Assembly: GCF_003015185.1 (NCBI RefSeq)
Contig: NZ_CP027861.1
Location: 1 to 64,000 of the forward strand
Reading direction: 5' to 3'
Length of the DNA: 64,000 bases
Source of the DNA: Ahniella affigens
GTDB taxonomy: Bacteria > Pseudomonadota > Gammaproteobacteria > Xanthomonadales > Ahniellaceae
The position numbers were made by a program, and so were the translations under genes. Within the stretch, counting starts at the first letter, position 1. Each line of letters starts with the position of its first letter. The notes below the pieces were generated by a model. The model was given only the letters and a program-made list of their open reading frames with translations. It made no database searches and was not told the DNA's origin. Shown here piece after piece: positions 1 to 64,000 of the stretch.

Positions 1-1944
1 CCACGCTTCGTCGATCAGAAGCATCTTCCGGACACCGACGTCGCCGTGGTAGATCTCGGAATTGATCTGATACATGAGCTGGAGCAGAACTACTCGCTGC
101 AATGCTTCGCGGTGCTCAAGGGCCTGGACCTCATAGACTGACAGCGGATTCGAGAGATCGAGTGTGTTGGGGCCGTTGAAATAGGCGCCATAGGCGCCAG
201 AAGAACCGAACGGCCGAAGCTGGGTGGCCAAGTCCGACATTCGTTGGTCCGTGGACGCAGCCAGGACTGCAATCAGCCGATCGACGGAGCTATCCGAGCC
301 GAACTCCTCATACATTCTGGAAAGGTGCTCTCTGAGGGACGCACGCTGGAAGTCGCTAAGCGGCGACTTGCTGGTGGCCATCGCTTCAAAGATCGTGACG
401 ATCATGTCCTCCTCATCGTTCCAGTCGCGGATGAGTGGAAAAGGATTGAGGCCGATTGGTTTGCTCGCATCAAAGTCGACGAAGGCACCGCCGAGGGTCT
501 CTGCCAGGTTCTGGTAGCTCTTGCCAGCGTCAATGATGTAGACACGTCCGCCTTGCATGCGGAGGTTGACCACCAATTCATTCGCAAAGAAGCTCTTGCC
601 AGCACCGGTCTTTGCTGCGATGTAGAAGTTCTTTCCGGACTGCGAATCAAACGGGCAGACAGCCATCGCTTCGCCGTCTCGGGCGACCAGGCTCAGCGTT
701 GGGGTTCCAGTGCCGCGCCAGCTCCCGAGCAATGGTGCAAATGCCAAGGCGTGACGAGTGGTCATTGTCCGGAAACGTTTCAAGAACCCCTGTGCCTTGG
801 GGTCCGCGCAGAATGGCAGTAAGTTTTGAAACAGCGGTCCAAGCGCAAACGCGTCGAGCATGAGCTGCATGCCGAGCTCCCGCCAATAGGTCTGGGCATT
901 GGTCGCGGCCGCGCGAGCTGTTTGGCTGTCGGCGCCGAAGACGGCCATGCCGATGGATGTCTTAACGATGCGGTCGCCTTGCTTGAGCGACTCGTTCATG
1001 ATCCGAATTGACTGGAGTCGTTCCCTGTTTTCTGGGAAGTATTTGCTGACCGACTTGTCTGCCTGATTCGTCGCATAGAGTTCGTCTGCTCTCAGGCTTG
1101 CCGATCGCGCATCGTGGTCCTCGTAAACCAGATTGGCGGTAATTAGACAGGGCTCTCGGATTCCTCTGACACCTGTTTGCGTGTCGCAGAGGTATCTCAG
1201 AGCTGCACCGAATGGCAGTTCATCAGGAATTCGTTTTGGATGCAGCAGAACAGCCACTGCGCCGGCACCCAGGCGAATTTCAAAAGGTGAAGACAGGTCG
1301 ATGTGCGTGTCGGAATCGAGGAACTGGTCACTGATTTCGCGTTCAGGGTCATATTCCCCGTGAAGTTCGCCACGCCAACTCGCGTTTGGGCCATGGTTCA
1401 GGAGCACGTTCATGAACCGAATGTAGGTCTCCGGATTCAGCGCACTCGGGTGAATCTGCGCTGACCGGAGGGCTTGTTCGACGCTTCGGCTGATGTCTGA
1501 AGCGGCGTGGACCTGCTCTTCAATGGATCGAGAGTCCATTGGAAGTTTGACGGTCACCATCACCTGGCTTGTGCGCGCCGAAGGCAGCTTGCCAGTGGGA
1601 TTCGCCCCAGCGCGCAGAAAGTCGACACGCCGCCGGGCCGCGCTCGCGAGGATGGGGTCACGTTCAGCGCGCCGCAGAGATTGATAGGCCAACAAATAGG
1701 GTTGGATGTCCGGCGACGCGAACCGACTGATTGACACAACACTGCCAGGCGGAAACGGAAGGTTCAGCGCAACAAGCAGCTTGTCGCGCAGGAGATCGCC
1801 GGCACCTGCGACTGGTGTCAGCGCGAATCCGAACCCCGTTCCATCGGTCAGGAGAAAGACGCCCGAATCAGGATCAAACGCCCGTGCCGAGAAGAAGGCG
1901 CCCCGAATCTCAGCCTCGGCGGCTCGGCTAGCAGTGCCAGTCAT
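1..1944 (-). CDS. traC: TraC, F-type T4SS VirB4-like ATPase (partial, 3' end off window)
   Basis: Cytoplasmic ATPase that energises assembly of the F-type conjugative pilus and secretion channel. The frame from the ATG at 1944 stays open for 648 codons to base 1, so the C-terminus lies outside the window. A Walker A motif, AAKTGAGKSFF, lies near residue 445. The last residues visible, KMLLIDEAW, are the Walker B strand, so the nucleotide site is complete. About 200 C-terminal residues are expected beyond the edge. It follows traA and traV on the same strand, as in F, IncC and SXT-type elements. No frameshift is visible. Confidence 0.93.
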   Translation of the reverse strand, partial: MTGTASRAAEAEIRGAFFSARAFDPDSGVFLLTDGTGFGFALTPVAGAGDLLRDKLLVALNLPFPPGSVVSISRFASPDIQPYLLAYQSLRRAERDPILASAARRRVDFLRAGANPTGKLPSARTSQVMVTVKLPMDSRSIEEQVHAASDISRSVEQALRSAQIHPSALNPETYIRFMNVLLNHGPNASWRGELHGEYDPEREISDQFLDSDTHIDLSSPFEIRLGAGAVAVLLHPKRIPDELPFGAALRYLCDTQTGVRGIREPCLITANLVYEDHDARSASLRADELYATNQADKSVSKYFPENRERLQSIRIMNESLKQGDRIVKTSIGMAVFGADSQTARAAATNAQTYWRELGMQLMLDAFALGPLFQNLLPFCADPKAQGFLKRFRTMTTRHALAFAPLLGSWRGTGTPTLSLVARDGEAMAVCPFDSQSGKNFYIAAKTGAGKSFFANELVVNLRMQGGRVYIIDAGKSYQNLAETLGGAFVDFDASKPIGLNPFPLIRDWNDEEDMIVTIFEAMATSKSPLSDFQRASLREHLSRMYEEFGSDSSVDRLIAVLAASTDQRMSDLATQLRPFGSSGAYGAYFNGPNTLDLSNPLSVYEVQALEHREALQRVVLLQLMYQINSEIYHGDVGVRKMLLIDEAW

Positions 1945-1959
1945 TGCGCGCGCCCTATG

Positions 1960-2292
1960 TCAGTTTCCGAGGTACGACGTAGCCGCGTGAATCCCGTCGA
2001 GGGTCGCACCGAAGAAGTTCAGGATTACGGTCGGACCGTATTTGACAATGATCAGCAGACCAAAGGCGGACAAGAACACGATGAGGCGCTGCGCAATGGC
2101 TGCAATGGCTGCCACGACGAAAGCGACGATGACAATCCCGAGGCCCACCGAGCCCTCCAAATAGTCGAAAATCTTCTGCACCAACGGCGCAAGTTCGTCC
2201 TGGGCGACTTGGCCGGCATGGGCACTTTCGGGAATCAGGGCCAGGACCGCCATGACTGCGGCAAACACGAGCATTTGTGGGGCGAGTTTCAT
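1960..2292 (-). CDS. traA: TraA-like conjugative pilin precursor
   Basis: Small pilin of the F-type pilus. An N-terminal signal segment ends in SAHA, giving a likely cleavage before GQVAQ. Two hydrophobic helices follow (GIVIVAFVVAAIAAI and LIVFLSAFGLLIIV), separated by a short polar turn, as in TraA/VirB2 pilins. I chose the ATG at 2292 (MKLAPQ), about 110 residues, because GGAG sits six bases upstream of it. An in-frame ATG at 2304 lacks such a site. It sits between traV and traC, the place where traA lies in IncC/SXT-type systems. The family is low in sequence identity, so the call rests on size, topology and position. Confidence 0.8.
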   Translation of the reverse strand: MKLAPQMLVFAAVMAVLALIPESAHAGQVAQDELAPLVQKIFDYLEGSVGLGIVIVAFVVAAIAAIAQRLIVFLSAFGLLIIVKYGPTVILNFFGATLDGIHAATSYLGN

Positions 2293-2360
2293 CAGGGTCT
2301 CCATAGGGGATTTGGTTCCATCCAGGCAACACTGCACGCCTCTTGCGTGCAATTGTGAGG

Positions 2361-2858
2361 TCAGCGGTTCTTTGTCGGATTCGCTTGCGGGGATGCCGGC
2401 GTGGGTGATGCTAGGCGCAACACTGGCGGCTCTTTGATGGCTGGGGCGCCGTATCGCCAGCGGCGTGCTTCCACTTCGGTGTAAACGTGAGATGCCGCGA
2501 TCAAATCGCCGTTTTCGTCTTCCCAGGGGGCGATCCAGATTCGAAGCATCTTGGCCTCTTCGCGGACTGGCTCCTCGCTTGGGACAGCGCCATTCGAGGT
2601 CGATGGAGCAGGAAGCAACACCAATTCGCCCTCTGCAGTCTCACTGACAGACATGTAGTCGGAGGTAGTGATGACTTCATTCCTCGGGGACTGCGCGCGG
2701 TCGCCAACTGCTGGCATATGGGATGCGCCATCCGTCTCGGCATAGACGGTCAGCGCGGATTTGCACGGTTGGCCTTCGGGAACGCCGCACGAGAATTTGC
2801 CGGAGCTGGCGCAACCAGCCAAAAGGCCGATGAAAAGCATTGAGAGCAGTCTGTGCAT
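2361..2858 (-). CDS. traV: TraV, outer-membrane lipoprotein of the T4SS core
   Basis: Lipoprotein that helps build the outer-membrane core with TraK and TraB. The ATG at 2858 begins MHRLLSMLFIGLLAGC, a signal peptide ending in a lipobox (LLAGC), with a purine-rich AGAGG upstream. Further cysteines (FSCGVPEGQPCKSAL) match the short Cys-containing segment typical of TraV just after the lipid anchor. The mature part is low-complexity and polar. It is the first gene after promoter module A at 2884-2937, giving a leader of about 19 nt, and is followed by traA and traC. Confidence 0.85.
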   Translation of the reverse strand: MHRLLSMLFIGLLAGCASSGKFSCGVPEGQPCKSALTVYAETDGASHMPAVGDRAQSPRNEVITTSDYMSVSETAEGELVLLPAPSTSNGAVPSEEPVREEAKMLRIWIAPWEDENGDLIAASHVYTEVEARRWRYGAPAIKEPPVLRLASPTPASPQANPTKNR

Positions 2859-2883
2859 TGCTGTGCCTCTGAGAATATGAGGC

Positions 2884-2937
2884 ACTGTAGCTGTGCACCT
2901 CAGAAGCCCTCCCGCGAAAAGCGCCTAGATTTTCGCG
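2884..2937 (-). promoter_or_regulatory. Promoter module A (putative FlhDC-like activator site) for traV-traA-traC
   Basis: Read on the minus strand, a perfect 8-bp inverted repeat (CGCGAAAA-N9-TTTTCGCG, 2913-2937) is followed by GGGAG, 19 nt and a -10 box TACAGT (2884-2889). There is no TTGACA-like -35. The predicted start site is near 2877, 19 nt before the traV ATG. It is one of eight modules with the same 54-bp geometry. That it binds the FlhDC-like pair is inference. Confidence 0.75.
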
Positions 2938-3122
2938 CTTTCTGCTTATCGATACTTTGGTCCTAGCTCGCGCCCCGTCCGCGCTAGTACAGTTGCTTGG
3001 TCGCTTGACGCGGGCCCGCTCGTGAGAGTGCTGAGCGCCGGTCTCGGCCCCCTGCCCCGCTGGTGCCGTTGGCAGAATCGGTCTTCCCCCTATGACCGAG
3101 CACTGTCAATTTGGAACCCGCG

Positions 3123-3923
3123 TCAGCGACGCTTCCTCTTCTGGGCTGAAGAAGGCTCCTTGTAGCCCATAAAGCTCCAAACATCGCTGTCGATCATGAT
3201 CGGCTGCATCGTCATCGGATTCAGTCGAAAGAACGTGCCGTGGGTGGAGATGCGGCCGTGCCGAAGTAGCGACCACAGCAAGTCGCTTGCCGCAATTGCA
3301 GCGACACGGTTGACTGGCCATGACTGCCGGGAGATTGCTTCCTCAGTGCTACAGGATGGCATCTCAGCGTCTACTGCATGCATGCGGCTCAGTTCAGGAA
3401 ACAGATCGAAGACGTTTGGCAATCGTGCTTGCCCCTCCTGGCACTTTCCAAGGTGTCCAAGAATCACGTTACCGCTGTCAGGGCCGTTGCCAAGATCAAG
3501 CCAGAGGGCTCGAGTGGTCTGGTTGCGGAAGCGGCTACCAAGGTCTGCACGAAACGAGGCTTTGTCTACCGCTGTAATGACCAAGTCACTTCTGGCGAGA
3601 CCATTCATCGCACGGCCATCGACATGCTTGGGACTTGCCTCCCAATCAACCTGATAGAAGGCATTGATTCGATGGCACAGCAGCACTGCCTTGTTGCAGC
3701 CGATGTCCTGTGCCGTGAATCGCTGGCGGCCCACATTCGAGTCCGACACGCAATCGCCATCTGCGATGCAAACCGAGAGTCCGGGGTGGCCTAGTCGCCG
3801 CAAAGTGCAGTCCATGCTTGCAAGCTGATCAGCCAGCTGTGAGCCAGTCCCGCCTGCACCGACAAGCATGATTGAGATGGGACTGCCCATCCAATGCTGT
3901 GGAACTCTGAACTCACCCTTCAT
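3123..3923 (-). CDS. PRTRC system ThiF family protein
   Basis: E1-like/ThiF-fold protein of the PRTRC cassette (ParB-related, ThiF-related cassette). ThiF relatives adenylate the C-terminus of a small carrier protein, but the substrate in PRTRC is not known. The nucleotide-binding glycine loop GAGGTGS is at residues 22-28, with an acidic strand end (IADGDCVSDSNVGRQ) and a DLVITAVD strand downstream. Cysteines in a PSCSTEEA motif near residue 200 could be the E1-type catalytic or structural site. It overlaps the JAMM-domain gene upstream by 4 bp, pairing an E1-like with a deubiquitinase-like protein. It is the last gene of the long traL-to-ThiF operon. Confidence 0.9.
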   Translation of the reverse strand: MKGEFRVPQHWMGSPISIMLVGAGGTGSQLADQLASMDCTLRRLGHPGLSVCIADGDCVSDSNVGRQRFTAQDIGCNKAVLLCHRINAFYQVDWEASPKHVDGRAMNGLARSDLVITAVDKASFRADLGSRFRNQTTRALWLDLGNGPDSGNVILGHLGKCQEGQARLPNVFDLFPELSRMHAVDAEMPSCSTEEAISRQSWPVNRVAAIAASDLLWSLLRHGRISTHGTFFRLNPMTMQPIMIDSDVWSFMGYKEPSSAQKRKRR

Positions 3924-4537
3924 GCAATGAGACCCTCTGAAATCATTCGATCAATGGAGTCCATGGCGAGATACGGGGCCAAGGCCAGACGAACGGCTAC
4001 TTGAGGCCGCTCGGATCGAAGGCGACCGACGACGAATGCCATGTACGGGCCACGCCGTGAGCAATCGGACTCATCGTCGGTGCGAGAGAAGAATGCATCA
4101 TGCTCACCATGGCTGTGCAGATCAACGACTAAGCGGTCATCGTTGACGACCGAATCCACATAGCGTACGTGGCCGCCTGAGGCTGATTGAACCTCTGGCC
4201 AAACCAATTCATAGTGACCTGCGTCGCCCAGGACAATCGCGGCGGCGATCTCGTTGGGGTAACTTTGCCGCGATGCACGAATGAAGTCCTTGATCAAGGC
4301 CATCGGGATCGGGCCGTTCGGAAGAACGATCCGTTCACAGCATTCGCCAAATGGCAGTTTCACCGGCGCCAGCTTCATGGTCACTTCCATGGCCTCTGTG
4401 GAGGACTGGACGTAAAGGCCATCTGCACCGGCGAGAAAGCGCTTTGCGCCTCGGTCAAGCGGTGCGAGGGTTCCAAATCGCGGCACGGGAATTAGGGGTG
4501 TCGCAGCGAAGAGAACCGCGTCAGTAGGGTGCGTCAT
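3920..4537 (-). CDS. PRTRC system protein A (JAMM/Mov34 metalloprotease fold)
   Basis: The protein carries a full JAMM zinc signature: HSHGEHDAFFSRTD at residues 141-154 fits HxHx7Sx2D, with an upstream glutamate near residue 96 (YPNEIAAAIV) placed as in the family. JAMM proteins cleave isopeptide or C-terminal peptide bonds of ubiquitin-like proteins. With the ThiF-like partner immediately downstream (4-bp ATGA overlap), this suggests a small-protein conjugation or processing pathway, but no ubiquitin-like partner is obvious here. It also overlaps protein B upstream by 4 bp, so translation is coupled. Confidence 0.9.
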   Translation of the reverse strand: MTHPTDAVLFAATPLIPVPRFGTLAPLDRGAKRFLAGADGLYVQSSTEAMEVTMKLAPVKLPFGECCERIVLPNGPIPMALIKDFIRASRQSYPNEIAAAIVLGDAGHYELVWPEVQSASGGHVRYVDSVVNDDRLVVDLHSHGEHDAFFSRTDDESDCSRRGPYMAFVVGRLRSERPQVAVRLALAPYLAMDSIDRMISEGLIA

Positions 4538-5358
4538 CGGCGTCTGTCCCCAGTCTGCTCGTGCCGCGAAGTCATGTAATTGAGCCAGTTGCCGAGGTTG
4601 GCGCAGAGAGGATTCAGCCAGTCATCGGGAATTCCATTCCCGTAAATCGTCTTGTCCATCCAGAACTCGGCGTCGGCGTGCAGCTTCTCGGATCGCTTAC
4701 CCTTCTTCGACTTTGAGGAGCCCGCCTTGAGCGTGCCGTTGTGGTTGACATGCGTGAATGCCGTATCGAACACAACTGACGACCAACCATCAATGTCCGC
4801 CACGTCTCCGGCCAGCGGTAGTCGCGCACTTCCGGTGCAGACACGCCCCATGCCGTCAACATTTCCAATTGGGGCATGGAACAGGGCAGTATTGCCGGTT
4901 GGCCGATTTGTCCCCGCAACTGCTGCAAGGAACAACTCTCGGTTCCGGACCAAGGCGACCAGGCTTGGCCACTGGGCGTCGACATGCTGCAACCCACCGT
5001 TGTGGGTCATGAGATGCATGGCCCGCCGCGTCGGTGGAAGCCACCAGCAAACGACCTCTTCGTCGCGAAAGAGTAGCGAATCGGGGTACACCGCTATTGG
5101 ACCTTGCGGCCGGCGCCCAGACAAGATGCGAATGATCTCGACCTCGTCCTGATGTGTCAGGGTCCGACCGGGTCCAACCACTGGAGCGTCTCGGTGGTCG
5201 GGAGTGACCGTGTGGGCGGTCACCAAGGCGAGCTTGTCCCGAATCGTGTGGAAGAAAAGAGCGTGCGTCGTCTTGATTTCATCGGCTCGATGCCGGAGAG
5301 CCGAACGGTGGTCGACATCAATGAGAAGGCTTCGAGACTTGGAGCGGCTGGTTGGCAT
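4534..5358 (-). CDS. PRTRC system protein B
   Basis: A 274-residue protein matching PRTRC protein B by order in the cassette and by its composition. The N-terminus is basic (SRSKSRS), and the mid region contains VCWWLPPTRRAMHL and LPLAGDVADIDGW segments. A basic SSKSKKGKRSEK stretch precedes the C-terminal WLNPLCANLGNWL. No catalytic motif of a known enzyme is visible and its biochemical role is unknown. The start at 5358 follows the stop of protein F by 42 bp, and the 3' end overlaps protein A by 4 bp. Confidence 0.85.
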   Translation of the reverse strand: MPTSRSKSRSLLIDVDHRSALRHRADEIKTTHALFFHTIRDKLALVTAHTVTPDHRDAPVVGPGRTLTHQDEVEIIRILSGRRPQGPIAVYPDSLLFRDEEVVCWWLPPTRRAMHLMTHNGGLQHVDAQWPSLVALVRNRELFLAAVAGTNRPTGNTALFHAPIGNVDGMGRVCTGSARLPLAGDVADIDGWSSVVFDTAFTHVNHNGTLKAGSSKSKKGKRSEKLHADAEFWMDKTIYGNGIPDDWLNPLCANLGNWLNYMTSRHEQTGDRRR

Positions 5359-5400
5359 TTCGCGTTACTCTTGATTCAAATTGGTCGTTGGGTGGAGCGC

Positions 5401-6732
5401 TTAGCCACCGGGCTGCCGCTTCGCGTTGTCCCTGAATGCCTTCGCAACCAGAGACACGGCTGCAGCGGCAATCGATGCATCCCAGACAACTCTGTCAAGC
5501 AACGTCCCGATGCGCAATTTCGAGCTTTCGGCGAGCCAGATTGTCAATTCGTCGGGGCCGCACGATTGATAGGTCTGCTCGCAGACATAGTCGAAGAAGC
5601 TGTCCATACCGGTTCCGGTCGGCTGCATGCACGCTGGAAACAGTCCACCATCGTCGCCGTATTGCTCGATCAGGTCTTTGCTAGGCAGGGTACGCCTTCT
5701 AGCCGCAACGCTGGCGAGTGTGCTCAGTCCCTCAATGAGCCAGGCGAATCGTGATCGCTGCGCCGATAGTGTTGTGCGCTTTCGCTTCCTCGGGCGAGCG
5801 GCTCGTAAACGTGCTCCCGTGTCGTGGAAGTATTTGAGACACTTCAAGACGCTCTCATAGTCGGATTGATCCTCGACATCGAAGCCCGCCTCTGATCCGA
5901 TGTCTTGTGCCTCATTGAACGAGACCCTGGGAAGTCCGTCCTTCCACAGGCACTGATGAGATGCGTCAATCAGGCACTCAGCCGGATAGCCGCAAAGCGT
6001 CTGCAGGGCGCGCTGGGAGCTTTCGAGCATCGGCCACTGCAACTGCGCGACCACGCGATCCCAGGCAGCGCATACGGCATCGTGTTCAGCACCATCAGTG
6101 AGGCTTGTCGGGCAGGATACGACGAGGGTACCGCAGGCCTGCACTTGAACTTTCGGAACCTGATCGAGAATCAGGTCACCGTGGTAGGTGACCTTTTCGG
6201 ATGGATACAACGCGGCCCAGAGCGCCCCCGGAAGGACATAGTGCGTGGGCTCAAGTTTTAGGCCAGGAGGCAGTGTTTCAAGAATTGGGGCAGAGACGCG
6301 CCGCGTTCGGTTTACCCAGGCTCCACAGATTGTCCCAATCGCGTGTCGCGATGGTAGCGTTGCGCGCGCGAGCGCTCGACACGCTGACTGGCTGAGATCG
6401 CCGGACTCACCGAGCGACTCGATCAGCTCCAACAGGGCATCTCGTGCTGAACTTGAGACGACGATTGCGCTAATGTCACCTGGAAGCAATGATGATGGGA
6501 GTCGAGGAACCCTTGGGACACGGTCAGCGGCCAGCTGCGCGACCCCACAATCGCCAGCGCGAAGCGCATCGAGTACCGTTTTTGGCGCGAGCCAGCCAGC
6601 AGTCATGGCCTTCATTAGCTCAGCGGCTCTGTGTCCGCGTTGCGAGTGGGACGGGGCCAGTGTGGCCATCGCGACACTGCGAGCTAAGCCTTCAGCTACG
6701 CTGGCTTCAAAGCGTGGGAGGGTCAGGAGCAT
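5401..6732 (-). CDS. PRTRC system protein F
   Basis: A 443-residue protein in the position of PRTRC protein F. It is mostly alpha-helical in appearance, with a basic segment RPRKRKRTTLS around residues 315-325 that could contact nucleic acid or a partner. No enzymatic motif is recognised and the role in the system is unknown. Its ATG overlaps the TGA of protein C by one base (TGATG), indicating coupled translation. Assignment rests on gene order and family resemblance. Confidence 0.82.
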   Translation of the reverse strand: MLLTLPRFEASVAEGLARSVAMATLAPSHSQRGHRAAELMKAMTAGWLAPKTVLDALRAGDCGVAQLAADRVPRVPRLPSSLLPGDISAIVVSSSARDALLELIESLGESGDLSQSACRALARATLPSRHAIGTICGAWVNRTRRVSAPILETLPPGLKLEPTHYVLPGALWAALYPSEKVTYHGDLILDQVPKVQVQACGTLVVSCPTSLTDGAEHDAVCAAWDRVVAQLQWPMLESSQRALQTLCGYPAECLIDASHQCLWKDGLPRVSFNEAQDIGSEAGFDVEDQSDYESVLKCLKYFHDTGARLRAARPRKRKRTTLSAQRSRFAWLIEGLSTLASVAARRRTLPSKDLIEQYGDDGGLFPACMQPTGTGMDSFFDYVCEQTYQSCGPDELTIWLAESSKLRIGTLLDRVVWDASIAAAAVSLVAKAFRDNAKRQPGG

Positions 6733-7133
6733 CAGGCCAGCGGCACATCGAAGGCATCGCGTACAGGCGAATCTGCACGTCGCGAAACCTGGTCAACCCG
6801 ACTGAAGACAAGGTGCCAAGCAGGACTCGGCTGAACCATGGCGGCCGGGGCGTCAGACCATTGTTTTACCGCGCCAATCGCCTTTCGGAGGAGCGTTTTG
6901 TCGGCGGGCTGGCGATTCGACGCACCTTTGACCTGAACCTCCGGCTTCAGGACGGGATACACCAAGAAATCGCCTTGGATGGTAGGCTCTCCCAATCGGG
7001 CCGTGGCAAGGAAAGGGTAGTTGGGCTCGAAGAGGCGCAGGGCGTCTTGCGGCGTCAGGCTCGGAGCCGGGTCATCCAACCGGGTGGCACCGAACTGAAA
7101 CTGGCGCTTGAGTACAGCGATCGTGGCAGTCAT
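6732..7133 (-). CDS. PRTRC system protein C
   Basis: The first 70 residues (AVLKRQFQFGATRLDDPAPSLTPQDALRLF and YPFLATARLGEP, then GDFLVYPV) match the short PRTRC protein C family, which resembles a small mobile-element antirepressor-like domain. The protein is longer than the usual 70-80 residues: about 60 extra C-terminal residues include DKTLLRKAIGAVKQW. The gene lies 8 bp downstream of protein E and overlaps protein F by one base. Function is unknown. Confidence 0.83.
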   Translation of the reverse strand: MTATIAVLKRQFQFGATRLDDPAPSLTPQDALRLFEPNYPFLATARLGEPTIQGDFLVYPVLKPEVQVKGASNRQPADKTLLRKAIGAVKQWSDAPAAMVQPSPAWHLVFSRVDQVSRRADSPVRDAFDVPLA

Positions 7134-7141
7134 TGGTGGCC

Positions 7142-7660
7142 TCAGTCGAAGATCGATGCTTGGGTTGGGCCTGCATTCTGCCCCGCAGGTTCAATGCCAG
7201 AAGCGGCGTCCTCGTTGGCATCGACTTGGCCGTCCTGGTCGCCTTCCGCTTCACCATCATCGGTAGGTGCTTCGCGCTTCACGCCTTGCTTTGAGGGCGA
7301 CTTGGAGGCCGCTGAAACAGCCTTCTGAGGCGCAGGGGACTTTGCGGCCTTCGTAACAGTGGCCAATTTGCTCGCGATATCCGAGAGTGAGTCGATGGCT
7401 GGGATACGGGCGGCTGTGTACCGGGACATAGCAGATTCGAAAGCGGCGTCGATATCGGTACCTGCGGCGACGACGATTCGCAATGGCATGGCGAGCGCGG
7501 ATTGAAGCGCTGCGCGTCGCGGGTCCTTTGTATCGGGATCGACCCCGGATAGCTTCGAGGTGATCAGAATTTCAGTATTGGACACCGAAGGTTTCGAGAT
7601 CGTCACCGAGACGGATTCCGAACCATGGAGCAGCGCGTGCAAGTCTTGGAGGAATGACAT
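7142..7660 (-). CDS. PRTRC system protein E
   Basis: The protein begins MSFLQDLHALLHGSESVSVTIS and continues with a compact conserved domain (about residues 1-100), which matches PRTRC protein E. The rest is an Ala/Lys/Pro-rich linker and an acidic tail (DDGEAEGDQDGQ), probably disordered, ending in QASIFD. I chose the ATG at 7660 because it leaves a 41-bp gap after parB and begins at the conserved domain. The ATG at 7726 would add a non-conserved 22-residue extension overlapping parB. Role unknown. Confidence 0.82.
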   Translation of the reverse strand: MSFLQDLHALLHGSESVSVTISKPSVSNTEILITSKLSGVDPDTKDPRRAALQSALAMPLRIVVAAGTDIDAAFESAMSRYTAARIPAIDSLSDIASKLATVTKAAKSPAPQKAVSAASKSPSKQGVKREAPTDDGEAEGDQDGQVDANEDAASGIEPAGQNAGPTQASIFD

Positions 7661-7701
7661 GTGTGTGTTCTGACTGTTGGTGGGTGCTTCCCTGCCAGTG
7701 T

Positions 7702-9681
7702 TCACCGCAGGGCCTGTTTTCGCCAATTCGCGATTTGCATCGTCAGACTTGATGGAACAAATGAATCAAACCCCGGGTACTTCGCATCAAGGACTGCTTT
7801 CACGATGTCGTCTTTGCGACCGGCGAGCATCGCGTTGTAACGCTTCTCCCCGCCTTCCTGACCCCGCATCCAATCAGCGAACTTGCTTTGCTCCAAGAAA
7901 TCCTCAAGACCCGCCTTGGTATGCGCTTCGAGAAAGGCCTTGTCGATCAGGACATGACTGCTAAGGGCGCTTGGGCTGTCGTCAATCAAGAGTGCCGCCG
8001 CTGCACGACGATCCAATCGCCGGTTGGCGCCGGTTTCTGAAGGCTTGCGATCAAAGAGCGCGATTGCAGTTCGCTGCAGCGCTGCCTCAAGATCGGGCTG
8101 GCTCATCTGGGCGAGTGCCGCTGGAAGATGAGAGTGACCCTGTGAGCCTGTGCGCGGCTTGCCAGGGAGCTTCAGTTGCTTGAACACCGCTTCGGCGCCA
8201 TCCCGTCCAGTCTCGTCAGCAACGACGCGCGCAAGCGCATAGACAGCTAGCGCAAGCTGGCGTCTTGGATCAGAAGCCAGCTGAGCAGCAATCACCCGAC
8301 GGACTGTGGCTGCATGCTGGTCAACCACTGCCGCCGGACTCGCCTTGATCTGTGGTCTCTGCGGCTTCTTCGCCTTCACTGCCTTCTTCGCGGCAGCCTT
8401 GGTTGGGCGCTTCACGGTTGCCGCACCGTTTGCCCGGTCGGAACTGTCCTGCTCGTCACCTGCAGGACTTTCGTCTTCAGATACTCCCTGATCAATCGAC
8501 GCCAGGTGTCCCTGGTAGGCGGCGACCTTTTTGGCGTAACAAGGTGAGTCAAAGCACAGTGGTGCCTCGACGTGGCCAGTGGTCGGCCCGAGTAAGTCAT
8601 CCAAGATGGCACCTCGGTGCTTGCACGCGCGACAGGCGCCGAACTGTTCGGGACCGACGCCGTTCGGACCTTGGACGACCAGAGGAATGGCCCGGCCGGG
8701 CGGCTTCTCGGTGCGCAACGCTACGATGCCATAGTCTTCCCTCAAGCTCGACACCTTCAGTTGCAACGCCTTGTTCGTGTGCGCAGCAAAACAGGCTCGA
8801 TTGGTGCACCGAGCATCGCCGACATGGGTCTCAAATAGCTCGGCTTGAAGGCTGCTGTTCGAAGGGCAGGTATTGCAGCCCGCAGCGCTGCGATCAAAAG
8901 TGGCGTGGCTGAGCGGAAGCGAGAAGCCTTTCACCTGCTCCCGCAGTTCGTCAACGGCCATATTGCGTTCCAGTACGCGCGGCAGTGCTTTGTCTTGCAT
9001 CTCACGCGGAACAGTTGCGAGCAACTCGGCGTGTGCCAATGTGATCCTTTCCTCTCCCAAGGCATCCATGACTTGGTCTGAGCAGTGCAACAGGCGTAAG
9101 CGGTGGCGGAGCTTCTTTAGGCTCCAGCCGAGCGCATTGGCCGCACTTTCGTGATCACCCTCGTACAGATCGACGATATCCTGAGCGCTGAGGGCTTCAT
9201 CGGCAACAGACAGTTCGTCGCGACAGAGATTTTCGAGCAAGGCCAACAAGCGCGCATTCTGATCGTCCACGTCGCGCACGACGCACGGCAAGTCGTCGAA
9301 GCCGAGCTGCCGGCAGGCTCGGAAACGCCGCTCGCCAGTGACCAGTGCAAACCCAGGGCCGGATGGGTTCGGCCGGACCGTGATGGCCTGGATTAGGCCG
9401 TGCTCTTTGATCGAGTCAACCAGGCGCTCGAATGAGGACTTCCTAAATGTCCTGCGCGGATTGTGGCCAGGGAGGACGATGATCTGATTGAGTGGGATCC
9501 GAGTGATGGTTGCACTGATGTCATCTTGGGACACAGAACTGCTCCTAATTTTGCGGGCTCTGCGCTCGGACGGTTTCAGGATTGGCTTCCGAGTGCGTGT
9601 CTCATTGACGATTACCATCTGTTCGACGCATCGCAATTTCGCCACACTTATCGTGCGAGGCACGAACTGCGGCTGGTTCAC
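7702..9681 (-). CDS. PRTRC system ParB-family protein
   Basis: Large ParB-like protein of the PRTRC cassette. The ParB/sulfiredoxin domain (about residues 55-150) has NPRRTFRKSSFERLVDSIKEHGLIQAITVRP and TGERRFRACRQLG, the ParB boxes I and II that bind CTP in this family. A ParB-type HTH region follows (AANALGWSLKKLRHRLRLL). The middle holds cysteine clusters (CNTCPSN, CRACKHRG, CTNRACF) that probably bind zinc, and a basic Lys/Ala-rich linker. The frame opens with a GTG at 9681; an ATG at 9618 is the alternative start. Unusually it sits 18 bp after a pseudokinase gene inside the tra operon. Confidence 0.9.
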   Translation of the reverse strand: MNQPQFVPRTISVAKLRCVEQMVIVNETRTRKPILKPSERRARKIRSSSVSQDDISATITRIPLNQIIVLPGHNPRRTFRKSSFERLVDSIKEHGLIQAITVRPNPSGPGFALVTGERRFRACRQLGFDDLPCVVRDVDDQNARLLALLENLCRDELSVADEALSAQDIVDLYEGDHESAANALGWSLKKLRHRLRLLHCSDQVMDALGEERITLAHAELLATVPREMQDKALPRVLERNMAVDELREQVKGFSLPLSHATFDRSAAGCNTCPSNSSLQAELFETHVGDARCTNRACFAAHTNKALQLKVSSLREDYGIVALRTEKPPGRAIPLVVQGPNGVGPEQFGACRACKHRGAILDDLLGPTTGHVEAPLCFDSPCYAKKVAAYQGHLASIDQGVSEDESPAGDEQDSSDRANGAATVKRPTKAAAKKAVKAKKPQRPQIKASPAAVVDQHAATVRRVIAAQLASDPRRQLALAVYALARVVADETGRDGAEAVFKQLKLPGKPRTGSQGHSHLPAALAQMSQPDLEAALQRTAIALFDRKPSETGANRRLDRRAAAALLIDDSPSALSSHVLIDKAFLEAHTKAGLEDFLEQSKFADWMRGQEGGEKRYNAMLAGRKDDIVKAVLDAKYPGFDSFVPSSLTMQIANWRKQALR

Positions 9682-9699
9682 ATTGAGCTGAGCGCGTCG

Positions 9700-10515
9700 T
9701 TAGTTGAAGAGCTTGCGCCACCAATTCACCAAGGTATGGGTCTGGCCTCGCCCAATTGCATGACGCAGCGCTACAGCGAACTGGTTTGCATCTTTGAAGC
9801 GCCTGTGAACGTCGGTCGCGAGTGCGCGGGCGCAAACATCGCGGAGTGAGTTTGGTACGTGGCGGAGAAGTCGAGTACTGATCGCCGACTCGGTTCCTCC
9901 TGCCGCACCGGTCCAGCACAAGCGCAGCAGCGCCCCAAGCTGATAGACATCGGTTGCTGGCGTCAACCTTGAACCAAGCAGCCACTGTTCGGGAGCCGCC
10001 ACGGTGGCGTCGACCGGCAGCCGCGTGCACTCAGCCTGACCGTGCCGCAAATGACGTGATGTTCCGAGATCCAGGAGAATCGGCGCCGCGTCGCCGAGCA
10101 CGATGTTGCGTGGGGACAGTCGAAGGTGGACGATGCCATGGTGGTGCAGCAGTCCCACTGATTCGGCTAGGGAGGCGACAATACTCGCCGCCTCGACGGG
10201 GCTGCGTTGCCGATCATCAAATGGGCCGAGCAGCGTCCGACCAAAAGCGAGCGGCGTGACCACGTAGGGGACCTTGGCAAAGATGCCGGTGGCGAGCACT
10301 TCGAGGATCGTCGGAGAGGCAATGCTGATCCTGGCTGGGTCGAATCGATCCAAGTCTGGGTCGGACAGGAACTGGATTGCCACTGGCATCCGACTTGCGC
10401 GCTGAATTCCACGGTAAACCGGCCCATGGCTGCCTTCAGCCACGTGTTCGATGAGATCGAATGGACCCAATTTTGCCCGGGCGGGGACTGGGAGAGTGGC
10501 GGCAACTGCATTCAT
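9700..10515 (-). CDS. Protein kinase-fold protein, probable pseudokinase
   Basis: The sequence follows a Hanks-type Ser/Thr kinase: glycine loop AEGSHGPVY (26-34), beta-3 strand VAIQ (45-48), catalytic loop HLRLSPRN (130-137), DLG in place of DFG (149-151), APE (174-176) and the helix-F aspartate in ATDVYQLG (189). The beta-3 lysine is Gln and the HRD aspartate is Arg, so phosphotransfer is unlikely although the fold and the metal-binding Asp/Asn appear kept. It lies between traB (31 bp upstream) and PRTRC parB (18 bp downstream) in the same operon. A regulatory or scaffolding role for the T4SS or the PRTRC system is inference. Confidence 0.8.
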   Translation of the reverse strand: MNAVAATLPVPARAKLGPFDLIEHVAEGSHGPVYRGIQRASRMPVAIQFLSDPDLDRFDPARISIASPTILEVLATGIFAKVPYVVTPLAFGRTLLGPFDDRQRSPVEAASIVASLAESVGLLHHHGIVHLRLSPRNIVLGDAAPILLDLGTSRHLRHGQAECTRLPVDATVAAPEQWLLGSRLTPATDVYQLGALLRLCWTGAAGGTESAISTRLLRHVPNSLRDVCARALATDVHRRFKDANQFAVALRHAIGRGQTHTLVNWWRKLFN

Positions 10516-10546
10516 GACTGGCTCTCCGGTACCGATTTCTGTCCGT

Positions 10547-11659
10547 TCAACCTTGCTTCGGGCGCTCGACCATCTGAAGGTGAGCTCCGGTCACTAGCGC
10601 AAACGTCACCTCGCGAGCACTGGACACTTCCAGAATCGGCGAAAGCTGATCAGCCTTTTCAATGTAGAACTCTGCGACGCGATCGAGCGACGACGAGAGC
10701 CCTCTTCCGCCTGCCTGAGAAAGGACATCCCCACTGCCGGGCGTCACGAAGGTGGTGCCTTGGCCCAAAGCCTGGCTCGCACCCTCGGCGATGCCGGCCA
10801 GCGTGGCTAGACCAATTGCTCTGCCCTGTTTGCTGACAAGCTTGCCACGCAATCCAACTTTGCCATCCTCACCGACTGCAATTGCTTCGAGCTTGATGTC
10901 GAGGACGGCCCCATCCTGCCTAACACACGAGAGGTTCTCTGATCTCAACATGACGCGCTCGGACGAGAGATCGCCGTAGCCAGCTGCTGTCAGAAAGCAC
11001 TCTCGGACGTCAAAGCGGAAGCGATTGGGAAGGATCGCGTCATGCTTGATTCGGACCACAACGGGCTGAGGGTTGCGGATTGCGGCTGATGCTGTGCTGG
11101 CGTCGAGCCCGTAAAGCAGCTTGCCGGTGACCAACGTCCCTGCAGGCAAGTACGAGTCCGCTTCGGCTGCTTCGTCAGCCATCGCGGTTGGCTCGGTTGC
11201 TGGTTCAAGATCGTCCTCGATCGTTTGAAAAGCCGGTGGCGGTGGCAACGGTACCGGTGCTGGCGCGACCATTGCTTGCGGTGACGAAGCAGAAGAGCCG
11301 CCGGTGGCTGTCTTTGCCTCGCGCATGCCACGGAGCTCGTCCTGCAGCAACTGCAGCTCCGCTCGGAGTGACGCGACTTCTGGGTCCTCGGTCGGGACAG
11401 TGACAGGTTGGGCCTGACGCTGTTCTTCGACCGTCTTTCGAAGCTTGTCGAGCTCGGCTGAGATCGCTGAGAGGCCCAAGTCCTTCGGATTAGCTGGCGT
11501 GAGCACGTTCGCCACTGACTCGGGTCCCCTGTCCGGCACCGCCGGCTTGTCGCTTGAAAAAAGGACGACCGTCAGAGCGACACCCAAAAAGCCCACGCCG
11601 ACAATGGCGTTGCGCTTTCCTTGCGGGGTCAATTCCTCAAACTTCTTCCGAATGCTCAT
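10547..11659 (-). CDS. traB: TraB, T4SS core protein bridging inner and outer membranes
   Basis: VirB10-like protein. From the ATG at 11659 there is a short cytoplasmic N-terminus, one membrane helix (GVGFLGVALTVVLF), a coiled-coil stretch (LDKLRKTVEEQRQ to LQDELRGMREA), a proline-rich segment (APVPLPPPPAF), then the conserved beta-barrel region (LPAGTLVTGKLLYGLDAS to the C-terminus). The start overlaps the traK stop by 4 bp (ATGA), which is why the longer frame from 11770 is rejected. Order traL-E-K-B is the usual one. Confidence 0.93.
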   Translation of the reverse strand: MSIRKKFEELTPQGKRNAIVGVGFLGVALTVVLFSSDKPAVPDRGPESVANVLTPANPKDLGLSAISAELDKLRKTVEEQRQAQPVTVPTEDPEVASLRAELQLLQDELRGMREAKTATGGSSASSPQAMVAPAPVPLPPPPAFQTIEDDLEPATEPTAMADEAAEADSYLPAGTLVTGKLLYGLDASTASAAIRNPQPVVVRIKHDAILPNRFRFDVRECFLTAAGYGDLSSERVMLRSENLSCVRQDGAVLDIKLEAIAVGEDGKVGLRGKLVSKQGRAIGLATLAGIAEGASQALGQGTTFVTPGSGDVLSQAGGRGLSSSLDRVAEFYIEKADQLSPILEVSSAREVTFALVTGAHLQMVERPKQG

Positions 11660-12633
11660 TCCGTTGACTCCACGAGTGACGGTCTGGCGCGGGCGCCAGA
11701 CAAGGCAGGGGTTCGATAAACAAACATGAGCTCTGCGCTTCCTGATGGCGGCAGGAGCGCCGATGGCCACATGGCGATGGCTGCTACGTCGCGATCTGCG
11801 CAGGAGGCCTCGTCAAGCTCCAAGACGCCAGATGATGTGTTCTCAATGCGAGCGATCACCACCATCATTTCGCCACCAGTCACCACTTGGGATGGCACGA
11901 AGGCGAGACCAGGTACCGCGCAGCGCGGTGCGGGATACAGGTCCGGCTCAAATGCTGACAGCGAATATCCGGGTGGAATCTCGCCGGTTGCAAGGTCCCT
12001 CAACAGGGACCGGAGAGCTAGAATGTGGGACGGCGCTTTGCCTCGCGAAATTGGGCCGGCAGCGGCGACGTAGCCAGGTACCGACAACTCGACCTGGACC
12101 GGTGGAACATCAGGATGCGGCCGGATCAATAACCCGATCGTGCGCCGTGGATCCGATTGGTCTTCGATATACAGTGCGAACGGCGTGGTGTCGGTCGGTG
12201 AGACGTAGATGACCTCGCCTTGCTTGCGGACCGTCGCGGTAGATTGGTGTTGGATGCGGATTGCCTTGAATGGCGCAACGAATCTATTGACCTGTCCAAG
12301 TCCGACCGAGATGGACACAGTGCGTCCGAACTCGACATCCACTTTCGGCTTCGGCACCGTTGGTGCAACCAACGGCCTGCCTGGAGAGCTTGGGACAGCG
12401 GTGCCAAGCCTGGCACGCTCCTCGGCTACCAGGCGATCAATGTCATCCAGGTCGAGTTGCGCTCCTGGTTGGGAGATTGTTGCTGTCCCTGTCGTCGTAC
12501 TGCTCTGCGTTTTCGAATTAGCCGCAGGCTGGCTCTGGAGTTTGATCGGCAGGCCAGGCACTGCCATCTGGTCCGCCCGTGCTGTGGAGTTGGCCAACGC
12601 CAACGTAACGAATAGGGCAAAAAGTGTGCGCAT
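11656..12633 (-). CDS. traK: TraK, secretin-like T4SS outer-membrane-associated protein
   Basis: VirB9-like secreted protein of the core complex. Starting at the ATG at 12633, it has a signal peptide MRTLFALFVTLALANSTARA. A variable, Gln/Thr-rich linker leads into the TraK domain (VSISVGLGQVNRFVAPFKAIRI), typical of the family. The C-terminal part has CAVPGLAFVPSQVVTGGEMMVV. A purine run GGATGGAG precedes this start; the in-frame ATG at 12645 is also possible. It lies between traE and traB and is translationally coupled to traB. Confidence 0.92.
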   Translation of the reverse strand: MRTLFALFVTLALANSTARADQMAVPGLPIKLQSQPAANSKTQSSTTTGTATISQPGAQLDLDDIDRLVAEERARLGTAVPSSPGRPLVAPTVPKPKVDVEFGRTVSISVGLGQVNRFVAPFKAIRIQHQSTATVRKQGEVIYVSPTDTTPFALYIEDQSDPRRTIGLLIRPHPDVPPVQVELSVPGYVAAAGPISRGKAPSHILALRSLLRDLATGEIPPGYSLSAFEPDLYPAPRCAVPGLAFVPSQVVTGGEMMVVIARIENTSSGVLELDEASCADRDVAAIAMWPSALLPPSGSAELMFVYRTPALSGARARPSLVESTE

Positions 12634-12650
12634 GGCTCCATCCATTGGTC

Positions 12651-13226
12651 TTAGCGATTGACGGTGAGGCGACTGTGATCATCGGAAACCGACAGCGCGT
12701 CCAGCATCGGCTGATGCCCCACTACGACAAATTTGAGTCGGAAAGTCCGGTAGGTCTGTTGCTCTACGGCGGTGACACCTCGTGTGATGAGCAATCCGCC
12801 GATCTCGACGGTGTCGGTCTTGGCGTCATACGACGCATCCGTAGCCTGGAAATTGGTGGTCAGTTGCTCTTCGCGAATCTTGATTGCTTCCTGCTGCAGG
12901 TTTTGCAGGTAGGTCTGATACGCCCTTGGTGTTACAAAGCGGCCGATGGCACGCTCAACAAATGCAGCATTATTCGGACTTACGTTCCCCAACAGCCCAG
13001 AAATGTAGAGGCCAAAGGCCAGCTTGGTCTCCTGTGAAGCGTCAGCGTCCTGGATAACGAGTTCGTCCGCACTGGCTGACGGCGGCAGATGAATCGTAAT
13101 GTCTCGATTGACGGCGGCAACCGCCAGCAGGAGATTGAGCACTACGGATACGCATAGGGCGATCTTCGTCCAGGTCGCGGCCCGAAGCTGCTCACGGCTC
13201 TTTGCGAGAAAGTCAGCGGCGCGCAT
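12651..13226 (-). CDS. traE: TraE, inner-membrane T4SS protein (VirB5/VirB8-like position)
   Basis: Bitopic inner-membrane protein needed for pilus assembly. The ATG at 13226 begins MRAADFLAKSREQLRAAT, followed by one membrane helix (IALCVSVVLNLLLAVAAV) and a periplasmic domain with the conserved FVTPRAYQTYLQNLQQEA and later QTYRTFRLKFVV. The start is two bases after the traL stop. The longer frame from 13304 would overlap traL and is rejected. About 190 residues is the usual TraE size. Confidence 0.92.
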   Translation of the reverse strand: MRAADFLAKSREQLRAATWTKIALCVSVVLNLLLAVAAVNRDITIHLPPSASADELVIQDADASQETKLAFGLYISGLLGNVSPNNAAFVERAIGRFVTPRAYQTYLQNLQQEAIKIREEQLTTNFQATDASYDAKTDTVEIGGLLITRGVTAVEQQTYRTFRLKFVVVGHQPMLDALSVSDDHSRLTVNR

Positions 13227-13228
13227 GG

Positions 13229-13513
13229 TCAGAGCGGGTAGATTGCGCGAACGAACGGGAACTTGGCGAGCCGACCTCTGGCGCCGCCGAATCCATACCA
13301 CCACAGCATATGCAACAAATAGCCATCGGGCCGGGCGTTGCGGAACTTCCGCGTGACATACACAAGCGCGATCGCAGCAAGAATACTGACGACCAGGAAA
13401 TTGAATGCAATTCCGGCGCCGATCATGCAGACGGCTGGGGCAGCCTCGTCGGCGCGCAAGAACAGAAATTGGGTCGGGACATCGACCATCGTGGGAATTC
13501 TGGAATCGGACAT
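13229..13513 (-). CDS. traL: TraL, small inner-membrane T4SS protein
   Basis: A 94-residue protein starting MSDSRIPTMVDVPTQFLFLRADE, with a hydrophobic pair of helices (VCMIGAGIAFNFLVVSILAAIALVYV) and a C-terminal FGGARGRLAKFPFVRAIYPL, which matches TraL of F-type systems. A strong ribosome-binding site AGGAGG precedes the ATG at 13513. It is the first gene after promoter module B, with a predicted leader of about 15 nt. Confidence 0.93.
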   Translation of the reverse strand: MSDSRIPTMVDVPTQFLFLRADEAAPAVCMIGAGIAFNFLVVSILAAIALVYVTRKFRNARPDGYLLHMLWWYGFGGARGRLAKFPFVRAIYPL

Positions 13514-13534
13514 GACACCTCCTGTGGTGGAGAG

Positions 13535-13588
13535 ATGCTACGCCCCGTCGTCAGTAGCGCTCCCGCGCAAACCGAGGGTTTTTTCCGT
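13535..13588 (-). promoter_or_regulatory. Promoter module B for the traL-to-PRTRC ThiF operon
   Basis: Minus strand: half site TTTGCGCG at 13564-13571 with a weaker partner half at 13581-13588 across a 9-bp spacer, then GGGAG, 19 nt, and -10 TAGCAT (13535-13540). The gene-proximal half is well kept while the distal half is degenerate. The predicted start site is near 13528. Confidence 0.72.
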
Positions 13589-13638
13589 CTTTTCCGCTGA
13601 TCACCGGGCGCAAACGATCACTTGGCCCTAGGCTGAGT

Positions 13639-14187
13639 TCAAAATGTCTGGGAGCTACCCAACCGCTCGGTAATCGTGGCGCGCTTGACCAATTCTTCGG
13701 TGGTCACGTTCGCAAGCAAGCTCCTCAGCCGGCCATCCTGGTTACCTGAACCACGCGACAGCTGTTGACGGAACACAGACACCACAAAGGCGCTTGCGGT
13801 GGGTGAGAGCGTGGTGAGGCGAATTGCATGCACAATCCCAGTGTCAGCGCAGACTAGGATCGTCTGAACGGTCATTCTGGTGCCTGGCGGATAGTCGCCG
13901 CGAACGTCAAGGGCTTGCTTTGCAGGAACCAGTGTGATGTCCACAGACCCATCCATCCACTGCCCGTCGCCCCACTTCGTCGCAATCATGAAGATGTCGT
14001 CTACGTGATAGAGCGCAATCCAGTGAGCCCCGCGGCGAACATCGGATATTTCTTGCTTCGTCGGTGCCTTGATGAACAGGCGGATTTCCAAGCCGCTTTG
14101 CCGGGGGTTGATATCGATCGTCTCCGGCCACTCGGTGCGATCCGGGTGGTACAGCTGGCCAACGGCAATCGCATGAATCTCACTCAT
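13639..14187 (-). CDS. Uncharacterised protein downstream of the traI-traD cluster
   Basis: A 182-residue soluble protein without recognised domain, starting MSEIHAIAVGQLYHPD. It has no signal peptide or membrane helix. The C-terminal half (GRLRSLLANVTTEELVKRATITERLG) is helical and charged. It lies between the TnpB element and promoter module B, on the same strand as the tra genes. A perfect 19-bp palindrome lies about 95 bp upstream of its start. No function can be given. Confidence 0.65.
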   Translation of the reverse strand: MSEIHAIAVGQLYHPDRTEWPETIDINPRQSGLEIRLFIKAPTKQEISDVRRGAHWIALYHVDDIFMIATKWGDGQWMDGSVDITLVPAKQALDVRGDYPPGTRMTVQTILVCADTGIVHAIRLTTLSPTASAFVVSVFRQQLSRGSGNQDGRLRSLLANVTTEELVKRATITERLGSSQTF

Positions 14188-14280
14188 GGGAGCTACTTCG
14201 CTTCGAGGACTGACAGGACCGCGCGATGGGCTGGCTACGACCAGGGATCGACGGCGCGCACTCGGGGATCGACTTTGACG

Positions 14281-14299
14281 ACCTACCCGACGGGTAGGT
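14281..14299. promoter_or_regulatory. Perfect 19-bp palindrome, candidate operator
   Basis: ACCTACCCGACGGGTAGGT has two 9-bp arms around a single base. It lies in the gap upstream of the minus-strand gene starting at 14187 and downstream of a 61-residue ORF. There is no T-tract, so it looks more like a repressor site than a terminator. No second copy was noticed in the window. Confidence 0.4.
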
Positions 14300-14339
14300 G
14301 CATTCTAGCTTCGGGAACACGGCCAGGGGGATCGATCAA

Positions 14340-14525
14340 TCAACTATTGGCCAAGTCATCACCGATCACTCGGGCGAGACGCGCCATAGCAGTTGGGTCA
14401 GTATTCGCAAGAACCTGGACGTCGCACAGCTGATTGGTCGAACACATCACTAACCAGCACTCCTGGCCAGCCTTCCAACAATCCTGCAATACGGAGAGCG
14501 CCTCAGTGAGTGCTCGGAGTCTCAT
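14340..14525 (-). CDS. Small uncharacterised protein (61 aa)
   Basis: The ATG at 14525 overlaps the tnpB stop by 4 bp (ATGA). The product, MRLRALTEALSVLQDCWKAGQECWLVMC..., has three Cys and two Trp and resembles no family I know. It may be a resident gene whose upstream region was replaced by the TnpB element, or a chance frame. The next gene starts 150 bp downstream. Confidence 0.4.
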   Translation of the reverse strand: MRLRALTEALSVLQDCWKAGQECWLVMCSTNQLCDVQVLANTDPTAMARLARVIGDDLANS

Positions 14526-15946
14526 CCAGACCCCACAGCAACCCGATCCGTTCGGGTCTTGCGGGGTCGGCTCAGGCGCTTCGGCCTTGCGGCTCTTGCA
14601 CCTAAGTTTTCGTCGGTGGGTTCACGCTTCCGCGAGGTCGGCAGTCCGTCTGGCGATGTTCTGCCAAGCGCTGCCGCGGCCTCTCCGCGTGCGTCACTTT
14701 CCCCGCTCCTCGGGGTAGCCGGCGACGACGCTGCGATCAGCCGCAGCGCCTCGGTCCGGATGTTTTTCGCCGCGTTCTCGTCGCGGTCGTGTTCCATGCC
14801 ACAGGCCGGACAGACCCAGCGGCGGTCCTTCAGTTTCAGGGCGGCGTGAATGGCACCACACGCGCCACAGGTCTTGCTGCTCGCGTAGAACCGATTCACC
14901 GCGATCAGCTTGCGCCCGTGCCACCCGGCTTTGTAGGTGAGCTGCCGGCGCAGTTCACCGAGTGCAGCGTCGGCGACCGAGCGACGAAAGGCCTTGCGGC
15001 CCATGCCCCGGCTCATAGCCTTGACCGCGAGGTCCTCAATGCCGATGACCTGTGCCTCGCGCACCACGGCCGCACTGGCTTGGTGTAAGGCGTCACGGCG
15101 CAGGTCGGCCACCTGCGCGTGCAAACGCCCAATCTGCCGCTGCGTCTTGCGCCGACGATTCGAACAGCCGAGCCGTACGCCCTTCGGGCAAGGCTTGGTG
15201 GGATCCAGACCCTGGGCACGCATTTGCGTCTCGATCTGCCGCGACTGCCGCCTCTGGTAGCGGCGCAACCTGGCCTGCTTGCTGGCCAGCGCCTTGGGCG
15301 CCGGAACGCGGCGAGTGACGTGACCATCGGCGATGACTAGGAGATCCCTCAGTCCAGCGTCCAGACCGACCGCACCAACGGCGGGAGCATGAACTACCGG
15401 TCGCGCAATGCCATCGGCGGTGACGGCACCGTGCCAGCGTCCGGCACTGTCACGCGACAGCGCGATACTACGCAGACGGCCATTGAGTGCTTCGGTGCGG
15501 CGTAGCTTCAGACTGCCAAGGCCAGGCAGATCGACAGTCGCCCACCGGCCACCGGTGTCTCGTACCTGCCGGCGGCGCTGGTCAAGGGTGAAGCGCACCG
15601 AAGCATTTCCACCGCGGCGTTTGAACCGGGGATAGGCCGCGCGCTTCGCGAAGAAGTTCGCAAACGCCCGCTCCTGATCGCGCAGCACCTGGTTGAACGG
15701 GTCTCGCGGCAAGGCCGCGAGCCAGGGACGCTCCGGGTCGCGCCGGTATTCGGTGAACTCGCGCGAAAGGGAGACCCAGTTCAAGCGCTCGCCCCGCTCG
15801 CGGTACGCGCTGGTTCGCTTGGCCAGCGACCAGTTCCACACGTGCCGGGTGGCACCGGCCAGCTGCGCGAGCAAGCGCGCTTGCTCGGGGGTCGGGTAGG
15901 CCCGCATGCGATAGGCGCGGGAAAGTGTCGACGATGTATCAGTCAT
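14522..15946 (-). CDS. tnpB: TnpB, RNA-guided RuvC nuclease (transposon-encoded)
   Basis: From the ATG at 15946 (MTDTSSTLSRAYRMRAYPTPEQ) the protein has the TnpB N-terminal helix-turn-helix and wedge region. The RuvC active site follows: VGLDAGLRDLLV (first Asp), IGIEDLAVKAM (Glu) and HDRDENAAKNI (last Asp). Between them is a four-cysteine zinc finger (CGACG, CPACG). All catalytic residues are present, so the nuclease is probably active. TnpB cuts DNA next to a target-adjacent motif, guided by an omega RNA. The C-terminal tail is Arg/Ser-rich, as usual. The start at 16039 would add an unconserved 31-residue extension. Confidence 0.9.
   Translation of the reverse strand: MTDTSSTLSRAYRMRAYPTPEQARLLAQLAGATRHVWNWSLAKRTSAYRERGERLNWVSLSREFTEYRRDPERPWLAALPRDPFNQVLRDQERAFANFFAKRAAYPRFKRRGGNASVRFTLDQRRRQVRDTGGRWATVDLPGLGSLKLRRTEALNGRLRSIALSRDSAGRWHGAVTADGIARPVVHAPAVGAVGLDAGLRDLLVIADGHVTRRVPAPKALASKQARLRRYQRRQSRQIETQMRAQGLDPTKPCPKGVRLGCSNRRRKTQRQIGRLHAQVADLRRDALHQASAAVVREAQVIGIEDLAVKAMSRGMGRKAFRRSVADAALGELRRQLTYKAGWHGRKLIAVNRFYASSKTCGACGAIHAALKLKDRRWVCPACGMEHDRDENAAKNIRTEALRLIAASSPATPRSGESDARGEAAAALGRTSPDGLPTSRKREPTDENLGARAARPKRLSRPRKTRTDRVAVGSG
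14524..14660 (-). ncRNA. Putative omega RNA overlapping the tnpB 3' end
   Basis: In this family the guide RNA is transcribed from the 3' part of tnpB through the right end. Here the last codons contain a GC-rich imperfect stem (about 14528-14567). The exact ends and guide segment cannot be set from one copy. This is inference from the family. Confidence 0.3.
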
Positions 15947-16230
15947 GCCCAAAGCATCGCCCGAATTCGTCGCACCGGGTGAGACAGCGCACCACAAAGC
16001 CGTCGGCCGTCCGCCTCTCTGCGCCGCATCGCCCGCCAATTGATGGCTGGCGACATTACGCTCCGCAATGACTCTCGCGCCGGCGGGGTCTTCGTCATCC
16101 CTGACTCATGCATGGTGTACTCGTCCGTTCTCAACGTGCAGGGTTCGGGTCCGCGCATAGTTTGCATCCAGGTACTGCTCACTCCCACCCTCGCCTGCGA
16201 ATGAGTGGTCCGCAAGTTCGGCGCTTCTGT

Positions 16231-16863
16231 CTAGATTCGCTTTTGAGTATTCGCGATCACGAGACCGAGTGCCAATGCGACCAGGACACCGGCTGCCGGA
16301 ATGCATCCAAACGGCAGGGGCACCGGCAGAAGAAATACGAACAGGATCCCAACGATCGCGGTCTTGATAGCGAGCATGCTGTAACTATGCGCAAGAGGGC
16401 TCGTGTAGGAGAAGCTGGTTTGCTTGATCTTCCTGCGTACCCACCCATCGATGGCTGCTGGGATGATCAGCAGGGCCAAGTAGGGCGCCCAAAGAACCAC
16501 GGCGGAAAGCCTCAGAAAGACCTGAAAGATGAGGGTGAAGAAGACGACGATTCGAGTCTCGAACCAGTCCAACCCAGCTTTGAATGGGCCAGTTTCGAAC
16601 TCTGGGCTGCGCGCGCGCTGTTCAGGCGTTCGCGTGTAGCCCTTCCAGACCTCGTCAGCGAATCCAGTGTCAACGATGGCTGCCGTGTACCAACGCGCGG
16701 CTCGATCAACGACCTCGGCGCGCGCTGATTCGCCGAACCAGCGCTGGATCGAGGTGAGCTCGCTTTCTGCGGCGTCGCGGATCCACTGATCGCTGACCAG
16801 CACACCGATGATTGCGAATGTGACGACGACGGCGATGGCTGCCCGCTGCCAAAAACTCAGCAT
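16231..16863 (-). CDS. DUF4400-family membrane protein
   Basis: A protein of about 210 residues with an N-terminal membrane helix (AAIAVVVTFAIIGVLV), a soluble middle rich in Trp and Arg, and three to four C-terminal helices (VVFFTLIFQVFLRLSAVVLW, LALLIIPAAIDGW, LAIKTAIVGILFVFLLPV, AAGVLVALALGLVIA). This topology and the position after traD match DUF4400 proteins of MobH-type elements. The ATG at 16863 has GGGAGGG upstream. Its role in transfer is unknown; an exclusion or coupling-protein partner role has no direct support here. Confidence 0.75.
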   Translation of the reverse strand: MLSFWQRAAIAVVVTFAIIGVLVSDQWIRDAAESELTSIQRWFGESARAEVVDRAARWYTAAIVDTGFADEVWKGYTRTPEQRARSPEFETGPFKAGLDWFETRIVVFFTLIFQVFLRLSAVVLWAPYLALLIIPAAIDGWVRRKIKQTSFSYTSPLAHSYSMLAIKTAIVGILFVFLLPVPLPFGCIPAAGVLVALALGLVIANTQKRI

Positions 16864-16893
16864 GAGACCCTCCCCCCGCAAGGCACTGGTGGT

Positions 16894-17502
16894 TTAGGGC
16901 CGGATGCTTCCCGTCGTAATCTCGTCGAGATGCTCAGCGAGCGCTGCCATGTCGGCAGGATCGAGGAGTTGGGATAACCAAAACAGCCGCAGCGCCTCGG
17001 GATTGCGCTCGACGGCTGCATCGTCTGGCGGCGCCTGTTCGACCACCGCTCGCGGATTGGCCTCAAGGAACTCGCCGAGCGGTTGGCCGCTGAGGGGGTC
17101 CCATTCTTGGATCCCGCTTCGAACACGGACCTCGATGACGGCCGGAAGCGCCTCAAGGGCGCCCCGGACAAACGCGACCAGGCACCGGACGTCATGCGCG
17201 CTTCCCAGATCTGTGCAGCGCTCTTCGAAGCGCTTGAACGCCTTGACGATGCACAGACTCAGCAGGGTGTACCCACTCGGATGCAAAACGCGAGAGGTCA
17301 AAAACCAGCTGATTTGCAAGGCGAGCGTCTTGGCGACGGGCCAAGTGAGCCAGATCGCGGACGCCTGAGCCAGCGTTTCGGTTTCGCGCAGCACTTCGAC
17401 AAGCAGCGACTCGGCCTGCCGGCGACGGTTCCGAATGAGCTCTTGATTTCGGGGGGACGGGGCCATGGGCCAATCGTACCCCGAGAGCGGGGGTGGTTTC
17501 AT
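16894..17502 (-). CDS. Uncharacterised protein co-operonic with traD
   Basis: A 202-residue protein starting MKPPPLSGYDWPMAPSPRNQELIRNRRRQAESLLVEVLRETE. No signal peptide or clear membrane helix; it appears mostly helical. The ATG at 17502 overlaps the traD stop by 4 bp. A gene of similar size commonly lies between traD and the DUF4400 gene in MobH plasmids and integrative elements, but without an assigned function. Confidence 0.72.
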   Translation of the reverse strand: MKPPPLSGYDWPMAPSPRNQELIRNRRRQAESLLVEVLRETETLAQASAIWLTWPVAKTLALQISWFLTSRVLHPSGYTLLSLCIVKAFKRFEERCTDLGSAHDVRCLVAFVRGALEALPAVIEVRVRSGIQEWDPLSGQPLGEFLEANPRAVVEQAPPDDAAVERNPEALRLFWLSQLLDPADMAALAEHLDEITTGSIRP

Positions 17503-19361
17503 GCTTGTGTTCCACAGTTTGGCTCCATCCTCAGAATTGGGGTGGCGACCTTATAGACGTGGCCACCGGAAATGTTCGCAAAAAACTCCAAGTCAGGCAG
17601 GCAGCCCAGTGTCGCGGGGTCTATGAGGGGGCACGTCTCCTCCTTCAGGGACTCGGACACAGAGCCAGTGAAGGCTATGGGTGAAATGCTGTTGTTTGAG
17701 GCGCCTTGCGACCGGGCAACGGAGCGGATGACCGTCTCGGGCACGTTCTCTGCCACGTATCGTTGCGTGTCCCCATCCTTGATCCGCTGACAGATGAGGT
17801 TGTTCGCGTTGCCCAGGATCATACGAGCCTTTGGTTCGCTGCCGACCGCGGCAGCAAAATCCGCAAACGTCTGAGTGAGGATGGTGAGCGAAAACCCGGC
17901 CCCGCGGCCCTTGTTCAGCAGCGCGATGGTCGGGTCGCTGATGCATTCTGCGGCCTCGTCAATGAAGCATGCAATCGGGACGCTCGCCCCCTCGTAGTTG
18001 TAGATGTCCCCGGCGAGACTGGCCAGGTCAGCGAGCAGTAGGCTCCCCATGGCGGTACCGACCATGGGGTCACTGAGGCTGTCGAGTCCAATGTACAGGA
18101 CACGGCGATTTTCAATGATTCGGCGAAAGTCCAGTATGTCGCGTTGGTCCGTTGGATCGCTTTCGATCGGTGACAACAATTCGCCAAGGTCACCGGTAGT
18201 GAGCATGTGGAGAATGGGGATTAGACTGACGAGAAGTTTGGCAGCGTGGGTACGGTCATGCTCGAACTGCCCGATCAGACCGTCTATGACTGCTGACTTC
18301 ATGCCTTGGACTGTGTCCTGGCTTTCTCGATAGTAAGCGACGTACGCCTTTGCGGTGGCTTGGTCAGGAGTCACGCCTGGTTTGGCCGCGATGGAACGGC
18401 GAGCGTCAGTCGTCGTGCTTTGCCATTGGGGCGGTGCAACCAACGAAAAATGGTAGGCAAGTGTTCGAATCAGCAGTCCGTCCACGCCACCTTCGACGTA
18501 CTGGAGGAACGCCCGCAAGGATGGCTTCTTGCCCATCATCAACAGTCCGTCCGCGATCACTTTCAAAGTTTTCTGACAGAATCCTGAGAAGGCGTCGAGG
18601 CTCTTGTCCCTGGCTACCAGAGTCGCCACGCGCGTGGCGAGCTGCGCCGAGCTCGCAAAGTTCTTCATCGGATCCAGGCGAATGGACTGCTGGGCGAAAG
18701 CTTTGTGCACCATCGCGAATCGATCAGGTCGACCTTGCGCAGCGCAAACTGCTCGAGCCGTGGCCAAGAGCTCTTTGTCGCCTTTAGGATCAATGATGAT
18801 GCAAGCTTCATTGCGCAGGATTGCCTGGGCGATCAGATTTTCCAGTAACCGGGTCTTCCCGGATCCCGTGGTTCCAACAATCAGCGTGTGGCCGCGTGCA
18901 TGGTCGATGGGCAGGTAAACATCCTCTTCCACAGCCCCAATTCCGTGGAGCCATGGCTGGCCCTTGCGCGGATCGTCAGCGATCATTCTTTGCGGGGACC
19001 GACGTTTGATTTCGGAAGCCAACTGAGCCTCTGCTTGACCCCAACGAAACCCGACGCCGAGCCAGATTGCATCCGGCCGCTGAGCCATCTTGGCCTTGAT
19101 GTCACTGAGCGACCCGAAGGTCAGCGAACGGCCGGCCAGTCGCTTGCGCTGCGCCATGAGGCGCATGGCCTCGGGAACATCTCTCAACCCCCACACCGCG
19201 GCGGCTCCGACAGCGGCATAGTAACTTCCAGGGGCACCGTGCCATGCTCCGGCCAGTGCCAGGCCGACTGCACCAGATAGCCAGCCCACGATTGAGTAGA
19301 CCTCGTAGATCGGGCGAAATGGGTCTTGATACTCGTAGTCCGTACTCGTGCTCACACTCAT
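17499..19361 (-). CDS. traD: TraD, type IV coupling protein
   Basis: Inner-membrane ATPase that hands the relaxosome to the secretion channel. Two N-terminal membrane segments (residues 20-60), Walker A GTTGSGKT at 163-170, the IIIDPKGDKELL strand and Walker B IACFIDEAAE are visible. At 620 residues it is the SXT/TOL-type TraD length rather than the longer F form. Its start overlaps the traI stop by 4 bp, and it is coupled to the next gene in the same way. Confidence 0.95.
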   Translation of the reverse strand: MSVSTSTDYEYQDPFRPIYEVYSIVGWLSGAVGLALAGAWHGAPGSYYAAVGAAAVWGLRDVPEAMRLMAQRKRLAGRSLTFGSLSDIKAKMAQRPDAIWLGVGFRWGQAEAQLASEIKRRSPQRMIADDPRKGQPWLHGIGAVEEDVYLPIDHARGHTLIVGTTGSGKTRLLENLIAQAILRNEACIIIDPKGDKELLATARAVCAAQGRPDRFAMVHKAFAQQSIRLDPMKNFASSAQLATRVATLVARDKSLDAFSGFCQKTLKVIADGLLMMGKKPSLRAFLQYVEGGVDGLLIRTLAYHFSLVAPPQWQSTTTDARRSIAAKPGVTPDQATAKAYVAYYRESQDTVQGMKSAVIDGLIGQFEHDRTHAAKLLVSLIPILHMLTTGDLGELLSPIESDPTDQRDILDFRRIIENRRVLYIGLDSLSDPMVGTAMGSLLLADLASLAGDIYNYEGASVPIACFIDEAAECISDPTIALLNKGRGAGFSLTILTQTFADFAAAVGSEPKARMILGNANNLICQRIKDGDTQRYVAENVPETVIRSVARSQGASNNSISPIAFTGSVSESLKEETCPLIDPATLGCLPDLEFFANISGGHVYKVATPILRMEPNCGTQA

Positions 19362-21271
19362 GTCTTGCGCCCACGCTTCGGAGCCGGAGCGGCCGTGTTT
19401 GCAAGTGACATCGCGGCGCGCCGACTGGATGGATCGAACAGCTCCGGCGCGTACTTGAAGGCATATGAGCTTGCCTCTGCATTCAGAGCAAACACCTTCC
19501 TAGATCGGCCAGCGACCTTGTGCTCAAACGCGTATCGGGTGGTGCCATCCGGCGCAACATGATCCAGCCATCGATCTGCCAGTGCGTCAATGATTTCTCG
19601 CAAACTGAACCCGATCGACGTGACCAGACCAACCGTCTCGATTAGACACCGGCCGTCGAGCCTGTACACCTGGATTGGACCATCTGTACTCAAGTTCGCG
19701 TCGAGAATGGCTCTCATGATCTCGCCGGCAGCCTGTTGCGACTCGAACCACTCACTTGCCTGATCGCGATCCGGATCAGAAGGCGCGGGAGCAGGAATAC
19801 TCGGCGTCTCCGGAAGATCCCCTGAGGCGTCTGCAGCGGGCTTTGCCTCTGGCTCAGCTTGCACGGTGAATAGATCGCCCTGCTCATCCTTCGGTTTCGG
19901 TGCATCGCGCTTCGCAGCCCGAGGGTGCTTGGGAGCCTCTGGCGGATCCATGAGGCCTTGGTGCGGTCGAATGTGGATTGGCGGTGGCGGAGGGACATCG
20001 CCGAGGAGCAGGTCTGGGCGCAGAATTCTGATCGCAACCTCATTTGACGTGACGCCTGCCGTCGGCGTTGGTAGTGCAAGCGTGGTGAGTGAGGGCTCTC
20101 CCTGGGCGTCAGCCTCGATTAGACCGGCGCGGGCGAGTTCGGCGCGAATGCGCGAGGAGTGGTGAGGAATGCCAGCTTCGTTGATCGCCTGGGCAGATTC
20201 GAGGATGCCGTTGTAAAAACCAGGGACGACAGCAAACACACCATCAACGGCGCACCAGATCGGCTGGCCCGGCTGGTTAGGGCGCCAGTAGCCCTCCCGA
20301 ATCCGAAGCATGGCGAGCCGCATGACTCGATATGCCAAGCGTTGATGCGCATCGCGCATTGACGGTCGTGCTCGCAGGGCTTCATAGTCCTGCTCTACGG
20401 ATAGCCCATCCGCTTTGCTGATGATTGTGGCAAGCGTGCTTTTCCGATCGCGGCTCATTGCCAACGCGTCGAGCAAGGCGCTGAACACGCCGGCGCCGGG
20501 GACGCTCTCAAGGTGCTGGACACCGTCGGGGCCGAGAATTTCGACGGCGAGTATGGCGCCGAATTTCTCGTGCGACCTGAGCTTCCGATCTGGGTTCCAC
20601 GTCAGCTCAAAAGCCTCTAGGCCGTTTTCGTCAAGCCATTTGGAGATCGGCTCGGTTGTTGGCTGCCATTCCGAGGCGCCTCCAGGGGATCGGGCGTGTA
20701 CAGACTCCAGGGCCTTCCCGATATCGTGAACCAAGCCGCCAGTGAATGCCGCAAAGCGCCACAATGGCTCGATCTTTCGCCGGCGGTCAGGTGGCTCCTC
20801 AAGCGCGAAAACCATTGCCTCGGTTTGCTGGATGGCATAGAAGGCTGTCTCAAGTGAATGCTGCAGCAAGCCACCTGGTTCACAATGGTGGTCGGACTCA
20901 GACGCGGGTATCAGGTGTGCATATCTCGCGAATCGCTCCAACATAGGCTGCACGACAGCCCTCACTTGGGTGTCGTTTAGACCCAGTGCTCGATTGATTC
21001 GCGCGATGAGTTCCTGGTGAGGCGCAAGTAGCTCTGCGGCAGACATGTGCCTCAGCAGCGGACTTTCGGGCGGATACGCGGCCAGGTTGGCCTGGTTCTG
21101 CACGAAGGGCAAGGAAACTCGTTGCGCAGGCTGTGGTGCCGGCACGAGCGGTCCAGCGGTCGGGACAGGCTGTGCTGTCGGAGCAGCCGGTAGCGCACTG
21201 GTCGCAAGGCCCATGGAGCGAGCGACATTGGCAATGAACCTGAGAAATGGGGACGGGGAATGGAAAGACAT
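19358..21271 (-). CDS. traI: TraI, MobH-family relaxase
   Basis: Relaxase that nicks oriT and pilots the strand. It has the MobH histidine signature SDHHCEPGGLLQHSLETA (residues 127-143) and the HD-type metal site GGLVHDIGKAL (179-189). A proline-rich N-terminus, a long acidic/Pro linker and a winged-helix-like C-terminal domain (VYRLDGRCLIETVGLVTSIGFSLREIIDALADRWL) complete the usual TraI_2 layout. It is driven by promoter module C with a leader of about 16 nt and is coupled to traD. Confidence 0.93.
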   Translation of the reverse strand: MSFHSPSPFLRFIANVARSMGLATSALPAAPTAQPVPTAGPLVPAPQPAQRVSLPFVQNQANLAAYPPESPLLRHMSAAELLAPHQELIARINRALGLNDTQVRAVVQPMLERFARYAHLIPASESDHHCEPGGLLQHSLETAFYAIQQTEAMVFALEEPPDRRRKIEPLWRFAAFTGGLVHDIGKALESVHARSPGGASEWQPTTEPISKWLDENGLEAFELTWNPDRKLRSHEKFGAILAVEILGPDGVQHLESVPGAGVFSALLDALAMSRDRKSTLATIISKADGLSVEQDYEALRARPSMRDAHQRLAYRVMRLAMLRIREGYWRPNQPGQPIWCAVDGVFAVVPGFYNGILESAQAINEAGIPHHSSRIRAELARAGLIEADAQGEPSLTTLALPTPTAGVTSNEVAIRILRPDLLLGDVPPPPPIHIRPHQGLMDPPEAPKHPRAAKRDAPKPKDEQGDLFTVQAEPEAKPAADASGDLPETPSIPAPAPSDPDRDQASEWFESQQAAGEIMRAILDANLSTDGPIQVYRLDGRCLIETVGLVTSIGFSLREIIDALADRWLDHVAPDGTTRYAFEHKVAGRSRKVFALNAEASSYAFKYAPELFDPSSRRAAMSLANTAAPAPKRGRKT

Positions 21272-21293
21272 GTAGCACCCTGCAAGTTCGCCC

Positions 21294-21347
21294 AGGGTAT
21301 GGATTCACGTACGCGTGAGACCCGCGCAAACCGAGCATTTTTTCGCG
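21294..21347 (-). promoter_or_regulatory. Promoter module C for traI-traD
   Basis: Minus strand: CGCGAAAA at 21340-21347, 9-bp spacer, TTTGCGCG (21323-21330), GGGTC in the GGGAG position, 19 nt, -10 TACCCT (21294-21299). Both half sites are well kept. The predicted start is near 21287. Confidence 0.74.
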
Positions 21348-21367
21348 CTTTCGAGCAGGCTGAAACG

Positions 21368-21397
21368 CGAAAAGCCGGGCGAACACCCGGCTTTTCG
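21368..21397 (-). terminator. Hairpin terminator after the Sel1-repeat gene
   Basis: A 12-bp perfect inverted repeat (CGAAAAGCCGGG / CCCGGCTTTTCG) with a 6-nt loop lies 18 bp past the stop of the Sel1-repeat gene and upstream of promoter module C. The second arm ends in TTTTCG, so it can act as an intrinsic terminator. Confidence 0.7.
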
Positions 21398-21414
21398 GCG
21401 GTGTATCAATCAGA

Positions 21415-23091
21415 TCACAGCTGAGACAGAGCGGGACTATCAGATTGCAGCCTGGCCAAGCCCGTCTTCGCCTTCTCCGAGCCGCGCCGGACAGCCAACT
21501 CGTAGTACTCAATTGCGAGGTTGCGATCACGCTCGACGCCGATCCCGAAATCGTACATTGCAGCAAGGCTTTCGGCTGCGCTGGCGCTCCCTGCGTTCGC
21601 TGCCTTGACGAGCAGCGCGATGCCCTTGTCAACCGCTGGCGGTCCGCCGAGGCCTCGCACGAGCATCAGACCAAGGTTGTTTGCCGCACCAGTGTGCCCG
21701 CGACTAGAAGCGCGCTCGAACAGGGTTCGCGCTTCTTCGTAGCGCTTGGCTCGCATAGACACGATGCCCTTGGCATAGTCGTCAGCACCGTTGCTGGGGG
21801 AAGGAACGACGGCAAGAACTGGCGCTTTCTCTTGGTAAGGCTTCTGGAATTTTGGTGGATCCCGGAGCTTGATAGGCGCCATTCCGGACTCGACAAGCAC
21901 CCGATTGATCTTGGCGATTGCACTTTCAGACTGTGCTCGCCATGCGAGTGCAGCATCACGCTCGCGTTGCAGCTCTGCGATGCGACTGTCTCGCTCTGCC
22001 ACTTGCGCCTTCAGGTCCTCAGCATGGGTTCCGAGGGCCTGGAGTCGTTCCTCCAGCGCCTGGATCTGGGATGAGAACTGAGCAACAACAGGATCCGTAA
22101 GCAGACTATCAGCCGACTCTGTGCCCGAGTCATTAAGCGTCTCCGGAGGTCGAACGATTGCGTCAGGCTTGGGTGGGATAGAAGGTGGCGCAAGCGCATC
22201 GGTCGTAGCCAACACCTCGGCAGCCGTGCGCTGATCGACGACCTTTCGTTGAGCGTCAAGGTCTTTCCGCAGCTGCACTGAATCGGGAACGCTCGCTGCT
22301 TCCGCTGCAGCGACGTACTTAGCTGCTAAATCGAGGTTCTTGGGGGTGCCCTGGCCAGACATCAGCATTCGAGCATAGTCTGCCGACGCCTGACCGTGGC
22401 CAGCATCAGCTGCCCTCTTCAGCCAGAGTCGAGCGCGGGTCTCAGAGCGCCTTGGGTTTTGCTGGTCAGAGTAGAACGTGTAGAGGCGATACTGAGACGG
22501 TTTGTCGCCCTTTGTTGCTGCGCGCTCCCGATATGACAACGACTCTTCGGGATTCGCCTTGATGCCTCGGCCGGTCTCAAGTCGGTCTGCTAGGTCGATC
22601 ATCGCGGGGACATATCCGTTATCGGCGCCGTGGCGCAACAGCAGTTCCCCGTCAGCGATGGCACGTGCACGTTTCTCCTCGGGCACATCCTCGGCAGAGG
22701 CGCGCGTGAGCAGCAACTCAGCCATGTCCAGAGTCGCCTTGGGATGGCCAGCAATTGCAGCGGTCTTCAGATACTGGGCCTGCTTCTGGAGCAAGATCAG
22801 GTTTGGGCGCGGACTGGAGGCGGCCATTCTGCCGTAGTAGTCGCCGAGCAAGTAGGCGGCTTCAGTGTCCTTTGCGTCGGCTGCCTGCGTCAGCCAGCTC
22901 ACGCCCTGACCGTCGTCACGCGCAACATCCGTGCCTTGGAGATACGCCTGACCGAGCTCGCGCTGCGCGGCAATATCGCCGGAAGTGGCGCGCTCAATCA
23001 GTTCATCCAGCTGGGAATTGCTCCGTGTCGTACTGGCAACGCCGATGGCAGCAGCCAAAGCGAGCGCAATCAATGTCTTTTTCATGAGCAT
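21415..23091 (-). CDS. Secreted Sel1-repeat protein with central coiled coil
   Basis: A 558-residue protein with a signal peptide (MLMKKTLIALALAAAIGVAS). Multiple Sel1-like/TPR repeats flank a coiled-coil segment (QIQALEERLQALGTHAEDLKAQVAERDSRIAEL). Repeats show the A..YLGDYYG, ASADYARMLMSGQGTPK and GAANNLGLMLVRGLGGP pattern. Such proteins scaffold envelope complexes. It is a single-gene unit between promoter module D and a strong terminator, so it belongs to the same regulon as the tra and pil genes. A periplasmic role in pilus or mating-pair assembly is inference. Confidence 0.8.
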   Translation of the reverse strand: MLMKKTLIALALAAAIGVASTTRSNSQLDELIERATSGDIAAQRELGQAYLQGTDVARDDGQGVSWLTQAADAKDTEAAYLLGDYYGRMAASSPRPNLILLQKQAQYLKTAAIAGHPKATLDMAELLLTRASAEDVPEEKRARAIADGELLLRHGADNGYVPAMIDLADRLETGRGIKANPEESLSYRERAATKGDKPSQYRLYTFYSDQQNPRRSETRARLWLKRAADAGHGQASADYARMLMSGQGTPKNLDLAAKYVAAAEAASVPDSVQLRKDLDAQRKVVDQRTAAEVLATTDALAPPSIPPKPDAIVRPPETLNDSGTESADSLLTDPVVAQFSSQIQALEERLQALGTHAEDLKAQVAERDSRIAELQRERDAALAWRAQSESAIAKINRVLVESGMAPIKLRDPPKFQKPYQEKAPVLAVVPSPSNGADDYAKGIVSMRAKRYEEARTLFERASSRGHTGAANNLGLMLVRGLGGPPAVDKGIALLVKAANAGSASAAESLAAMYDFGIGVERDRNLAIEYYELAVRRGSEKAKTGLARLQSDSPALSQL

Positions 23092-23111
23092 AGTCGGTTC
23101 TCCGGGCCTTC

Positions 23112-23165
23112 ATTCTAGAAAGCCCCGGAAGAAGCATGCCCGTGAAAAGCCGGTGTTTTTTCCCT
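23112..23165 (-). promoter_or_regulatory. Promoter module D for the Sel1-repeat gene
   Basis: Minus strand: gene-proximal half site TTTTCACG (23141-23148), degenerate distal half (23158-23165), GGGCA in the GGGAG position, 19 nt, -10 TAGAAT (23112-23117). The -10 is the closest to consensus among the eight. Predicted start near 23105, 14 nt before the ATG. Confidence 0.72.
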
Positions 23166-23192
23166 GTTTCCTTCCGCTATCGCCGGGGCTTG

Positions 23193-25205
23193 TTAGATCA
23201 TTGGACCCCTTGCCGACCCCTGGTGTTGCCGTGTGGGCGAGGACTGTCCGGGTTCCCCTTCTGCTCCTTCAGTTCGAGCCACAGCGCGTCTTACGGCCAG
23301 CTGATCGAGTATCGGCATTACCGCTTCAGCTGCCCCAGGGCTGATTGGCCGACCAAACACTATGGAGCGGTCGGCACCAGACTGCTCACTGGAGTCGGGC
23401 GCAAGGTTGCCCCATCCGCGCAGATCGAGGTCAAGCCTACTCAATTCAAATCCGTCGGTGGTGCTTACCAGCGCGCGCACCCGAGCCTCAGAAGCTGACG
23501 ATAGGCGCTCAGGCGCATAGATCCAACAATAGCCGGTGCCGCCCAATCGAGCGACACGCCCGCGAATCTGATGCATGGTGGCCACGCCGAAGTGCTGTGG
23601 ATGCATGATCAGGACTCCTCGCACCGAGGGCAAGTCAATTCCCACCTCAACGACCGTCGTGGTGACCAGGACCTGGGTGATCCCGTCGCGAATGCGCTGT
23701 AGAACAGCACGCTTCGTCTCTGCGTCGTCCTGGCCCGTCAGAGCCTCCGCGTTGGGTGTCAGCTGTTGCCACCGGGGCAGTGCGTCGCGGACGGTGCGGG
23801 TGGGATCACCGGGCTCAGAAGCAGGGTCCCCGCGCTCTGGATAGACGACAATCAGTTGACCCCCGGCGAGCACGAATGCCCTGATTTGGGCAAACAGGTC
23901 TCGCTTCTCGGATTCGTTGAAGAACGTCGTACGAATCGTTTTTGGATACGGTGTCTCCCTGAGCTCACAGACCTCACAAGCCCCGTACTTGGCCAGCGCA
24001 GTTGTGCGCGGAATGCAGGTAGCACTGGCTTCGATCAGATGAGCGCCATTGGCCACAAACGTCTCTCGCTGCTCGCGGCTGAACCGGTGCTGCTCGTCAA
24101 CCATTACCACCCCTACCCCGGAAATGCTGAAGCCGAGAACGGCGGTCGTTCCGACCATGATGGGGGCACCCTCCTGCTCCGGGAGTTCTTGGTGCTCACC
24201 CGTTACCAAGCCTACAGGCACATCTGGGAACCACTCACGTAACTGACCTGCCAACTGCCCAGCGAGGGGCCCGGTCGGTGCCACGAGCACGACTGTGAAG
24301 CCTGCATCGACAGTCGCCGCGGCGATGACACCGAGGACAGCCGTCTTTCCCGTGCCAACATCCCCGGAAATCAGCACATGCGCGCGCTTCGACCGAGCTA
24401 GAAACCCTTGAATGTGACCAATCGCGGCCAACTGGTCTCTTGTCAACGCGAGGCCAGTGTCCTTCATGCGGCGCTCGATAGTGGCCAGCTTGATCGCCAC
24501 AAAGGGCACGTCATCAGACCCACTCCGAGCGCGCCACAGACCAACCAATGCGGCAAGGTGTTCGAGTGCCTTGAGGGCGTGTGTGCCGTACTCAAGTGAT
24601 GATGGCCGGTGGACCTGATCCAAGATGTCTGCAAGTGCCCAGCCATCGCAACCGACTTGGAAGGTGATTGCAGATTCGTCTCCAAGGAACGCCGCCTCGC
24701 GGCAGAGGTGTTCGCTTGCGCGATGGAGCGCACCTGGCAAGTGATTCGCAATTAGGTCGCGGGCATCCTCCGCAGAAACCGACTTGGGCCTCACCGAATA
24801 CACGGGACGGATCCGACCAATCCACTTCTCGGGTACGATTTCCGAAATCGCCAGTGTGGTCCTGCCATCGATGTCCTTTCGGGTGCACAGGAAGCCTGGT
24901 CGGCCGCCGCGAATAGCCTCAGATGCGGCTGCTAGTTCTTCCCTGGCCCCGTACAGATAGGCGTAGCACGGGCCAAGGATAGAATCCGGAATGGTAAGGC
25001 GCAGCCTTGGTGTTGTGCCGCCCTGCAGATCGATCGATGCTGGTTCGACAACCAGCAAGTGCCGCTCCCCGACTGGCAGGGTGGACCAGGCTGTAGTGGG
25101 CTCCGAAAAGTCTTCGTAGCGCTTTGGCAGATAGAGGGCAACTTGCCACTCATGATCGATGTCGAGCGCGCGCCAGTGGGGCGGACTCGGTTGATTCTGG
25201 TCCAT
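23193..25205 (-). CDS. RecG-like superfamily 2 DNA helicase
   Basis: The helicase core carries Walker A GDVGTGKTA, motif II DEQHRFS (RecG has DEQHRFG), motif III SATCIPRTTAL, motif V TTVVEVGIDLPSVRGVLIM and motif VI QIRGRVARLGGTGYC. It ends with a DLDLRGWGNL segment equivalent to the RecG C-terminal DFxLRGxGxxxG. The N-terminal wedge domain is shorter and diverged. I chose the ATG at 25205 because AGAGGACG precedes it; a GTG at 25235 is the alternative. A plasmid copy of a fork-remodelling helicase suggests help with replication or strand processing on entry. It ends 28 bp before promoter module D. Confidence 0.85.
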   Translation of the reverse strand: MDQNQPSPPHWRALDIDHEWQVALYLPKRYEDFSEPTTAWSTLPVGERHLLVVEPASIDLQGGTTPRLRLTIPDSILGPCYAYLYGAREELAAASEAIRGGRPGFLCTRKDIDGRTTLAISEIVPEKWIGRIRPVYSVRPKSVSAEDARDLIANHLPGALHRASEHLCREAAFLGDESAITFQVGCDGWALADILDQVHRPSSLEYGTHALKALEHLAALVGLWRARSGSDDVPFVAIKLATIERRMKDTGLALTRDQLAAIGHIQGFLARSKRAHVLISGDVGTGKTAVLGVIAAATVDAGFTVVLVAPTGPLAGQLAGQLREWFPDVPVGLVTGEHQELPEQEGAPIMVGTTAVLGFSISGVGVVMVDEQHRFSREQRETFVANGAHLIEASATCIPRTTALAKYGACEVCELRETPYPKTIRTTFFNESEKRDLFAQIRAFVLAGGQLIVVYPERGDPASEPGDPTRTVRDALPRWQQLTPNAEALTGQDDAETKRAVLQRIRDGITQVLVTTTVVEVGIDLPSVRGVLIMHPQHFGVATMHQIRGRVARLGGTGYCWIYAPERLSSASEARVRALVSTTDGFELSRLDLDLRGWGNLAPDSSEQSGADRSIVFGRPISPGAAEAVMPILDQLAVRRAVARTEGAEGEPGQSSPTRQHQGSARGPMI

Positions 25206-25434
25206 GTCGAATTCGTCCTCTGTCTGCGTGAGCACAGGCGCGCGAAGCGCGGCCTCCGGCCCGTTCAGTCAGACATGGACCAGCCAAGTTGGCAAATTCA
25301 CCGAAAATCGGAGCCTCACCGTGACCTGCCACAACCAAATGAACGGCGGCTTAGCCGGGACGTCGTCAACCATTTGCGCCGTTGAACGAATTGATCCGCG
25401 CAATCGGATCCCGTCTTGCCGTTCTGTAACGAGA

Positions 25435-26310
25435 TCAGTTGGGAATCGTTCTCTTCGCGAGTCTGCCGCGCTCACGGACCAGGAGAACTGCGGGGGGAGA
25501 TGGCGGATCGCTACGAAGGCAGACCTGGACGGCGACTCCCTTGAGATCGCGAGAGCCCAATAGGCGATCGTTTTCGCGATTCAGGGATTCTGATGCCTCG
25601 AACTTCAGGTGCTCGAAGCGCTGAATCAAAGCGGCCCACTCCTCGACTGATGCCCGCTTAGGCAACTGACCGATATCGTCTCGAATGGCCTCAAGAATCG
25701 ACGTGATCTCATATCCAACAGTTGCTGCGAGCTCGGCAGGCCAATCCGGCCGGCCGGTCGCAAAAGTGGCCAGCGCTTCCCCGTAAAAGCTGCTCAAAGC
25801 CTCCAAGCGATCACGGCAGGCTTGGGGACCCTCAACCGCTGTCGCGGAACGGAGGTCGGCACAGCATGCAGTGAGCACTTCATGGCGCACTGCCGGCGCG
25901 ATATGGGCAGGATCAGTGATGTCGATTCTGGCTTGGATCGAAAGGCGATCGAGCTCAACGGTCCTGATCAACGGCATCACAATGATTGGATGGCTGACCT
26001 CACCTCTCCGGACGACGGTGATGATCTTCGGAACCTCGCGATCAATGTCGAAATAGACCATCGGTATTGGTTCGCTCGCACTGGTCTCAGCTTGATGGCC
26101 GTAGACGTACTCCGCAGCATTCGACCATGCTTCCTGCGCGCCGCGAGCAACAGCGCCTCGGAGTCCGGCAACTTGCGGCGTGGTGGCCAGCGCGCCCGAG
26201 GCAAAGTGCAGCCTGATGAGCTGTTCAAAGACTTGGAAGGCATGAATCTGGCCTAGATAAAATGCAGCCGCCGGTGTCGCAGTGCTTGCCCTCTTTTTCC
26301 GTTCAGCCAT
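25435..26310 (-). CDS. Uncharacterised protein after the lytic transglycosylase
   Basis: A 291-residue soluble protein beginning MAERKKRASTATPAAAFYLGQIHAFQVFEQLIRLHFASG. Hydrophobic strands alternate with charged helices; no signal peptide, membrane helix or known motif. Nine bases separate it from the transglycosylase gene upstream, so it is in the operon driven by promoter module E. A 229-bp gap with no ORF separates it from the helicase downstream. Confidence 0.7.
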   Translation of the reverse strand: MAERKKRASTATPAAAFYLGQIHAFQVFEQLIRLHFASGALATTPQVAGLRGAVARGAQEAWSNAAEYVYGHQAETSASEPIPMVYFDIDREVPKIITVVRRGEVSHPIIVMPLIRTVELDRLSIQARIDITDPAHIAPAVRHEVLTACCADLRSATAVEGPQACRDRLEALSSFYGEALATFATGRPDWPAELAATVGYEITSILEAIRDDIGQLPKRASVEEWAALIQRFEHLKFEASESLNRENDRLLGSRDLKGVAVQVCLRSDPPSPPAVLLVRERGRLAKRTIPN

Positions 26311-26319
26311 TGTCAGCTC

Positions 26320-26844
26320 CTATCGGTCGCCTAGGGCTTGCTTAGCCTGCTTGCGTCTCGCGATTGCAGCCGCAATCTTGCGCAGATAGACAGACGCATA
26401 GGCTGGGCTCTTGGAGTGATACCGAGCGATGGCCTTCGCCGCATTGCCATCGCTGGCTCTGAGGTGGCGGATATAGAGCGAGACGGCCACGAATACGTTT
26501 CGGCAAGCTACATTGTCGCGAATGTCCTCTCGGGAGATGCCATAGCGCCCGAACTCAGCCAGATGGATCGAATTCACCTGCATCGGGCCGAGATCCTCCG
26601 TCCCATTGTCATTCTTGCGGACGGCACCTTCCCAGCCGCCCTCGACATCTCGGAGCAGATAGATTGGCAGCGGATCGATTTCGTACATGCTTGCGACAAC
26701 CACAATGCACTGATCGACTGAAAGTCGCGATCCGCTTGAAGCATCGCTGACACCGGTGAGCGACAACAAGAGAAGCATGAGCAGCGCCATCGGTGCCGAA
26801 AGCCTTGGTTCGCCTCGGTCCATTCGAGATCGCATTGTGCTCAT
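26320..26844 (-). CDS. Lytic transglycosylase (VirB1/SLT-like)
   Basis: Peptidoglycan-cleaving enzyme that opens the wall for pilus or secretion machinery. The ATG at 26844 overlaps the upstream stop by 4 bp. The N-terminus has a signal/anchor segment (LSAPMALLMLLLLSLTGVSDA). The SLT domain shows the catalytic Glu in LLRDVEGGWEG, the DLGPMQVN motif (GxMQxN in SLT family 1) and the AIARYHSKSPAYASVYLRKI segment. The longer frame from 27300 is read-through opposite real coding sequence. Its place behind a module-E promoter supports a role in conjugation or the thin pilus. Confidence 0.88.
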   Translation of the reverse strand: MSTMRSRMDRGEPRLSAPMALLMLLLLSLTGVSDASSGSRLSVDQCIVVVASMYEIDPLPIYLLRDVEGGWEGAVRKNDNGTEDLGPMQVNSIHLAEFGRYGISREDIRDNVACRNVFVAVSLYIRHLRASDGNAAKAIARYHSKSPAYASVYLRKIAAAIARRKQAKQALGDR

Positions 26845-28118
26845 GGCGTGCACCCCCCCTGACAACTGGAAGAGAACAGCCACCGACACTTGGCAAATGA
26901 GCAAGTGCTTGTGCCCGGGCTCGATGGCGATCCGAATACCACATTCAGGTAGTAAGTCGTCCCGGGTGTCAGTTTGCAATAGTTGCTTGGTGTTTGACCG
27001 GTGGTCCAGCCCATTCCGGATGCAGCTGTGCCGTCGCTTTTGCACTGGGCGGATGCAGGCGAGAAGTCGCCCGGGCAGGGAGAGATCGTGATGAGCAAGG
27101 GGGCACCAGAAGCACCAGGTTGTTCCCAGTTGATGGCGCCATATTTGTTTGACTGGCCTGTGGTGTCGATTTGAAAAGCGACATACTTGGAGCTGGAGAC
27201 CTCCAAGGTGCCGGTATCGCCAGGGTTGCCGCCGAAGCGCCCCATGAAGCTTCGATTGACTCCGTTGGCATCGAGCTGGCCAGGAGGAGCCGGATTCCAC
27301 ATGGTAGTGTCAACTACAGAGTTCCTGGGCCAGTCGGTGTTGGAGGCTGCCCAAAGATCTGTAGTGTCGATCGCCATCGTCGTCTGTCGAGAGCGATTGG
27401 ACGGTGGAAGATGGGTGCCAGTGCATGACGTTCCACCACCTCCCGAGCCACTGACGTTCACGCTTGCACTACTTGCCACAGAGCCCCCGGCACCCGTGCA
27501 GGTAAGTCGGAACACATAGGTACCCGCACTGGGTAGTGTCAGCACCGTTCCGATGCTGCTCGTTGCCATGGTGCTCATCCACCCAGACACGCTTGTGACA
27601 CCGGATGGCAGGGTCGTTCCGGACGTAGAGCACGTTGTTGCGTTCGCGGTTGCCCATGTCAACATCGTTTGCTGACCGGCAGAGATGCTCGCCGGCTGTG
27701 CAATCAGAGAGGTCGTGAATGTCGGCGCCGGCACTGTGATCGTCGGACACCAACCGTCGCCCGGAACACCGGCAGCTGCCTTTGCCGAAATGGTCCAGTT
27801 TCCAAAACCTGGGAACCATGATGGATTTTGTGCAGATGCCAGAGGAATGCGGTATCTGGCGCCATTCGGCAAGGCCAGGTAGACGCTCGGCGAAGTCATT
27901 GTCGGTGCCACCGTTGGACCTGTCGGGCACCAGCCGTCCCCGGGTGTCCCAGCGGTGGCGACGGGTGTCACTGTCACATCACCGGTACGGGAGTCGACGG
28001 TCGATGGACCGTTTGCGATGGCAATTGCGGCGGCGCCACCGCCGGCTTTGTTGATGGTGAGTGTTGCCGCCGAGCACGTGCCGGCGACCAGGCTCAAAAG
28101 CACCACAGCGATTTTCAC
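26841..28118 (-). CDS. Secreted two-repeat protein with Ig-like segment (candidate pilus or surface adhesin)
   Basis: A 425-residue exported protein: signal peptide MKIAVVLLSLVAGTCSAA, then two related repeats, each with PGDGWCP followed by a Thr/Pro-rich stretch. An Ig-like region with TWATANATTCSTSG and TYVFRLTCTGAGGSVASSASVNVSG follows, then a Gly/Ser linker. The C-terminal domain has paired cysteines (CPGDFSPASAQC, YCKLTPGTTYYLNVVFG, CSFAKCRWLFSSSCQGGC). The domain style recalls secreted adhesins, but I recognise no exact family. It is the first gene of the module-E operon and is coupled to the transglycosylase. Confidence 0.75.
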   Translation of the reverse strand: MKIAVVLLSLVAGTCSAATLTINKAGGGAAAIAIANGPSTVDSRTGDVTVTPVATAGTPGDGWCPTGPTVAPTMTSPSVYLALPNGARYRIPLASAQNPSWFPGFGNWTISAKAAAGVPGDGWCPTITVPAPTFTTSLIAQPASISAGQQTMLTWATANATTCSTSGTTLPSGVTSVSGWMSTMATSSIGTVLTLPSAGTYVFRLTCTGAGGSVASSASVNVSGSGGGGTSCTGTHLPPSNRSRQTTMAIDTTDLWAASNTDWPRNSVVDTTMWNPAPPGQLDANGVNRSFMGRFGGNPGDTGTLEVSSSKYVAFQIDTTGQSNKYGAINWEQPGASGAPLLITISPCPGDFSPASAQCKSDGTAASGMGWTTGQTPSNYCKLTPGTTYYLNVVFGSPSSPGTSTCSFAKCRWLFSSSCQGGCTP

Positions 28119-28144
28119 GTGAAAGCCCTCTTTTCAGTACCGAA

Positions 28145-28198
28145 AGGCTATTGGCTTGAGTTCCACAGGTTCCCGTGAAAAAGGGCGTTTTTTTCCAG
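28145..28198 (-). promoter_or_regulatory. Promoter module E for the secreted protein-transglycosylase operon
   Basis: Minus strand: TTTTCACG (28174-28181), 9-bp spacer, degenerate distal half, GGGAA in the GGGAG position, 19 nt, -10 TAGCCT (28145-28150). Predicted start near 28138, 20 nt before the ATG. Confidence 0.72.
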
Positions 28199-28283
28199 CT
28201 TTCATGCGCTCGGCTGCGCTGAATTTGCCGACAGCCGGCCACCGTGGTGACTAGTAGAACCCCCATGACTGGTATTTCCCCTG

Positions 28284-30104
28284 ATGGCTGCCAATCCCAA
28301 CAATGTCCAACCACCCTCCCCTGCGATCCGGCTCCGAAGTCGGGACAGCCAGGTCGAAGCGCTCGCGCAAGAGGAAGGCTTCTCGCGATTTCAAGCTGCG
28401 CTGATCGCTGGTCGGGTCGGAATCAAGGAGGTTGCCGCCGCTGGCTCTGTTGAACGCCTCGTTCGACCATCGCTCAGCCAACTGGAGCGTCCCACCGGGA
28501 TGCCCGACATTCGCCAGGCAGCAGAGCGGATCGCGAAAGCCATCCACCAGGGCGAACTCATTGCGATTGCCTCTGATCACGATGCTGATGGGGTCACCGG
28601 GCAATGCGTGGTCTGGTCTTTCTTGGTCCGGGTATTTGGTGTTCCGGCGCACAATGTGATGCCGCTTACTACGCATCGGCTGCAGGAGGGCTACGGCGTG
28701 TCTCGCCACTTCGTCGCGAGGCTTCTGGGTGCAGAGCGGATACCGAGCCTGCTGATCACCGTCGATCAAGGAACGTCAGATGAAGCTCAGATTCAACAGT
28801 TGCGAAACGCAGGCGTTGACGTCATCGTGAGCGATCACCATGGGTGCCCTGCTGCCGGCCCCCCGGGGTCGGCCGTGGCCACCGTGAATCCGACACGCGC
28901 TGATAGCCGATACGATCCGACCGTGGCGGGATGCTATGTCGCATGGCTCTTGATGACCCAGGTGGCTTCTCTTCTTCGAGAGGCCGGTTGGCCCCTGTCG
29001 CAGGGAGAAGATGCAAAGTCATTGCTCGACTTTGTGGCACTGGGTACGACCGTCGACTGTGTCTCTTTGGCGTCTGTGAACAACCGCGCCGTAGTTCGCG
29101 CCGGCTTGCGGCAGATTGCTGCAGCGCCGAGGCAAGCATGGAGAGCGTTCTCAGAAGTGATCCAACCTGATCCTGGTCGCCGATCGCCTTGGCTATCTTC
29201 TGATCTCTCGTTCATGGTGGGCCCGCGCATTAACGCGCGTGGACGTGTTGATGAGGCAATGGCCGGTGTCCATGCTCTGCTGTCGGAGTCAGCCGAATCC
29301 GCGCGCCACTGGGTCTCGGAGCTCGACACGGCGAACCAAGAGCGAAAGGCTATCGAGGCGGAGTTAAACGCGGTCGCGTTCGTACAGGCTAACCAGCTCA
29401 GCAAACTCCATCGAGTGGGATTCGTCATCGTGCTTGAGCAGGGCCACGTGGGCGTCCACGGGATCACGGCAAGCCGCGTTGTGGAGGCTTTCGGGCGACC
29501 GACGATTTGCTGTTCCCCTCGGCCGGACGATCCTTTGCTGCTGAGTGGCAGTTGTAGGTCGGTGCCAGGCGTCGACATCAAGAATCTCCTGGACACGATC
29601 CAGGAACGGCATAGCTGCTTAGTCAAGCATGGTGGCCACCCCGGGGCTGCTGGCCTCACGCTTGAGCGGACGCGGCTGGCGGAATTCGCTGATGCCTTTA
29701 ATGCCGAGGTGGCGCGCCGACAGGCTTGGCCAGGGGTCGAGCTGGGTCCGGTCGTGTGGGTTGACGGACCCTGGCCACGGTCGATGACGCTCCGCTCAGA
29801 ATTGGTCGACCTGGAACCGTTTGGACGCGGGTTTCCGGCGCCTATCTTCCAGGGTGACTATGCAATCGACAAGGTAAAGGAGATGGGGGACGGTACCCAC
29901 CTGCGGCTGAGCCTTTCTGATGCGCGCGGAGCGCAAGGCGCCGTCTGGTTTGGCGCCCGAACTAAGGACGATGTCAAGCACGGTCGGCTCGCCGTTCCAA
30001 GCGCAGGCAGGGTTCTGGCCAAGCCGCTGTTTGGTCGTTACGCGGGCATGGATCGTTGTGAGATGCAGGTGGTTCGCTTGATGCCAAGCGCCGCCCACCT
30101 TTAG
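28284..30104 (+). CDS. RecJ-like DHH-family single-strand exonuclease
   Basis: The protein carries the DHH phosphoesterase motifs of RecJ: DHDADGVTG (98-106), TVDQGTSD (159-166), SDHHGCPAAGPP (183-194, the DHH motif), then VGPRINARGR. The DHHA1-type domain has KHGGHPGAAGLTL (the GGH motif), and an OB-like C-terminal part includes LEPFGRGFPAP. At 606 residues it is close to chromosomal RecJ. All metal-binding residues appear intact. It is on the plus strand, divergent from the module-E operon, and no module precedes it. A role in plasmid repair or entry is inference. Confidence 0.88.
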   Translation: MAANPNNVQPPSPAIRLRSRDSQVEALAQEEGFSRFQAALIAGRVGIKEVAAAGSVERLVRPSLSQLERPTGMPDIRQAAERIAKAIHQGELIAIASDHDADGVTGQCVVWSFLVRVFGVPAHNVMPLTTHRLQEGYGVSRHFVARLLGAERIPSLLITVDQGTSDEAQIQQLRNAGVDVIVSDHHGCPAAGPPGSAVATVNPTRADSRYDPTVAGCYVAWLLMTQVASLLREAGWPLSQGEDAKSLLDFVALGTTVDCVSLASVNNRAVVRAGLRQIAAAPRQAWRAFSEVIQPDPGRRSPWLSSDLSFMVGPRINARGRVDEAMAGVHALLSESAESARHWVSELDTANQERKAIEAELNAVAFVQANQLSKLHRVGFVIVLEQGHVGVHGITASRVVEAFGRPTICCSPRPDDPLLLSGSCRSVPGVDIKNLLDTIQERHSCLVKHGGHPGAAGLTLERTRLAEFADAFNAEVARRQAWPGVELGPVVWVDGPWPRSMTLRSELVDLEPFGRGFPAPIFQGDYAIDKVKEMGDGTHLRLSLSDARGAQGAVWFGARTKDDVKHGRLAVPSAGRVLAKPLFGRYAGMDRCEMQVVRLMPSAAHL

Positions 30105-30124
30105 GCCGCTGAAACTCGGTGACC

Positions 30125-30159
30125 AGGCCGTGTCACGGCCTACTTTCAGGCTCTGAAAG
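30125..30159 (+). terminator. Two adjacent perfect hairpins after recJ-like gene
   Basis: AGGCCGTG-T-CACGGCCT (30125-30141) is followed at once by CTTTCAG-GCT-CTGAAAG (30143-30159). They lie 20 bp past the stop. There is no long T-tract, so termination is likely but not certain; the second could be an operator for the next gene. Confidence 0.45.
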
Positions 30160-30291
30160 GCGAAAGCAGACTCGAAGCTGATTAAAGCCTACGTAACATG
30201 CCAATTAGGCGTTCCGAGCAAAAAACGCACACGCTGGTCGCACGCTGCTGGTCGCTTCCCGTAACATAGAATGGCCGTACGGGGAGGACCT

Positions 30292-31683
30292 ATGTCAGCT
30301 CGCAAGCGATTCGAACGGGCCGGTGCCGTATTGTTTACTGGAGCCGTGACATGGATGGGGTTGCTCTCTGGGAACGCCAGGTTTTGGTGGGTCTTCCCTA
30401 TTCTCGCGCTGTTCCTGGCCATATGGGCTGTCTTCCAATGGAGAGGTGATCGGTACACCGCGATTTTGCACCTCGCCAATGTAGCGCTATGCATCGCTGC
30501 TGCGTTCTTGCAGTATGGGTGGCACCAGGAGGAAGTTCGAAAGGAGCACGAGACTGAGACGCGCGCCGCTGACATAGACAGTACTTTAGACCTGCTTGTG
30601 AGCAAGCAGGACGCTGTTCAGAAGGAAATCGAAGGCGAAGGAGAGGCAACTCGGAAGCACATAGACGGCGTCGTGGCGTCATTGAGTCAGTCAGTCTCGG
30701 AGAGAATCGACAAGCTCTCCTCTGATATCCGCGCTGACCGCAAAATAAAGACACAAGCAAACGTGGCCGCAGTAAGAGAGGCACTCGCGACAGCGGAAGC
30801 TCGTGATCAGAGTGTCACGAATGGCGAGACTGCCTCAGACACTAGGCTTCCAGCTGCCGGCGCGAAACAGGTATCTCCAAGGCCGAGGAGCCACGAGGAG
30901 ATGTTGATCCGAAGGTCACTCGCGACTATAGAAGCAGATCCAGACCCAAAAGACGTGCTGGTTGCGGAACGGCTGTATCGACTGTCGCTTCAAGCCCTGT
31001 CGCGAGCCCAGTTCTTTGCGGGGCTTGGGGGTGGAGGCGATCCCGTACCTGGCGGTCTCGAGATCGGGTGGTTACCTAACCGCGAGTTTGCACTGTCACC
31101 CCCGCATTGCTCTGGACAGGTTGGTGATCGGTTTCAGTTGGTTCCCGAAATTATCGGTGACCTTTATGGGGAAGCAGAAAGCGGATCGCGGCTAACTCTC
31201 CTCAGGTCTCACGGTCCGGTCTTAGTCAATATCGGGGGCATTCTGTACCACATGCAAGTGGGCGACAAGATTGAAACAGCTGCGACTCGCGCGGTACTTG
31301 TCGTGCCCGCTTCACCGGGAGATGTACTGATGCATCGGCGACCCATGCGCGATTCGGGGGCCGATCCCGAGCCACAAGAGTTGATCTGGATTAGGGTCAC
31401 TTGCAACACTTATCCGCGAGTGGCATTTCCGAACGGCCCATTGGAACTGACCTTGTATCTCGATGCGGGTACTACCACTCATGCATTCCAAGAGCAGCGG
31501 CGGCGGCTGAACGGATGCGCTGCTGTAATGCCGGATCAAAGCGGGGGAATCTTTCAACCCTTTATTGATGGTGGATGGGAATGCCGAGGGGCACCCCACA
31601 TGACGCAGCAGTTAGTTGACTGCCCTGCTGCCCCACCGGAACGGCGTTGGGAGCGGATTTCCATCATTTGCGGTCGACGATAA
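30292..31683 (+). CDS. Uncharacterised membrane protein with coiled coil
   Basis: Starting at the ATG at 30292 (GGGGAGGA upstream), the protein has two or three N-terminal membrane helices (GAVLFTGAVTWMGLLSG, WWVFPILALFLAIWAVF, ILHLANVALCIAAAFL). A long charged coiled-coil region follows (SKQDAVQKEIEGEGEATRKHIDGVVASLSQSVSERIDKLSS). The C-terminal domain of about 250 residues is beta-rich (SRLTLLRSHGPVLVNIGGILYHMQVGDKIE). No family recognised. It lacks the shared promoter module and stands alone on the plus strand. Confidence 0.68.
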   Translation: MSARKRFERAGAVLFTGAVTWMGLLSGNARFWWVFPILALFLAIWAVFQWRGDRYTAILHLANVALCIAAAFLQYGWHQEEVRKEHETETRAADIDSTLDLLVSKQDAVQKEIEGEGEATRKHIDGVVASLSQSVSERIDKLSSDIRADRKIKTQANVAAVREALATAEARDQSVTNGETASDTRLPAAGAKQVSPRPRSHEEMLIRRSLATIEADPDPKDVLVAERLYRLSLQALSRAQFFAGLGGGGDPVPGGLEIGWLPNREFALSPPHCSGQVGDRFQLVPEIIGDLYGEAESGSRLTLLRSHGPVLVNIGGILYHMQVGDKIETAATRAVLVVPASPGDVLMHRRPMRDSGADPEPQELIWIRVTCNTYPRVAFPNGPLELTLYLDAGTTTHAFQEQRRRLNGCAAVMPDQSGGIFQPFIDGGWECRGAPHMTQQLVDCPAAPPERRWERISIICGRR

Positions 31684-31707
31684 CAACTTAACCGGCCCTA
31701 GCGCTGT

Positions 31708-32554
31708 TCAAGCAAACAGAAGACTAATCACAGAAATAACGTGACAGTCGTCCATGCGTTCAACAGCGCAACCGCCCGCGGGTAAGCATAGGAAGGTGTC
31801 CCCGGACTGGAACGCCTCTGCAATGCCATGAGTCCGGTAGGTGGTGTCACGCTTCGTCAAAAATTGGCATGCCCTCTGTGGGTGTACTGACAGGCGCATC
31901 TGCGGCCTTACCGCGTGCGTCGCTTCCGCCAGATGCCCGTAGAAGGCGGGGAAGAAACTGCGAAACGTGGCAATCGTCGGCTGTCTCGCTGACGGGAGCA
32001 ATGCAGTACGCAGGCACACACAGGAGTTTGACGAAGGTACTGACCGTACCGTGCGCACAACCGCAGGCATCGCGTCAATGCTCTCTATGTTGATCGGCAG
32101 TGGCGGCATCCATCGCAACTCGCGATGCTGCTCCGATGGCGCGACGGAAGACCCATCGTCTCGCTTACGCCGGCCAGACAACACTGTGTGCCAATGCGCC
32201 CGCCGCACATGGGGGCGCATGGTGCACCCAGTTGGAACTGGGTCGCCACCGGCTTGCTCGCGCTGATACGCAGCGCGCAAGGCGGCGCCGATGCGCACAC
32301 CGACATCCCATTCCTTCGGACCATCCGCCTCGAACATGCGCCAACCGTGACGGCGAGTGCGGGTCGGAATCGGGTTCGCTGGCGCGCCTACAACGCCGCG
32401 GCGTGTGATGTCGGGCGCCTCTGTACACAGGTAGAGCAACAGCGAGATGATGGGCGGTATCGTCCTTTGCACTTCATCGGCCCAGTCGAGCCTCGGCAGG
32501 GTCTGCGCATTGCCTCGCGAATAGGCGTCTCGCCACTCCGCGACGGTGGCCGCG
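31708..32554 (-). pseudogene. AcrVA2-family-like gene, 5' end removed by IS21 remnant
   Basis: The frame carries the C-terminal signature of the AcrVA2-like family: LLLYLCTEAPDIT, then WDVGVRIGAALRAAYQ, RPHVRRAHWHTVLSG and LRWMPPLPINI. AcrVA2 has LCVAEPDIT and RPHIRRGHWHGYWQG in the same order. The ORF stays open upstream through VAEWRDAYSRG to the IS21 terminal repeat at 32555, so the N-terminal part (roughly half of a 300-residue protein) is missing. Downstream the frame runs on about 90 residues into unrelated DNA. AcrVA2 itself blocks type V-A CRISPR by destabilising cas12a mRNA; whether this fragment retains activity is doubtful. Confidence 0.65.
31724..31835 (-). pseudogene. Fragment paralogous to the 3' end of the gene at 35044-35454
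   Basis: The stretch at about 31755-31835 is closely similar to 35092-35172. Read in the matching frame it gives PTGLMALQRRSSP and YPRAVALLNAWTT, against ATGLLALQSRSSP and DPRAVALLNAWAV in the intact gene. An in-frame stop lies just upstream, so only about 40 codons survive. It overlaps, in another frame, the tail of the AcrVA2-like ORF. Confidence 0.6.
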
Positions 32555-32945
32555 TGTTAGCGCCAGTTGGAAAATGACCCACCTGGGTATACGGCGGAGG
32601 CTTCCCATGAGACGGAAGCGCCGATGTTGAGTCAGGAGGAATCAGTGGAGATTGAGGTGTTGTTGAAGCAAGGGATGGGGGTTCGGGAAGTGGCGCGGCG
32701 CTGCGGTGTATCCCGGAACACCGTTCGTCGGGTGCGCGAGGAGGGCTCTGGTCGGCGGTATCAGCGAGAGGCGCGTGTGAGCAAACTGGCGCCGTACTTG
32801 GACTACATTCGGGATCGGTTGGCGGCGGCTGCCCCGGACTGGATTCCGGCCTCGGTGATGCTGCGTGAGATCAAGGCGCAGGGCTATAGCGGCTCGCACT
32901 CGATACTACGGGCACACATGGCAGTCATGCGCCCGGCGCACTTGG
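32555..32945 (+). mobile_element. IS21-family remnant (left end and istA 5' part)
   Basis: The element begins TGTTAGCGCCAGTTGG at 32555, the IS21-type terminus, with a GGAAAATGACCC box next to it. The 5' third of istA follows. No istB or right end was found nearby, so most of the element is deleted. It interrupts an AcrVA2-like gene on the other strand. Confidence 0.7.
32624..32945 (+). pseudogene. istA: Truncated IstA transposase (IS21 family)
   Basis: The ATG at 32624 begins MLSQEESVEIEVLLKQGMGVREVARRCGVSRNTVRRVRE, the IstA helix-turn-helix. RDRLAAAAPDWIPASVMLREIKAQGYSGSHSILR follows, the second DNA-binding region. Similarity stops near MRPA (about 32940), before the DDE catalytic core. 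The frame then continues to 33172 through unrelated sequence, so the product cannot transpose. Confidence 0.8.
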
Positions 32946-33030
32946 TCGATCAGGTTCCCCAGGTCGGGGATTCGCTTCGAGAGCGACAGCCGATGCTCGC
33001 GCCCTCGGTGAGACCGTCGGTCGAATTGGG

Positions 33031-33243
33031 TCACACTCCCTCCCAGTCAATGCGAATCTCATCGTCCAACCAGACTGCATTCCAACCCGCTGGCGAGGCT
33101 TGCTTGATCTCGGCCAGGAGTCGATCGCGGTGCTCATTCGAATCAGATCCTGACGAGGTGGCCCCATCGTAGGAATCTGCGCTCAGGGCATAGTCGCTGA
33201 TGCGAAGTCTGCCTGGTGCATCGATTGTAACCTCAGCGACCAA
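33031..33243 (-). CDS. Small uncharacterised protein (70 aa)
   Basis: A short acidic product ending AGWNAVWLDDEIRIDWEGV, starting at a TTG (33243) directly after the stop of the acidic 213-residue gene upstream. The close spacing and shared acidic character suggest co-translation. No family recognised; a chance frame is possible. Confidence 0.45.
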   Translation of the reverse strand: MVAEVTIDAPGRLRISDYALSADSYDGATSSGSDSNEHRDRLLAEIKQASPAGWNAVWLDDEIRIDWEGV

Positions 33244-33246
33244 AGC

Positions 33247-33888
33247 CTAGGCCTCGACGCAGACCTCATCTCGGAGGCCCTGCACGTAGTCCCGCGACGC
33301 CTGGTCTGCATCCTTGTACTCGGTTGACGTTAGCCCCTGTTCGCCGTCTTCAGGGTCTTGCGCCCAGGTATCTGTGATTTGGTAAACGCCACAGTGACGG
33401 CAGATCTCTTTCGCGACCACGCCGCCGCCATGGCCCCAAACGCCAGGATTTTCTCTGAGTCCGCCAAGAACCGAGTATGGCGTGACCCACTCATGTACTT
33501 TTCCGTCCTCACACTCTGGCACCTCTGGCTCAATCTCGATCTTGTGTTGATCCTCCTCGTCGCGCTCATTGATGACCTCACATAGCTGCGAGACGTCGAA
33601 AGCCCGGCGCCATACGCAGACTTTGACCCATGTCGTCTTGGAGCGGTCGTTACCCCAATCGCCGTCACTGACGTACTCCTCAGCGGCCTCGCGTCCCGAC
33701 TTTGCGTCCTCATATTCGACTTCAGCATTTCCATCGTCCGCTACCCAGCCGGGCAGTACGACGCGGATCGAGCCGTCCGTCGTTTCAGTGATTTCGAGGC
33801 TATCGAAATCGACATCGTCAGGCAGCTCTGCATACAGCTTGCCAAGACGCTGCAGCATTTCCCCATCGAGCTCAAGCGTGATACTCAT
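33247..33888 (-). CDS. Uncharacterised acidic protein
   Basis: From the ATG at 33888 (GGAGATGGGAA upstream), a strongly acidic protein of 213 residues: MSITLELDGEMLQRLGKLYAELPDDVDFDSLEITETTDGS. A possible metal site lies near residue 175 (EICRHCGVYQI). Very acidic, DNA-mimic-like proteins are common in plasmid leading regions as anti-restriction factors, but no ArdA or ArdB motif is seen, so no function is claimed. Confidence 0.65.
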   Translation of the reverse strand: MSITLELDGEMLQRLGKLYAELPDDVDFDSLEITETTDGSIRVVLPGWVADDGNAEVEYEDAKSGREAAEEYVSDGDWGNDRSKTTWVKVCVWRRAFDVSQLCEVINERDEEDQHKIEIEPEVPECEDGKVHEWVTPYSVLGGLRENPGVWGHGGGVVAKEICRHCGVYQITDTWAQDPEDGEQGLTSTEYKDADQASRDYVQGLRDEVCVEA

Positions 33889-34221
33889 TTCCCATCTCCA
33901 GTAGAGGCTTGCCGGCAACTCACCGCCGGTGGGTGTGAAGGACATTTTAGTTTGTCAAAGCACAAGGCCACACAGCGCGCTTACGCGATACTCCGCGACC
34001 CCCAGAGTATCCCCTTTGACCCCGCTGCCAAGTTCGAAGCCCTTCGAGGTCTGACCCTAACCCCACGGCGACCGGTTCGTTCGGGTGTTGCAGGGTGAGT
34101 TCACAGGCGGGAGTTGGGGAGCTTGCTCTGCGGACCCGCGGCGAGCCACAGGTCAGTGCGGAATTGACGCCAGTGACCAGGAGGAGAATGCTTAAGCGCA
34201 TCACTCCCCAGTGTGGCCACT
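33889..34221. other. Intergenic stretch, no gene supported
   Basis: About 330 bp between the acidic protein gene and the next minus-strand gene. An 85-codon minus-strand frame exists, but its composition (runs of Arg/Gly/Pro, no ribosome-binding site) is not gene-like. No promoter module or clear repeat was found. Confidence 0.5.
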
Positions 34222-34803
34222 TCAGGGGCTGCTTGTAAACACGTCGATCCAGGAAGGTCGTCGTTCGCCGGGTTGTTTATCGAGCGGCCCTCCATCTCGC
34301 CACGCGAGTTGATGCGCATCTACGAGGTGTCTTACGATCGGTTCAGCATCGACAGGGCGCAATCGCAGCTCAGCTCGGAAGCCAGATTCAGACCGCCCAA
34401 CTTCACGCAATTCGAAGACAAGCCAAGCATCGCGATAGCCCCCTGCGGATCCGCACGTAATCAAGGTTGCTTCATAGTCAAGCGTGACTGGTCGCTCGGT
34501 CGAAGGAGGCACCTGTGCTGACTGCGGCCGAACCGCGGCCTTCGCCAAAGCGTCCTTCATAACAGCAGCTGCTGCCGCATCTGCAGAGAGAACCTTGCGC
34601 GCTGCTGTAAGGCACTCCCTCCAGTCCCGTCCGATCCGGTCTAGCGCTTCAACGATGGTGTAGCCCTCTTCGGCCAGCCAATCAGCTCGGTTTAGCACCA
34701 GAGCAGCGGCTAACCGCTCGCCAGTGGAAAGTGGCCCCAGCTCGCCCATGAGCGCAGCTGATCGACACACTGAAACAACGTGCTCGAGGGTCGACGTGTT
34801 CAT
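34222..34803 (-). CDS. Uncharacterised protein (193 aa)
   Basis: The chosen ATG at 34803 (MNTSTLEHVVSVCRSAALMGELGPLSTGERLAAALVLNRADWLAEEGYTIVEAL) has AAGGAA upstream. The N-terminal half is helical. The C-terminal half has strands around RPVTLDYEATLITCG and WLVFELREVGRSESGF. No known family. It is the last gene of a five-gene minus-strand accessory operon (36872 gene, 35451, 35044, 34850, 34222). Confidence 0.62.
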   Translation of the reverse strand: MNTSTLEHVVSVCRSAALMGELGPLSTGERLAAALVLNRADWLAEEGYTIVEALDRIGRDWRECLTAARKVLSADAAAAAVMKDALAKAAVRPQSAQVPPSTERPVTLDYEATLITCGSAGGYRDAWLVFELREVGRSESGFRAELRLRPVDAEPIVRHLVDAHQLAWRDGGPLDKQPGERRPSWIDVFTSSP

Positions 34804-34849
34804 ACGGATGTTGATTCCTTGGAGACGTGGAAGGGTTGGAATCTTGCAA

Positions 34850-35047
34850 TCACCATTGCAACGAGACAGTTCTGGATTGCATGCCTTTGACTGTGCTCCG
34901 TTCGGGTGAGAAGGCAACCACTTGACGCGTACCAGGCCGAACAGCGCCGACGATGAATGGAGCGTAATACAATCCGTTCCGAGGGTGGTCTGAGTCCCAG
35001 TAGTTGGTCTCTGCAGGCATCGGTCCATTATTCCGACTGACGATCAT
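34850..35047 (-). CDS. Small uncharacterised protein (65 aa)
   Basis: The ATG at 35047 overlaps the stop of the upstream gene by 4 bp (ATGA), which sets the start. The product reads MIVSRNNGPMPAETNYWDSDHPRNGLYYAPFIVGAVRPGTRQVV and has no known family. Coupling to a real gene makes translation likely. Confidence 0.55.
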   Translation of the reverse strand: MIVSRNNGPMPAETNYWDSDHPRNGLYYAPFIVGAVRPGTRQVVAFSPERSTVKGMQSRTVSLQW

Positions 35048-35454
35048 GGAATTTCCTCGGGAAACTGAGACAGCAAGTCGCTCACAGCGACCGCCCATGC
35101 GTTCAAGAGCGCAACCGCCCGCGGGTCAGTAAGGGAAGGTGTCGCGGGACTGGAGCGACTCTGCAATGCCAGGAGTCCGGTTGCGTATTGCAGCGGATCC
35201 TGTTGTTTCAGGTGGGCAACCAACTCTGAAGCGGTGTCAGCGTGCCACGCGAGATCGCCCGGTTCTTCACCGCGCCAGCGAGTGCGAAACGCCGCAGCAA
35301 GCACATATTTACCCGCCTCAGTCTTGTACAGCGTGAGCGTCCAGTGCCGGCTTTCATTAGGCCCCTGGTCGCGAAAGGTCTCACTGCTGGCAATCTTGGT
35401 GCCATTAAACGCCAGCGGCCGGTCCCCTGCCCTCACAAGCGTGATTGGCGTCAT
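35044..35454 (-). CDS. Uncharacterised protein with a duplicated fragment nearby
   Basis: A 136-residue product: MTPITLVRAGDRPLAFNGTKIASSETFRDQGPNESRHWTLTLYKTEAGKYVLAAAFRTRWRGEEPGDLAWHAD. The beta-rich N-terminal part has repeated aromatic residues; the C-terminus is helical. Both ends overlap neighbours by 4 bp. A degenerate copy of its last 40 codons lies at about 31755-31835, evidence of past duplication in this accessory region. Function unknown. Confidence 0.65.
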   Translation of the reverse strand: MTPITLVRAGDRPLAFNGTKIASSETFRDQGPNESRHWTLTLYKTEAGKYVLAAAFRTRWRGEEPGDLAWHADTASELVAHLKQQDPLQYATGLLALQSRSSPATPSLTDPRAVALLNAWAVAVSDLLSQFPEEIP

Positions 35455-36746
35455 GATTGCTCTCCTTGTCCGCTGCCAAGGGCGCGAATTTGGTTGGCAA
35501 GGTCTTCGGAGGATGGTATCCGCCAGCCAATAGCGCCAGCTCCGCCGGTTTGAACGTTGTTCATGTTCCAGTTGTCTCCGTCTCCGCCATTGTTCTGCAC
35601 AAACCAGATGTAGTCGTCGGCGATAACGAACATCGTTCCGCCCCCGTAGATGTTCATTGAATCGTAGGCTCGCTGGCCCTCAACGAGGTGGTTCCCAGCT
35701 GGACGCTCACCATGGGACTGAATGTACTGGGCAAGCTCAGCTGCGACTCGCCTCACGGCAGCGATTTCCTCCGCACGCTGTTTCGCAGCGCGCTCTTGGT
35801 CTTCCAGTTCCCGAACTTCAGTCTCGGTCGCCGGGCGATGATAGGCATAGTGTCCCCATTCGCCTTCGTGGCCAAGCAGGTGAGACCCGTAGACTGAGGG
35901 ATCTTCATCGCCGATACGAAATTGCTTTCCGAAACTGGTAAACACGACCACCACGCTGCCATGCAATCTGACCGGACGGTTCAGTGCAGGCGATCGCTGC
36001 ACTGGAACAAGCAATCGACTGGCCTTCCGCTGAGCGAGATCGTGTGCTCGGTCGGCCGCAGCAGCAGATCTGCGCTCCCGATCTGCGTCCTTGACTGCGG
36101 CTCGCTGTGCCTTTAGTTCCGCAGCCTTAGCAGTTGCGCGCTCAATTGCAAGGCGCAGGCGCTCTGCGAGGGCCTCGTGCTTGGCGATCCCGAGCTTATT
36201 GCACTCGGCGACGCCCCGCTCGTAAACGTAACCCAGCGCGACTTTGTCCTCAACGAATCCAAGCCAGCGCTCGATTTCAGCGATGTCCTGTTTGGCTTTC
36301 TTGGCGATCGCTGCGTCTGACGTACTGTAACCGGTCGCGTTCTCGATAACGCGCCTCAAACTGCCAGCCTTCGAGGCTGGTACACGCCAGAGCCTGCGGT
36401 CGGAATCCCATTCACCACCAAGCCGTCGGAATCGTGCGGGGAGTGACGGAACAAGGGGACCTTCGAGCAGGATGAACTGCCCTTCGACCACGTGTTTCCA
36501 GCCAGCCGGAAGCCTGATCGACTGGACCGCCTTGTCGGCCTTCTGCTTCGCTTTTGCAGCGGCTTCCACGGATGGAAGAATTGCCTCTGCGTGGCTCCCT
36601 GCAAGATGAGCGGCCGTCCAGTCGCCACGGGTTCCGGAACCGGGCTCCCAGGTCGCGCGGGCGATCTTGCGGGCTAGAGTCGCGAGTTCAGCGTCAGCAG
36701 AGTATGTCGCTGGGTCGCGCAGCTGCTCGATTGTGTAAAGTCGCAC
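35451..36746 (-). CDS. Uncharacterised protein with a HARP-like segment
   Basis: A 431-residue protein. Residues about 78-140 (LPAGWKHVVEGQFILLEGPL, RFRRLGGEWDSDRRLWRVPAS) resemble the HARP-type DNA-annealing repeat fold of SMARCAL1-like proteins, in which a clash of size and a WxVP motif recur. A long coiled-coil region (LAERLRLAIERATAKAAELKAQRAAVKDADRERRSAAAADRA) follows, then a C-terminal domain with MNIYGGGTMFVIADDYIWFVQNNGGDGDNW. The gene is coupled to its downstream neighbour. Function is unknown; the HARP comparison is by eye only. Confidence 0.6.
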   Translation of the reverse strand: MRLYTIEQLRDPATYSADAELATLARKIARATWEPGSGTRGDWTAAHLAGSHAEAILPSVEAAAKAKQKADKAVQSIRLPAGWKHVVEGQFILLEGPLVPSLPARFRRLGGEWDSDRRLWRVPASKAGSLRRVIENATGYSTSDAAIAKKAKQDIAEIERWLGFVEDKVALGYVYERGVAECNKLGIAKHEALAERLRLAIERATAKAAELKAQRAAVKDADRERRSAAAADRAHDLAQRKASRLLVPVQRSPALNRPVRLHGSVVVVFTSFGKQFRIGDEDPSVYGSHLLGHEGEWGHYAYHRPATETEVRELEDQERAAKQRAEEIAAVRRVAAELAQYIQSHGERPAGNHLVEGQRAYDSMNIYGGGTMFVIADDYIWFVQNNGGDGDNWNMNNVQTGGAGAIGWRIPSSEDLANQIRALGSGQGEQS

Positions 36747-36871
36747 TGTAAATCTCCCTGAGCCGTTCGTGGCTCAATCACGCCTCGAAATCGCAGCCTT
36801 CGAGGGAGCTGACCTGCACGTTGGTACCGAATAGAGTTTGTATGCAGTTCGATCAGCAATGGGTATTGCAA

Positions 36872-37594
36872 TCATGTATCGTCGCTTGAGACTTCCAGCT
36901 TCGAGATGTCGTAGAGCATTTGCGTCGTCACAAACCGCGGGTGATCGCGATCGGGTCGGTTGAAGTTCGCCGTCGCGAGTTCTGAGATTCCCCTGCTCCG
37001 GTAGCCGGCCCGGGTTAGCGCATTGCGCTGCTGGACGATAATCGCTTGGGCTGCATCGAACTCTTCACGATTGCGTGCACCGACCCCTGAATGCACAGCA
37101 GCCATTCGTTGGGCAGCAGCCAGAATTGCTGGCATGTCAATGATTCCTGCGAGGAGCGTGAGCACCTGTTGCTCTGCAGCTTTTGTCGCGACTTGCTCTT
37201 TGGTCAGTTCTGCCCGGGCGGCATTCAATTCTGCTCGATCGCCATCAAGGAGTTCGCGAACCGCCGTCAAAGCACGGAGCCCGCTTCGAGCGTCTTCAAT
37301 GGCCTGGCGAAAAGAGGTCAGTTCGCCCCGAACCTGTGCAAGCTCCTGTTCGGTCAGTGCGGCTTCCTCTGCATCCATGATCGCTCTCGCTGCGCTCTCG
37401 GCCGCTTCGACCCATTGCGTCAGACGAGCGGCGGACCTCAACCCTACGACCCACACCTTGTTGTCCGGGTCGCACTTGGCGGACGGGAACGCTTTCTTGA
37501 ATTGGTCTTTGAGCGCGAACGGATAAGAGACTTCGAGTCCCCTTGAACTTTGAACGACTTGGATTGCTGACATCTGCTTAGGCTCCTCGGTCAA
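36872..37594 (-). CDS. Uncharacterised protein, HARP-like N-terminus and coiled coil
   Basis: The first 60 residues (LEVSYPFALKDQFKKAFPSAKCDPDNKVWVVG) closely fit a HARP-like pattern: hydrophobic strand, F....F..A..D...K.W.V. A long coiled coil follows (ALTEQELAQVRGELTSFRQAIEDARSGLRALTAVRELLDGDRAELNAARAELTKEQVATKAAEQQV). It shares this layout with the next gene downstream at 35451. In-frame ATGs at 37594 and 37573 are both possible starts. No catalytic motif. Confidence 0.6.
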   Translation of the reverse strand: MTEEPKQMSAIQVVQSSRGLEVSYPFALKDQFKKAFPSAKCDPDNKVWVVGLRSAARLTQWVEAAESAARAIMDAEEAALTEQELAQVRGELTSFRQAIEDARSGLRALTAVRELLDGDRAELNAARAELTKEQVATKAAEQQVLTLLAGIIDMPAILAAAQRMAAVHSGVGARNREEFDAAQAIIVQQRNALTRAGYRSRGISELATANFNRPDRDHPRFVTTQMLYDISKLEVSSDDT

Positions 37595-37718
37595 TTGCCT
37601 ACCTGTGCATCCTGTTCTAACACTCCGTTCCGAGCGAGGGAATTTGGGGCTTAGCTACGGATACTTCCTGGCGCGCGAGCAGGCCATTGCCAGCAGGTGA
37701 AAATGTAGATGGCGGCGC

Positions 37719-38066
37719 CTAGGTTGCTGGACATCCGTCCTCATCGCCGCTGACTCCAACCTCGCGCTTCCCGCCGGGGATGCTGGGATAGGAAGGCATG
37801 CGTACCGGAACGGTACCGAGCAGCATCCGTGCGCTGAGTGCATCAAACGCGTCTACCTTCCGGCGGCAGTCGGCGCAGACGGTGCCACCTTTCAGGCCGG
37901 GCGATTCGACGCCAAAGATGAGGCATGGTGTCGTCCACGGCGACTCATCGTCCGTGCCCCGGCCGGCGTTCGTGGGGAGTCTCGCACGAAGGGTAGAAAC
38001 AGTTAGCCTGAGCCCAGTTTGGTCTGCAGGTTTGCGCGCATGTTGGGATGGTATGGAGGATGTCAC
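37719..38066 (-). CDS. Uncharacterised protein with a CxxC motif
   Basis: A 115-residue product starting at a GTG (38066) that overlaps the previous stop (TGAGTG). It contains GTVCADCRRKVDAFDAL, a possible zinc-binding CxxC, and a proline-rich C-terminus. No family recognised. It is the last of three overlapping minus-strand genes (38341, 38067, 37719). Confidence 0.5.
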   Translation of the reverse strand: MTSSIPSQHARKPADQTGLRLTVSTLRARLPTNAGRGTDDESPWTTPCLIFGVESPGLKGGTVCADCRRKVDAFDALSARMLLGTVPVRMPSYPSIPGGKREVGVSGDEDGCPAT

Positions 38067-38354
38067 TCATTCAAGCACCTGGTCACAGAGGTTAGCTTGG
38101 CGCTCGCGATGGATGTGACGCTTTGCCAAGCGAATCCAGAACTGTCTCGACGCGGCCGAAAGGTCGGGCGAGTTGATTTGGATTCCCCTTAAGTGAAGCC
38201 AGGCCAAGCAGGCTTGGGCGTGAGCCGGTATCGGGAAATGCCGATTCAGCACGCGAGAAGCCCTCACTGCGGCATCCTGTGCTCGCCGCTTGGCAAGAGA
38301 CTGCAGGCGCTTGGCAAGCACGTTTGGATCGCCGGAGCGCTCACCGCGCGGCAC
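38067..38354 (-). CDS. Small uncharacterised basic protein
   Basis: A 95-residue Arg/Ala-rich product starting at a GTG (38354), overlapping the end of the upstream gene by 14 bp. It contains LAKRLQSLAKRRAQDAAVRASRVLNRHFPIPAHAQACLAWLHLRGIQI, helical and basic. The overlap at both ends supports translation. Function unknown. Confidence 0.5.
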   Translation of the reverse strand: MPRGERSGDPNVLAKRLQSLAKRRAQDAAVRASRVLNRHFPIPAHAQACLAWLHLRGIQINSPDLSAASRQFWIRLAKRHIHRERQANLCDQVLE

Positions 38355-38856
38355 GATCTGGCCCTTCCATGTCTGCGACGTCAGGGCTGGTCATCGCTTC
38401 AAAGTCCTCTTGGGACAACCGCCGCATGCCGCCCATGAAATTCGCGCCCCACTTTGGAGTGTCCATGAACGAGAGGCGTGCTGCCCGGCGCCGGACGAGG
38501 ATCGGCTTGCGCAACCAGGTCACACCCTCAAGCACCAAGACTTGGCAAGGGGTGCCCGACAGAGCGAGCGGATAGCGACGGGCGAACGGAGGTGACCAAG
38601 GCTGCTTAAACTGCACAGCGGCCGTTGCCACCACGCACTGATTCCGGGTTCCCGACAGGTAGATGGCAACGCGGTCACCCTCCCTCACGAGGTTCTTACA
38701 CGGGGTTCGTGACCAGAGTGGCCACATGCCGGCATCAAGCAGCTGGCGCGCCGCTTCGAGAGCAGAGAGGTGCCCACCCCCGGCGAGAAAATCTGGTTGC
38801 TTGATCAGGACGAAATGCTGCACCTGGGTCTTGGTCGGCTCGGCGGTTCTGGCCAT
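38341..38856 (-). CDS. EVE/PUA-like domain protein (tentative)
   Basis: A 171-residue protein whose N-terminal half (QHFVLIKQPDFLAGGGHLSALEAARQLLDAGMWPLWSRTPCKNLVREGDRVAIYLSGTRNQCVVATAAV) has the rhythm of an EVE/PUA-like barrel: a strand at the start, GDRVAIYLSG in the centre and a second strand pair. EVE-type domains bind modified bases in DNA or RNA. The assignment is by pattern only. It starts the three-gene overlapping unit. Confidence 0.5.
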   Translation of the reverse strand: MARTAEPTKTQVQHFVLIKQPDFLAGGGHLSALEAARQLLDAGMWPLWSRTPCKNLVREGDRVAIYLSGTRNQCVVATAAVQFKQPWSPPFARRYPLALSGTPCQVLVLEGVTWLRKPILVRRRAARLSFMDTPKWGANFMGGMRRLSQEDFEAMTSPDVADMEGPDRAAR

Positions 38857-38937
38857 GGCAGTAGACGATCGCGGTGGTAGGTATTCGAGTCGGTCGGCGC
38901 AGGAGTCGCCGCGCCTGTGGTATGACGGAGAGGTTAT

Positions 38938-39543
38938 CTAGGAACGCTGCAGGGCACTGTCGACAGCCCGGCGTGCGGCGGCCGTAACGATATCGAGCGG
39001 CTCGCGCGCATCAATGCGGATGAACGTGATGCCCCGCATTAGTTCCGGATCGGCCCATACCGACTCGTAGCGCGCTGCGCATGCGACGAGGGTTTCGTAG
39101 GACTCCGGTGCGGTGGGCTTCTCGCCGCGCGCCTGAATTCGCGCGAGTGCGAAGACCGGCGGCAAATCGAGAAAGACCAGGACATCGGGCCTGGGGGCGA
39201 ACTGCATGTTATCCCGGACGATCGAGCGCGCATCTTCAACGCTGAGACCTTGATAGGCGGCGGTGGAATAGAAAGATCTATCGCAGACAACGATCTCTCC
39301 GCGAGCAAGCGCTGGACTGATCACCAGTTCGACATGTTGTCGGCGATCAGCCTCGATCAATGCACGTTCGGCCTCCCTCGACAAGCGTTCACCGCGGCCG
39401 AAGGCCTCACGAAGTGCCTTGCCGTACGGCCCAAGGGTGGGCTCGCGCGTGAACAGCGATCGAGGCAGGTTGCCGAGCGCTCGAATGAGCTCCGTCTTCC
39501 CCGATCCGTCGATGCCTTCAACTACCACCAGGCGGCCAGTCAT
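38938..39543 (-). CDS. tmk: Thymidylate kinase
   Basis: Phosphorylates dTMP to dTDP with ATP. It has P-loop GIDGSGKT at residues 10-17, the TREPTLGPYGKALREAF substrate segment, the DRSFYSTAAYQG motif (DRY/F in Tmk), VLVFLDLPP and a LID-like ARGEKPTAPESYE. At 201 residues it is full length. The start at 39543 has AGGAGAAGGG upstream. A tmk gene on a plasmid usually serves nucleotide supply or modified-thymidine pathways in phage-like elements; none of those partners is present here. Confidence 0.87.
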   Translation of the reverse strand: MTGRLVVVEGIDGSGKTELIRALGNLPRSLFTREPTLGPYGKALREAFGRGERLSREAERALIEADRRQHVELVISPALARGEIVVCDRSFYSTAAYQGLSVEDARSIVRDNMQFAPRPDVLVFLDLPPVFALARIQARGEKPTAPESYETLVACAARYESVWADPELMRGITFIRIDAREPLDIVTAAARRAVDSALQRS

Positions 39544-39557
39544 GCCCTTCTCCTATG

Positions 39558-39569
39558 TACTGATCAGTA
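39558..39569. promoter_or_regulatory. Perfect palindrome TACTGATCAGTA upstream of tmk
   Basis: A 12-bp perfect palindrome centred about 20 bp before the tmk start, next to a TTGATCAA-like half site at about 39583-39590. Position suggests a repressor operator over the tmk promoter. No second copy was noticed. Confidence 0.35.
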
Positions 39570-39631
39570 AGGCTACACGTCTTGATCAACCTCGCAATTT
39601 CGCTGCCCCTAGCGCGTTGTCACGTAGGTCG

Positions 39632-39835
39632 TCAGGGCCGGCTCAGCCTCCATCGTTCATCTGCCTCGGCTCTCTTCCGGCGGTCTCGGCCAGCACTTTC
39701 GCCGCAATCTAACGGGCGCCAGTAGGAGCGTGACAGGGCTTTGGCGAAATTCTTTGAGAGGCGGACGAAATGCACTGAGTTGAGCGTACTGATCTCTCCC
39801 AGGTTGCCGGATCTCCGAGCGGTCTCGATCGCCAC
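39632..39835 (-). CDS. Small uncharacterised protein (67 aa)
   Basis: Frame with GTG start at 39835, 35 bp after the pilT-like stop. Residues ETARRSGNLGEISTLNSVHFVRLSKNFAKALSRSYW look protein-like, followed by a basic tail. The start codon is not certain and no ribosome-binding site stands out. It would be the last gene of the pilS operon. Confidence 0.38.
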   Translation of the reverse strand: MAIETARRSGNLGEISTLNSVHFVRLSKNFAKALSRSYWRPLDCGESAGRDRRKRAEADERWRLSRP

Positions 39836-39870
39836 CGCCGGCAGATCAGCGCCTTGAGAGGGTCAGCCAT

Positions 39871-40923
39871 TCATCGCCGGAAGCGTTTGAGGAAATCGGC
39901 AAGGCTAGGCCGATCCACGCGAGCCATGAAGCTGCCTTGCTGATCAAGCTGCTCGGCTAGGGCCCCGAGGTCATTGTCACGGATATTGCCGGCGGCCGGC
40001 GACTTTTCGCCGGAGCTGTAGAGCAACTCTCCGGTCAACGTACCAGCGTCCCACCCAGACTTTTCCGGGTCGATGTGCAGTTTCTGCGTGACGATGAGGC
40101 GGAGCGCAGCAGCCGTTAGGTCCTGCGCTTGCGACTGCCCTAGGTCGCGAGTGGCCATGGAAATCAGCCGCCGCAGCGCGCTCTCAATGGTCGAACCGTG
40201 CAACGTCGTCAGCACGAGGTGACCCTGGTTGGCGGCTCGAAGAACCTCGGCTGCACTGGCCTGGTCGCGGATCTCGCCAAATAGGAGAATTGTTCCCCCG
40301 CCGGGCGCAGTCGGGTAGGCGCGAAGCGCAGCGCGAAGCGCTTTCACGTATGCTTCTGAAGGGTCATCGTGGGGGTCAACTTCGGTCTGCACGCACTTGC
40401 CGGCACCGTGCCAGCCGTGGAGCGGCATTTCAATTGGATCCTCGATCGTGGTCATGTAGCCACCGTACCGCGCAAGGCGACTTGTCCCAAGAGCGCCCAA
40501 GGTGACCGACTTTCCGGACCCTGTTGGTGCGACGACGACTATCAGGCCGCCCGTGCAGAAGTCCTCGGCCATGAACAGGTCGCGCCAGAGATGCGGAAAA
40601 TTCAGGTCATCAATCGCTGGCATCTTCTCCGGCATTCGGCGCATGGCGGTCATGACGCCGCCTCGGCACCGATATCGCTCGGCGCGGAATGACTGGCCTA
40701 CTCCAAGCTCGATTCGAACACTGGCGCCCACCGGGTGCTTCAGCACGTGTGGGGATATCCGCTCAAGGAGGTCAGCGTACTCAGTGCCTTGGGCCTGCGC
40801 CCGCTTGGCTAGGCCAATCGAGGAGTCACCCAGATCAATGGTGCCGTCCTCGCGGTGCTTGATGTTGATGTCGCGCACATCCACTGGGATGGGGATGAAT
40901 TGAAGGATCGATTCGGTGGCCAC
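39871..40923 (-). CDS. pilT: PilT-like pilus retraction ATPase
   Basis: Hexameric secretion-family ATPase. Walker A APTGSGKSVTLGAL, the Asp box (TTIEDPIEMPLHGW), Walker B ILLFGEIRD and the His box GHLVLTTLHGSTIESALRRLI are all visible. It lacks the N-terminal extension and tetracysteine of PilQ/PilB, so it fits the retraction-type PilT branch. IncI1 thin-pilus operons use the name pilT for a lytic transglycosylase and have no such ATPase, so this is an unusual addition. It follows three pilin genes. Confidence 0.85.
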   Translation of the reverse strand: MATESILQFIPIPVDVRDINIKHREDGTIDLGDSSIGLAKRAQAQGTEYADLLERISPHVLKHPVGASVRIELGVGQSFRAERYRCRGGVMTAMRRMPEKMPAIDDLNFPHLWRDLFMAEDFCTGGLIVVVAPTGSGKSVTLGALGTSRLARYGGYMTTIEDPIEMPLHGWHGAGKCVQTEVDPHDDPSEAYVKALRAALRAYPTAPGGGTILLFGEIRDQASAAEVLRAANQGHLVLTTLHGSTIESALRRLISMATRDLGQSQAQDLTAAALRLIVTQKLHIDPEKSGWDAGTLTGELLYSSGEKSPAAGNIRDNDLGALAEQLDQQGSFMARVDRPSLADFLKRFRR

Positions 40924-40927
40924 GGGT

Positions 40928-41434
40928 TCAATCAGTTTGAATAACGATGTTGTGCGTTGTGGCAGTGCACCTGGCCGCCAAAACAGCTTCAGTCGGCATG
41001 GATTGGCCGGCAGCCGTTTTCACAGCAGTGATATCGACCCAGATCCGGTCGAAATAGGGCCACGCGCCCAGAAGCGCGCGCCGGCATGTGTCGTCGCGTT
41101 GAACCGAGACTGTCAACAACATGAGCGTTGGATCGCCACCATCGGCCGCCACGCCGATGTACCCAGAAAGGGGATGACGGATTGACGTTCCTCCCATCAC
41201 CCACTTCGGCGGCAGCTGCGGGATGATTTCACTCGTCGACAACCCAGTGTAGGACGTCGATTGCTCATAATTGCGTCGGGCAATCGTCACCGTTGCCTGG
41301 AGCAGCTGCACGTACTCACTTTCCTGCATGTCGCCGTACATGTCGGTGACAATCGGGATTGCGATCGCTCCTCCAATAATCAAGAGGACCAACACCAGCA
41401 TGTATTCCAGCAATGTGTAACCGCGGGCATGCAT
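40928..41434 (-). CDS. Type IV pilin-like protein (minor pilin)
   Basis: From the ATG at 41434 the product begins MHARG|YTLLEYMLVLVLLIIGGAIAIPIV, a prepilin leader cut after Gly and a hydrophobic helix with the Glu at +5. The remaining domain has Cys residues near the C-terminus (RDDTCRRALLG, LAARCTAT), as in type IVb pilins. It overlaps the preceding pilin gene's 3' end within its alternative start region and lies directly before pilT. Role as minor or tip pilin is inference. Confidence 0.82.
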   Translation of the reverse strand: MHARGYTLLEYMLVLVLLIIGGAIAIPIVTDMYGDMQESEYVQLLQATVTIARRNYEQSTSYTGLSTSEIIPQLPPKWVMGGTSIRHPLSGYIGVAADGGDPTLMLLTVSVQRDDTCRRALLGAWPYFDRIWVDITAVKTAAGQSMPTEAVLAARCTATTHNIVIQTD

Positions 41435-41435
41435 T

Positions 41436-41945
41436 TCAGCTCCCTTCCACGTCGATAGAGATGGAGGCGCCGACGCACTGGGCAAACTGGGCATCACCAA
41501 GCGTCGAGCTCATTCCTGATTTGAGGACGGTTCCATTCACGCGCACACGCGGGTAAGTCGTCCAAACCTGCCGGAGCACCGCGCGGCACTCAGCGACATT
41601 CAGTGCCGACAACCGCACCCAGAAACCATACGAGCCATCCGCGACGATGCTGAGCGGTCGGTTGAGCGCTGTTCGCAGGCTGGTCGCAGCACCAGTAGTC
41701 GGAGTGCGCTGGTTGGGCGGCACGATGTCAGCGATCTGACTCACGACCACGGACGCATATCCGTCCGACTGATTCATCGCAATTTCCCGCGTCCGCGCAG
41801 CGGCCCGATGCACTACGTCGACGGTGGCTGACACCCGCTGACGTTGTTCCTGGACACGCCACAGGGCGATCAGCCCAGTGATCAGGGCCGAGACCAGGAA
41901 CAGCGTCAGTATCAGGTTCATCAAGCTGTAGCCGTGAGCGCGCAT
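41436..41945 (-). CDS. Type IV pilin-like protein (minor pilin)
   Basis: From the ATG at 41945 the product begins MRAHG|YSLMNLILTLFLVSALITGLIALW. The leader ends in Gly but the +5 residue is Asn rather than Glu, a feature of some tip or minor pilins that start the assembly. C-terminal cysteines (VAECRAVLRQVW, AQCVGAS) could form the usual disulphide. In IncI plasmids this slot holds pilV-type tip pilins with shufflons; none of that recombination module is seen. An in-frame ATG at 41978 is less likely. Confidence 0.78.
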   Translation of the reverse strand: MRAHGYSLMNLILTLFLVSALITGLIALWRVQEQRQRVSATVDVVHRAAARTREIAMNQSDGYASVVVSQIADIVPPNQRTPTTGAATSLRTALNRPLSIVADGSYGFWVRLSALNVAECRAVLRQVWTTYPRVRVNGTVLKSGMSSTLGDAQFAQCVGASISIDVEGS

Positions 41946-41995
41946 GGGTATCCACTCGGGGTGGCCGTCCTTGGCCATTGGGGGTCCGAAGGGGC

Positions 41996-42550
41996 TTACT
42001 GGTTCGTGAAAACAGCGGTAACGGTTGCCGCACTCTGGCATCGGCCGTCGGCCGTGGCCTTGACATACGATGTGCCTGCAGAGCGGTCTTTCACAGTCGT
42101 GCCGGCGACAACGATCTGTTCGAATTGGGACTCAACACCTGCAACAATTTTCGAGCAGGCTGCCGTATCGAGCGTCAGCGTGATCGAGTAGGCGCCATCA
42201 GTATTGCCGGTCGGATAGGTCGCAGGGGCGAGGGTCACATTGCCAAGACCAATCGGGTTCTTGATGTTGTTGCCGTTCAGACGGTTGGCGGGCAGTGACT
42301 GGTTGCCGGCGAGCGTAGCCGCAGTCATGCCGGTGTAGGGACCGCCGTTCGGGTATTCGCTCTTGACGCCAACTTGGATCTGGCTGAGCAGTTCCTTCGT
42401 GTCGGTCACCTTGCCAGCAGTCTGGCTCCAGATGAACGCAGCGAGCAACCCAGCTGCAGCAATCAAAATCAGGACGTTGTAGAGGTTGAATTCGAGGATG
42501 GAGTTACCGGCAACCTGGTTCTTGGCGGGTACAAACTTGATGTTACGCAT
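41996..42550 (-). CDS. pilS: PilS, major type IVb pilin
   Basis: Major subunit of the thin pilus. The leader MRNIKFVPAKNQVAG is cut after Gly, giving NSILEFNLYNVLILIAAAGLLAAFIW with Glu at +5, the hallmark of type IV pilins. The globular part has two cysteines (TAACSKI, GRCQSAAT) in type IVb spacing. It is the first gene after promoter module F, with a leader of about 40 nt, separate from the upstream pilL-R operon. A prepilin peptidase gene is not in the window. Confidence 0.88.
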   Translation of the reverse strand: MRNIKFVPAKNQVAGNSILEFNLYNVLILIAAAGLLAAFIWSQTAGKVTDTKELLSQIQVGVKSEYPNGGPYTGMTAATLAGNQSLPANRLNGNNIKNPIGLGNVTLAPATYPTGNTDGAYSITLTLDTAACSKIVAGVESQFEQIVVAGTTVKDRSAGTSYVKATADGRCQSAATVTAVFTNQ

Positions 42551-42596
42551 GTGAGCTTGGCCTCATGTTGGAAAAACCGTGAATCACGGTGGGGAT

Positions 42597-42650
42597 ACGG
42601 TAGCGATTCGCCCGGACGAGGCTCCCGTGAAAAGAAGGGCTTTTTGAGCG
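42597..42650 (-). promoter_or_regulatory. Promoter module F for pilS, the minor pilins and pilT
   Basis: Minus strand: half site TTTTCACG (42626-42633), 9-bp spacer, weak distal half (42643-42650), GGGAG, 19 nt, -10 TACCGT (42597-42602). It lies in the 106-bp gap between pilR and pilS. The predicted start is near 42590. Confidence 0.72.
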
Positions 42651-42656
42651 CTTTTC

Positions 42657-43802
42657 TTACTGCACGCCGTTCTGGAGCTCCTGAACGTAGTCCTGTGCAG
42701 AAATGGTGACTGCATACACAGCGCCGTTGACGTACAAGAAGAGCAAGACGAGTGCGACCATCGTCGTGAAGCGAAGGATCGTCGAAAGCGTGGATATGCG
42801 GGCGCGAAGCTCCTTGACGCAGGCAGTCCCGAGTAGCTCAAGCGCTTTCGTCTCCGCATCCGCTTTCGCATAGTCGCGCAGGTCTCGCATCAGCTCTTTG
42901 CCGAGCAGACCGGTGTCCATTGCCTGCACCACCGTCGCTCCCTGTGATGAGAGGCGGAAGATCATCACGTCAAGGTGCTCGCGAAGCCAAGGCGTTGCCT
43001 CGTTGACGATGGCTTCGAGTGCGTGTCGCAGGCCCCGGCCAGATCTCTTGAGTCCCGAGATCGCAATCATCGTGGTTGCGGATTGGTATGCACGGTAGAA
43101 GCTCCAGGGAACCAGGGCATGGTCGAGCTTCCTGCGCAGAGGGCCTGTCCAGGTAGGGAGCGCTCCTACAATCTTCCATGCAATGACGATGCTGACGAGC
43201 AGAACCCAGTGCCCTGCGACCGGCACGTATTTGCTAAGCCAAAGCATTGGCAACGAAAACCCAGGCCACCGATCTTCAGGGACCAAGGTAATCAAGACAT
43301 CAACAATCAGCGTCGGCAGCGCATAAATCACGCCCATCAGCATGAGCAGTGAAATGAGCGGCCCGGCTAATGAGCCCTTGATTTCGCCGACGATCTCGCT
43401 CACCTGGCGGGCTGCGTCGCGTGCATTGGCAAGACCCTCGGCGACCTTTCCGGCCTCGTCCGCGGCGTAGAGCATCGTGAATTCAGACGGCGGCAGGTAT
43501 TGCTTCAGCGCGAGGGTCGTCATGGTCGGCGTCGCGCGAAGGCCGTCCAGGATTTGGTCAAGCACTGTATGGAAGTGGTCTCCGTCCTCGGCGGCTCGGT
43601 TGCGCATCTCCGTCAGGGCCTCGCGCAAGCTGACGCGCCTACCCTGCCCGCAAAAGTCGTGTAGCTTGTCGTAAAACAGCACCCGTCGGCGGGCCGAGAA
43701 GAATTTTCGCTTCAGGCGCCACAAGCGGAAGGCCTCGGCTTGAGCGGGAATGTCCATCCACTGCTGAATTGTGTCTTTCCAGTCGTCTAAGATGGCATTC
43801 AT
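42657..43802 (-). CDS. pilR: PilR, inner-membrane platform protein (PilC/GspF family)
   Basis: Polytopic inner-membrane protein on which the pilus assembles. The ATG at 43802 overlaps the pilQ stop by one base (TGATG). Two copies of the GspF domain are visible: RRVSLREALTEMRNRA to YAADEAGKVAEGLAN, and GLKRSGRGLRHALEAIVNEATPWLREHL. Membrane helices include LISLLMLMGVIYALPTLIV, WVLLVSIVIAWKIVGAL and LRFTTMVALVLLFLYVNGAVYAV. Last gene of the module-G operon. Confidence 0.92.
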   Translation of the reverse strand: MNAILDDWKDTIQQWMDIPAQAEAFRLWRLKRKFFSARRRVLFYDKLHDFCGQGRRVSLREALTEMRNRAAEDGDHFHTVLDQILDGLRATPTMTTLALKQYLPPSEFTMLYAADEAGKVAEGLANARDAARQVSEIVGEIKGSLAGPLISLLMLMGVIYALPTLIVDVLITLVPEDRWPGFSLPMLWLSKYVPVAGHWVLLVSIVIAWKIVGALPTWTGPLRRKLDHALVPWSFYRAYQSATTMIAISGLKRSGRGLRHALEAIVNEATPWLREHLDVMIFRLSSQGATVVQAMDTGLLGKELMRDLRDYAKADAETKALELLGTACVKELRARISTLSTILRFTTMVALVLLFLYVNGAVYAVTISAQDYVQELQNGVQ

Positions 43803-45421
43803 CAGCTGGCCACCGTCAGGATCGGGCGATCGTGATCTTTGGGAAGGTACAGCTGGCCAAACCGGTGTTCGACGTCGAACGGGCAAGCGTGTCCAGTTTC
43901 AATTAGCGCGAAGGCAGAGGAGTAGGCGTTGCCAGGGCCCAATCCGGCCTTCTTGGAGAGATCGCCTGATGTCCAATACTCGCGCGCCCCTTTCAGGTCG
44001 TTAGCCTGCAGCAGGTCACACAGGTGCTGGTCGGGCACAAGGATTTCAGCAACGAGTCGCAACCCGGTGCTGCCACCGGTGCAGTGCTCGCAGCCTTTGT
44101 GATTCTTGAAGCGCACGCGATCAATGTTGTTGCGCTTTGCGATGACGGCGCGAACGCGGTTTAGCTGGCGCGTGAACAGCGGGTCGCGCGCCTTTTCCGA
44201 CCAGCTCAATGCGCAATCTTCGCAGAGCGTTGGGATGAGTCGCTGGTTGCATATCGCACGCAGGAAGCCCGGTTCACCGATCTTTTCGATCTCGATTCCG
44301 AGCTTGGTGATTCGCGTCAGTGTCGCCCACGCGTCGGTGGCGTGCACCGACGACATGATCAAGTGCCCGGTCTCCGCTGCTTTGCGACAAATCCCTGCCG
44401 TAGAGTTGGTCCGGATCTCACCCAAGATGATGGTGTTGACGTCCTGGCGCAGGGCGGATAAGACTGCTTCGTCAAATCCCCTTCCGTCTGCCTTGTCGAC
44501 CACCGGATGCTGACAAGCTCCTGGGATATCGAGCTCGACGGGGTCCTCGACCGTTGCGATGACTTTTCGCTGGCCATACACAGCAACTTGGAATGCCCCG
44601 ATAGCCCCCAAGGTCACTGTCTTCCCAGAGTTGACGGGGCCGCTTATCAGAACCAGGCCATCAGAGGCCATGGCCGCTGCTTCCAGCGCGGTGCACTGAT
44701 CATCCGTGTATCCGCACTCCGGGAGGGTCCTGTTCTGGCCCGCTCGCTGGGTAGCTTGCACGCGCATCACAATTTTGAAGGCCCCTGCCTTCATCGGCGA
44801 GCCCTGATAGCGGAGCTGCGTCCTTACTGTCCGCCTGGAGTCGCCCACACTGACTAAGAAGTCCTGCTCGATTCGACACTGCTGGTAATTGCCAGGCCGG
44901 AACTCATCGCTTGCGGACGTCTGGTCCTTCATATTCCAGAGCGTTATGCCAAGTTGCTCACCCTGGCTGCGGGTCAGTTGGTCGGCCATTGGAATGATGT
45001 CCCCATGGACCCGAAAGGAAACATCGGTATGGGTACCCTCGGTGCGAATATGGATGTCGCTGGCTCCCAACTCGATCGCTTTTCGCACAATGCTCTCGAC
45101 CAGTACCTGCGGCTTGCCTTTTTCAGCTTCGGTGAGCAGCGGCGTCCGGGACGATCTGTGCGCAGTGTCATAGAGACATCGAATCACTTCTTCGGTCGCT
45201 TCGACTCGCCTGTCGACCTTTACACCTGCCTGAAGGGCATCGCGTTCGAACGCCATGCGCGCTTTTGGCTCCCGCGGGCGGGTAACCAGGAGCACTTCGT
45301 GCTCCCGCGTCTCGATGATTGCGCCATGCTGGCGCTGGGCATCGTTTGTGGTTACTGGGCCACCTGGCGCCGTCAAGACGCGCAGGACGGTTGAAATCTC
45401 GTGGATGGTGAAGTCACGCAT
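43802..45421 (-). CDS. pilQ: PilQ, pilus assembly ATPase (PilB/GspE family)
   Basis: Extension ATPase of the thin pilus. Walker A GPVNSGKTVTLGAI, Asp box TVEDPVELDIPGA, Walker B NTIILGEIRTNS and His box GHLIMSSVHATDAWATL are in order. A tetracysteine zinc motif (CEDCALSW, CEHCTGGSTG) lies in the C-terminal part, as in GspE-type enzymes. The N-terminal region of about 150 residues is divergent. The name follows IncI1 usage. Confidence 0.93.
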   Translation of the reverse strand: MRDFTIHEISTVLRVLTAPGGPVTTNDAQRQHGAIIETREHEVLLVTRPREPKARMAFERDALQAGVKVDRRVEATEEVIRCLYDTAHRSSRTPLLTEAEKGKPQVLVESIVRKAIELGASDIHIRTEGTHTDVSFRVHGDIIPMADQLTRSQGEQLGITLWNMKDQTSASDEFRPGNYQQCRIEQDFLVSVGDSRRTVRTQLRYQGSPMKAGAFKIVMRVQATQRAGQNRTLPECGYTDDQCTALEAAAMASDGLVLISGPVNSGKTVTLGAIGAFQVAVYGQRKVIATVEDPVELDIPGACQHPVVDKADGRGFDEAVLSALRQDVNTIILGEIRTNSTAGICRKAAETGHLIMSSVHATDAWATLTRITKLGIEIEKIGEPGFLRAICNQRLIPTLCEDCALSWSEKARDPLFTRQLNRVRAVIAKRNNIDRVRFKNHKGCEHCTGGSTGLRLVAEILVPDQHLCDLLQANDLKGAREYWTSGDLSKKAGLGPGNAYSSAFALIETGHACPFDVEHRFGQLYLPKDHDRPILTVAS

Positions 45422-45433
45422 AACTGCTCCGGA

Positions 45434-45928
45434 CTACATCTTGGCTGCGGTCGATGCGCCAGGCAGCACGGGTGTATAGGTCTTGCACTGCCGACTGGAC
45501 TTCTTGCATAGGACGACGCGATCGCGGTGGATTTCTGCTACGCGTAGCTCCGGGGTCACGTATTCATTGACCTGCAACTCCATTGCAGCTCCGTTCGCCT
45601 GGAACTCTGCGTAAGGACCCTTGGCGGTGATGAAAGTGCCCACGAGAATCGGCGCATTGCCGTCTCTTGCGGCTTCGAGGCCCTTTCGAGCCTCCTCGAT
45701 CTGGACTTCCCCCTGAATGCGCTGGAGTTCTGCTGCGACCTGTTGGTTCAGCTGGTTCAGCTGAATTTGCTGCTGCAGTTGGGGGCTTGGGGGGCGCGCC
45801 GCGCTGCTACCTTGATTGATCGGACCTGCAGAACCGGTCTTCTCAACTTGAGGCTGCGGCTCTGCATGCGCAACGCCGCAAAGGGTTGCAACTAGAAGAA
45901 CGAATGCACTATTACGGACGGCAAACAT
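45434..45928 (-). CDS. pilP: PilP, thin-pilus assembly protein
   Basis: A 164-residue protein with signal peptide MFAVRNSAFVLLVATLCGVAHA, a Gln-rich coiled region (LQQQIQLNQLNQQVAAELQRIQGEVQIEEARKGLEA) and a C-terminal HR-type beta domain that likely contacts the secretin PilN. It overlaps pilO by 17 bp and precedes pilQ by 12 bp. The order L-N-O-P-Q-R matches IncI pil operons. Confidence 0.88.
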   Translation of the reverse strand: MFAVRNSAFVLLVATLCGVAHAEPQPQVEKTGSAGPINQGSSAARPPSPQLQQQIQLNQLNQQVAAELQRIQGEVQIEEARKGLEAARDGNAPILVGTFITAKGPYAEFQANGAAMELQVNEYVTPELRVAEIHRDRVVLCKKSSRQCKTYTPVLPGASTAAKM

Positions 45929-47399
45929 AGGTAAGCTCCAGGTTCCAGGTCCACGCCGATTGGCTCGGTGTGATGCTCAGTCTCTTCAACGAAAAATGTG
46001 GCTCAGTCCAATTGGCCCCGGTGAGTGTCAGCGGCCCCTCGCCGCCTAGCGCCACGGTGCCAGTCAGGTACGCGCGCTCCGGACTGACGTCTGCGAATTT
46101 CGGCCCAGCCGTCTCAGCGACAGTTGGGTCGACGGGTACCTGGTATTGAACTGAACGCTGGACCGCATCCGTTGCCGAAGCAGTCAGCCTGAGGTCTGCG
46201 GTCCGAAGATCCTGCAACCGCTGTCCTAGATCCCTGATCCATAATTTTGACTGCGGGAGTAGGTCCTTTGTCAAGGACTGCCGAATAGGAGGGGGGCTGA
46301 TCGCGAAGGTCGCCACGGCTCTCTGATACTCGGCGAAGTACGCCACAGAAGCCTCCTGCTCCAGTGCGGCGATGGTCGCGTTGGACCCCCCCAGTTTCTC
46401 TTGGGTGAGTGGCAAGCGATATGTTGCCGTTGCGCTATTTCCCGACGGCGAGCATGAGAACTCTGAGAGTTCCCAGCCCAATTGATACTCTCTTACCCTT
46501 GCGAACAGATTGGCGCATCCCATGATTACGTCTTGTGGGACTGGGGTTGCCGTATCTTCCTGGAGCGCGGCTTGAATCGCCGCTTCTTGGGCCGTAGCGT
46601 CAGCTTCGGTTAACGCGGCACGGGAGACATCCAGGCCAGCTTCAGCCAACTGCCGGCGTTGCAACTCAGCAAGCGCCTCTTGCTCGGCTCGTAGTGTCAT
46701 GTACCAGTCGAAAGCGAAATAGGCGATGCCCGACACGACCGCGAGCGCAAGTAGTGCGTTCCCCAAAGGGAGCGGGAGCAGTCGCTTGAACCTCGCTTCC
46801 GCCGGTGGGGGGGCGGACAGGATGTCGACCAGCTTCCCAGGTGCCGCTTGCCCGCTCTGGATCGCCCGTTCCAGTAGCGGGGTGGTAATTCGGTTCCGGA
46901 GATTGAGCACAACCGAGTAGGGTATTTCTTCGGCTGCCCAGTGCTCCAAGACGTCATTGACCAGGGACTGCACCACTTTGTCATCGGCAATTAATTCGTC
47001 GTTTCGCTGAACGACAGCAATGCGACCCTGATCGGTGGCCACGAACCAGGTCCCCCCGGATTCGAGTTGCTCAACGTAGAGGACACGTCTGGATGGGTTC
47101 GATCGTGCGACCCACACAAGGGCCGAGACGGCATCCTTTGGAGCGTCCTTGTGCGTGCCCAACATCCAACTCGCGGGCTGGTTGGAATCTTGGCAGAGGC
47201 AGCCGCGCGCGAACCCGCGCTTTCTGACAGTTTCCTTCAAAGCTCGAATCGGTACCGCAAGCGTACCTGGTTCAGCCTTACTCGAGCCCTGCCCTTGCCG
47301 CTTGGCTTTAGGATCATTGATGTTGCTGAGATTCAGCCACGTCAAATCACCGACTGCCGCGAAGGCCTTCCCTTGCAGAGTGATGGAGAGGGTGATCAC
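45912..47399 (-). CDS. pilO: PilO, thin-pilus inner-membrane protein
   Basis: About 495 residues. A cytoplasmic N-terminal domain of roughly 200 residues (ALVWVARSNPSRRVLYVEQLESGGTWFVATDQGRIAVV) precedes one membrane helix (LGNALLALAVVSGIAYFAFDWYM) and a coiled periplasmic part. I prefer the GTG at 47399 because GAGG precedes it; a TTG at 47420 is in frame. It overlaps the pilN stop in either case or nearly so. The C-terminus ends in YVCRP. Confidence 0.88.
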   Translation of the reverse strand: MITLSITLQGKAFAAVGDLTWLNLSNINDPKAKRQGQGSSKAEPGTLAVPIRALKETVRKRGFARGCLCQDSNQPASWMLGTHKDAPKDAVSALVWVARSNPSRRVLYVEQLESGGTWFVATDQGRIAVVQRNDELIADDKVVQSLVNDVLEHWAAEEIPYSVVLNLRNRITTPLLERAIQSGQAAPGKLVDILSAPPPAEARFKRLLPLPLGNALLALAVVSGIAYFAFDWYMTLRAEQEALAELQRRQLAEAGLDVSRAALTEADATAQEAAIQAALQEDTATPVPQDVIMGCANLFARVREYQLGWELSEFSCSPSGNSATATYRLPLTQEKLGGSNATIAALEQEASVAYFAEYQRAVATFAISPPPIRQSLTKDLLPQSKLWIRDLGQRLQDLRTADLRLTASATDAVQRSVQYQVPVDPTVAETAGPKFADVSPERAYLTGTVALGGEGPLTLTGANWTEPHFSLKRLSITPSQSAWTWNLELTYVCRP

Positions 47400-47409
47400 G
47401 TCGAATGCC

Positions 47410-48972
47410 TCACAGCACAACCGGCGTGATCAGCACCACCAGCGTGGATCGCTTCTGGCTCGCGTTCGTCCCACCTCCCAAGGCCTGGAAAGTGGCTGAG
47501 CCTATACCGCGGCGATTGCCGCCGGCCCGAGTCTGCTCGAAGCCCGACAGTACCATTGTGGCCCCAGACTTCAGAAGCACCTGGGGTGCAATCTGGCGTC
47601 TATCGATCTCTGGTTGCTCCGCAGTCAGCCCGAGACCAGGCGATATTTGGCGCAAGTTGCGCAGGTTCGAGATGTTGAGCTCCAGCTGGACGATGACATC
47701 GTTGTTGGCGCGAACCATTGGGGTAAGGCGCATCGCAAACCCTGTTGTGACGGTAGCTCCCTGGAACGAGGTTGTTGCTCCGGCGTTCGGGACCTGCAGG
47801 GAGGTCACGCTCGGGAGGTAGGCGGTGTCTTCAGTTACTTGGATCGGCGCTGGGCGGCCGTTCATTGTGATGACGTTGGCGCTCTGCTCAATGCTCACAT
47901 CCCCCTGCGCGCTGAGCGCTTCGAGAAGCACTTCTGATCCGTCGAATCGACTATTGGGATTCAGAAGACCAATCGTCGTGGTGTTTGCAGAGTTGATCGC
48001 GTCTGACACCAGGTTGGTTTCGATCTGGAACCGGCTGCTCAGATCCTTGTAGATCACCCCCCAGTTAATGCCGTAGCTCTCACTGGCGTCCAACTCGACT
48101 GACAGTACCTTGACGTTGAACTGTACTTGCTTGCTGGCGATCGCGTTGGCTTGGTCCATGTAGGCCTGGACCCGCTGGTGAACAATGGGACTGTCGGTGA
48201 CGGTCACGGTGTTCAGGAAGCGATTTGCGATTACCTCTCCCTTTTCACCATTCGCACTCGACTGGGCGACGATCGCTTCGACATCTTTTACGAGCGATTC
48301 GAATGGGTCGATGCTTGCTGTCAAAGTCGTTGTTTGCCCCGAGCTCGTAGTGAGCCCTGTTGAGGCGCCACTTCCCCCTGAGGATGCGCCGCTGGATCCA
48401 CCCGACGTACCGCCAGACGCATTCGTGTTGGTGATGGTGTTTTCAATGTTGGTTTTGAATGCCAAGGCATCGAACTGATAGCTTTTTGTTTCCCGGCGGA
48501 ACAGCTGGACCCGCCCATTGGACCAACGCCAGAAGATGCCGGTGCGCGCTGTTATGGCGTCGAGGTAGCTCGCGACGGTGCCCCGATGCGAGAGGACAAT
48601 CCCCTCCCCTGCCTTTTGCGAACTCCTTACGTCGTCTGACATTTCGACTGTGATGCCGTAGTGCCTATTCAGCCATGCGGCGATTTCTGCGACGGTTGCA
48701 GGTGCTACGGTCTGGCGTTCAATGGGTGCAGCGAGGACATTTGGGAGGGATGGCGCCCGATCCGCAGCTTGGCGCGTCCCGACCCAAACGTTATCGACGA
48801 CTTCGTACCAAGGCTCGTTGGTCTGAGCGCGTTGCATGTCTGCCTTGGCGCGGGTTGCGTCAGCCGCGATCCGCGATTGCGTCTCGAAAGCTTCCCGCTG
48901 TCCCCGCGTCACGGCGCACCCGGACAGAGCCAATAGGAGCACAGTGGCAGTTACTGATCGTAGGTTATTCAC
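47410..48972 (-). CDS. pilN: PilN, outer-membrane secretin lipoprotein
   Basis: Forms the outer-membrane pore for the thin pilus. The GTG at 48972 gives MNNLRSVTATVLLLALSGC, a lipobox. N-domain, Ser/Gly linker (SGGTSGGSSGASSGGSG) and the C-terminal secretin domain (VRANNDVIVQLELNISNLRNL, IAPQVLLKSGATMVLSGFEQT, RSTLVVLITPVVL) are in the usual order. The frame from 49095 is upstream read-through overlapping pilL. It overlaps pilL by 8 bp. Confidence 0.92.
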   Translation of the reverse strand: MNNLRSVTATVLLLALSGCAVTRGQREAFETQSRIAADATRAKADMQRAQTNEPWYEVVDNVWVGTRQAADRAPSLPNVLAAPIERQTVAPATVAEIAAWLNRHYGITVEMSDDVRSSQKAGEGIVLSHRGTVASYLDAITARTGIFWRWSNGRVQLFRRETKSYQFDALAFKTNIENTITNTNASGGTSGGSSGASSGGSGASTGLTTSSGQTTTLTASIDPFESLVKDVEAIVAQSSANGEKGEVIANRFLNTVTVTDSPIVHQRVQAYMDQANAIASKQVQFNVKVLSVELDASESYGINWGVIYKDLSSRFQIETNLVSDAINSANTTTIGLLNPNSRFDGSEVLLEALSAQGDVSIEQSANVITMNGRPAPIQVTEDTAYLPSVTSLQVPNAGATTSFQGATVTTGFAMRLTPMVRANNDVIVQLELNISNLRNLRQISPGLGLTAEQPEIDRRQIAPQVLLKSGATMVLSGFEQTRAGGNRRGIGSATFQALGGGTNASQKRSTLVVLITPVVL

Positions 48973-49438
48973 AGCGGTCTCCCAGGTTGACGATTCGGAG
49001 TGTCTTGTTCGTGTATTCACAGGCCTTGGGAGCGACTGGTCTCCGAGACAGCGCTTTGAAGGTGCCTCGAATTGCCTCTTGCATCGTGCTGCCAACGGGG
49101 AAGTTCACATCGACATCCAGGACGACATCGGTTTCCGGCTTGGCTGCCCAGATAAGCTGCCAGCCGGCGTCTTCGGCCCAGCGATTCAGCGTCTGGTGGA
49201 GCGTGTCGCCCGCTCGTGCCGACCACTCTCCCGCTGAACCAGCAGTCAGGCTATCGACAAGCGCTGGAGGCAAGGGGGCGAGTTGGGGGGCGTCATTGCT
49301 TGCGGAGCGACTCTGATCGTCGCCGCTCGTGACAGCTTTGGTCTGCGGCGCCTCAGTGGCAAAGATCGCAAGGTCGATGTCGCCTACCGGTGTGTCGGGG
49401 GATGTCGCGAGCGCGAGCGTCAATAGAATTGCGTGCAT
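48965..49438 (-). CDS. pilL: PilL, TcpQ-domain periplasmic pilus protein
   Basis: A 157-residue protein with a short signal peptide (MHAILLTLALATSPDTP) and a C-terminal TcpQ-type domain (SARAGDTLHQTLNRWAEDAGWQLIWAAKPETDVVLDVDVNFPVGSTMQEAIRGTFKAL). That domain helps place the secretin in toxin-coregulated and thin pili. It is much shorter than PilL of R64 (over 300 residues) and keeps mainly the TcpQ part. It lies 4 bp after the S49 protease gene. Confidence 0.85.
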   Translation of the reverse strand: MHAILLTLALATSPDTPVGDIDLAIFATEAPQTKAVTSGDDQSRSASNDAPQLAPLPPALVDSLTAGSAGEWSARAGDTLHQTLNRWAEDAGWQLIWAAKPETDVVLDVDVNFPVGSTMQEAIRGTFKALSRRPVAPKACEYTNKTLRIVNLGDRCE

Positions 49439-49442
49439 GGTG

Positions 49443-50258
49443 TCACTCGATAGGTGAGGTAGAAATTTCCGCTGCTATGCCCCGGGTAATCGCGCCGGCA
49501 GCGAGCGTGAGGATCTGTTGCGGCCCCTGTGGCCTCGTTGGTGTTACATTTTGCCACGTTCCGGGCAACTCGCGCTGAAGGGCGTCGATCGTTCCGACTC
49601 TGTCGCCAATCCCTTGTTCGCGCGCTGCGCCCGCGGTGATCAGTGCCCCTTGTTCAGTTTCGGGGGCCAGGTTCAGTTTTGGCCTTTGACCGGCGATGTC
49701 GCTTCGAAACTGGGCTGACGCTGCTGAGACCAGTCGCTCGATGCTCGCTCTCTCGGCTTCGCTGAGGGTGCGCAGCGGAGATCCTGCCAGTTTCAGCGGC
49801 CCAGAGGCAATTGACTGGTCTGCCACGCCTACAGTTTGTGCGAAAGACGCCCAGGACGTCATTGGCTTCACGATGCCCATTCCTCCGACCAAGGCATACG
49901 GGTCGAGGATGACCTCATTTCCTGCCGTTAGGGGTAGGAGTGCTGCCGACGCGGCCACACCCTCTGCGACGGTGTAGACAGTTCGATGGCAGGCCCTAAG
50001 CGCCGAGGCGATGCGGGCAGCTTCTCCGGGACTGCCGCCCGGGGACGTTATGCGGACGACCATGGCTCCTTCATGCATGCAGTGGTCACGGATGACCGGG
50101 ACCCATTGGTCTGCCAACACATCGGTTCCGATCGCGCCGTCGAGGTCCATTTCAACGACCTCCGGCTGGGTATCGCCGAGGTTGCGCCAGAAGCCCCACG
50201 CAATGACAGCGGCCAGCGCGCTGATGGCCACCGTAGACCATGTTTGGCTACTGGTCAT
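49443..50258 (-). CDS. S49-family (SppA-like) serine protease
   Basis: Membrane-anchored peptidase: N-terminal anchor (VAISALAAVIAWGFW), then ITSPGGSPGEAARI (oxyanion region), AEGVAASAALLPLTAGNEVILDPYALVGGMGIV with the nucleophile Ser, and SGPLKLAGSPLRTLSEAERA with the likely catalytic Lys, as in SppA. At 271 residues it is the short single-domain form. GGGAGG precedes the ATG at 50258, which overlaps the previous small gene by 4 bp. It may process pilus or signal-peptide fragments; this is inference from its operon. Confidence 0.87.
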   Translation of the reverse strand: MTSSQTWSTVAISALAAVIAWGFWRNLGDTQPEVVEMDLDGAIGTDVLADQWVPVIRDHCMHEGAMVVRITSPGGSPGEAARIASALRACHRTVYTVAEGVAASAALLPLTAGNEVILDPYALVGGMGIVKPMTSWASFAQTVGVADQSIASGPLKLAGSPLRTLSEAERASIERLVSAASAQFRSDIAGQRPKLNLAPETEQGALITAGAAREQGIGDRVGTIDALQRELPGTWQNVTPTRPQGPQQILTLAAGAITRGIAAEISTSPIE

Positions 50259-50437
50259 GCTGGCCTCCCTTGCTTGAAATCACGGATGAAGCGCGCCAAT
50301 GGCCTCCGGTCACCGACTACTGCCACAGCGGTGATCCACTTCTCGCGAATGTGGTGCCATCGCCGATCTGGGGAGGAAACTGGCCCGAGACCATTACCGG
50401 CCCGATTGGATGCTGTCCGTAATGCGTTTTGATTCAT
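50255..50437 (-). CDS. Small coupled protein (60 aa) in the pil operon
   Basis: The ATG at 50437 overlaps the stop of the 326-residue gene, and its own stop overlaps the protease start, both as ATGA. The product, MNQNALRTASNRAGNGLGPVSSPDRRWHHIREKWITAVAVV and onward, is basic with no known family. Double coupling argues for real translation. Confidence 0.6.
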   Translation of the reverse strand: MNQNALRTASNRAGNGLGPVSSPDRRWHHIREKWITAVAVVGDRRPLARFIRDFKQGRPA

Positions 50438-51414
50438 TTTGAACTCCGTGGTGGAGCTTCCGGATTACCACCGAGTCCGCCCATGGCAATTTCGCCCAGT
50501 TTTCGCGGAGCGCATGCCTTGGTCAGCTTTTCAATCTCCTTCGCGCGCGCGATGAGCTGACCGCACATAGCCCACGCTCGCCGAATGACGGTGGCCGCCG
50601 CCTCACACTCCCGGATTAGGTTCGCGTCTTCGCTGTTTGTAGCGATGAGCCTGGTGATATTCGCGTTCTTACGCCGCGTCACCGTGGTGCGACTGGCAGC
50701 CGGGCCGTGGTACCAGGCGAGATCCAGCGAATTACCCCGCCGGTTGCTCCGCAGTCTATAGCCCTTGTTTGAACGATTGTTCTCGACGTACTGCGACAGG
50801 GCGTCACCGTTCCTGAGAAGCTGGTCTTGGAGGGCTGCGACGAACATTAGGACTGTCGTTGCAAACGAGTCTGGGTCCTGCATGTGGTCTTGGGCCAGAA
50901 TGGTTGACCCATTTTTTCCTGTCAGGTGCAGCCAAGGGCTTTCGGCTGGTGCGAGTTGGCCAAGCCGCATCAGTGCGGTTGCTGTGATGCGAAGTCTCGT
51001 TACGAGTTGCCAGTTTTTCCGAATCTCGGTCGCGGCGGACTCTGTGCTTATGATGAGTGCAGCGATTTCAGGCGGTTGGTTGGCCGTCAGGGCACGGATC
51101 GGGCAGCATCTGCGCTTTGCGTCATAGGGCATCGTGTCCCACCACCATGCTCTACCGGTTGCTGTTCGCCTTATGCGCCGGCGCCGACTCCATTGGAGCA
51201 CAAGGCTTGGGCCGGTCTTGATTGCGAGCACCATGTGCTGCCATCTGGTCTCTTCTGCCGTCCGACGACTCTCGTATTGTTCCTGCAGCGTTCGCGCTGT
51301 GCGCACCAGTGCGTCGAGCTCTTTCGAGACAAGCGCTGCCACGTGGCCGGCGCACCGGGTGATGGCCGTTGCTAGGTCCGATGGTGTATTCAGTTCGGCA
51401 CGCGTTTTGCCCAT
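50434..51414 (-). CDS. Uncharacterised protein near the head of the pil operon
   Basis: A 326-residue, Arg/Ala-rich, largely helical protein: MGKTRAELNTPSDLATAITRCAGHVAALVSKELDALVRTARTLQEQYESRR. It contains a CCPIRALTANQPPEIAALIISTESAA segment in the middle and a basic region RSNKGYRLRSNRRGNSLDLAWYHGPAASRTTVTRRKN. No signal peptide. It could be a nucleic-acid-binding auxiliary protein, but no family is recognised. It lies 3 bp after the first gene and is coupled to the next. Confidence 0.65.
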   Translation of the reverse strand: MGKTRAELNTPSDLATAITRCAGHVAALVSKELDALVRTARTLQEQYESRRTAEETRWQHMVLAIKTGPSLVLQWSRRRRIRRTATGRAWWWDTMPYDAKRRCCPIRALTANQPPEIAALIISTESAATEIRKNWQLVTRLRITATALMRLGQLAPAESPWLHLTGKNGSTILAQDHMQDPDSFATTVLMFVAALQDQLLRNGDALSQYVENNRSNKGYRLRSNRRGNSLDLAWYHGPAASRTTVTRRKNANITRLIATNSEDANLIRECEAAATVIRRAWAMCGQLIARAKEIEKLTKACAPRKLGEIAMGGLGGNPEAPPRSSK

Positions 51415-51417
51415 TAT

Positions 51418-51852
51418 TCAGCCTATGGGCAATTTGGTTGCACGGCGAGCGCATGCTACGCGCGTTGGGATAACGTGCGCTTCGCAGAGATGCGATACCG
51501 CAAGTGAGGAATATAGAGCATTTGCGCGGGCTGCAGACGAGGTTCGGTATCTCGCGTGGGTCAGCAGGGGCTTGTGAAATCGCCACGAAGTTTGCTGCGC
51601 TGCCGCTCGTCGCATAGAGCAATGTGGCACAGGTTTGCAGCTCAATCGAATCAAGCAGTTGTCGCTGCTGATTTGGCACAGTTTGATTTCCGCGAAGGCG
51701 CTTTCAGGCGCGGCGATGGCATCCATTCGTGGGCGCGCTGCGACGGTTTGCGAGAGCTTGGTGGTGCGGCCGACCCGAACGCTGCGCATCCTCGGTCTGA
51801 CGACGAGTGGATTCTCTTTGCGTGGCGAGAGATTGGCGGTGAGTTGAATCAT
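51418..51852 (-). CDS. Uncharacterised first gene of the pil operon, possibly leaderless
   Basis: A 144-residue product from the ATG at 51852: MIQLTANLSPRKENPLVVRPRMRSVRVGRTTKLSQTVAARPRMDAIAAPES. It is basic with several Cys (LCQISSDNCLIRLSCKP). The -10 box of module G ends at 51860, so the predicted transcript starts within a base or two of the ATG, leaving no room for a ribosome-binding site. No family is known; translation may alternatively start downstream. Confidence 0.5.
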   Translation of the reverse strand: MIQLTANLSPRKENPLVVRPRMRSVRVGRTTKLSQTVAARPRMDAIAAPESAFAEIKLCQISSDNCLIRLSCKPVPHCSMRRAAAQQTSWRFHKPLLTHARYRTSSAARANALYSSLAVSHLCEAHVIPTRVACARRATKLPIG

Positions 51853-51859
51853 GCAGGCC

Positions 51860-51913
51860 AATGTATCGGCGCTCCTGATCCCCGCTCCCGCGCAAAGCGT
51901 TGGTTTTGTCGGC
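51860..51913 (-). promoter_or_regulatory. Promoter module G for the pil operon (pilL-N-O-P-Q-R)
   Basis: Minus strand: TTTGCGCG (51889-51896), 9-bp spacer, weak distal half (51906-51913), GGGAG, 19 nt, -10 TACATT (51860-51865). It is the only module upstream of the nine-gene unit that runs to pilR at 42657. Predicted start near 51853. Confidence 0.7.
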
Positions 51914-52252
51914 CTTTCGTGGCAGCCGGCAGTTCTGCTGTCCTGTTGCTGGCTAGGCGTTTCCGGGTGTTGTAACTGCTCGCACTGGCGCTCTCGGGGA
52001 ATTGTCGGGTTCGCGACTTTTTGGGCTCTTCTCGGCGCGTACGCGGCCCATTGTGGCGTCGTGATCCGTTTTGTCGACCTGGATGGCTGCTCGGTCGCAA
52101 ATCGAAGTCACATTCTGCCGTTGCGACGCCACGTGAGCGCTATCCGCGCAAGTCGTGGCAGCTCTTTTTGAGAGACATGGGCTACACCGTCCTTTCGAAT
52201 TTGCGTGGAATCGCGAGTTCGGTAGATCTGGAATTCCCAAACGGAGAGTGAA
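51914..52252. other. Divergent intergenic region between pil operon and PRTRC-D
   Basis: About 340 bp with no convincing gene on either strand. It must hold the promoter of the PRTRC-D operon. A purine-rich AACGGAGAG precedes the 52253 start. No palindrome of the TCCGG type and no second promoter module is present. An oriT could lie here, but no feature supports it directly. Confidence 0.45.
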
Positions 52253-53284
52253 ATGAGTCGAAAAGTGTGTATGGGCTTGGATATCGGGTACGGATACGTG
52301 AAGACCGCTTGGACTGAAGGCTCTGGAGAGTCGCACGTTCACATCATGCCGTCCGGTGCTGCGCTGGCGAGTTTGTTGCCGGCGGATGCGTCAGGTGGGC
52401 GGAATCTGTGTGGCGGGGTGGAGGTTCTCGTTGAGGGCGAGGTGTGGGTTGCGGGAGCAAACCCTGGAGAGTTTCAGGCCAGCGTGCGCCAACTCCATGC
52501 TGACTACGCGGCGACGAATGAGTACTTGGCGCTGGCGTATGCAGCAATTATCAAGAGCGGCCAGCAGGTGGTGGACGAGCTTGTGACCGGTTTGCCGATG
52601 TCGCACTACCTTGATCCAGAGCGAAGGGCACGACTGGTGAAACGGCTTACGGGGAAGCATCCGGTGCGTGGTGGACGTACAGTCACCGTGGAGCGAGTGA
52701 GCGTGGTTCCGCAGCCAATGGGAGCGGTGTTCCTGGTTCTCGGTTCTGCAGGGTCCGGGAGAATGGACCGGGAGCTGGTCAGTCGAATCGCTGGCCAGGC
52801 AACGTGCACCTTGTCGATCGATCCTGGGTTCTACTCGACTGACTATGTCGTCGTGAAGAACCGTGGCATTCGTGATCGTAGCGCCGGAACATCGACCGTG
52901 GCGATTTCGGCTGTGCTTGATGAGACGGGTAAGCGGATCGCCGCTCGGTACCAGGGGGTGCGCGTATCGCGGGAACGCCTTGAGCTGGCGCTACGTGATG
53001 GCACGAAGGATCTCCTCGTGGGCAAGTTTACGATTCCGTTTCGCGAGATTCTCGCTGATGCAGCGGCTGAGCTCGGGCGCCGGTTATCGGTCGAGATTCT
53101 TGAGAGCATCCGTGGGGAGGAGGCTGTCGATGTGGTTCTCCTTTCCGGGGGCGGTAGCGCGCTGTTCGATGAGCAGCTGCGGGGCGCTTTTCCAAATGCG
53201 CTGGTTCACGTCGTCGAGAGTCCGCAGTTGGCGAATGCGCGGGGGTTTCTGGCTCGGGCACGTGCTGCTGCCGGGGTTTCGTGA
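52253..53284 (+). CDS. PRTRC system protein D (actin-like ATPase, ParM/StbA family)
   Basis: Actin-fold ATPase: phosphate loop 1 GLDIGYGYVKTAW (residues 8-20), phosphate loop 2 LSIDPGFYSTDYVVV and the adenosine-binding VVLLSGGGSALF near the C-terminus. Members polymerise to move plasmids apart. The 343-residue length is typical. Its stop overlaps the next start (TGATG). It lies 43 kb from the rest of the PRTRC cassette, in a separate plus-strand operon with a small protein and a ParB-like protein, so it may serve as a second segregation module. Confidence 0.88.
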   Translation: MSRKVCMGLDIGYGYVKTAWTEGSGESHVHIMPSGAALASLLPADASGGRNLCGGVEVLVEGEVWVAGANPGEFQASVRQLHADYAATNEYLALAYAAIIKSGQQVVDELVTGLPMSHYLDPERRARLVKRLTGKHPVRGGRTVTVERVSVVPQPMGAVFLVLGSAGSGRMDRELVSRIAGQATCTLSIDPGFYSTDYVVVKNRGIRDRSAGTSTVAISAVLDETGKRIAARYQGVRVSRERLELALRDGTKDLLVGKFTIPFREILADAAAELGRRLSVEILESIRGEEAVDVVLLSGGGSALFDEQLRGAFPNALVHVVESPQLANARGFLARARAAAGVS

Positions 53285-53736
53285 TGGGGCGGCGTGCAGG
53301 ATGGGATCTTACGTTCGGCGGTACCTGCATGCTGAGCCGTCACCTGGCCACTTTCGGTGCTCGTGCCTGGGCCTATCGGCTGGTGTCGCTCGTGGAAGTC
53401 GGCTACGCGATCGACCGCGGCGTACTGGGGCCGGTAGCGGGGGCCGGAGGTGCACTGGTGACGGTTCCTGATGTCGAGGTGGCAAGGTTTCGGGTTCGGG
53501 TGGGAAGCTCCCCTGCCCTTTCCGCGACATCAGGGCGAGTCCTCAGTCCAACGGAAGTTCGCCGGCTGGCGGAACTTGGACTCCTGGCCTTGTCTGGCCG
53601 CGTGAGGGCGTCTGGAGGCGGCTTGGGATCAGTCCAGGCCGCTGGTGAACCTTCTATCCCGGCTCAGAATTCATCAAGCGAGACCGATCAACTGGTGGCT
53701 GAGGCTCGTGATTTGCTAACGGGGTTCCAATTGTGA
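53284..53736 (+). CDS. Small partner protein of PRTRC-D
   Basis: About 150 residues starting MGRRAGWDLTFGGTCMLSRHLATFGARAWAYRLVSLVEVGYAIDRGVLGP. It has an N-terminal basic part, a hydrophobic middle and a C-terminal Ser/Gly-rich tail ending EARDLLTGFQL. Position right after an actin-like ATPase recalls StbB/ParR-type adaptors, but there is no clear ribbon-helix-helix. No family recognised. The start overlaps PRTRC-D by one base. Confidence 0.6.
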   Translation: MGRRAGWDLTFGGTCMLSRHLATFGARAWAYRLVSLVEVGYAIDRGVLGPVAGAGGALVTVPDVEVARFRVRVGSSPALSATSGRVLSPTEVRRLAELGLLALSGRVRASGGGLGSVQAAGEPSIPAQNSSSETDQLVAEARDLLTGFQL

Positions 53737-53745
53737 GGGCGCCCG

Positions 53746-53767
53746 TTGTGTGCTACGTTGCACACAA
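53746..53767. promoter_or_regulatory. Palindrome TTGTGTGC-N6-GCACACAA over the ParB-like gene start
   Basis: Perfect 8-bp arms with a 6-bp spacer; the last base is the A of the ATG at 53767. Bound protein would block ribosome or polymerase access to this gene, so it looks like an autoregulatory operator. Confidence 0.5.
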
Positions 53768-54567
53768 TGAAGAAACGTCGAGCGTTTGATCGAGGTAATC
53801 GGCTGCGATCACAGGTCGTCGATGGTCGCAGCCTGCGTCAGCTATATGCGCCGTCGCGCGTTGTTGGCCCGCGCGACGCTGTGTTGGTCAGCGGGCAGAG
53901 GATTGTGTTTGGCGGGAGGGCTGAGGGAAGCGTGCGTGCCTGGATGATCGACCGTCCGGTACCGGAATCGACTGCAGAGGCTTTTGCCGATATCGAAGAG
54001 GCCAAGTGGAGTTGGGCGGGCCGCATGCTGGCCATCACGTTGCTACGGTCTCTTGGTCTTGATCGCGCAACGATTGGTAGTTTGGTGGGCATGCAGACCA
54101 CCCTAGTTTCGCGGTTGCTGGGGCTACCGTCCGCTGTCTTGGCGCTTTTGAGATTGGTCGACGATGGCAGGTTGACGGTGTCGCACGTTGTCGCGCTTGG
54201 TGAGCTCGCTGATAGTAGCTCGGCCGAGACCTGGGCTGGACGATGTATCGCCGGTGCCTGGTCGGTCCGTGAGCTTCGGGCAAAACTTTCGGGTGGAACT
54301 GTTCAAGTGGCCGAGCTTGATCGGCTGGCGAGTAGCCTAGGTGAGCAGTTGGGAACCAGTGTGTCAGTAGTCAGTGCGGGTGCGGAAGTGCGGGTATCCC
54401 TGGCATGGTTTGGTGCGGGTGACCTGCTTGGGCTGATGCGGAAGTTGTCCGATGCAAGTGGAACTGGCGGGCCGGAGGCATTGGGTTCGAAGCGAAGATC
54501 ACTCGAGCTTGTGCTGTCGGTTGGTGAGTTCGACTGTGTTTTTGGGCATTTGGTTGGCGATCAGTGA
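53767..54567 (+). CDS. ParB-like HTH DNA-binding protein lacking the ParB N-domain
   Basis: A 266-residue protein starting MKKRRAFDRGNRLRSQVVDGRSLRQLY. Residues about 80-180 (AGRMLAITLLRSLGLDRATIGSLVGMQTTLVSRLLGLPSAVLALLRLVDDGRLTVSHVVALGELADSSSAETWAGRCIAGAWSVRELRAKL) match the helix-turn-helix and linker of ParB/KorB proteins. The CTP-binding ParB box (GERR) is missing. A TCCGGTACCGGA palindrome lies inside the gene (53955-53966), and more copies follow in the origin region downstream, so those are its candidate sites. Binding is inference. Confidence 0.72.
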   Translation: MKKRRAFDRGNRLRSQVVDGRSLRQLYAPSRVVGPRDAVLVSGQRIVFGGRAEGSVRAWMIDRPVPESTAEAFADIEEAKWSWAGRMLAITLLRSLGLDRATIGSLVGMQTTLVSRLLGLPSAVLALLRLVDDGRLTVSHVVALGELADSSSAETWAGRCIAGAWSVRELRAKLSGGTVQVAELDRLASSLGEQLGTSVSVVSAGAEVRVSLAWFGAGDLLGLMRKLSDASGTGGPEALGSKRRSLELVLSVGEFDCVFGHLVGDQ

Positions 54568-55930
54568 GCTTAAGTTTGAGAAAGTCTAAAAGACGATTAG
54601 AGCATTGGGCGCTCGTTGCTACTGCGTGCTGTTCCGGGTTTGTGGCTTACCTGGCGGTACGTGCTTCGGTACACGAAGGTACGGAGACGCGGCGACGCTA
54701 GTCCGCAGTCCGGTACCGGACTGTTTGCACGGTGAACCTTTACCGTGATTTTCGTTTGCGCAGATCCTTTGTGACGCTGGTTGCCTGAGTGGCGCCACAG
54801 GTGAGGGTGGCCGTGTCATTGGGTGGGCATTGGACCCCTACCCTTCACCTGATTGATGGTTCTGGGCCATAGGGTTTTGGGGTTCCTACCTAGTGGCCGT
54901 AGAGGTCAAGCGAGCCTCTTGAAGCGTGATCGGCCTATTTGTTGGTCTTGGTGTTTCGCTTAGAGCTGGTTGTCCGGTACCGGACTCGCTGGTTGATGTA
55001 TGTGTGTAAATTGGTTCCGGGGTCTCACTGTTGTTCAGGGGGTTGAGTCAGTCTCCCTGAGCGGGCGGCTGCAGGGTACTGGGACTTACCCCTCTTTGTT
55101 TCGCCAGTTGGACCGTCCGTTGATCTGACGCAAGCACGTACTCACAGGTAGCTTTCCCCTATCTCATTTGCCTCTACGCGGGCTGGGTCGATGGACATGC
55201 ACCATGCCCCGGTTGTCGGACTGGTCCGGTGCCGGACTTGATTCCGTGCTACCGCTGCGTGATGTCGCAGAGCGCGGAGGTCTCCTGAGTTATGGCTAGG
55301 GAAGAGTCTCTTCTGTTTGAACTTCATCCTGTCTGCGGATGGCAAGTGCGTACTTGAGAGTATTTGGTTGGGTCGAATACCTTTCCGAATTTGAGCGGTC
55401 AGTGACAGCGTCCGGCAGGTCTAGCGCTGGAGCTGTATAGCTTGGGGTCCAATTACTCTGAGAGCGGTCTCGTGTGAATCGGGTGCGATCGCAGTGGCAC
55501 AGATGCAGTTTCACCACGGCTCTGCGTGAGTGGTAGTGCATGCAGCACTTTGCGTTTTGCTGGACCGACTCGACTTGCGCCAGGTTGGATCCGATGGTGG
55601 CTCCTATAAGTGGCGGTTCAGCTTGTCAGTACGTACTTGCGAGTACTTCCATTTCTGAGGTCAACGACTACGCAGAGGACAGTTGTTGGGGGGCTGATCG
55701 GTAGTCTGCGATGCTATTCGTGAGTGATTGGGTACACGACACGGCACAGATGTGCTCGTTGTTCAAGTGCACGGTTAGGTACCGCGTACTATCGGGTATC
55801 GGTGCTCGGACAACCGATGGCGATGGCTGGAGAAGGGCCACAGGTTCGAGCGGTGACATCGGCGTGACCTTTGGCCGGATTGATGGCGAGTCCGGTGCCG
55901 GACTACGCAAGGTGATTACAATAGAAGTCC
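54568..55930. other. Gene-free origin region (putative oriV/centromere)
   Basis: About 1.4 kb without a convincing gene. Minus-strand frames of 60-105 codons here have no ribosome-binding sites and poor composition. It holds four TCCGG palindromes and four iteron-like GTACT-NN-CGRGTAY repeats and lies between the ParB-like gene and trfA-like rep. This is the best candidate for the replication origin and a partition site. Confidence 0.6.
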
Positions 55931-56160
55931 CGCCGCGGACTCTCCCGATGCGGATTTCACTTTGGCGGCGGCTTTGACCCAAGATCGATTTAGAAGGCCA
56001 ATCTTGACGAGCTCCTCAGCGCCTTGCCGTACCAGAAGACGAAACGGAGGGGTTCAGGGGGCTTGTAATCCCATCCTTTCCTGATCGATTGCCAACGCGA
56101 CTCAGCGCCGAGGTGCTCGTGGTCCAAGTGGATGGTTAGGTACTGCGTACTCACGGGTAT
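55138..56160. repeat. Five iteron-like repeats GTACTNNCRGGTAT/GTACTNNCGAGTAC
   Basis: Copies at 55138-55150, 55350-55363, 55633-55646, 55776-55789 and 56147-56160, sharing GTACT, two variable bases and C/G-A/G-GGTA or GAGTA. They lie on one strand in the non-coding region downstream of the TrfA-like gene. TrfA-type initiators bind iterons, so these are candidate Rep sites, though the spacing is wide (140-370 bp) compared with IncP oriV. Confidence 0.55.
55935..56100 (-). pseudogene. Duplicated C-terminal fragment of the TrfA-like rep gene
   Basis: Read in the rep frame, this stretch gives PFRLLVRQ, EELVKIGLLNRSW and a tail ending ESAAGLLL. The intact gene has RFRQLLRQ, DELVEIGFLTRYW and ESSPGLLS. 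A frameshift separates a second matching piece (SIRKGWD against TIRRMMG). The homology continues beyond the stop into the iteron and TCCGG palindrome on each copy, so a unit of about 360 bp (roughly 55741-56100 and 56102-56460) was duplicated and one copy decayed. Confidence 0.7.
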
Positions 56161-56273
56161 AGCTGCTCGGGAAACTGAAGCTGCTCGCTGGAGAGTAACG
56201 GCTTCAATCGGCGACACCGGCGCAGCATGCGGCTCGACGGAGCGAGCGTCCGGTGCCGGACTCCGCAAGTTGA

Positions 56274-57314
56274 TCAGGATAGAAGGCCGGGGGACGACTC
56301 TGCGCGTGTGACGTTTACTTTGTCGGTACCGTCAATCCAGTATCGGGTGAGAAAGCCGATCTCGACGAGCTCATCAAGAGCTTGTCGCAGCAACTGACGA
56401 AACCGGGCGATTGACGATGTTTCTGACCCCATCATTCGCCTGATGGTTTCGACCTTGATCGGATAGGGGTCACGGTGCGAGGCGAAATAGCGATGCAAGG
56501 CCTTGCCCATGGGGCCACTCAGTTTGCATCGTTGCTGCCAGTCTAGGAGGGTGTAACCCATCGAGTTCCAGAGCTCTTCAGTCCGAGCGCTGAGCGTGAT
56601 CTGAATCCATTTCGCTTGGCCCAAGGCGGCGTGATGGATGAGCAGGTCAGAAATAATTGGTCCCGACTGGAGCGTGTATTCGCCTTGTTCACGCACGTCA
56701 GTGATCGTGACGTTGCCCTTCGAAAGGCGGTGAAGAGATTTGTACAGCTCCGCATAGTTCTTGGCACCGTGAGTCTTTCCGAGACGATCTAGAAAATCGC
56801 CCGCGGTGACCGTAAACGGTTCCCCCAATTTGGTACCGCGAGCCAAATGGTAGATCTGGAGGAGCACGTCTTCATCAGTGACGCGCAGTTCCTCGCCAGA
56901 GTAAGTGATCATGCGCTGTGCCGTGCCAGCGATGACTTGATCTTTGAGCTGCCGGCGAGGGGCAGCGGTGACAGAAAAGAGGGCGCTACGGACGAGTTCG
57001 TTCGGAATACCGCGGTGCCGTTCCGCCCAGATCGGCAGGTGCTGCGGTTCTCGAGCAGGCGGCGCGGACTTCATACCGCGCGAGCGCTTTCGTGTGTCCG
57101 CTATGGCCGGGGTCGTTGTTACCGGTGCCTGCAAGGCCGATGGAACCTGATCCGGCGCGGGACTCTTGGCATTCTTTCTCTCAGACAATGCGGCCAATTG
57201 GCGATTGATCTGGTCAACGCGGTCATAGTCGCCGGACGCAGCCGCCGAGCTGAGCTCAGCCATCAACGTACCCATCTGCTGATCAGATTGTCCGGCTCCG
57301 GACTGAGCGGTCAT
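56274..57314 (-). CDS. trfA: TrfA-family replication initiator
   Basis: Initiator that binds iterons and recruits host DnaB. After a variable N-terminal 90 residues comes the TrfA core: LPIWAERHRGIPNELVRSALFSVTAAPRR, ITYSGEELRVTDEDVLLQIYHLARGTKLGEPFTVTAGDFLDRLGKTHGAKNYAELYKSLHRLSKGNVTITD, then a winged-helix C-terminal part (KALHRYFASHRDPYPIKVETIRRMMGS). At 346 residues it is close to the IncP TrfA length. A TCCGG palindrome lies within its first codons and two operator-like palindromes lie upstream. Downstream is the repeat-rich origin. Confidence 0.87.
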   Translation of the reverse strand: MTAQSGAGQSDQQMGTLMAELSSAAASGDYDRVDQINRQLAALSERKNAKSPAPDQVPSALQAPVTTTPAIADTRKRSRGMKSAPPAREPQHLPIWAERHRGIPNELVRSALFSVTAAPRRQLKDQVIAGTAQRMITYSGEELRVTDEDVLLQIYHLARGTKLGEPFTVTAGDFLDRLGKTHGAKNYAELYKSLHRLSKGNVTITDVREQGEYTLQSGPIISDLLIHHAALGQAKWIQITLSARTEELWNSMGYTLLDWQQRCKLSGPMGKALHRYFASHRDPYPIKVETIRRMMGSETSSIARFRQLLRQALDELVEIGFLTRYWIDGTDKVNVTRAESSPGLLS

Positions 57315-57385
57315 TTTGGTTCTATCACATTGAAAATAAAGGGATTCAAACGGTTGTTTTATTCAATTAATTCCAGTGGGTGCTA

Positions 57386-57434
57386 GCGAGTACAATACTC
57401 GCCAAGGAATTATCGTGTAGCATACTCGATAATT
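57386..57434. promoter_or_regulatory. Two palindromic operators between rep and parA
   Basis: GCGAGTA-CAA-TACTCGC (57386-57402) and AATTATCG-N11-CGATAATT (57408-57434) lie in the 138-bp gap between the divergent rep and parA genes. The first shares CGAGTA with the iteron-like repeats, so Rep or a Par protein could bind both and link copy number with partition. Confidence 0.55.
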
Positions 57435-57452
57435 GAGCCAAGGTACTGAGTC

Positions 57453-58466
57453 ATGAGCGACGAACTGTCCCCACGCAAAACCACAGGTCGCAGCATCATC
57501 CTAACAGTCGCCCAGCATAAGGGAGGCGAGGGCAAGACAACCATCACTCGAATGCTGGGAGAGTATGCAGCAAAGGCTGGATACCAGGTGCTTCTCATCG
57601 ACACTGATGACCAATGCAGCTTGTCGCGCAGATTCCTGAAAATGGAAGAGAACCCGGCTGATCTTCAAGACACAATCCCACCGGTCCACCCGGACTGGAC
57701 GCAAGAAGATGATGCACAGCAAGCACGAACCTCGATTGTGTCGCTTTACGATGGCACGGGAGTATGGCCTTACCCAGTCGGTCAGCGTGACAAAGAGGGC
57801 GGGACAAATCTCTGGCTGATTCCAAGCACAGGGAGTGCACTGCGCGCGTTGAAAGAGGCGCGTCGTCAAGATGAAATCAAAGAACAACTCAGGAAGTTCC
57901 TCAGACTGCCTGACGTGCAAAGTGAGTACGACCTCATCCTGATCGATACGCCTCCGAACAAAGAGAAGATCACAATGTCAGCAATTCGTGCCTCCACGCA
58001 CATGCTGATCCCGACGCAGTTGCAATCGCAGTCGGTGGAGGGATTGAACGGCATGCTGCAGGCCTGGCGCGCAGAACAACGCGTACGAAGTGACGAGGAC
58101 CGCATCGAGCTGATCGGTATCCTTCCAAATCGAACCCAAAGCGTCGCTCTCCAACAGGGGATCCTTGCTTCGATGCAGCAGAATGTCTCGATTGCCCCGT
58201 TCCTGATGGAGACCATGATTCCACTTCGTACAGGGATCGCAGAGGCGGATCATCCTCGCGCCGATCCCCAAAGCGTCTTCAACCTCCCCGAAACCAGTGA
58301 GGTGCGGCTGGTTTGCGAAAGCGCTTGCGCCAAGGTGTTTCAGCGAATCGGACTGCCGGTCCCAGACTTCAATCGCACTGAGCCATCACCCGATAGTACG
58401 AAGCAGAACAAATCTCGTGCTCCAGCAAAGAAAGTGAGCGCCACAAAGAAAGGTAAGTCAAAATGA
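57453..58466 (+). CDS. parA: ParA, Walker-type partition ATPase
   Basis: Deviant Walker A KGGEGKTT (residues 23-30) with the signature Lys, LLIDTDDQCSLSRRF, and LILIDTPPNKEKITMSAIRAS (Walker B), then QSQSVEGLNGML. Length 337 with a basic tail (KNKSRAPAKKVSATKKGKSK). Type Ia/b boundary features: a short N-terminal extension and no HTH. First gene of the operon parA-parB-RHH-flhD-flhC, with ATGA overlap to parB. Confidence 0.92.
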   Translation: MSDELSPRKTTGRSIILTVAQHKGGEGKTTITRMLGEYAAKAGYQVLLIDTDDQCSLSRRFLKMEENPADLQDTIPPVHPDWTQEDDAQQARTSIVSLYDGTGVWPYPVGQRDKEGGTNLWLIPSTGSALRALKEARRQDEIKEQLRKFLRLPDVQSEYDLILIDTPPNKEKITMSAIRASTHMLIPTQLQSQSVEGLNGMLQAWRAEQRVRSDEDRIELIGILPNRTQSVALQQGILASMQQNVSIAPFLMETMIPLRTGIAEADHPRADPQSVFNLPETSEVRLVCESACAKVFQRIGLPVPDFNRTEPSPDSTKQNKSRAPAKKVSATKKGKSK

Positions 58467-59413
58467 GCGGAAAGGCAAAGAGGTTTGGGGCGCCGACCGA
58501 TCACCAGAACCAGATGAGCAGACTGCTAACGGATTCCTCGCTCGATGACGTTGGCACGACAGAGTCCATCGCAATCGAGTTGATTGATCGAGACCCCGAG
58601 CAGCCACGCACGTTTGCTGTCACCGCCGAGCAGCTGCGAAATCGGATACCTCCGACAGACCCAGACGCATTGGCGCAGTATGAAGACCTCGTGGACTTCG
58701 CTGCAAACATCGAAGAAATGGGGCTCATCCAGCCGATCGGACTCTACAGGCATGGCGACAGATTCCGCCTATCCTGGGGCGAACGTCGCTTGCTGGCCCA
58801 CATCTACCTCGGCAAACCAAGTATCCGTGCGAACATCTCCCGGACAGCACCAACGAGGCGCCTTTATAAGCAGATCGCCGAAAACCTGGGGCGCAAAGAC
58901 CTGTCACTGAAGGAAAAGGTATCCGCGCTTGCAAGAGCCATGGAACAGGAACCTGTGAAGGACGCCGCGGAACTAGCCCGCTGCTGCGGGTTAGAACGCT
59001 CGCAGACGTTTGAATATTGGGCGATCCTACGAGACAAGCAAGTCACCGATCTCGTCTTGGCGGGCAAGGTCACAAGCGTCGAACTCGCTGCGCGCGCAAC
59101 ACGCGAGAAAGATCCGCTCGCGCGAGCCGCGATGCTTGGACTGGAAGCAAATCCAGAGGTTGAACCGAACCCACCTCTGCCGCCTCGCAAAATCGAAAGA
59201 CGCGGTCGACCCGCTTCTTCAATCAAACTCGAAATCAAAGGCGGCAATGCCTCGGCCGTGGCACGCGAGCTTTGCCACCGCCTGATTGGCAAAGATGTAT
59301 TCGAAAAGCAATTCGCCGGTGTGAGCTTTGACGATCTGAGCGCGCTAAACGATGTTGTACGCCAAGTGCTCAACCAGTTCGCAGCAAAGCTAGCGAAGGG
59401 CAGCAAGCCATGA
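58463..59413 (+). CDS. parB: ParB, partition site-binding protein
   Basis: A 316-residue ParB with the N-domain (IELIDRDPEQPRTFAV, NIEEMGLIQPIGLYRHGDRFRLSWGERRLLAHIYLGKPSIRANI, the GERR box) and a central HTH (DAAELARCCGLERSQTFEYWAIL). Basic linker KIERRGRPASSIKLEI and a C-terminal dimerisation part follow. Overlaps parA by 4 bp and the next gene by 4 bp. It is the second ParB in the window besides the PRTRC one. Confidence 0.92.
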   Translation: MSGKAKRFGAPTDHQNQMSRLLTDSSLDDVGTTESIAIELIDRDPEQPRTFAVTAEQLRNRIPPTDPDALAQYEDLVDFAANIEEMGLIQPIGLYRHGDRFRLSWGERRLLAHIYLGKPSIRANISRTAPTRRLYKQIAENLGRKDLSLKEKVSALARAMEQEPVKDAAELARCCGLERSQTFEYWAILRDKQVTDLVLAGKVTSVELAARATREKDPLARAAMLGLEANPEVEPNPPLPPRKIERRGRPASSIKLEIKGGNASAVARELCHRLIGKDVFEKQFAGVSFDDLSALNDVVRQVLNQFAAKLAKGSKP

Positions 59414-59772
59414 GTGAGTCGCGACGGACGCAAGTTCGCTTGTCCGAAGAGCTAAGAGACAAGCTAGACGAGTCGCTGAAGCGCGATGGCGTCAGTCCGA
59501 GGAAGGCGTCGGAATGGCTCTGCGCACAAATCCGAGATTTGCTGGCAACAGACGAGGCATTGGTGACCGTCGGAATCGGCGAGGCAAACATGACATTCCC
59601 GATCGCCCGCAACCTCACTATTGACGAAGAGACAGAAGTCCTACTGGACAAAGGACTCCGGATTCTTCAGGGCCAGGATCCACGCTTCGTTGGTGCCACA
59701 AGTGCTATTGTCAGGGCGGCCATCAAACGTGCCGCAGCACGAAATAGCAGTGGCGGAGCTAAACAGGGCTGA
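59410..59772 (+). CDS. Ribbon-helix-helix-like small protein
   Basis: A 120-residue protein: SRRTQVRLSEELRDKLDESLKRDGVSPRKASEWLCAQIRDLLATDE looks like a ribbon-helix-helix motif, and a second similar unit follows (FPIARNLTIDEETEVLLDKGLRILQGQDPRFVGATSAIVRAAIKRAA). The duplication would let a monomer act as a dimer. It sits between parB (4-bp overlap) and the FlhD-like gene, so it may repress the operon. DNA binding is inference. Confidence 0.6.
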   Translation: MSESRRTQVRLSEELRDKLDESLKRDGVSPRKASEWLCAQIRDLLATDEALVTVGIGEANMTFPIARNLTIDEETEVLLDKGLRILQGQDPRFVGATSAIVRAAIKRAAARNSSGGAKQG

Positions 59773-59777
59773 TTCGA

Positions 59778-60362
59778 ATGACAGTTGCGCGTTGGATTCG
59801 CGATGTGCACAGCCTCAACCGCCGCGGTTGGGAGCTGATGCGCGATGCTGCACGCGCTGACATGAAAGCCGCAGCGATTCAATATGGAGCATCGAAGATC
59901 TTGCTTCAACGGATCATGAGACTGCGAGAACAATCGATCGAGACGCTTTCGAAAGTGCCGGTCTGCCAGTTCAGGCCAGTAGAGCGAGACGAGATTCTCA
60001 GGTATCTCGAAACGAAGCGTACAATTCCACGGACGATCGGTGCACGTGGCCTGGCTTCGGAAGAACGCGAGTTTCACTTACACTACTGGCATACAATGCG
60101 AGCTCAAGCAGAACTGGATCCCATTGAGGCGGCGATGCAATTCGCGGTCCCAGTGAGAATGATGGATGCGCTTGTAGATGCATCAATTGACGAGCTAGAG
60201 ACGATGATATTGGGACTGGCGCCGGACTATCATGTAGTCGATGTGCAGAGTCTAGAAGCTGTAGCAATGCTCATTGAAGCCGAGGCGAACAAGGACGAAG
60301 TTGAGCACCTGCTCCTCTGCTCTACAACAGCCACGCCGTTGCTGCGAGACCGGCAATCATGA
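59778..60362 (+). CDS. FlhD-like transcriptional co-activator with two tandem FlhD-like domains
   Basis: A 194-residue protein. Residues about 6-75 follow FlhD closely: IRDVHSLNRRGWELMRDAARADMKAAAIQYGASKILLQRIMRLREQSIETLSKVPVCQFRP, where FlhD has IYDINLSYLLLAQRL..DKASAMFRLGI..ATTLAALTLPQMVKLA..LVCHFR. Residues about 105-150 repeat the pattern (DPIEAAMQFAVPVRMMDALVDASIDELETMILG), so the subunit seems duplicated. FlhD works with FlhC to activate promoters lacking a -35. The next gene encodes the FlhC-like partner with a 4-bp overlap. Confidence 0.8.
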   Translation: MTVARWIRDVHSLNRRGWELMRDAARADMKAAAIQYGASKILLQRIMRLREQSIETLSKVPVCQFRPVERDEILRYLETKRTIPRTIGARGLASEEREFHLHYWHTMRAQAELDPIEAAMQFAVPVRMMDALVDASIDELETMILGLAPDYHVVDVQSLEAVAMLIEAEANKDEVEHLLLCSTTATPLLRDRQS

Positions 60363-60949
60363 GCCTCAGAGTGAGAACGACGAAGAATGTGCGAAGGACT
60401 GCGGCCCTTCACTCGGATACGGACATTCTTGAGTACACTGGCATCATGATCGCGGCCGGAGTAAGTGCCTCGTATATCATTGAAATGACGGGGCTGAGTA
60501 AGCACACCGTTGACTCCCTGATTGACAGGGATCGTGGCGCGCGTACGCCCGGGCGACGGAAAGGCGCCCTGACCGTTTTTCAGGACGATGCAAAGCTCAG
60601 ACTCTATGTCTCCGTTTTCCTGCACGCCTATAGACTTGCGAACCAGACCGAGTCATGGAGCGACCCCGGCGCGTTCGTAAGGGCGCTTCGGGCACTAGAT
60701 GCGAGGGCACCAGGCCACGAGGTTGAGCCTGACCTACTGTGCTTCGCGCTGAAGCAGATCGAGAAGGGCGATTTCGATCTGGCGCGATGCCCTGCATGTG
60801 CCACCCACTTCCTAAAAATCCAGCCGAAAGTAGGCGTGAAGAGAACCTTGGAAGGTGATTGCTTTGTCTGCACTTATCGGTTCAAAGCACTAGGTCGGTC
60901 CTCGTCCATCGCAGGGAAAGAGCTTCTGGCATTGGCGAAGCAGGGCTAG
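60359..60949 (+). CDS. FlhC-like zinc-containing transcriptional activator
   Basis: A 196-residue protein with an N-terminal HTH (IAAGVSASYIIEMTGLSKHTVDSLIDRDRG), a conserved basic bridge (TPGRRKGALTVF) and a four-Cys zinc site (C144, C147, C168, C171: CPAC, CFVC) placed as in FlhC. It resembles SetC and AcaC, master activators of SXT and IncC conjugation. It ends 13 bp before promoter module H, and is the last gene of the partition operon. I infer it binds the eight modules with the FlhD-like protein. Confidence 0.85.
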   Translation: MSLRVRTTKNVRRTAALHSDTDILEYTGIMIAAGVSASYIIEMTGLSKHTVDSLIDRDRGARTPGRRKGALTVFQDDAKLRLYVSVFLHAYRLANQTESWSDPGAFVRALRALDARAPGHEVEPDLLCFALKQIEKGDFDLARCPACATHFLKIQPKVGVKRTLEGDCFVCTYRFKALGRSSSIAGKELLALAKQG

Positions 60950-60962
60950 ACTCAGAGGAAAC

Positions 60963-61016
60963 CGCGAAAAAACGCGGGGTTTTCGCGGGAGAAGTGGGCC
61001 GAAGTACACCTAGGCT
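60963..61016 (+). promoter_or_regulatory. Promoter module H for traF-traH-traG
   Basis: Plus strand: perfect inverted repeat CGCGAAAA-N9-TTTTCGCG (60963-60987; arms extend to 9 bp), GGGAG, 19 nt, -10 TAGGCT (61011-61016). It is the best-preserved copy. The predicted start falls on the A of the traF ATG (61023), so the transcript may lack a leader. Confidence 0.76.
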
Positions 61017-61022
61017 GGCGAC

Positions 61023-61970
61023 ATGCGCGCCGTCCACGTCATCATTTTCAGTATTGCAGTGCTCTGCCTTTCAGCGGTTGGGCACGCACGCGAACCTCTT
61101 CATGAGCGTGGGTGGTTCTACTATGAACCAATTCCGGAGCCTGAACAGAAGCCAAAGCACGAGCCACCGCCAAAAACACCGGCGGAAGCGGACAGCGAGC
61201 CGGTCGCGCCGCTGAGCAGCGCTTGGCTCCGCGAAAACCTGCCGAAGTACCTTGATAGGGCAGTCGACAACCCCACGCTGGAGAACGTCCGGCGATATCG
61301 GTATCTGGAACGGCTCGCAATGGACCGAAGCTCGGCCTACAGCGATACGAGCGCTCGCCTCACGATGCTGGACCCGGTGCTTGATGAACAGTCAGTCAGT
61401 CCGCTCACAGCACTAGCCAAAGCCACTCGGACCAGAGAGCTAGCAGCCGAACGCGGGGCAGTGTTAGGAAGAATCAAAGCGGAGGCGGGGGTCTGGTTCT
61501 TCTTCAGATCCGATTGCCCCTACTGCCATGCCCAGGTCGCTGCCTTGAAAGCCCTGCAGAGCACTCACGGATTCAGCGTACTGCCAATCTCGATAGATCA
61601 CCAGCCGCTTCGAAACGGTGGATACCCGAACTTCGTCAAGGACACCGGTCAGGCGGTGAGGCTGGGCGTGCAAGTTACGCCAAGTCTGTACCTGGTCAAC
61701 CGAGACGGAAGAGTCCTGCCACTGGCATCGGGACTCCAAACAATGGATCAGATCGAGTACCGCATCATCGAGCTCGGAGCAGAACTTGGCTGGGTGACTA
61801 GGGAAGAACTCGAAAAGCTAGCTCCACTCCAGAACACGATCTTGGACGACGTCGCGAACGAGATCGGGAACAACGCTGACCCAGACAGCATGATTGACGA
61901 ACTAATTGCTCGGGGGGGGCTGCGTCTCGGCCAAGGCACTCCCGTCACCAACGGAGGTACAGATCCATGA
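61023..61970 (+). CDS. traF: TraF, periplasmic thioredoxin-fold T4SS assembly protein
   Basis: Exported thioredoxin-like protein. A signal peptide (VHVIIFSIAVLCLSAVGHA) precedes a helical region, then WFFFRSDCPYCHAQVAALKALQSTHGFSVLPISID with a CPYC active site, and VQVTPSLYLVNRDGRVLPLASG with the cis-Pro. Unlike F TraF, it keeps the CxxC, so it could be redox active. The 3' end overlaps traH by 4 bp. Start at the ATG 61023 is fixed by the signal peptide. Confidence 0.9.
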   Translation: MRAVHVIIFSIAVLCLSAVGHAREPLHERGWFYYEPIPEPEQKPKHEPPPKTPAEADSEPVAPLSSAWLRENLPKYLDRAVDNPTLENVRRYRYLERLAMDRSSAYSDTSARLTMLDPVLDEQSVSPLTALAKATRTRELAAERGAVLGRIKAEAGVWFFFRSDCPYCHAQVAALKALQSTHGFSVLPISIDHQPLRNGGYPNFVKDTGQAVRLGVQVTPSLYLVNRDGRVLPLASGLQTMDQIEYRIIELGAELGWVTREELEKLAPLQNTILDDVANEIGNNADPDSMIDELIARGGLRLGQGTPVTNGGTDP

Positions 61971-63406
61971 TCAGAACTATCCTCATCACCGTGCTATGGG
62001 CTGTGGCGCAGATGGCGTCAGCCCAAGGCATGGACACTCAGCTGGAGACCACGTTCCAATCGATGTCGAACACGACGAATCCTCAATTCATCAACGAGGG
62101 TCGGCCGACAGTCACCATGGGATCGTTCAGCTATCGGACGCCAGTTACCCGGCCGCAGATCCTGAGCTTTGATCCACCCAGGTTCAGTGGTGGATGTGGC
62201 GGCATCGATCTGTATGGAGGGTCGTTTTCGTTCATCAGCAAGGAGGAACTGCAAGGCCTCATGCGACAGATCGCGGCGAACGCAAAGTCGTATGCCTTCA
62301 ACCTCGCGCTGGGTGCAGTCTGCAACAAGTGCCTGCAAGAAATGCAGGCACTGCAAGACAAAGTCCAAAAGATCAATCAAATGATGAAATCAAGCTGCGA
62401 CATCGGCCAGGCGCTCGTCAACTCGGCAGCCGACCCAGCGATCGCGCAGATGACGGGGCGCTTTCGGGAGGGTGCGCAGGCAGCGCGCCAGGGTGGCAGT
62501 GTCTCTGATCTTTGGGAGTCCATGAACCAGGGCTGGGGAAAGGAATCGACGGAGGCGGCACTGGCGCGAGAACAACCGGATGAGTTCGCCCGTATCCAGC
62601 CTGGAAACGTGATCTGGAGGCTGCTGAAAGAGCGTGGAGTCAGTTCCTGGTTCGAGCAAAGCGATGACCAGTTGGCGATAGACATTCAGTCGTTTCTCGG
62701 GACTGTGATCGTCTGCGCGCCGAGCGACGCCAGTGCGTGCATGGTCGGGGAAGTCCCGCCCGAGGACCGACCTAGTGAGGTAACGGTTCGGAAGATAGCC
62801 GCCACTCTAGATCTTGACGCGCTGGTGTTCGGATCGAGCAGCAGAGGAGGCGGCGTAGCTGAGATCACATGCGGGAATACGGAAACGTGCTTGGATGCAC
62901 GCGTAGAACCGACAACGCGTCCGCGACAGGGGCTCAAGACGAAGATTCTTCGAGCACTGGTAGGCGATCCAGACACAGGTGACGTCGGGTACATAAAGCG
63001 GTACCGCTCGGCGTCAGCATCACTTAGTCCAGTCGATCAAGCACTCCGGAGCAACGCGCCAGGCCAGATGGGCGCATTGGATCGCGCCATTGACCAAGGC
63101 ACCGCGCATGCCGCGATGGCAGGTGCTGACGTGATCGCAGAGCTAATCGCCCTCGAATTGGTTGACCGGTTCTTGAGCGACGTGCTGCAAACAGTGCGCC
63201 AAGGAGGCGCGCAGGTTGGATCGGCCGAAGCTACCCAAATCGGCGAGCTGTTGGAAGAAGCCGACCGGAAGCGCCGGGCTGATGGGGAGCTGATCGCACG
63301 GCGCCAGCACCAGCGCATCCTGGTCTTGCAAGGCCTAGGAGCCATGCAGCAATTGGGTGAGACGCCTGACATGCGCGCCGGCAGCGTTGCGCCGGCAGGG
63401 AACTAA
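61967..63406 (+). CDS. traH: TraH, T4SS pilus assembly protein
   Basis: Exported protein (signal MIRTILITVLWAVAQMASA) needed for pilus assembly. The family signature FDPPRFSGGCGGIDLYGGSFSFI is at about residues 66-88, followed by LGAVCNKCLQEMQALQDKVQKINQMM with a coiled coil and conserved cysteines. At 479 residues it is the usual length. Two bases separate it from traG. Confidence 0.95.
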   Translation: MIRTILITVLWAVAQMASAQGMDTQLETTFQSMSNTTNPQFINEGRPTVTMGSFSYRTPVTRPQILSFDPPRFSGGCGGIDLYGGSFSFISKEELQGLMRQIAANAKSYAFNLALGAVCNKCLQEMQALQDKVQKINQMMKSSCDIGQALVNSAADPAIAQMTGRFREGAQAARQGGSVSDLWESMNQGWGKESTEAALAREQPDEFARIQPGNVIWRLLKERGVSSWFEQSDDQLAIDIQSFLGTVIVCAPSDASACMVGEVPPEDRPSEVTVRKIAATLDLDALVFGSSSRGGGVAEITCGNTETCLDARVEPTTRPRQGLKTKILRALVGDPDTGDVGYIKRYRSASASLSPVDQALRSNAPGQMGALDRAIDQGTAHAAMAGADVIAELIALELVDRFLSDVLQTVRQGGAQVGSAEATQIGELLEEADRKRRADGELIARRQHQRILVLQGLGAMQQLGETPDMRAGSVAPAGN

Positions 63407-63408
63407 CC

Positions 63409-64000
63409 ATGCTGCAGAGACTTCTATCCGATGACAACGTCTGGACAATCTACTCGATCGGCGCCCCGAACTTCATGTACAAGGTGTTCAACGCCATCGC
63501 TATGCTGGGGGAGGGCGGTGTTCTGGCCCGCATGGGCCAAATCGGGTTCCTTGTCGGGCTCTTTGTGTTGGTCTACAGAATCGCGACCGCCGCTGGAAGC
63601 CTGAGCGACCTCAAGCAGTCAATGATCGCAGGCGTGATCTTCGCCGCAATGTTCGGGACGACAACGACGGTCAAGATCGTCGGAATGGTCCCGACGCCAG
63701 GTGGAGTATCCGGAGGCGACGTGCGCGTGGTCGACAATGTGCCGTGGGGCATCGCCGCAATCGGTGGCGTGATAAGCGGCACCGGTGTGTACATCACGCG
63801 TCGAATGGAAACAGCCTTTAGAGATCCAAATGCGATTCCTGTAACCCAAGGCGGATTCGGTCGGACAGCCGAAATACTCGCGTCGGTAAGATCGCTGTCC
63901 CTGAGTTCCATACCAAACACGCTTCCCGTGTACGACTACTACCGGCGATCAATGCTGGCGTATCTGCGCGACTGCGCAATGCGCGCTCGGCAGTTCGAGA
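63409..64000 (+). CDS. traG: TraG, mating-pair stabilisation protein (partial, 3' end off window)
   Basis: The ATG at 63409 opens a frame running to the right edge (197 codons). The visible part has two hydrophobic helices (MGQIGFLVGLFVLVYRIA, MIAGVIFAAMFGTTTTVKIV), then DVRVVDNVPWGIAAIGGVISGTGVYITR and SIPNTLPVYDYYRRSMLAYLRDC, which match the TraG N-terminal membrane domain. Its large C-terminal domain lies beyond 64000. Confidence 0.9.
   Translation, partial: MLQRLLSDDNVWTIYSIGAPNFMYKVFNAIAMLGEGGVLARMGQIGFLVGLFVLVYRIATAAGSLSDLKQSMIAGVIFAAMFGTTTTVKIVGMVPTPGGVSGGDVRVVDNVPWGIAAIGGVISGTGVYITRRMETAFRDPNAIPVTQGGFGRTAEILASVRSLSLSSIPNTLPVYDYYRRSMLAYLRDCAMRARQFE

Follow-up and report, generated by a model that had tools for sequence, protein, structure and literature searches.

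Gene content of the traB–traV interval

We analyzed the first 64,000 nucleotides of contig NZ_CP027861.1 of Ahniella affigens (hereafter the window); the contig, which carries the cassette described below, comprises 149,386 bases. Family-model searches placed a PRTRC cassette between traB and traV, with all genes on the minus strand. Upstream, Pfam models identified TraL (13229..13513; PF07178, 4e-16), TraE (12651..13304; PF05309, 3.8e-22) and TraK (11656..12645; PF23536, 3.1e-9) as the neighbors of TraB (10547..11770; PF03743, 2.8e-32). Within the cassette, ParB (7702..9681) scored 381 bits on TIGR03734 (cut-off 279), and the E1-like ThiF (3123..3923) scored 233 bits on TIGR03736 (cut-off 145). 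Protein A (3920..4537) is a JAMM/JAB protease in which an N-terminal DUF2016 domain (PF09436, 5.4e-20) is followed by PF14464 (2.4e-11), and protein B (4534..5358) is E2-like (PF14460, 1.3e-27); both exceeded their PRTRC cut-offs (TIGR03735, 140 vs. 102 bits for A; TIGR03737, 146 vs. 131 bits for B). Protein C (6732..7133), a predicted ubiquitin-like (Ubl) precursor of 133 aa, matched Prok_Ub (PF14454) at 43 bits against a cut-off of 25 and the NCBIfam model TIGR03738 at about 35–36 bits, below its cut-off of 46. These PRTRC and Pfam matches confirmed that ParB, C, B, A and ThiF lie on one strand between traB and traV, as the first-pass annotation had claimed. The same annotation had counted E and F as members, which held in part: the E-like protein (7142..7726) reached 26 bits on TIGR03741, below the cut-off of 38, and the F-position protein (5401..6732) had no family match and is placed by position. 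The latter shared 25% identity with the protein at the equivalent position of a Dyella locus and appeared helical in a poor, low-confidence structure model (mean pLDDT 52.7). In the ORF translation of the E-like gene, an in-frame ATG near 7660 is the likelier start.

Downstream of the cassette lies TraV (2361..2885; PF09676, 8.5e-18), separated from ThiF by 237 bp when counted to the listed GTG start of traV. The sequence of traV makes an ATG at 2858 the likelier start.

Between traB and parB lies a kinase-like ORF of 271 aa (9700..10515, minus strand), which the first-pass annotation had overlooked. Its product matched PF00069 (2.1e-10), and alignment with an RSK2 chain indicated that the Lys of VAIK is replaced by Gln (VAIQ), the Asp of HRD by Arg (HLR), and DFG by DLG. 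With neither the catalytic Lys nor the HRD Asp, the product is predicted to be a pseudokinase. From traB to ThiF, the genes overlap or are separated by gaps of no more than about 42 bases. When gene order was compared with other PRTRC plasmids, the traB-cassette-traV arrangement occurred in 0 of 21 comparison plasmids, and the cassette never adjoined traB there.

The proposal that protein D is a cassette member displaced to another operon was not supported. The candidate, a ParM/StbA-type actin outside the cassette (52253..53284, plus strand), scored 143 bits on TIGR03739 (cut-off 214.8), and D is unlinked elsewhere too: a TIGR03739 match was present in 16 of the 21 PRTRC plasmids and next to the cassette in none of the 16, i.e., distance is the rule. 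Only 3 of the 21 plasmids carried a D above the cut-off, and ParM of pRA1, a plasmid on which no PRTRC ThiF was detected, scored 177 bits, above the D of the window; D is therefore a poor feature for membership. The plasmid matches of the D in the window were among proteins annotated ParM/StbA, including that of pRA1, which it resembles and which belongs to a separate segregation locus. Downstream of the D gene are a 151-aa ORF and then a ParB-HTH protein.

Promoter modules and transcription of the cassette

A promoter module occurs in 13 copies on the plasmid, of which 10 are followed downstream by TAnnnT at a distance of exactly 19 nt. One copy precedes traL (13560..13592, minus strand), with TAGCAT exactly 19 nt downstream, and another, belonging to the traV unit, lies within the ThiF-traV gap (2909..2941, minus strand). 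At three or fewer mismatches, the module pattern had 10 sites, all on contig C2 and none on the other contig. No module copies were found between 2941 and 13558, and a module matrix score above 13 was reached in none of ten PRTRC loci of other hosts, which mostly lack tra operons. An AcaCD/FlhC-type activator of the module was rejected, as the genome contained no FlhC matches.

The copy before traL is presumed to start a unit comprising traL, traE, traK, traB, the pseudokinase gene and the PRTRC genes. It is plausible that the cassette is expressed with transfer, since it sits between two module copies and downstream of the one before traL, although genes in the same orientation need not share one transcript. 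A single obligatory unit running through to traV was rejected because traV has its own module copy; thus, traV need not depend on the cassette.

Alternatively, the position between traB and traV may be a neutral insertion, with the PRTRC genes under a promoter of their own and unrelated to transfer. We consider this unlikely, although it deserves to be taken seriously: the cassette lies away from traB in all 21 of the other plasmids, and with the traV module, the genes beyond the cassette can be transcribed by themselves. However, the tight spacing from traB to ThiF and the absence of module copies inside the unit argue against it, as does a search of the coding strand from traB to parB, which turned up no sigma-70-like sites. 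Across the whole region, sigma-70-like sites were not in excess (3 vs. 3.3 in shuffles); one of them lies inside B (5132–5160). Several terminator-like sites occurred in the unit, no more than expected by chance. Expression of the cassette together with the transfer genes is the reading retained below.

Catalytic residues and the tail of protein C

We compared the cassette proteins across 113 rows, each a locus with a detected protein C. Rows without C were left out (24 of 124 in set one; L139 and L140 of the 15 in set two). The 113 rows contain at least one duplicate, because L141 and L057 are apparently one contig (the contigs are equally long and the ends of C match). Tail and A states were assigned manually for the 13 rows of set two, with the L142 tail of about 69 residues entered as 60; L026 and L104 were manually scored as "no tail" on account of their Gly-ended C. 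Dereplication, which merged rows that had equal states and 72% identity in ThiF, left 42 rows.

The residues expected of an Ubl conjugation pathway were conserved. ThiF retained the candidate catalytic C191 in 112 of 112 aligned rows and D55, N63, R66, Q67, K78 and D120 in 113 of 113, the invariance of N63, R66 and Q67 being partly a product of selection, as NxGRQ was among the ThiF peptide patterns used in the two scans that yielded 88 of the 113 rows. In protein B, C174 and N166 were present in all 113 rows and the downstream H203 in 110 of 111. Protein A carried E96, H141, H143, S151 and D154 in 85 of 85 rows, i.e., the JAMM motif is complete, and the earlier observation that ThiF sits beside a JAMM protease with a full zinc motif was correct.

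The first-pass annotation had also proposed a search for a carrier with a C-terminal Gly among the nearby small proteins. Protein C is such a carrier in having a conserved Gly; however, its Lys-Gly pair is internal (K69-G70; codons 6924..6929, minus strand) and is followed by a C-terminal tail of 63 residues (6735..6923, minus strand), so that G70 would become C-terminal only upon cleavage. Of the first 100 rows with C, 97 had KG as the last aligned pair and one had NG, the other two, L026 and L104, also being Gly-ended; the later 13 rows had KG, NG or RG. Dereplication gave eleven tailed forms; in ten of these, K69 and G70 were the only invariant positions among 70 columns, and the eleventh, L142, likewise had KG. 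Of 64 first tail residues, 57 were Ala or Ser.

The structure model of C contained one Ubl core, with the Lys-Gly at the junction between core and tail. Mean pLDDT was 95–97 in the blocks of residues 11–60, 80 at 61–70 and 60 at 71–80; the tail, predicted to be mostly helical, had helices at pLDDT 71–76, and its last 13 residues fell to 43–52. Foldseek returned no confident match for this model (best E 0.15, unrelated chains), and a second structural alignment gave Z ≤ 4.6, mostly with ubiquitin-like chains. Searching 398 genomes from the phylum with Prok_Ub yielded five matches, including the own genome, a number too small for a broader tree. Ubl proteins with a C-terminal extension that is cut after Gly include eukaryotic ubiquitin precursors and pro-Atg8; these are processed by other protease types and are not known to rely on a JAMM enzyme encoded in one operon with them. 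It appears that the tag protein C is synthesized with a tail that can be removed, probably by the neighboring zinc protease A.

The distribution of the tail is consistent with such cleavage. Protein C was tailed in 66 of the 85 rows with A and in none of the 28 rows without A. This link is confounded by descent: across the ThiF trees, tail and A switch state only four to five times, and tests on independent pairs were not significant (median p 0.5 and 1), these tests being underpowered and giving no pairs in the opposite direction. Most of the A-less rows that come from viral_contigs are contig fragments; the A model had no match near the cassette in any of the 28, and a relaxed JAMM pattern matched once, in an unrelated-looking HCHHC stretch of L104. 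When whole records of 20 complete plasmids were searched for A, 0 of the 11 without A and 5 of the 9 with A were tailed. On pTTS12, a PRTRC plasmid of P. putida S12, A was not found and C is Gly-ended. L093 was rejected as a tailed locus without A, since A is fused to B there. In the 19 of 85 A rows in which C is tail-less, A must have another task.

It is also conceivable that the tail is never removed and that C serves as an adaptor of two domains, with the internal Lys-Gly as a structural hinge. The conservation of the tail in C of Xanthomonas, Rhodanobacter and Dyella suggests a possible role for the tail itself, and the model sets Lys-Gly where a hinge would be. However, tails differ in sequence and length (2 to 78 residues), yet all begin directly after the same Gly, and none occurs where A was not found; we therefore regard a permanent tail as improbable, and cleavage after G70 is assumed in the scheme that follows.

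A predicted conjugation module and its relatives

The cassette corresponds to type 6d among the ubiquitin-like operons defined by Iyer et al. 2006 (PMC1779556). As described there, type 6d comprises an Ubl with a conserved Gly, a JAB protein with an N-terminal domain, in which a conserved Arg and Trp are named, an E1-like protein, an E2-like protein with a downstream His, and a helical protein. The presence of ParB is shared with the PRTRC models. The small-protein conjugation reading of the first-pass annotation is supported by the sequence, and for type 6d the same prediction is already in print there. The cassette departs from that description in having C as a predicted tailed precursor with an internal Gly, in the traB-traV placement and in the pseudokinase that precedes ParB.

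As the best explanation of the whole, we think it fairly likely that the cassette is a plasmid-borne Ubl conjugation module with a precursor tag, forming the distal part of a unit started at traL. Protein C would consist of a beta-grasp Ubl core ending at K69-G70 and the helical tail, and A would cleave pro-C after G70. ThiF, in which the ATP-site residues are conserved, would adenylate G70, and the conserved cysteines suggest that C would pass to C191 of ThiF and then to C174 of B. The E2-like B would join C to lysines of target proteins, from which A could also take it off again. ParB might act as a DNA-bound scaffold or as a target, with E and F as candidate adaptors; both assignments are guesses. 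Transcribed from the traL module promoter, the cassette would be expressed along with the transfer apparatus. We give only a small chance to a bolder version, in which the cut by A yields a Ubl that tags transfer or partition proteins (ParB, the relaxosome or recipient proteins) and also frees a helical peptide with its own role, the system being activated together with the pilus genes and adjusted by the pseudokinase.

The cassette might instead be a partition or stability module, with ParB at a centromere and ThiF and C carrying sulfur or, in the manner of ThiF/ThiS, modifying a small molecule instead of proteins. The parB gene opens the cassette and is its largest, ThiF also weakly matches thiamine ThiF models, and PRTRC genes are counted among partition genes in two plasmid papers (PMC7466150, PMC4465626). 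We nevertheless find this quite unlikely, because the cassette includes an E2-like protein, whose Cys, Asn and His are near-invariant, and here also a complete JAMM protease, and among the proteins from ThiF to the pseudokinase there were no matches to a rhodanese or other sulfur-transfer partner. Similarly, we give little credence to an anti-phage or anti-plasmid defence system merely riding in the tra unit: Bil and Cap2/Cap3 are defence systems with similar chemistry (PMC11354881, PMC10097602), ThiF weakly matched PADLOC E1-E2 models and the pseudokinase clearly matched PD-T4-6 kinase models (1.9e-22), but PADLOC had no matches for A, C, E or the F-position protein and only a weak Cas8f match for B, and the cassette is typical of large plasmids.

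The proposed conjugation module with a precursor tag resembles Bil in combining an Ubl, E1, E2 and JAMM protease, and PMC11354881 relates that the Bil JAMM enzyme opens BilA at its C-terminal glycine before conjugation. In contrast to the single core in the C model, BilA has two Ubl domains, and BilD is described as an E1 pseudodimer with a Cys domain; ParB is unmentioned for Bil in that text. No Bil-named model was among the matches listed for the cassette proteins. As given in PMC10097602, Cap2/Cap3 apply E1/E2 chemistry to a single C-terminal Gly, after which a JAB enzyme cuts; unlike in the cassette, the substrate of CBASS Cap2 is a cGAS-like enzyme and not a beta-grasp Ubl, and E1 and E2 are fused.

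Among 72,556 plasmid records, 378 carried a relative of PRTRC ThiF at the search level applied, the weakest of these being generic ThiF proteins, and we found no papers on the function of the PRTRC cassette in the open-licence literature. The tail turns the job of this widespread cassette into a yes/no question, i.e., whether or not A cuts C after G70, and the traB-traV placement offers a natural handle on whether tagging is tied to transfer. We reasoned that trypsin would leave a single Gly on the modified lysine (+57.02 Da), which equals the carbamidomethyl mass from iodoacetamide; thus, routine proteomics could overlook such conjugates.

Placement of the cassette within the tra genes

The genome consists of two contigs (6.12 Mb); C2 has 149,386 bases, of which the window covers the first 64,000. 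All genes discussed lie on the minus strand, except that of the actin-like protein "D". The order, upstream first, is traL, traE, traK, traB, a kinase-like ORF (9700-10515), parB, E, C, the F-position gene, B, A and thiF; a 237-bp gap separates thiF from traV, and a TrbC/VirB2-like pilin gene comes after traV. The first-pass annotation had placed the PRTRC genes between traB and traV on the same strand, which this order confirms; it had overlooked the kinase-like ORF. The ORF matches protein kinases (PF00069, 2.1e-10; PDB kinases); its VAIK lysine is Gln and its HRD aspartate is Arg despite this match, and we therefore predict a pseudokinase. Five of 72,556 plasmid records (Streptomyces, Pseudoalteromonas and Bosea) contain a match to it, with identities reaching about 34%, and its model matched the window alone among the loci of both comparison sets. 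Just upstream of the traL unit lies an ORF (14522-16039, minus strand) that, from its motifs, we take to resemble an IS605-type TnpB.

C2 carries 13 copies of a 33-base promoter module, AAAGCgCGAAAAAA-n7-TTTnCGCGGGA, at 2909, 13560, 21319, 23137, 28170, 42622, 51885 and 60959 in the window and at 68750, 83050, 107857, 136571 and 142513 of the contig; TAnnnT starts exactly 19 bases past the module in 10 of them. A pattern search allowing up to 3 mismatches returned 10 sites, every one of them on C2; the other contig had none, and the reversed control pattern gave zero matches. FlhC was considered as the module regulator, and no FlhC match was found in the genome. Since one copy lies at traL (13560-13592) and another in the ThiF-traV gap (2909-2941), with none between them, traL, traE, traK, traB, the pseudokinase and the PRTRC genes would form one unit. 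With the copy at 2909-2941 as its own module, transcription of traV need not rely on read-through from the cassette.

Gene order was compared in other PRTRC plasmids, as had been proposed at first pass, and traB-traV nesting was seen in 0 of 21, all chosen by ThiF similarity, such that other arrangements may be missed. A TraB/VirB10-type match was present on all 21 (16 over the cut-off), and none adjoins the cassette. The nearest TraB is a broken one, some 7 kb away from the cassette of Thiodictyon; the nearest unbroken one is about 19 kb away in Pseudoalteromonas spongiae, whose plasmid carries traC and traV on the opposite strand, roughly 3-6 kb from ThiF. Closeness to tra genes has parallels; co-directional traB-traV nesting was seen only in the window.

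ThiF was searched for in 100 related genomes and in the Ahniella genome itself; apart from the latter's own copy, only one weak partial match was found (E 4.2e-4), indicating that the cassette is no common part of these hosts. Among the ThiF proteins from the genome scan, that of Aquimonas voraii was nearest (58%); its 20.8-kb locus (L022) shows B, A and ThiF only (8443-10762), and the models for C, E, F and ParB had no match there. Cassette gene order varies among the comparison loci: ThiF precedes C in L014 (11998-12789), and a small ORF lies between A and ThiF in L015 (11703-11918). Contigs from viral collections (L103, L106-L109, L112, L113, L115-L117, L119, L121 and L129) carry a lean cassette, E-C-B-ThiF, with neither A nor F detected.

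The tail of protein C and its association with protein A

Judged by its make-up, the cassette is of operon type 6d as described by Iyer et al. (2006), a system type already known; type 6d likewise comprises a Ubl, a JAB with an N-terminal domain, E1-like and E2-like proteins and a helical protein, and the JAB of such systems is predicted to process the Ubl and to remove it (PMC1779556). That paper describes the 6d Ubl as a small protein whose C-terminal Gly is highly conserved (PMC1779556), whereas protein C of the window has 133 aa, with Gly at 70 and 63 residues after it. The carrier with a C-terminal Gly suggested at first pass was thus found in part: the conserved Gly exists, but it is internal. 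The model of C shows a confident core ending in Lys-Gly, followed by a low-confidence linker, helices and a disordered end, and structure matching found it weakly ubiquitin-like.

Relatives of C occur in three states, ending exactly at the Gly or bearing tails of 2-13 or 59-78 residues. Long tails of related sequence were found in the window type, Xanthomonas, Rhodanobacter and Dyella; L124 (7430-7873) and L142 (8554 onward) have long tails of other sequence after KG, with a JAMM gene in both loci. In seven further loci (L026, L028, L130, L131 and L133-L135), all without A, the Ubl ends in Asn-Gly instead of Lys-Gly.

ThiF and C were both detected in 100 rows of the first set and 13 of the second. 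C was tailed in 66 of the 85 rows with protein A and in 0 of the 28 without it; after dereplication to 42 rows, the counts were 11/19 and 0/23. L093 (8553-9914), apparently the sole tailed locus without A, was dismissed as an exception, A being fused to B in one ORF. The A model matched nothing in the loci of the 28 rows without A, where a relaxed JAMM pattern found one unrelated-looking stretch (L104). Among complete plasmids, in which A was sought over the whole record, 11 of 20 lacked A and none of these was tailed.

Common descent may account for this association instead: on ThiF trees, tail and A each change state only 4-5 times, and the independent pairs, none of which runs in the opposite direction, are far too few for significance. 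Descent would not as easily explain that K69 and G70, though internal, are the sole invariant columns in ten of eleven dereplicated tailed forms, or that Ala or Ser follows the Gly in 57 of 64. A search of open-licence literature found neither the long precursor tail, nor its absence wherever A is not found, nor the traB-traV nesting in print; the string "PRTRC" also catches plasmid names (pRtrCIAT899) unrelated to the cassette in the text retrieved.

Conserved enzymes and the proposed mechanism

ThiF keeps the E1 adenylation residues and aligns with NEDD8 E1, ThiF, MoeB and Cap2 chains. Its C191 is invariant wherever aligned; the conservation of N63, R66 and Q67 partly reflects how the rows were selected, 88 of the 113 coming from scans whose patterns included that motif. 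B keeps its Cys, Asn and His, and A keeps the whole JAMM set, in agreement with the complete zinc motif noted at first pass. Gene content and order, conserved residues, module copies and the tail pattern are direct observations. Beyond these, we propose that A would cut C after G70, that ThiF and B would carry out adenylation and transfer, and that expression would start at the traL module; targets, and roles for ParB, E, F and the pseudokinase, would be guesses. Taken as a whole, maturation of C by A and conjugation by ThiF and B, from a traL-module unit, is the best explanation and a reasonably probable one, our confidence being slightly reduced by the share of ThiF conservation that stems from row selection. 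Related chemistry is described in two reports: the JAMM enzyme of Bil systems opens BilA's Gly (PMC11354881), and Cap2 needs just a single C-terminal Gly, after which Cap3 cuts (PMC10097602).

The protein D locus

The first-pass annotation had regarded "D" (52253-53284, plus strand) as a PRTRC member displaced from the cassette. We rejected this, as its sequence identifies it as a ParM/StbA-type protein that scores below the TIGR03739 cut-off and below ParM of pRA1, and it is unlinked to the cassette elsewhere: among 21 PRTRC records, D was matched in 16, over the cut-off in three and adjoining the cassette in none. PRTRC ThiF was not found in pRA1; an empty answer alone shows little, but the same query did recover the copy of the Ahniella genome. 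D matched 1,381 plasmid records versus 378 for ThiF. Distances were obtained by coordinate subtraction for the ten plasmids in which D matched with at least 100 bits and TraB over the cut-off. D lay about 12-31 kb from TraB; its distance from ThiF was about 13-105 kb in nine plasmids, and in the remaining one, a linear record, it was 201 kb. The corresponding distances in the window are about 40 kb for traB and 48 kb for ThiF. In Azotobacter pAcX50f, too, gene numbers set PRTRC D apart from the other PRTRC genes (PMC4465626).

After ParM, at 53281-54567 (plus strand), come a 151-aa ORF that matches no family and, after it, a ParB-HTH protein; as the latter is also present, the D locus is apparently a separate, second segregation locus. 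A protein with an SppA-like peptidase domain (NCBIfam match below cut-off) is encoded at 49443-50258 on the minus strand.
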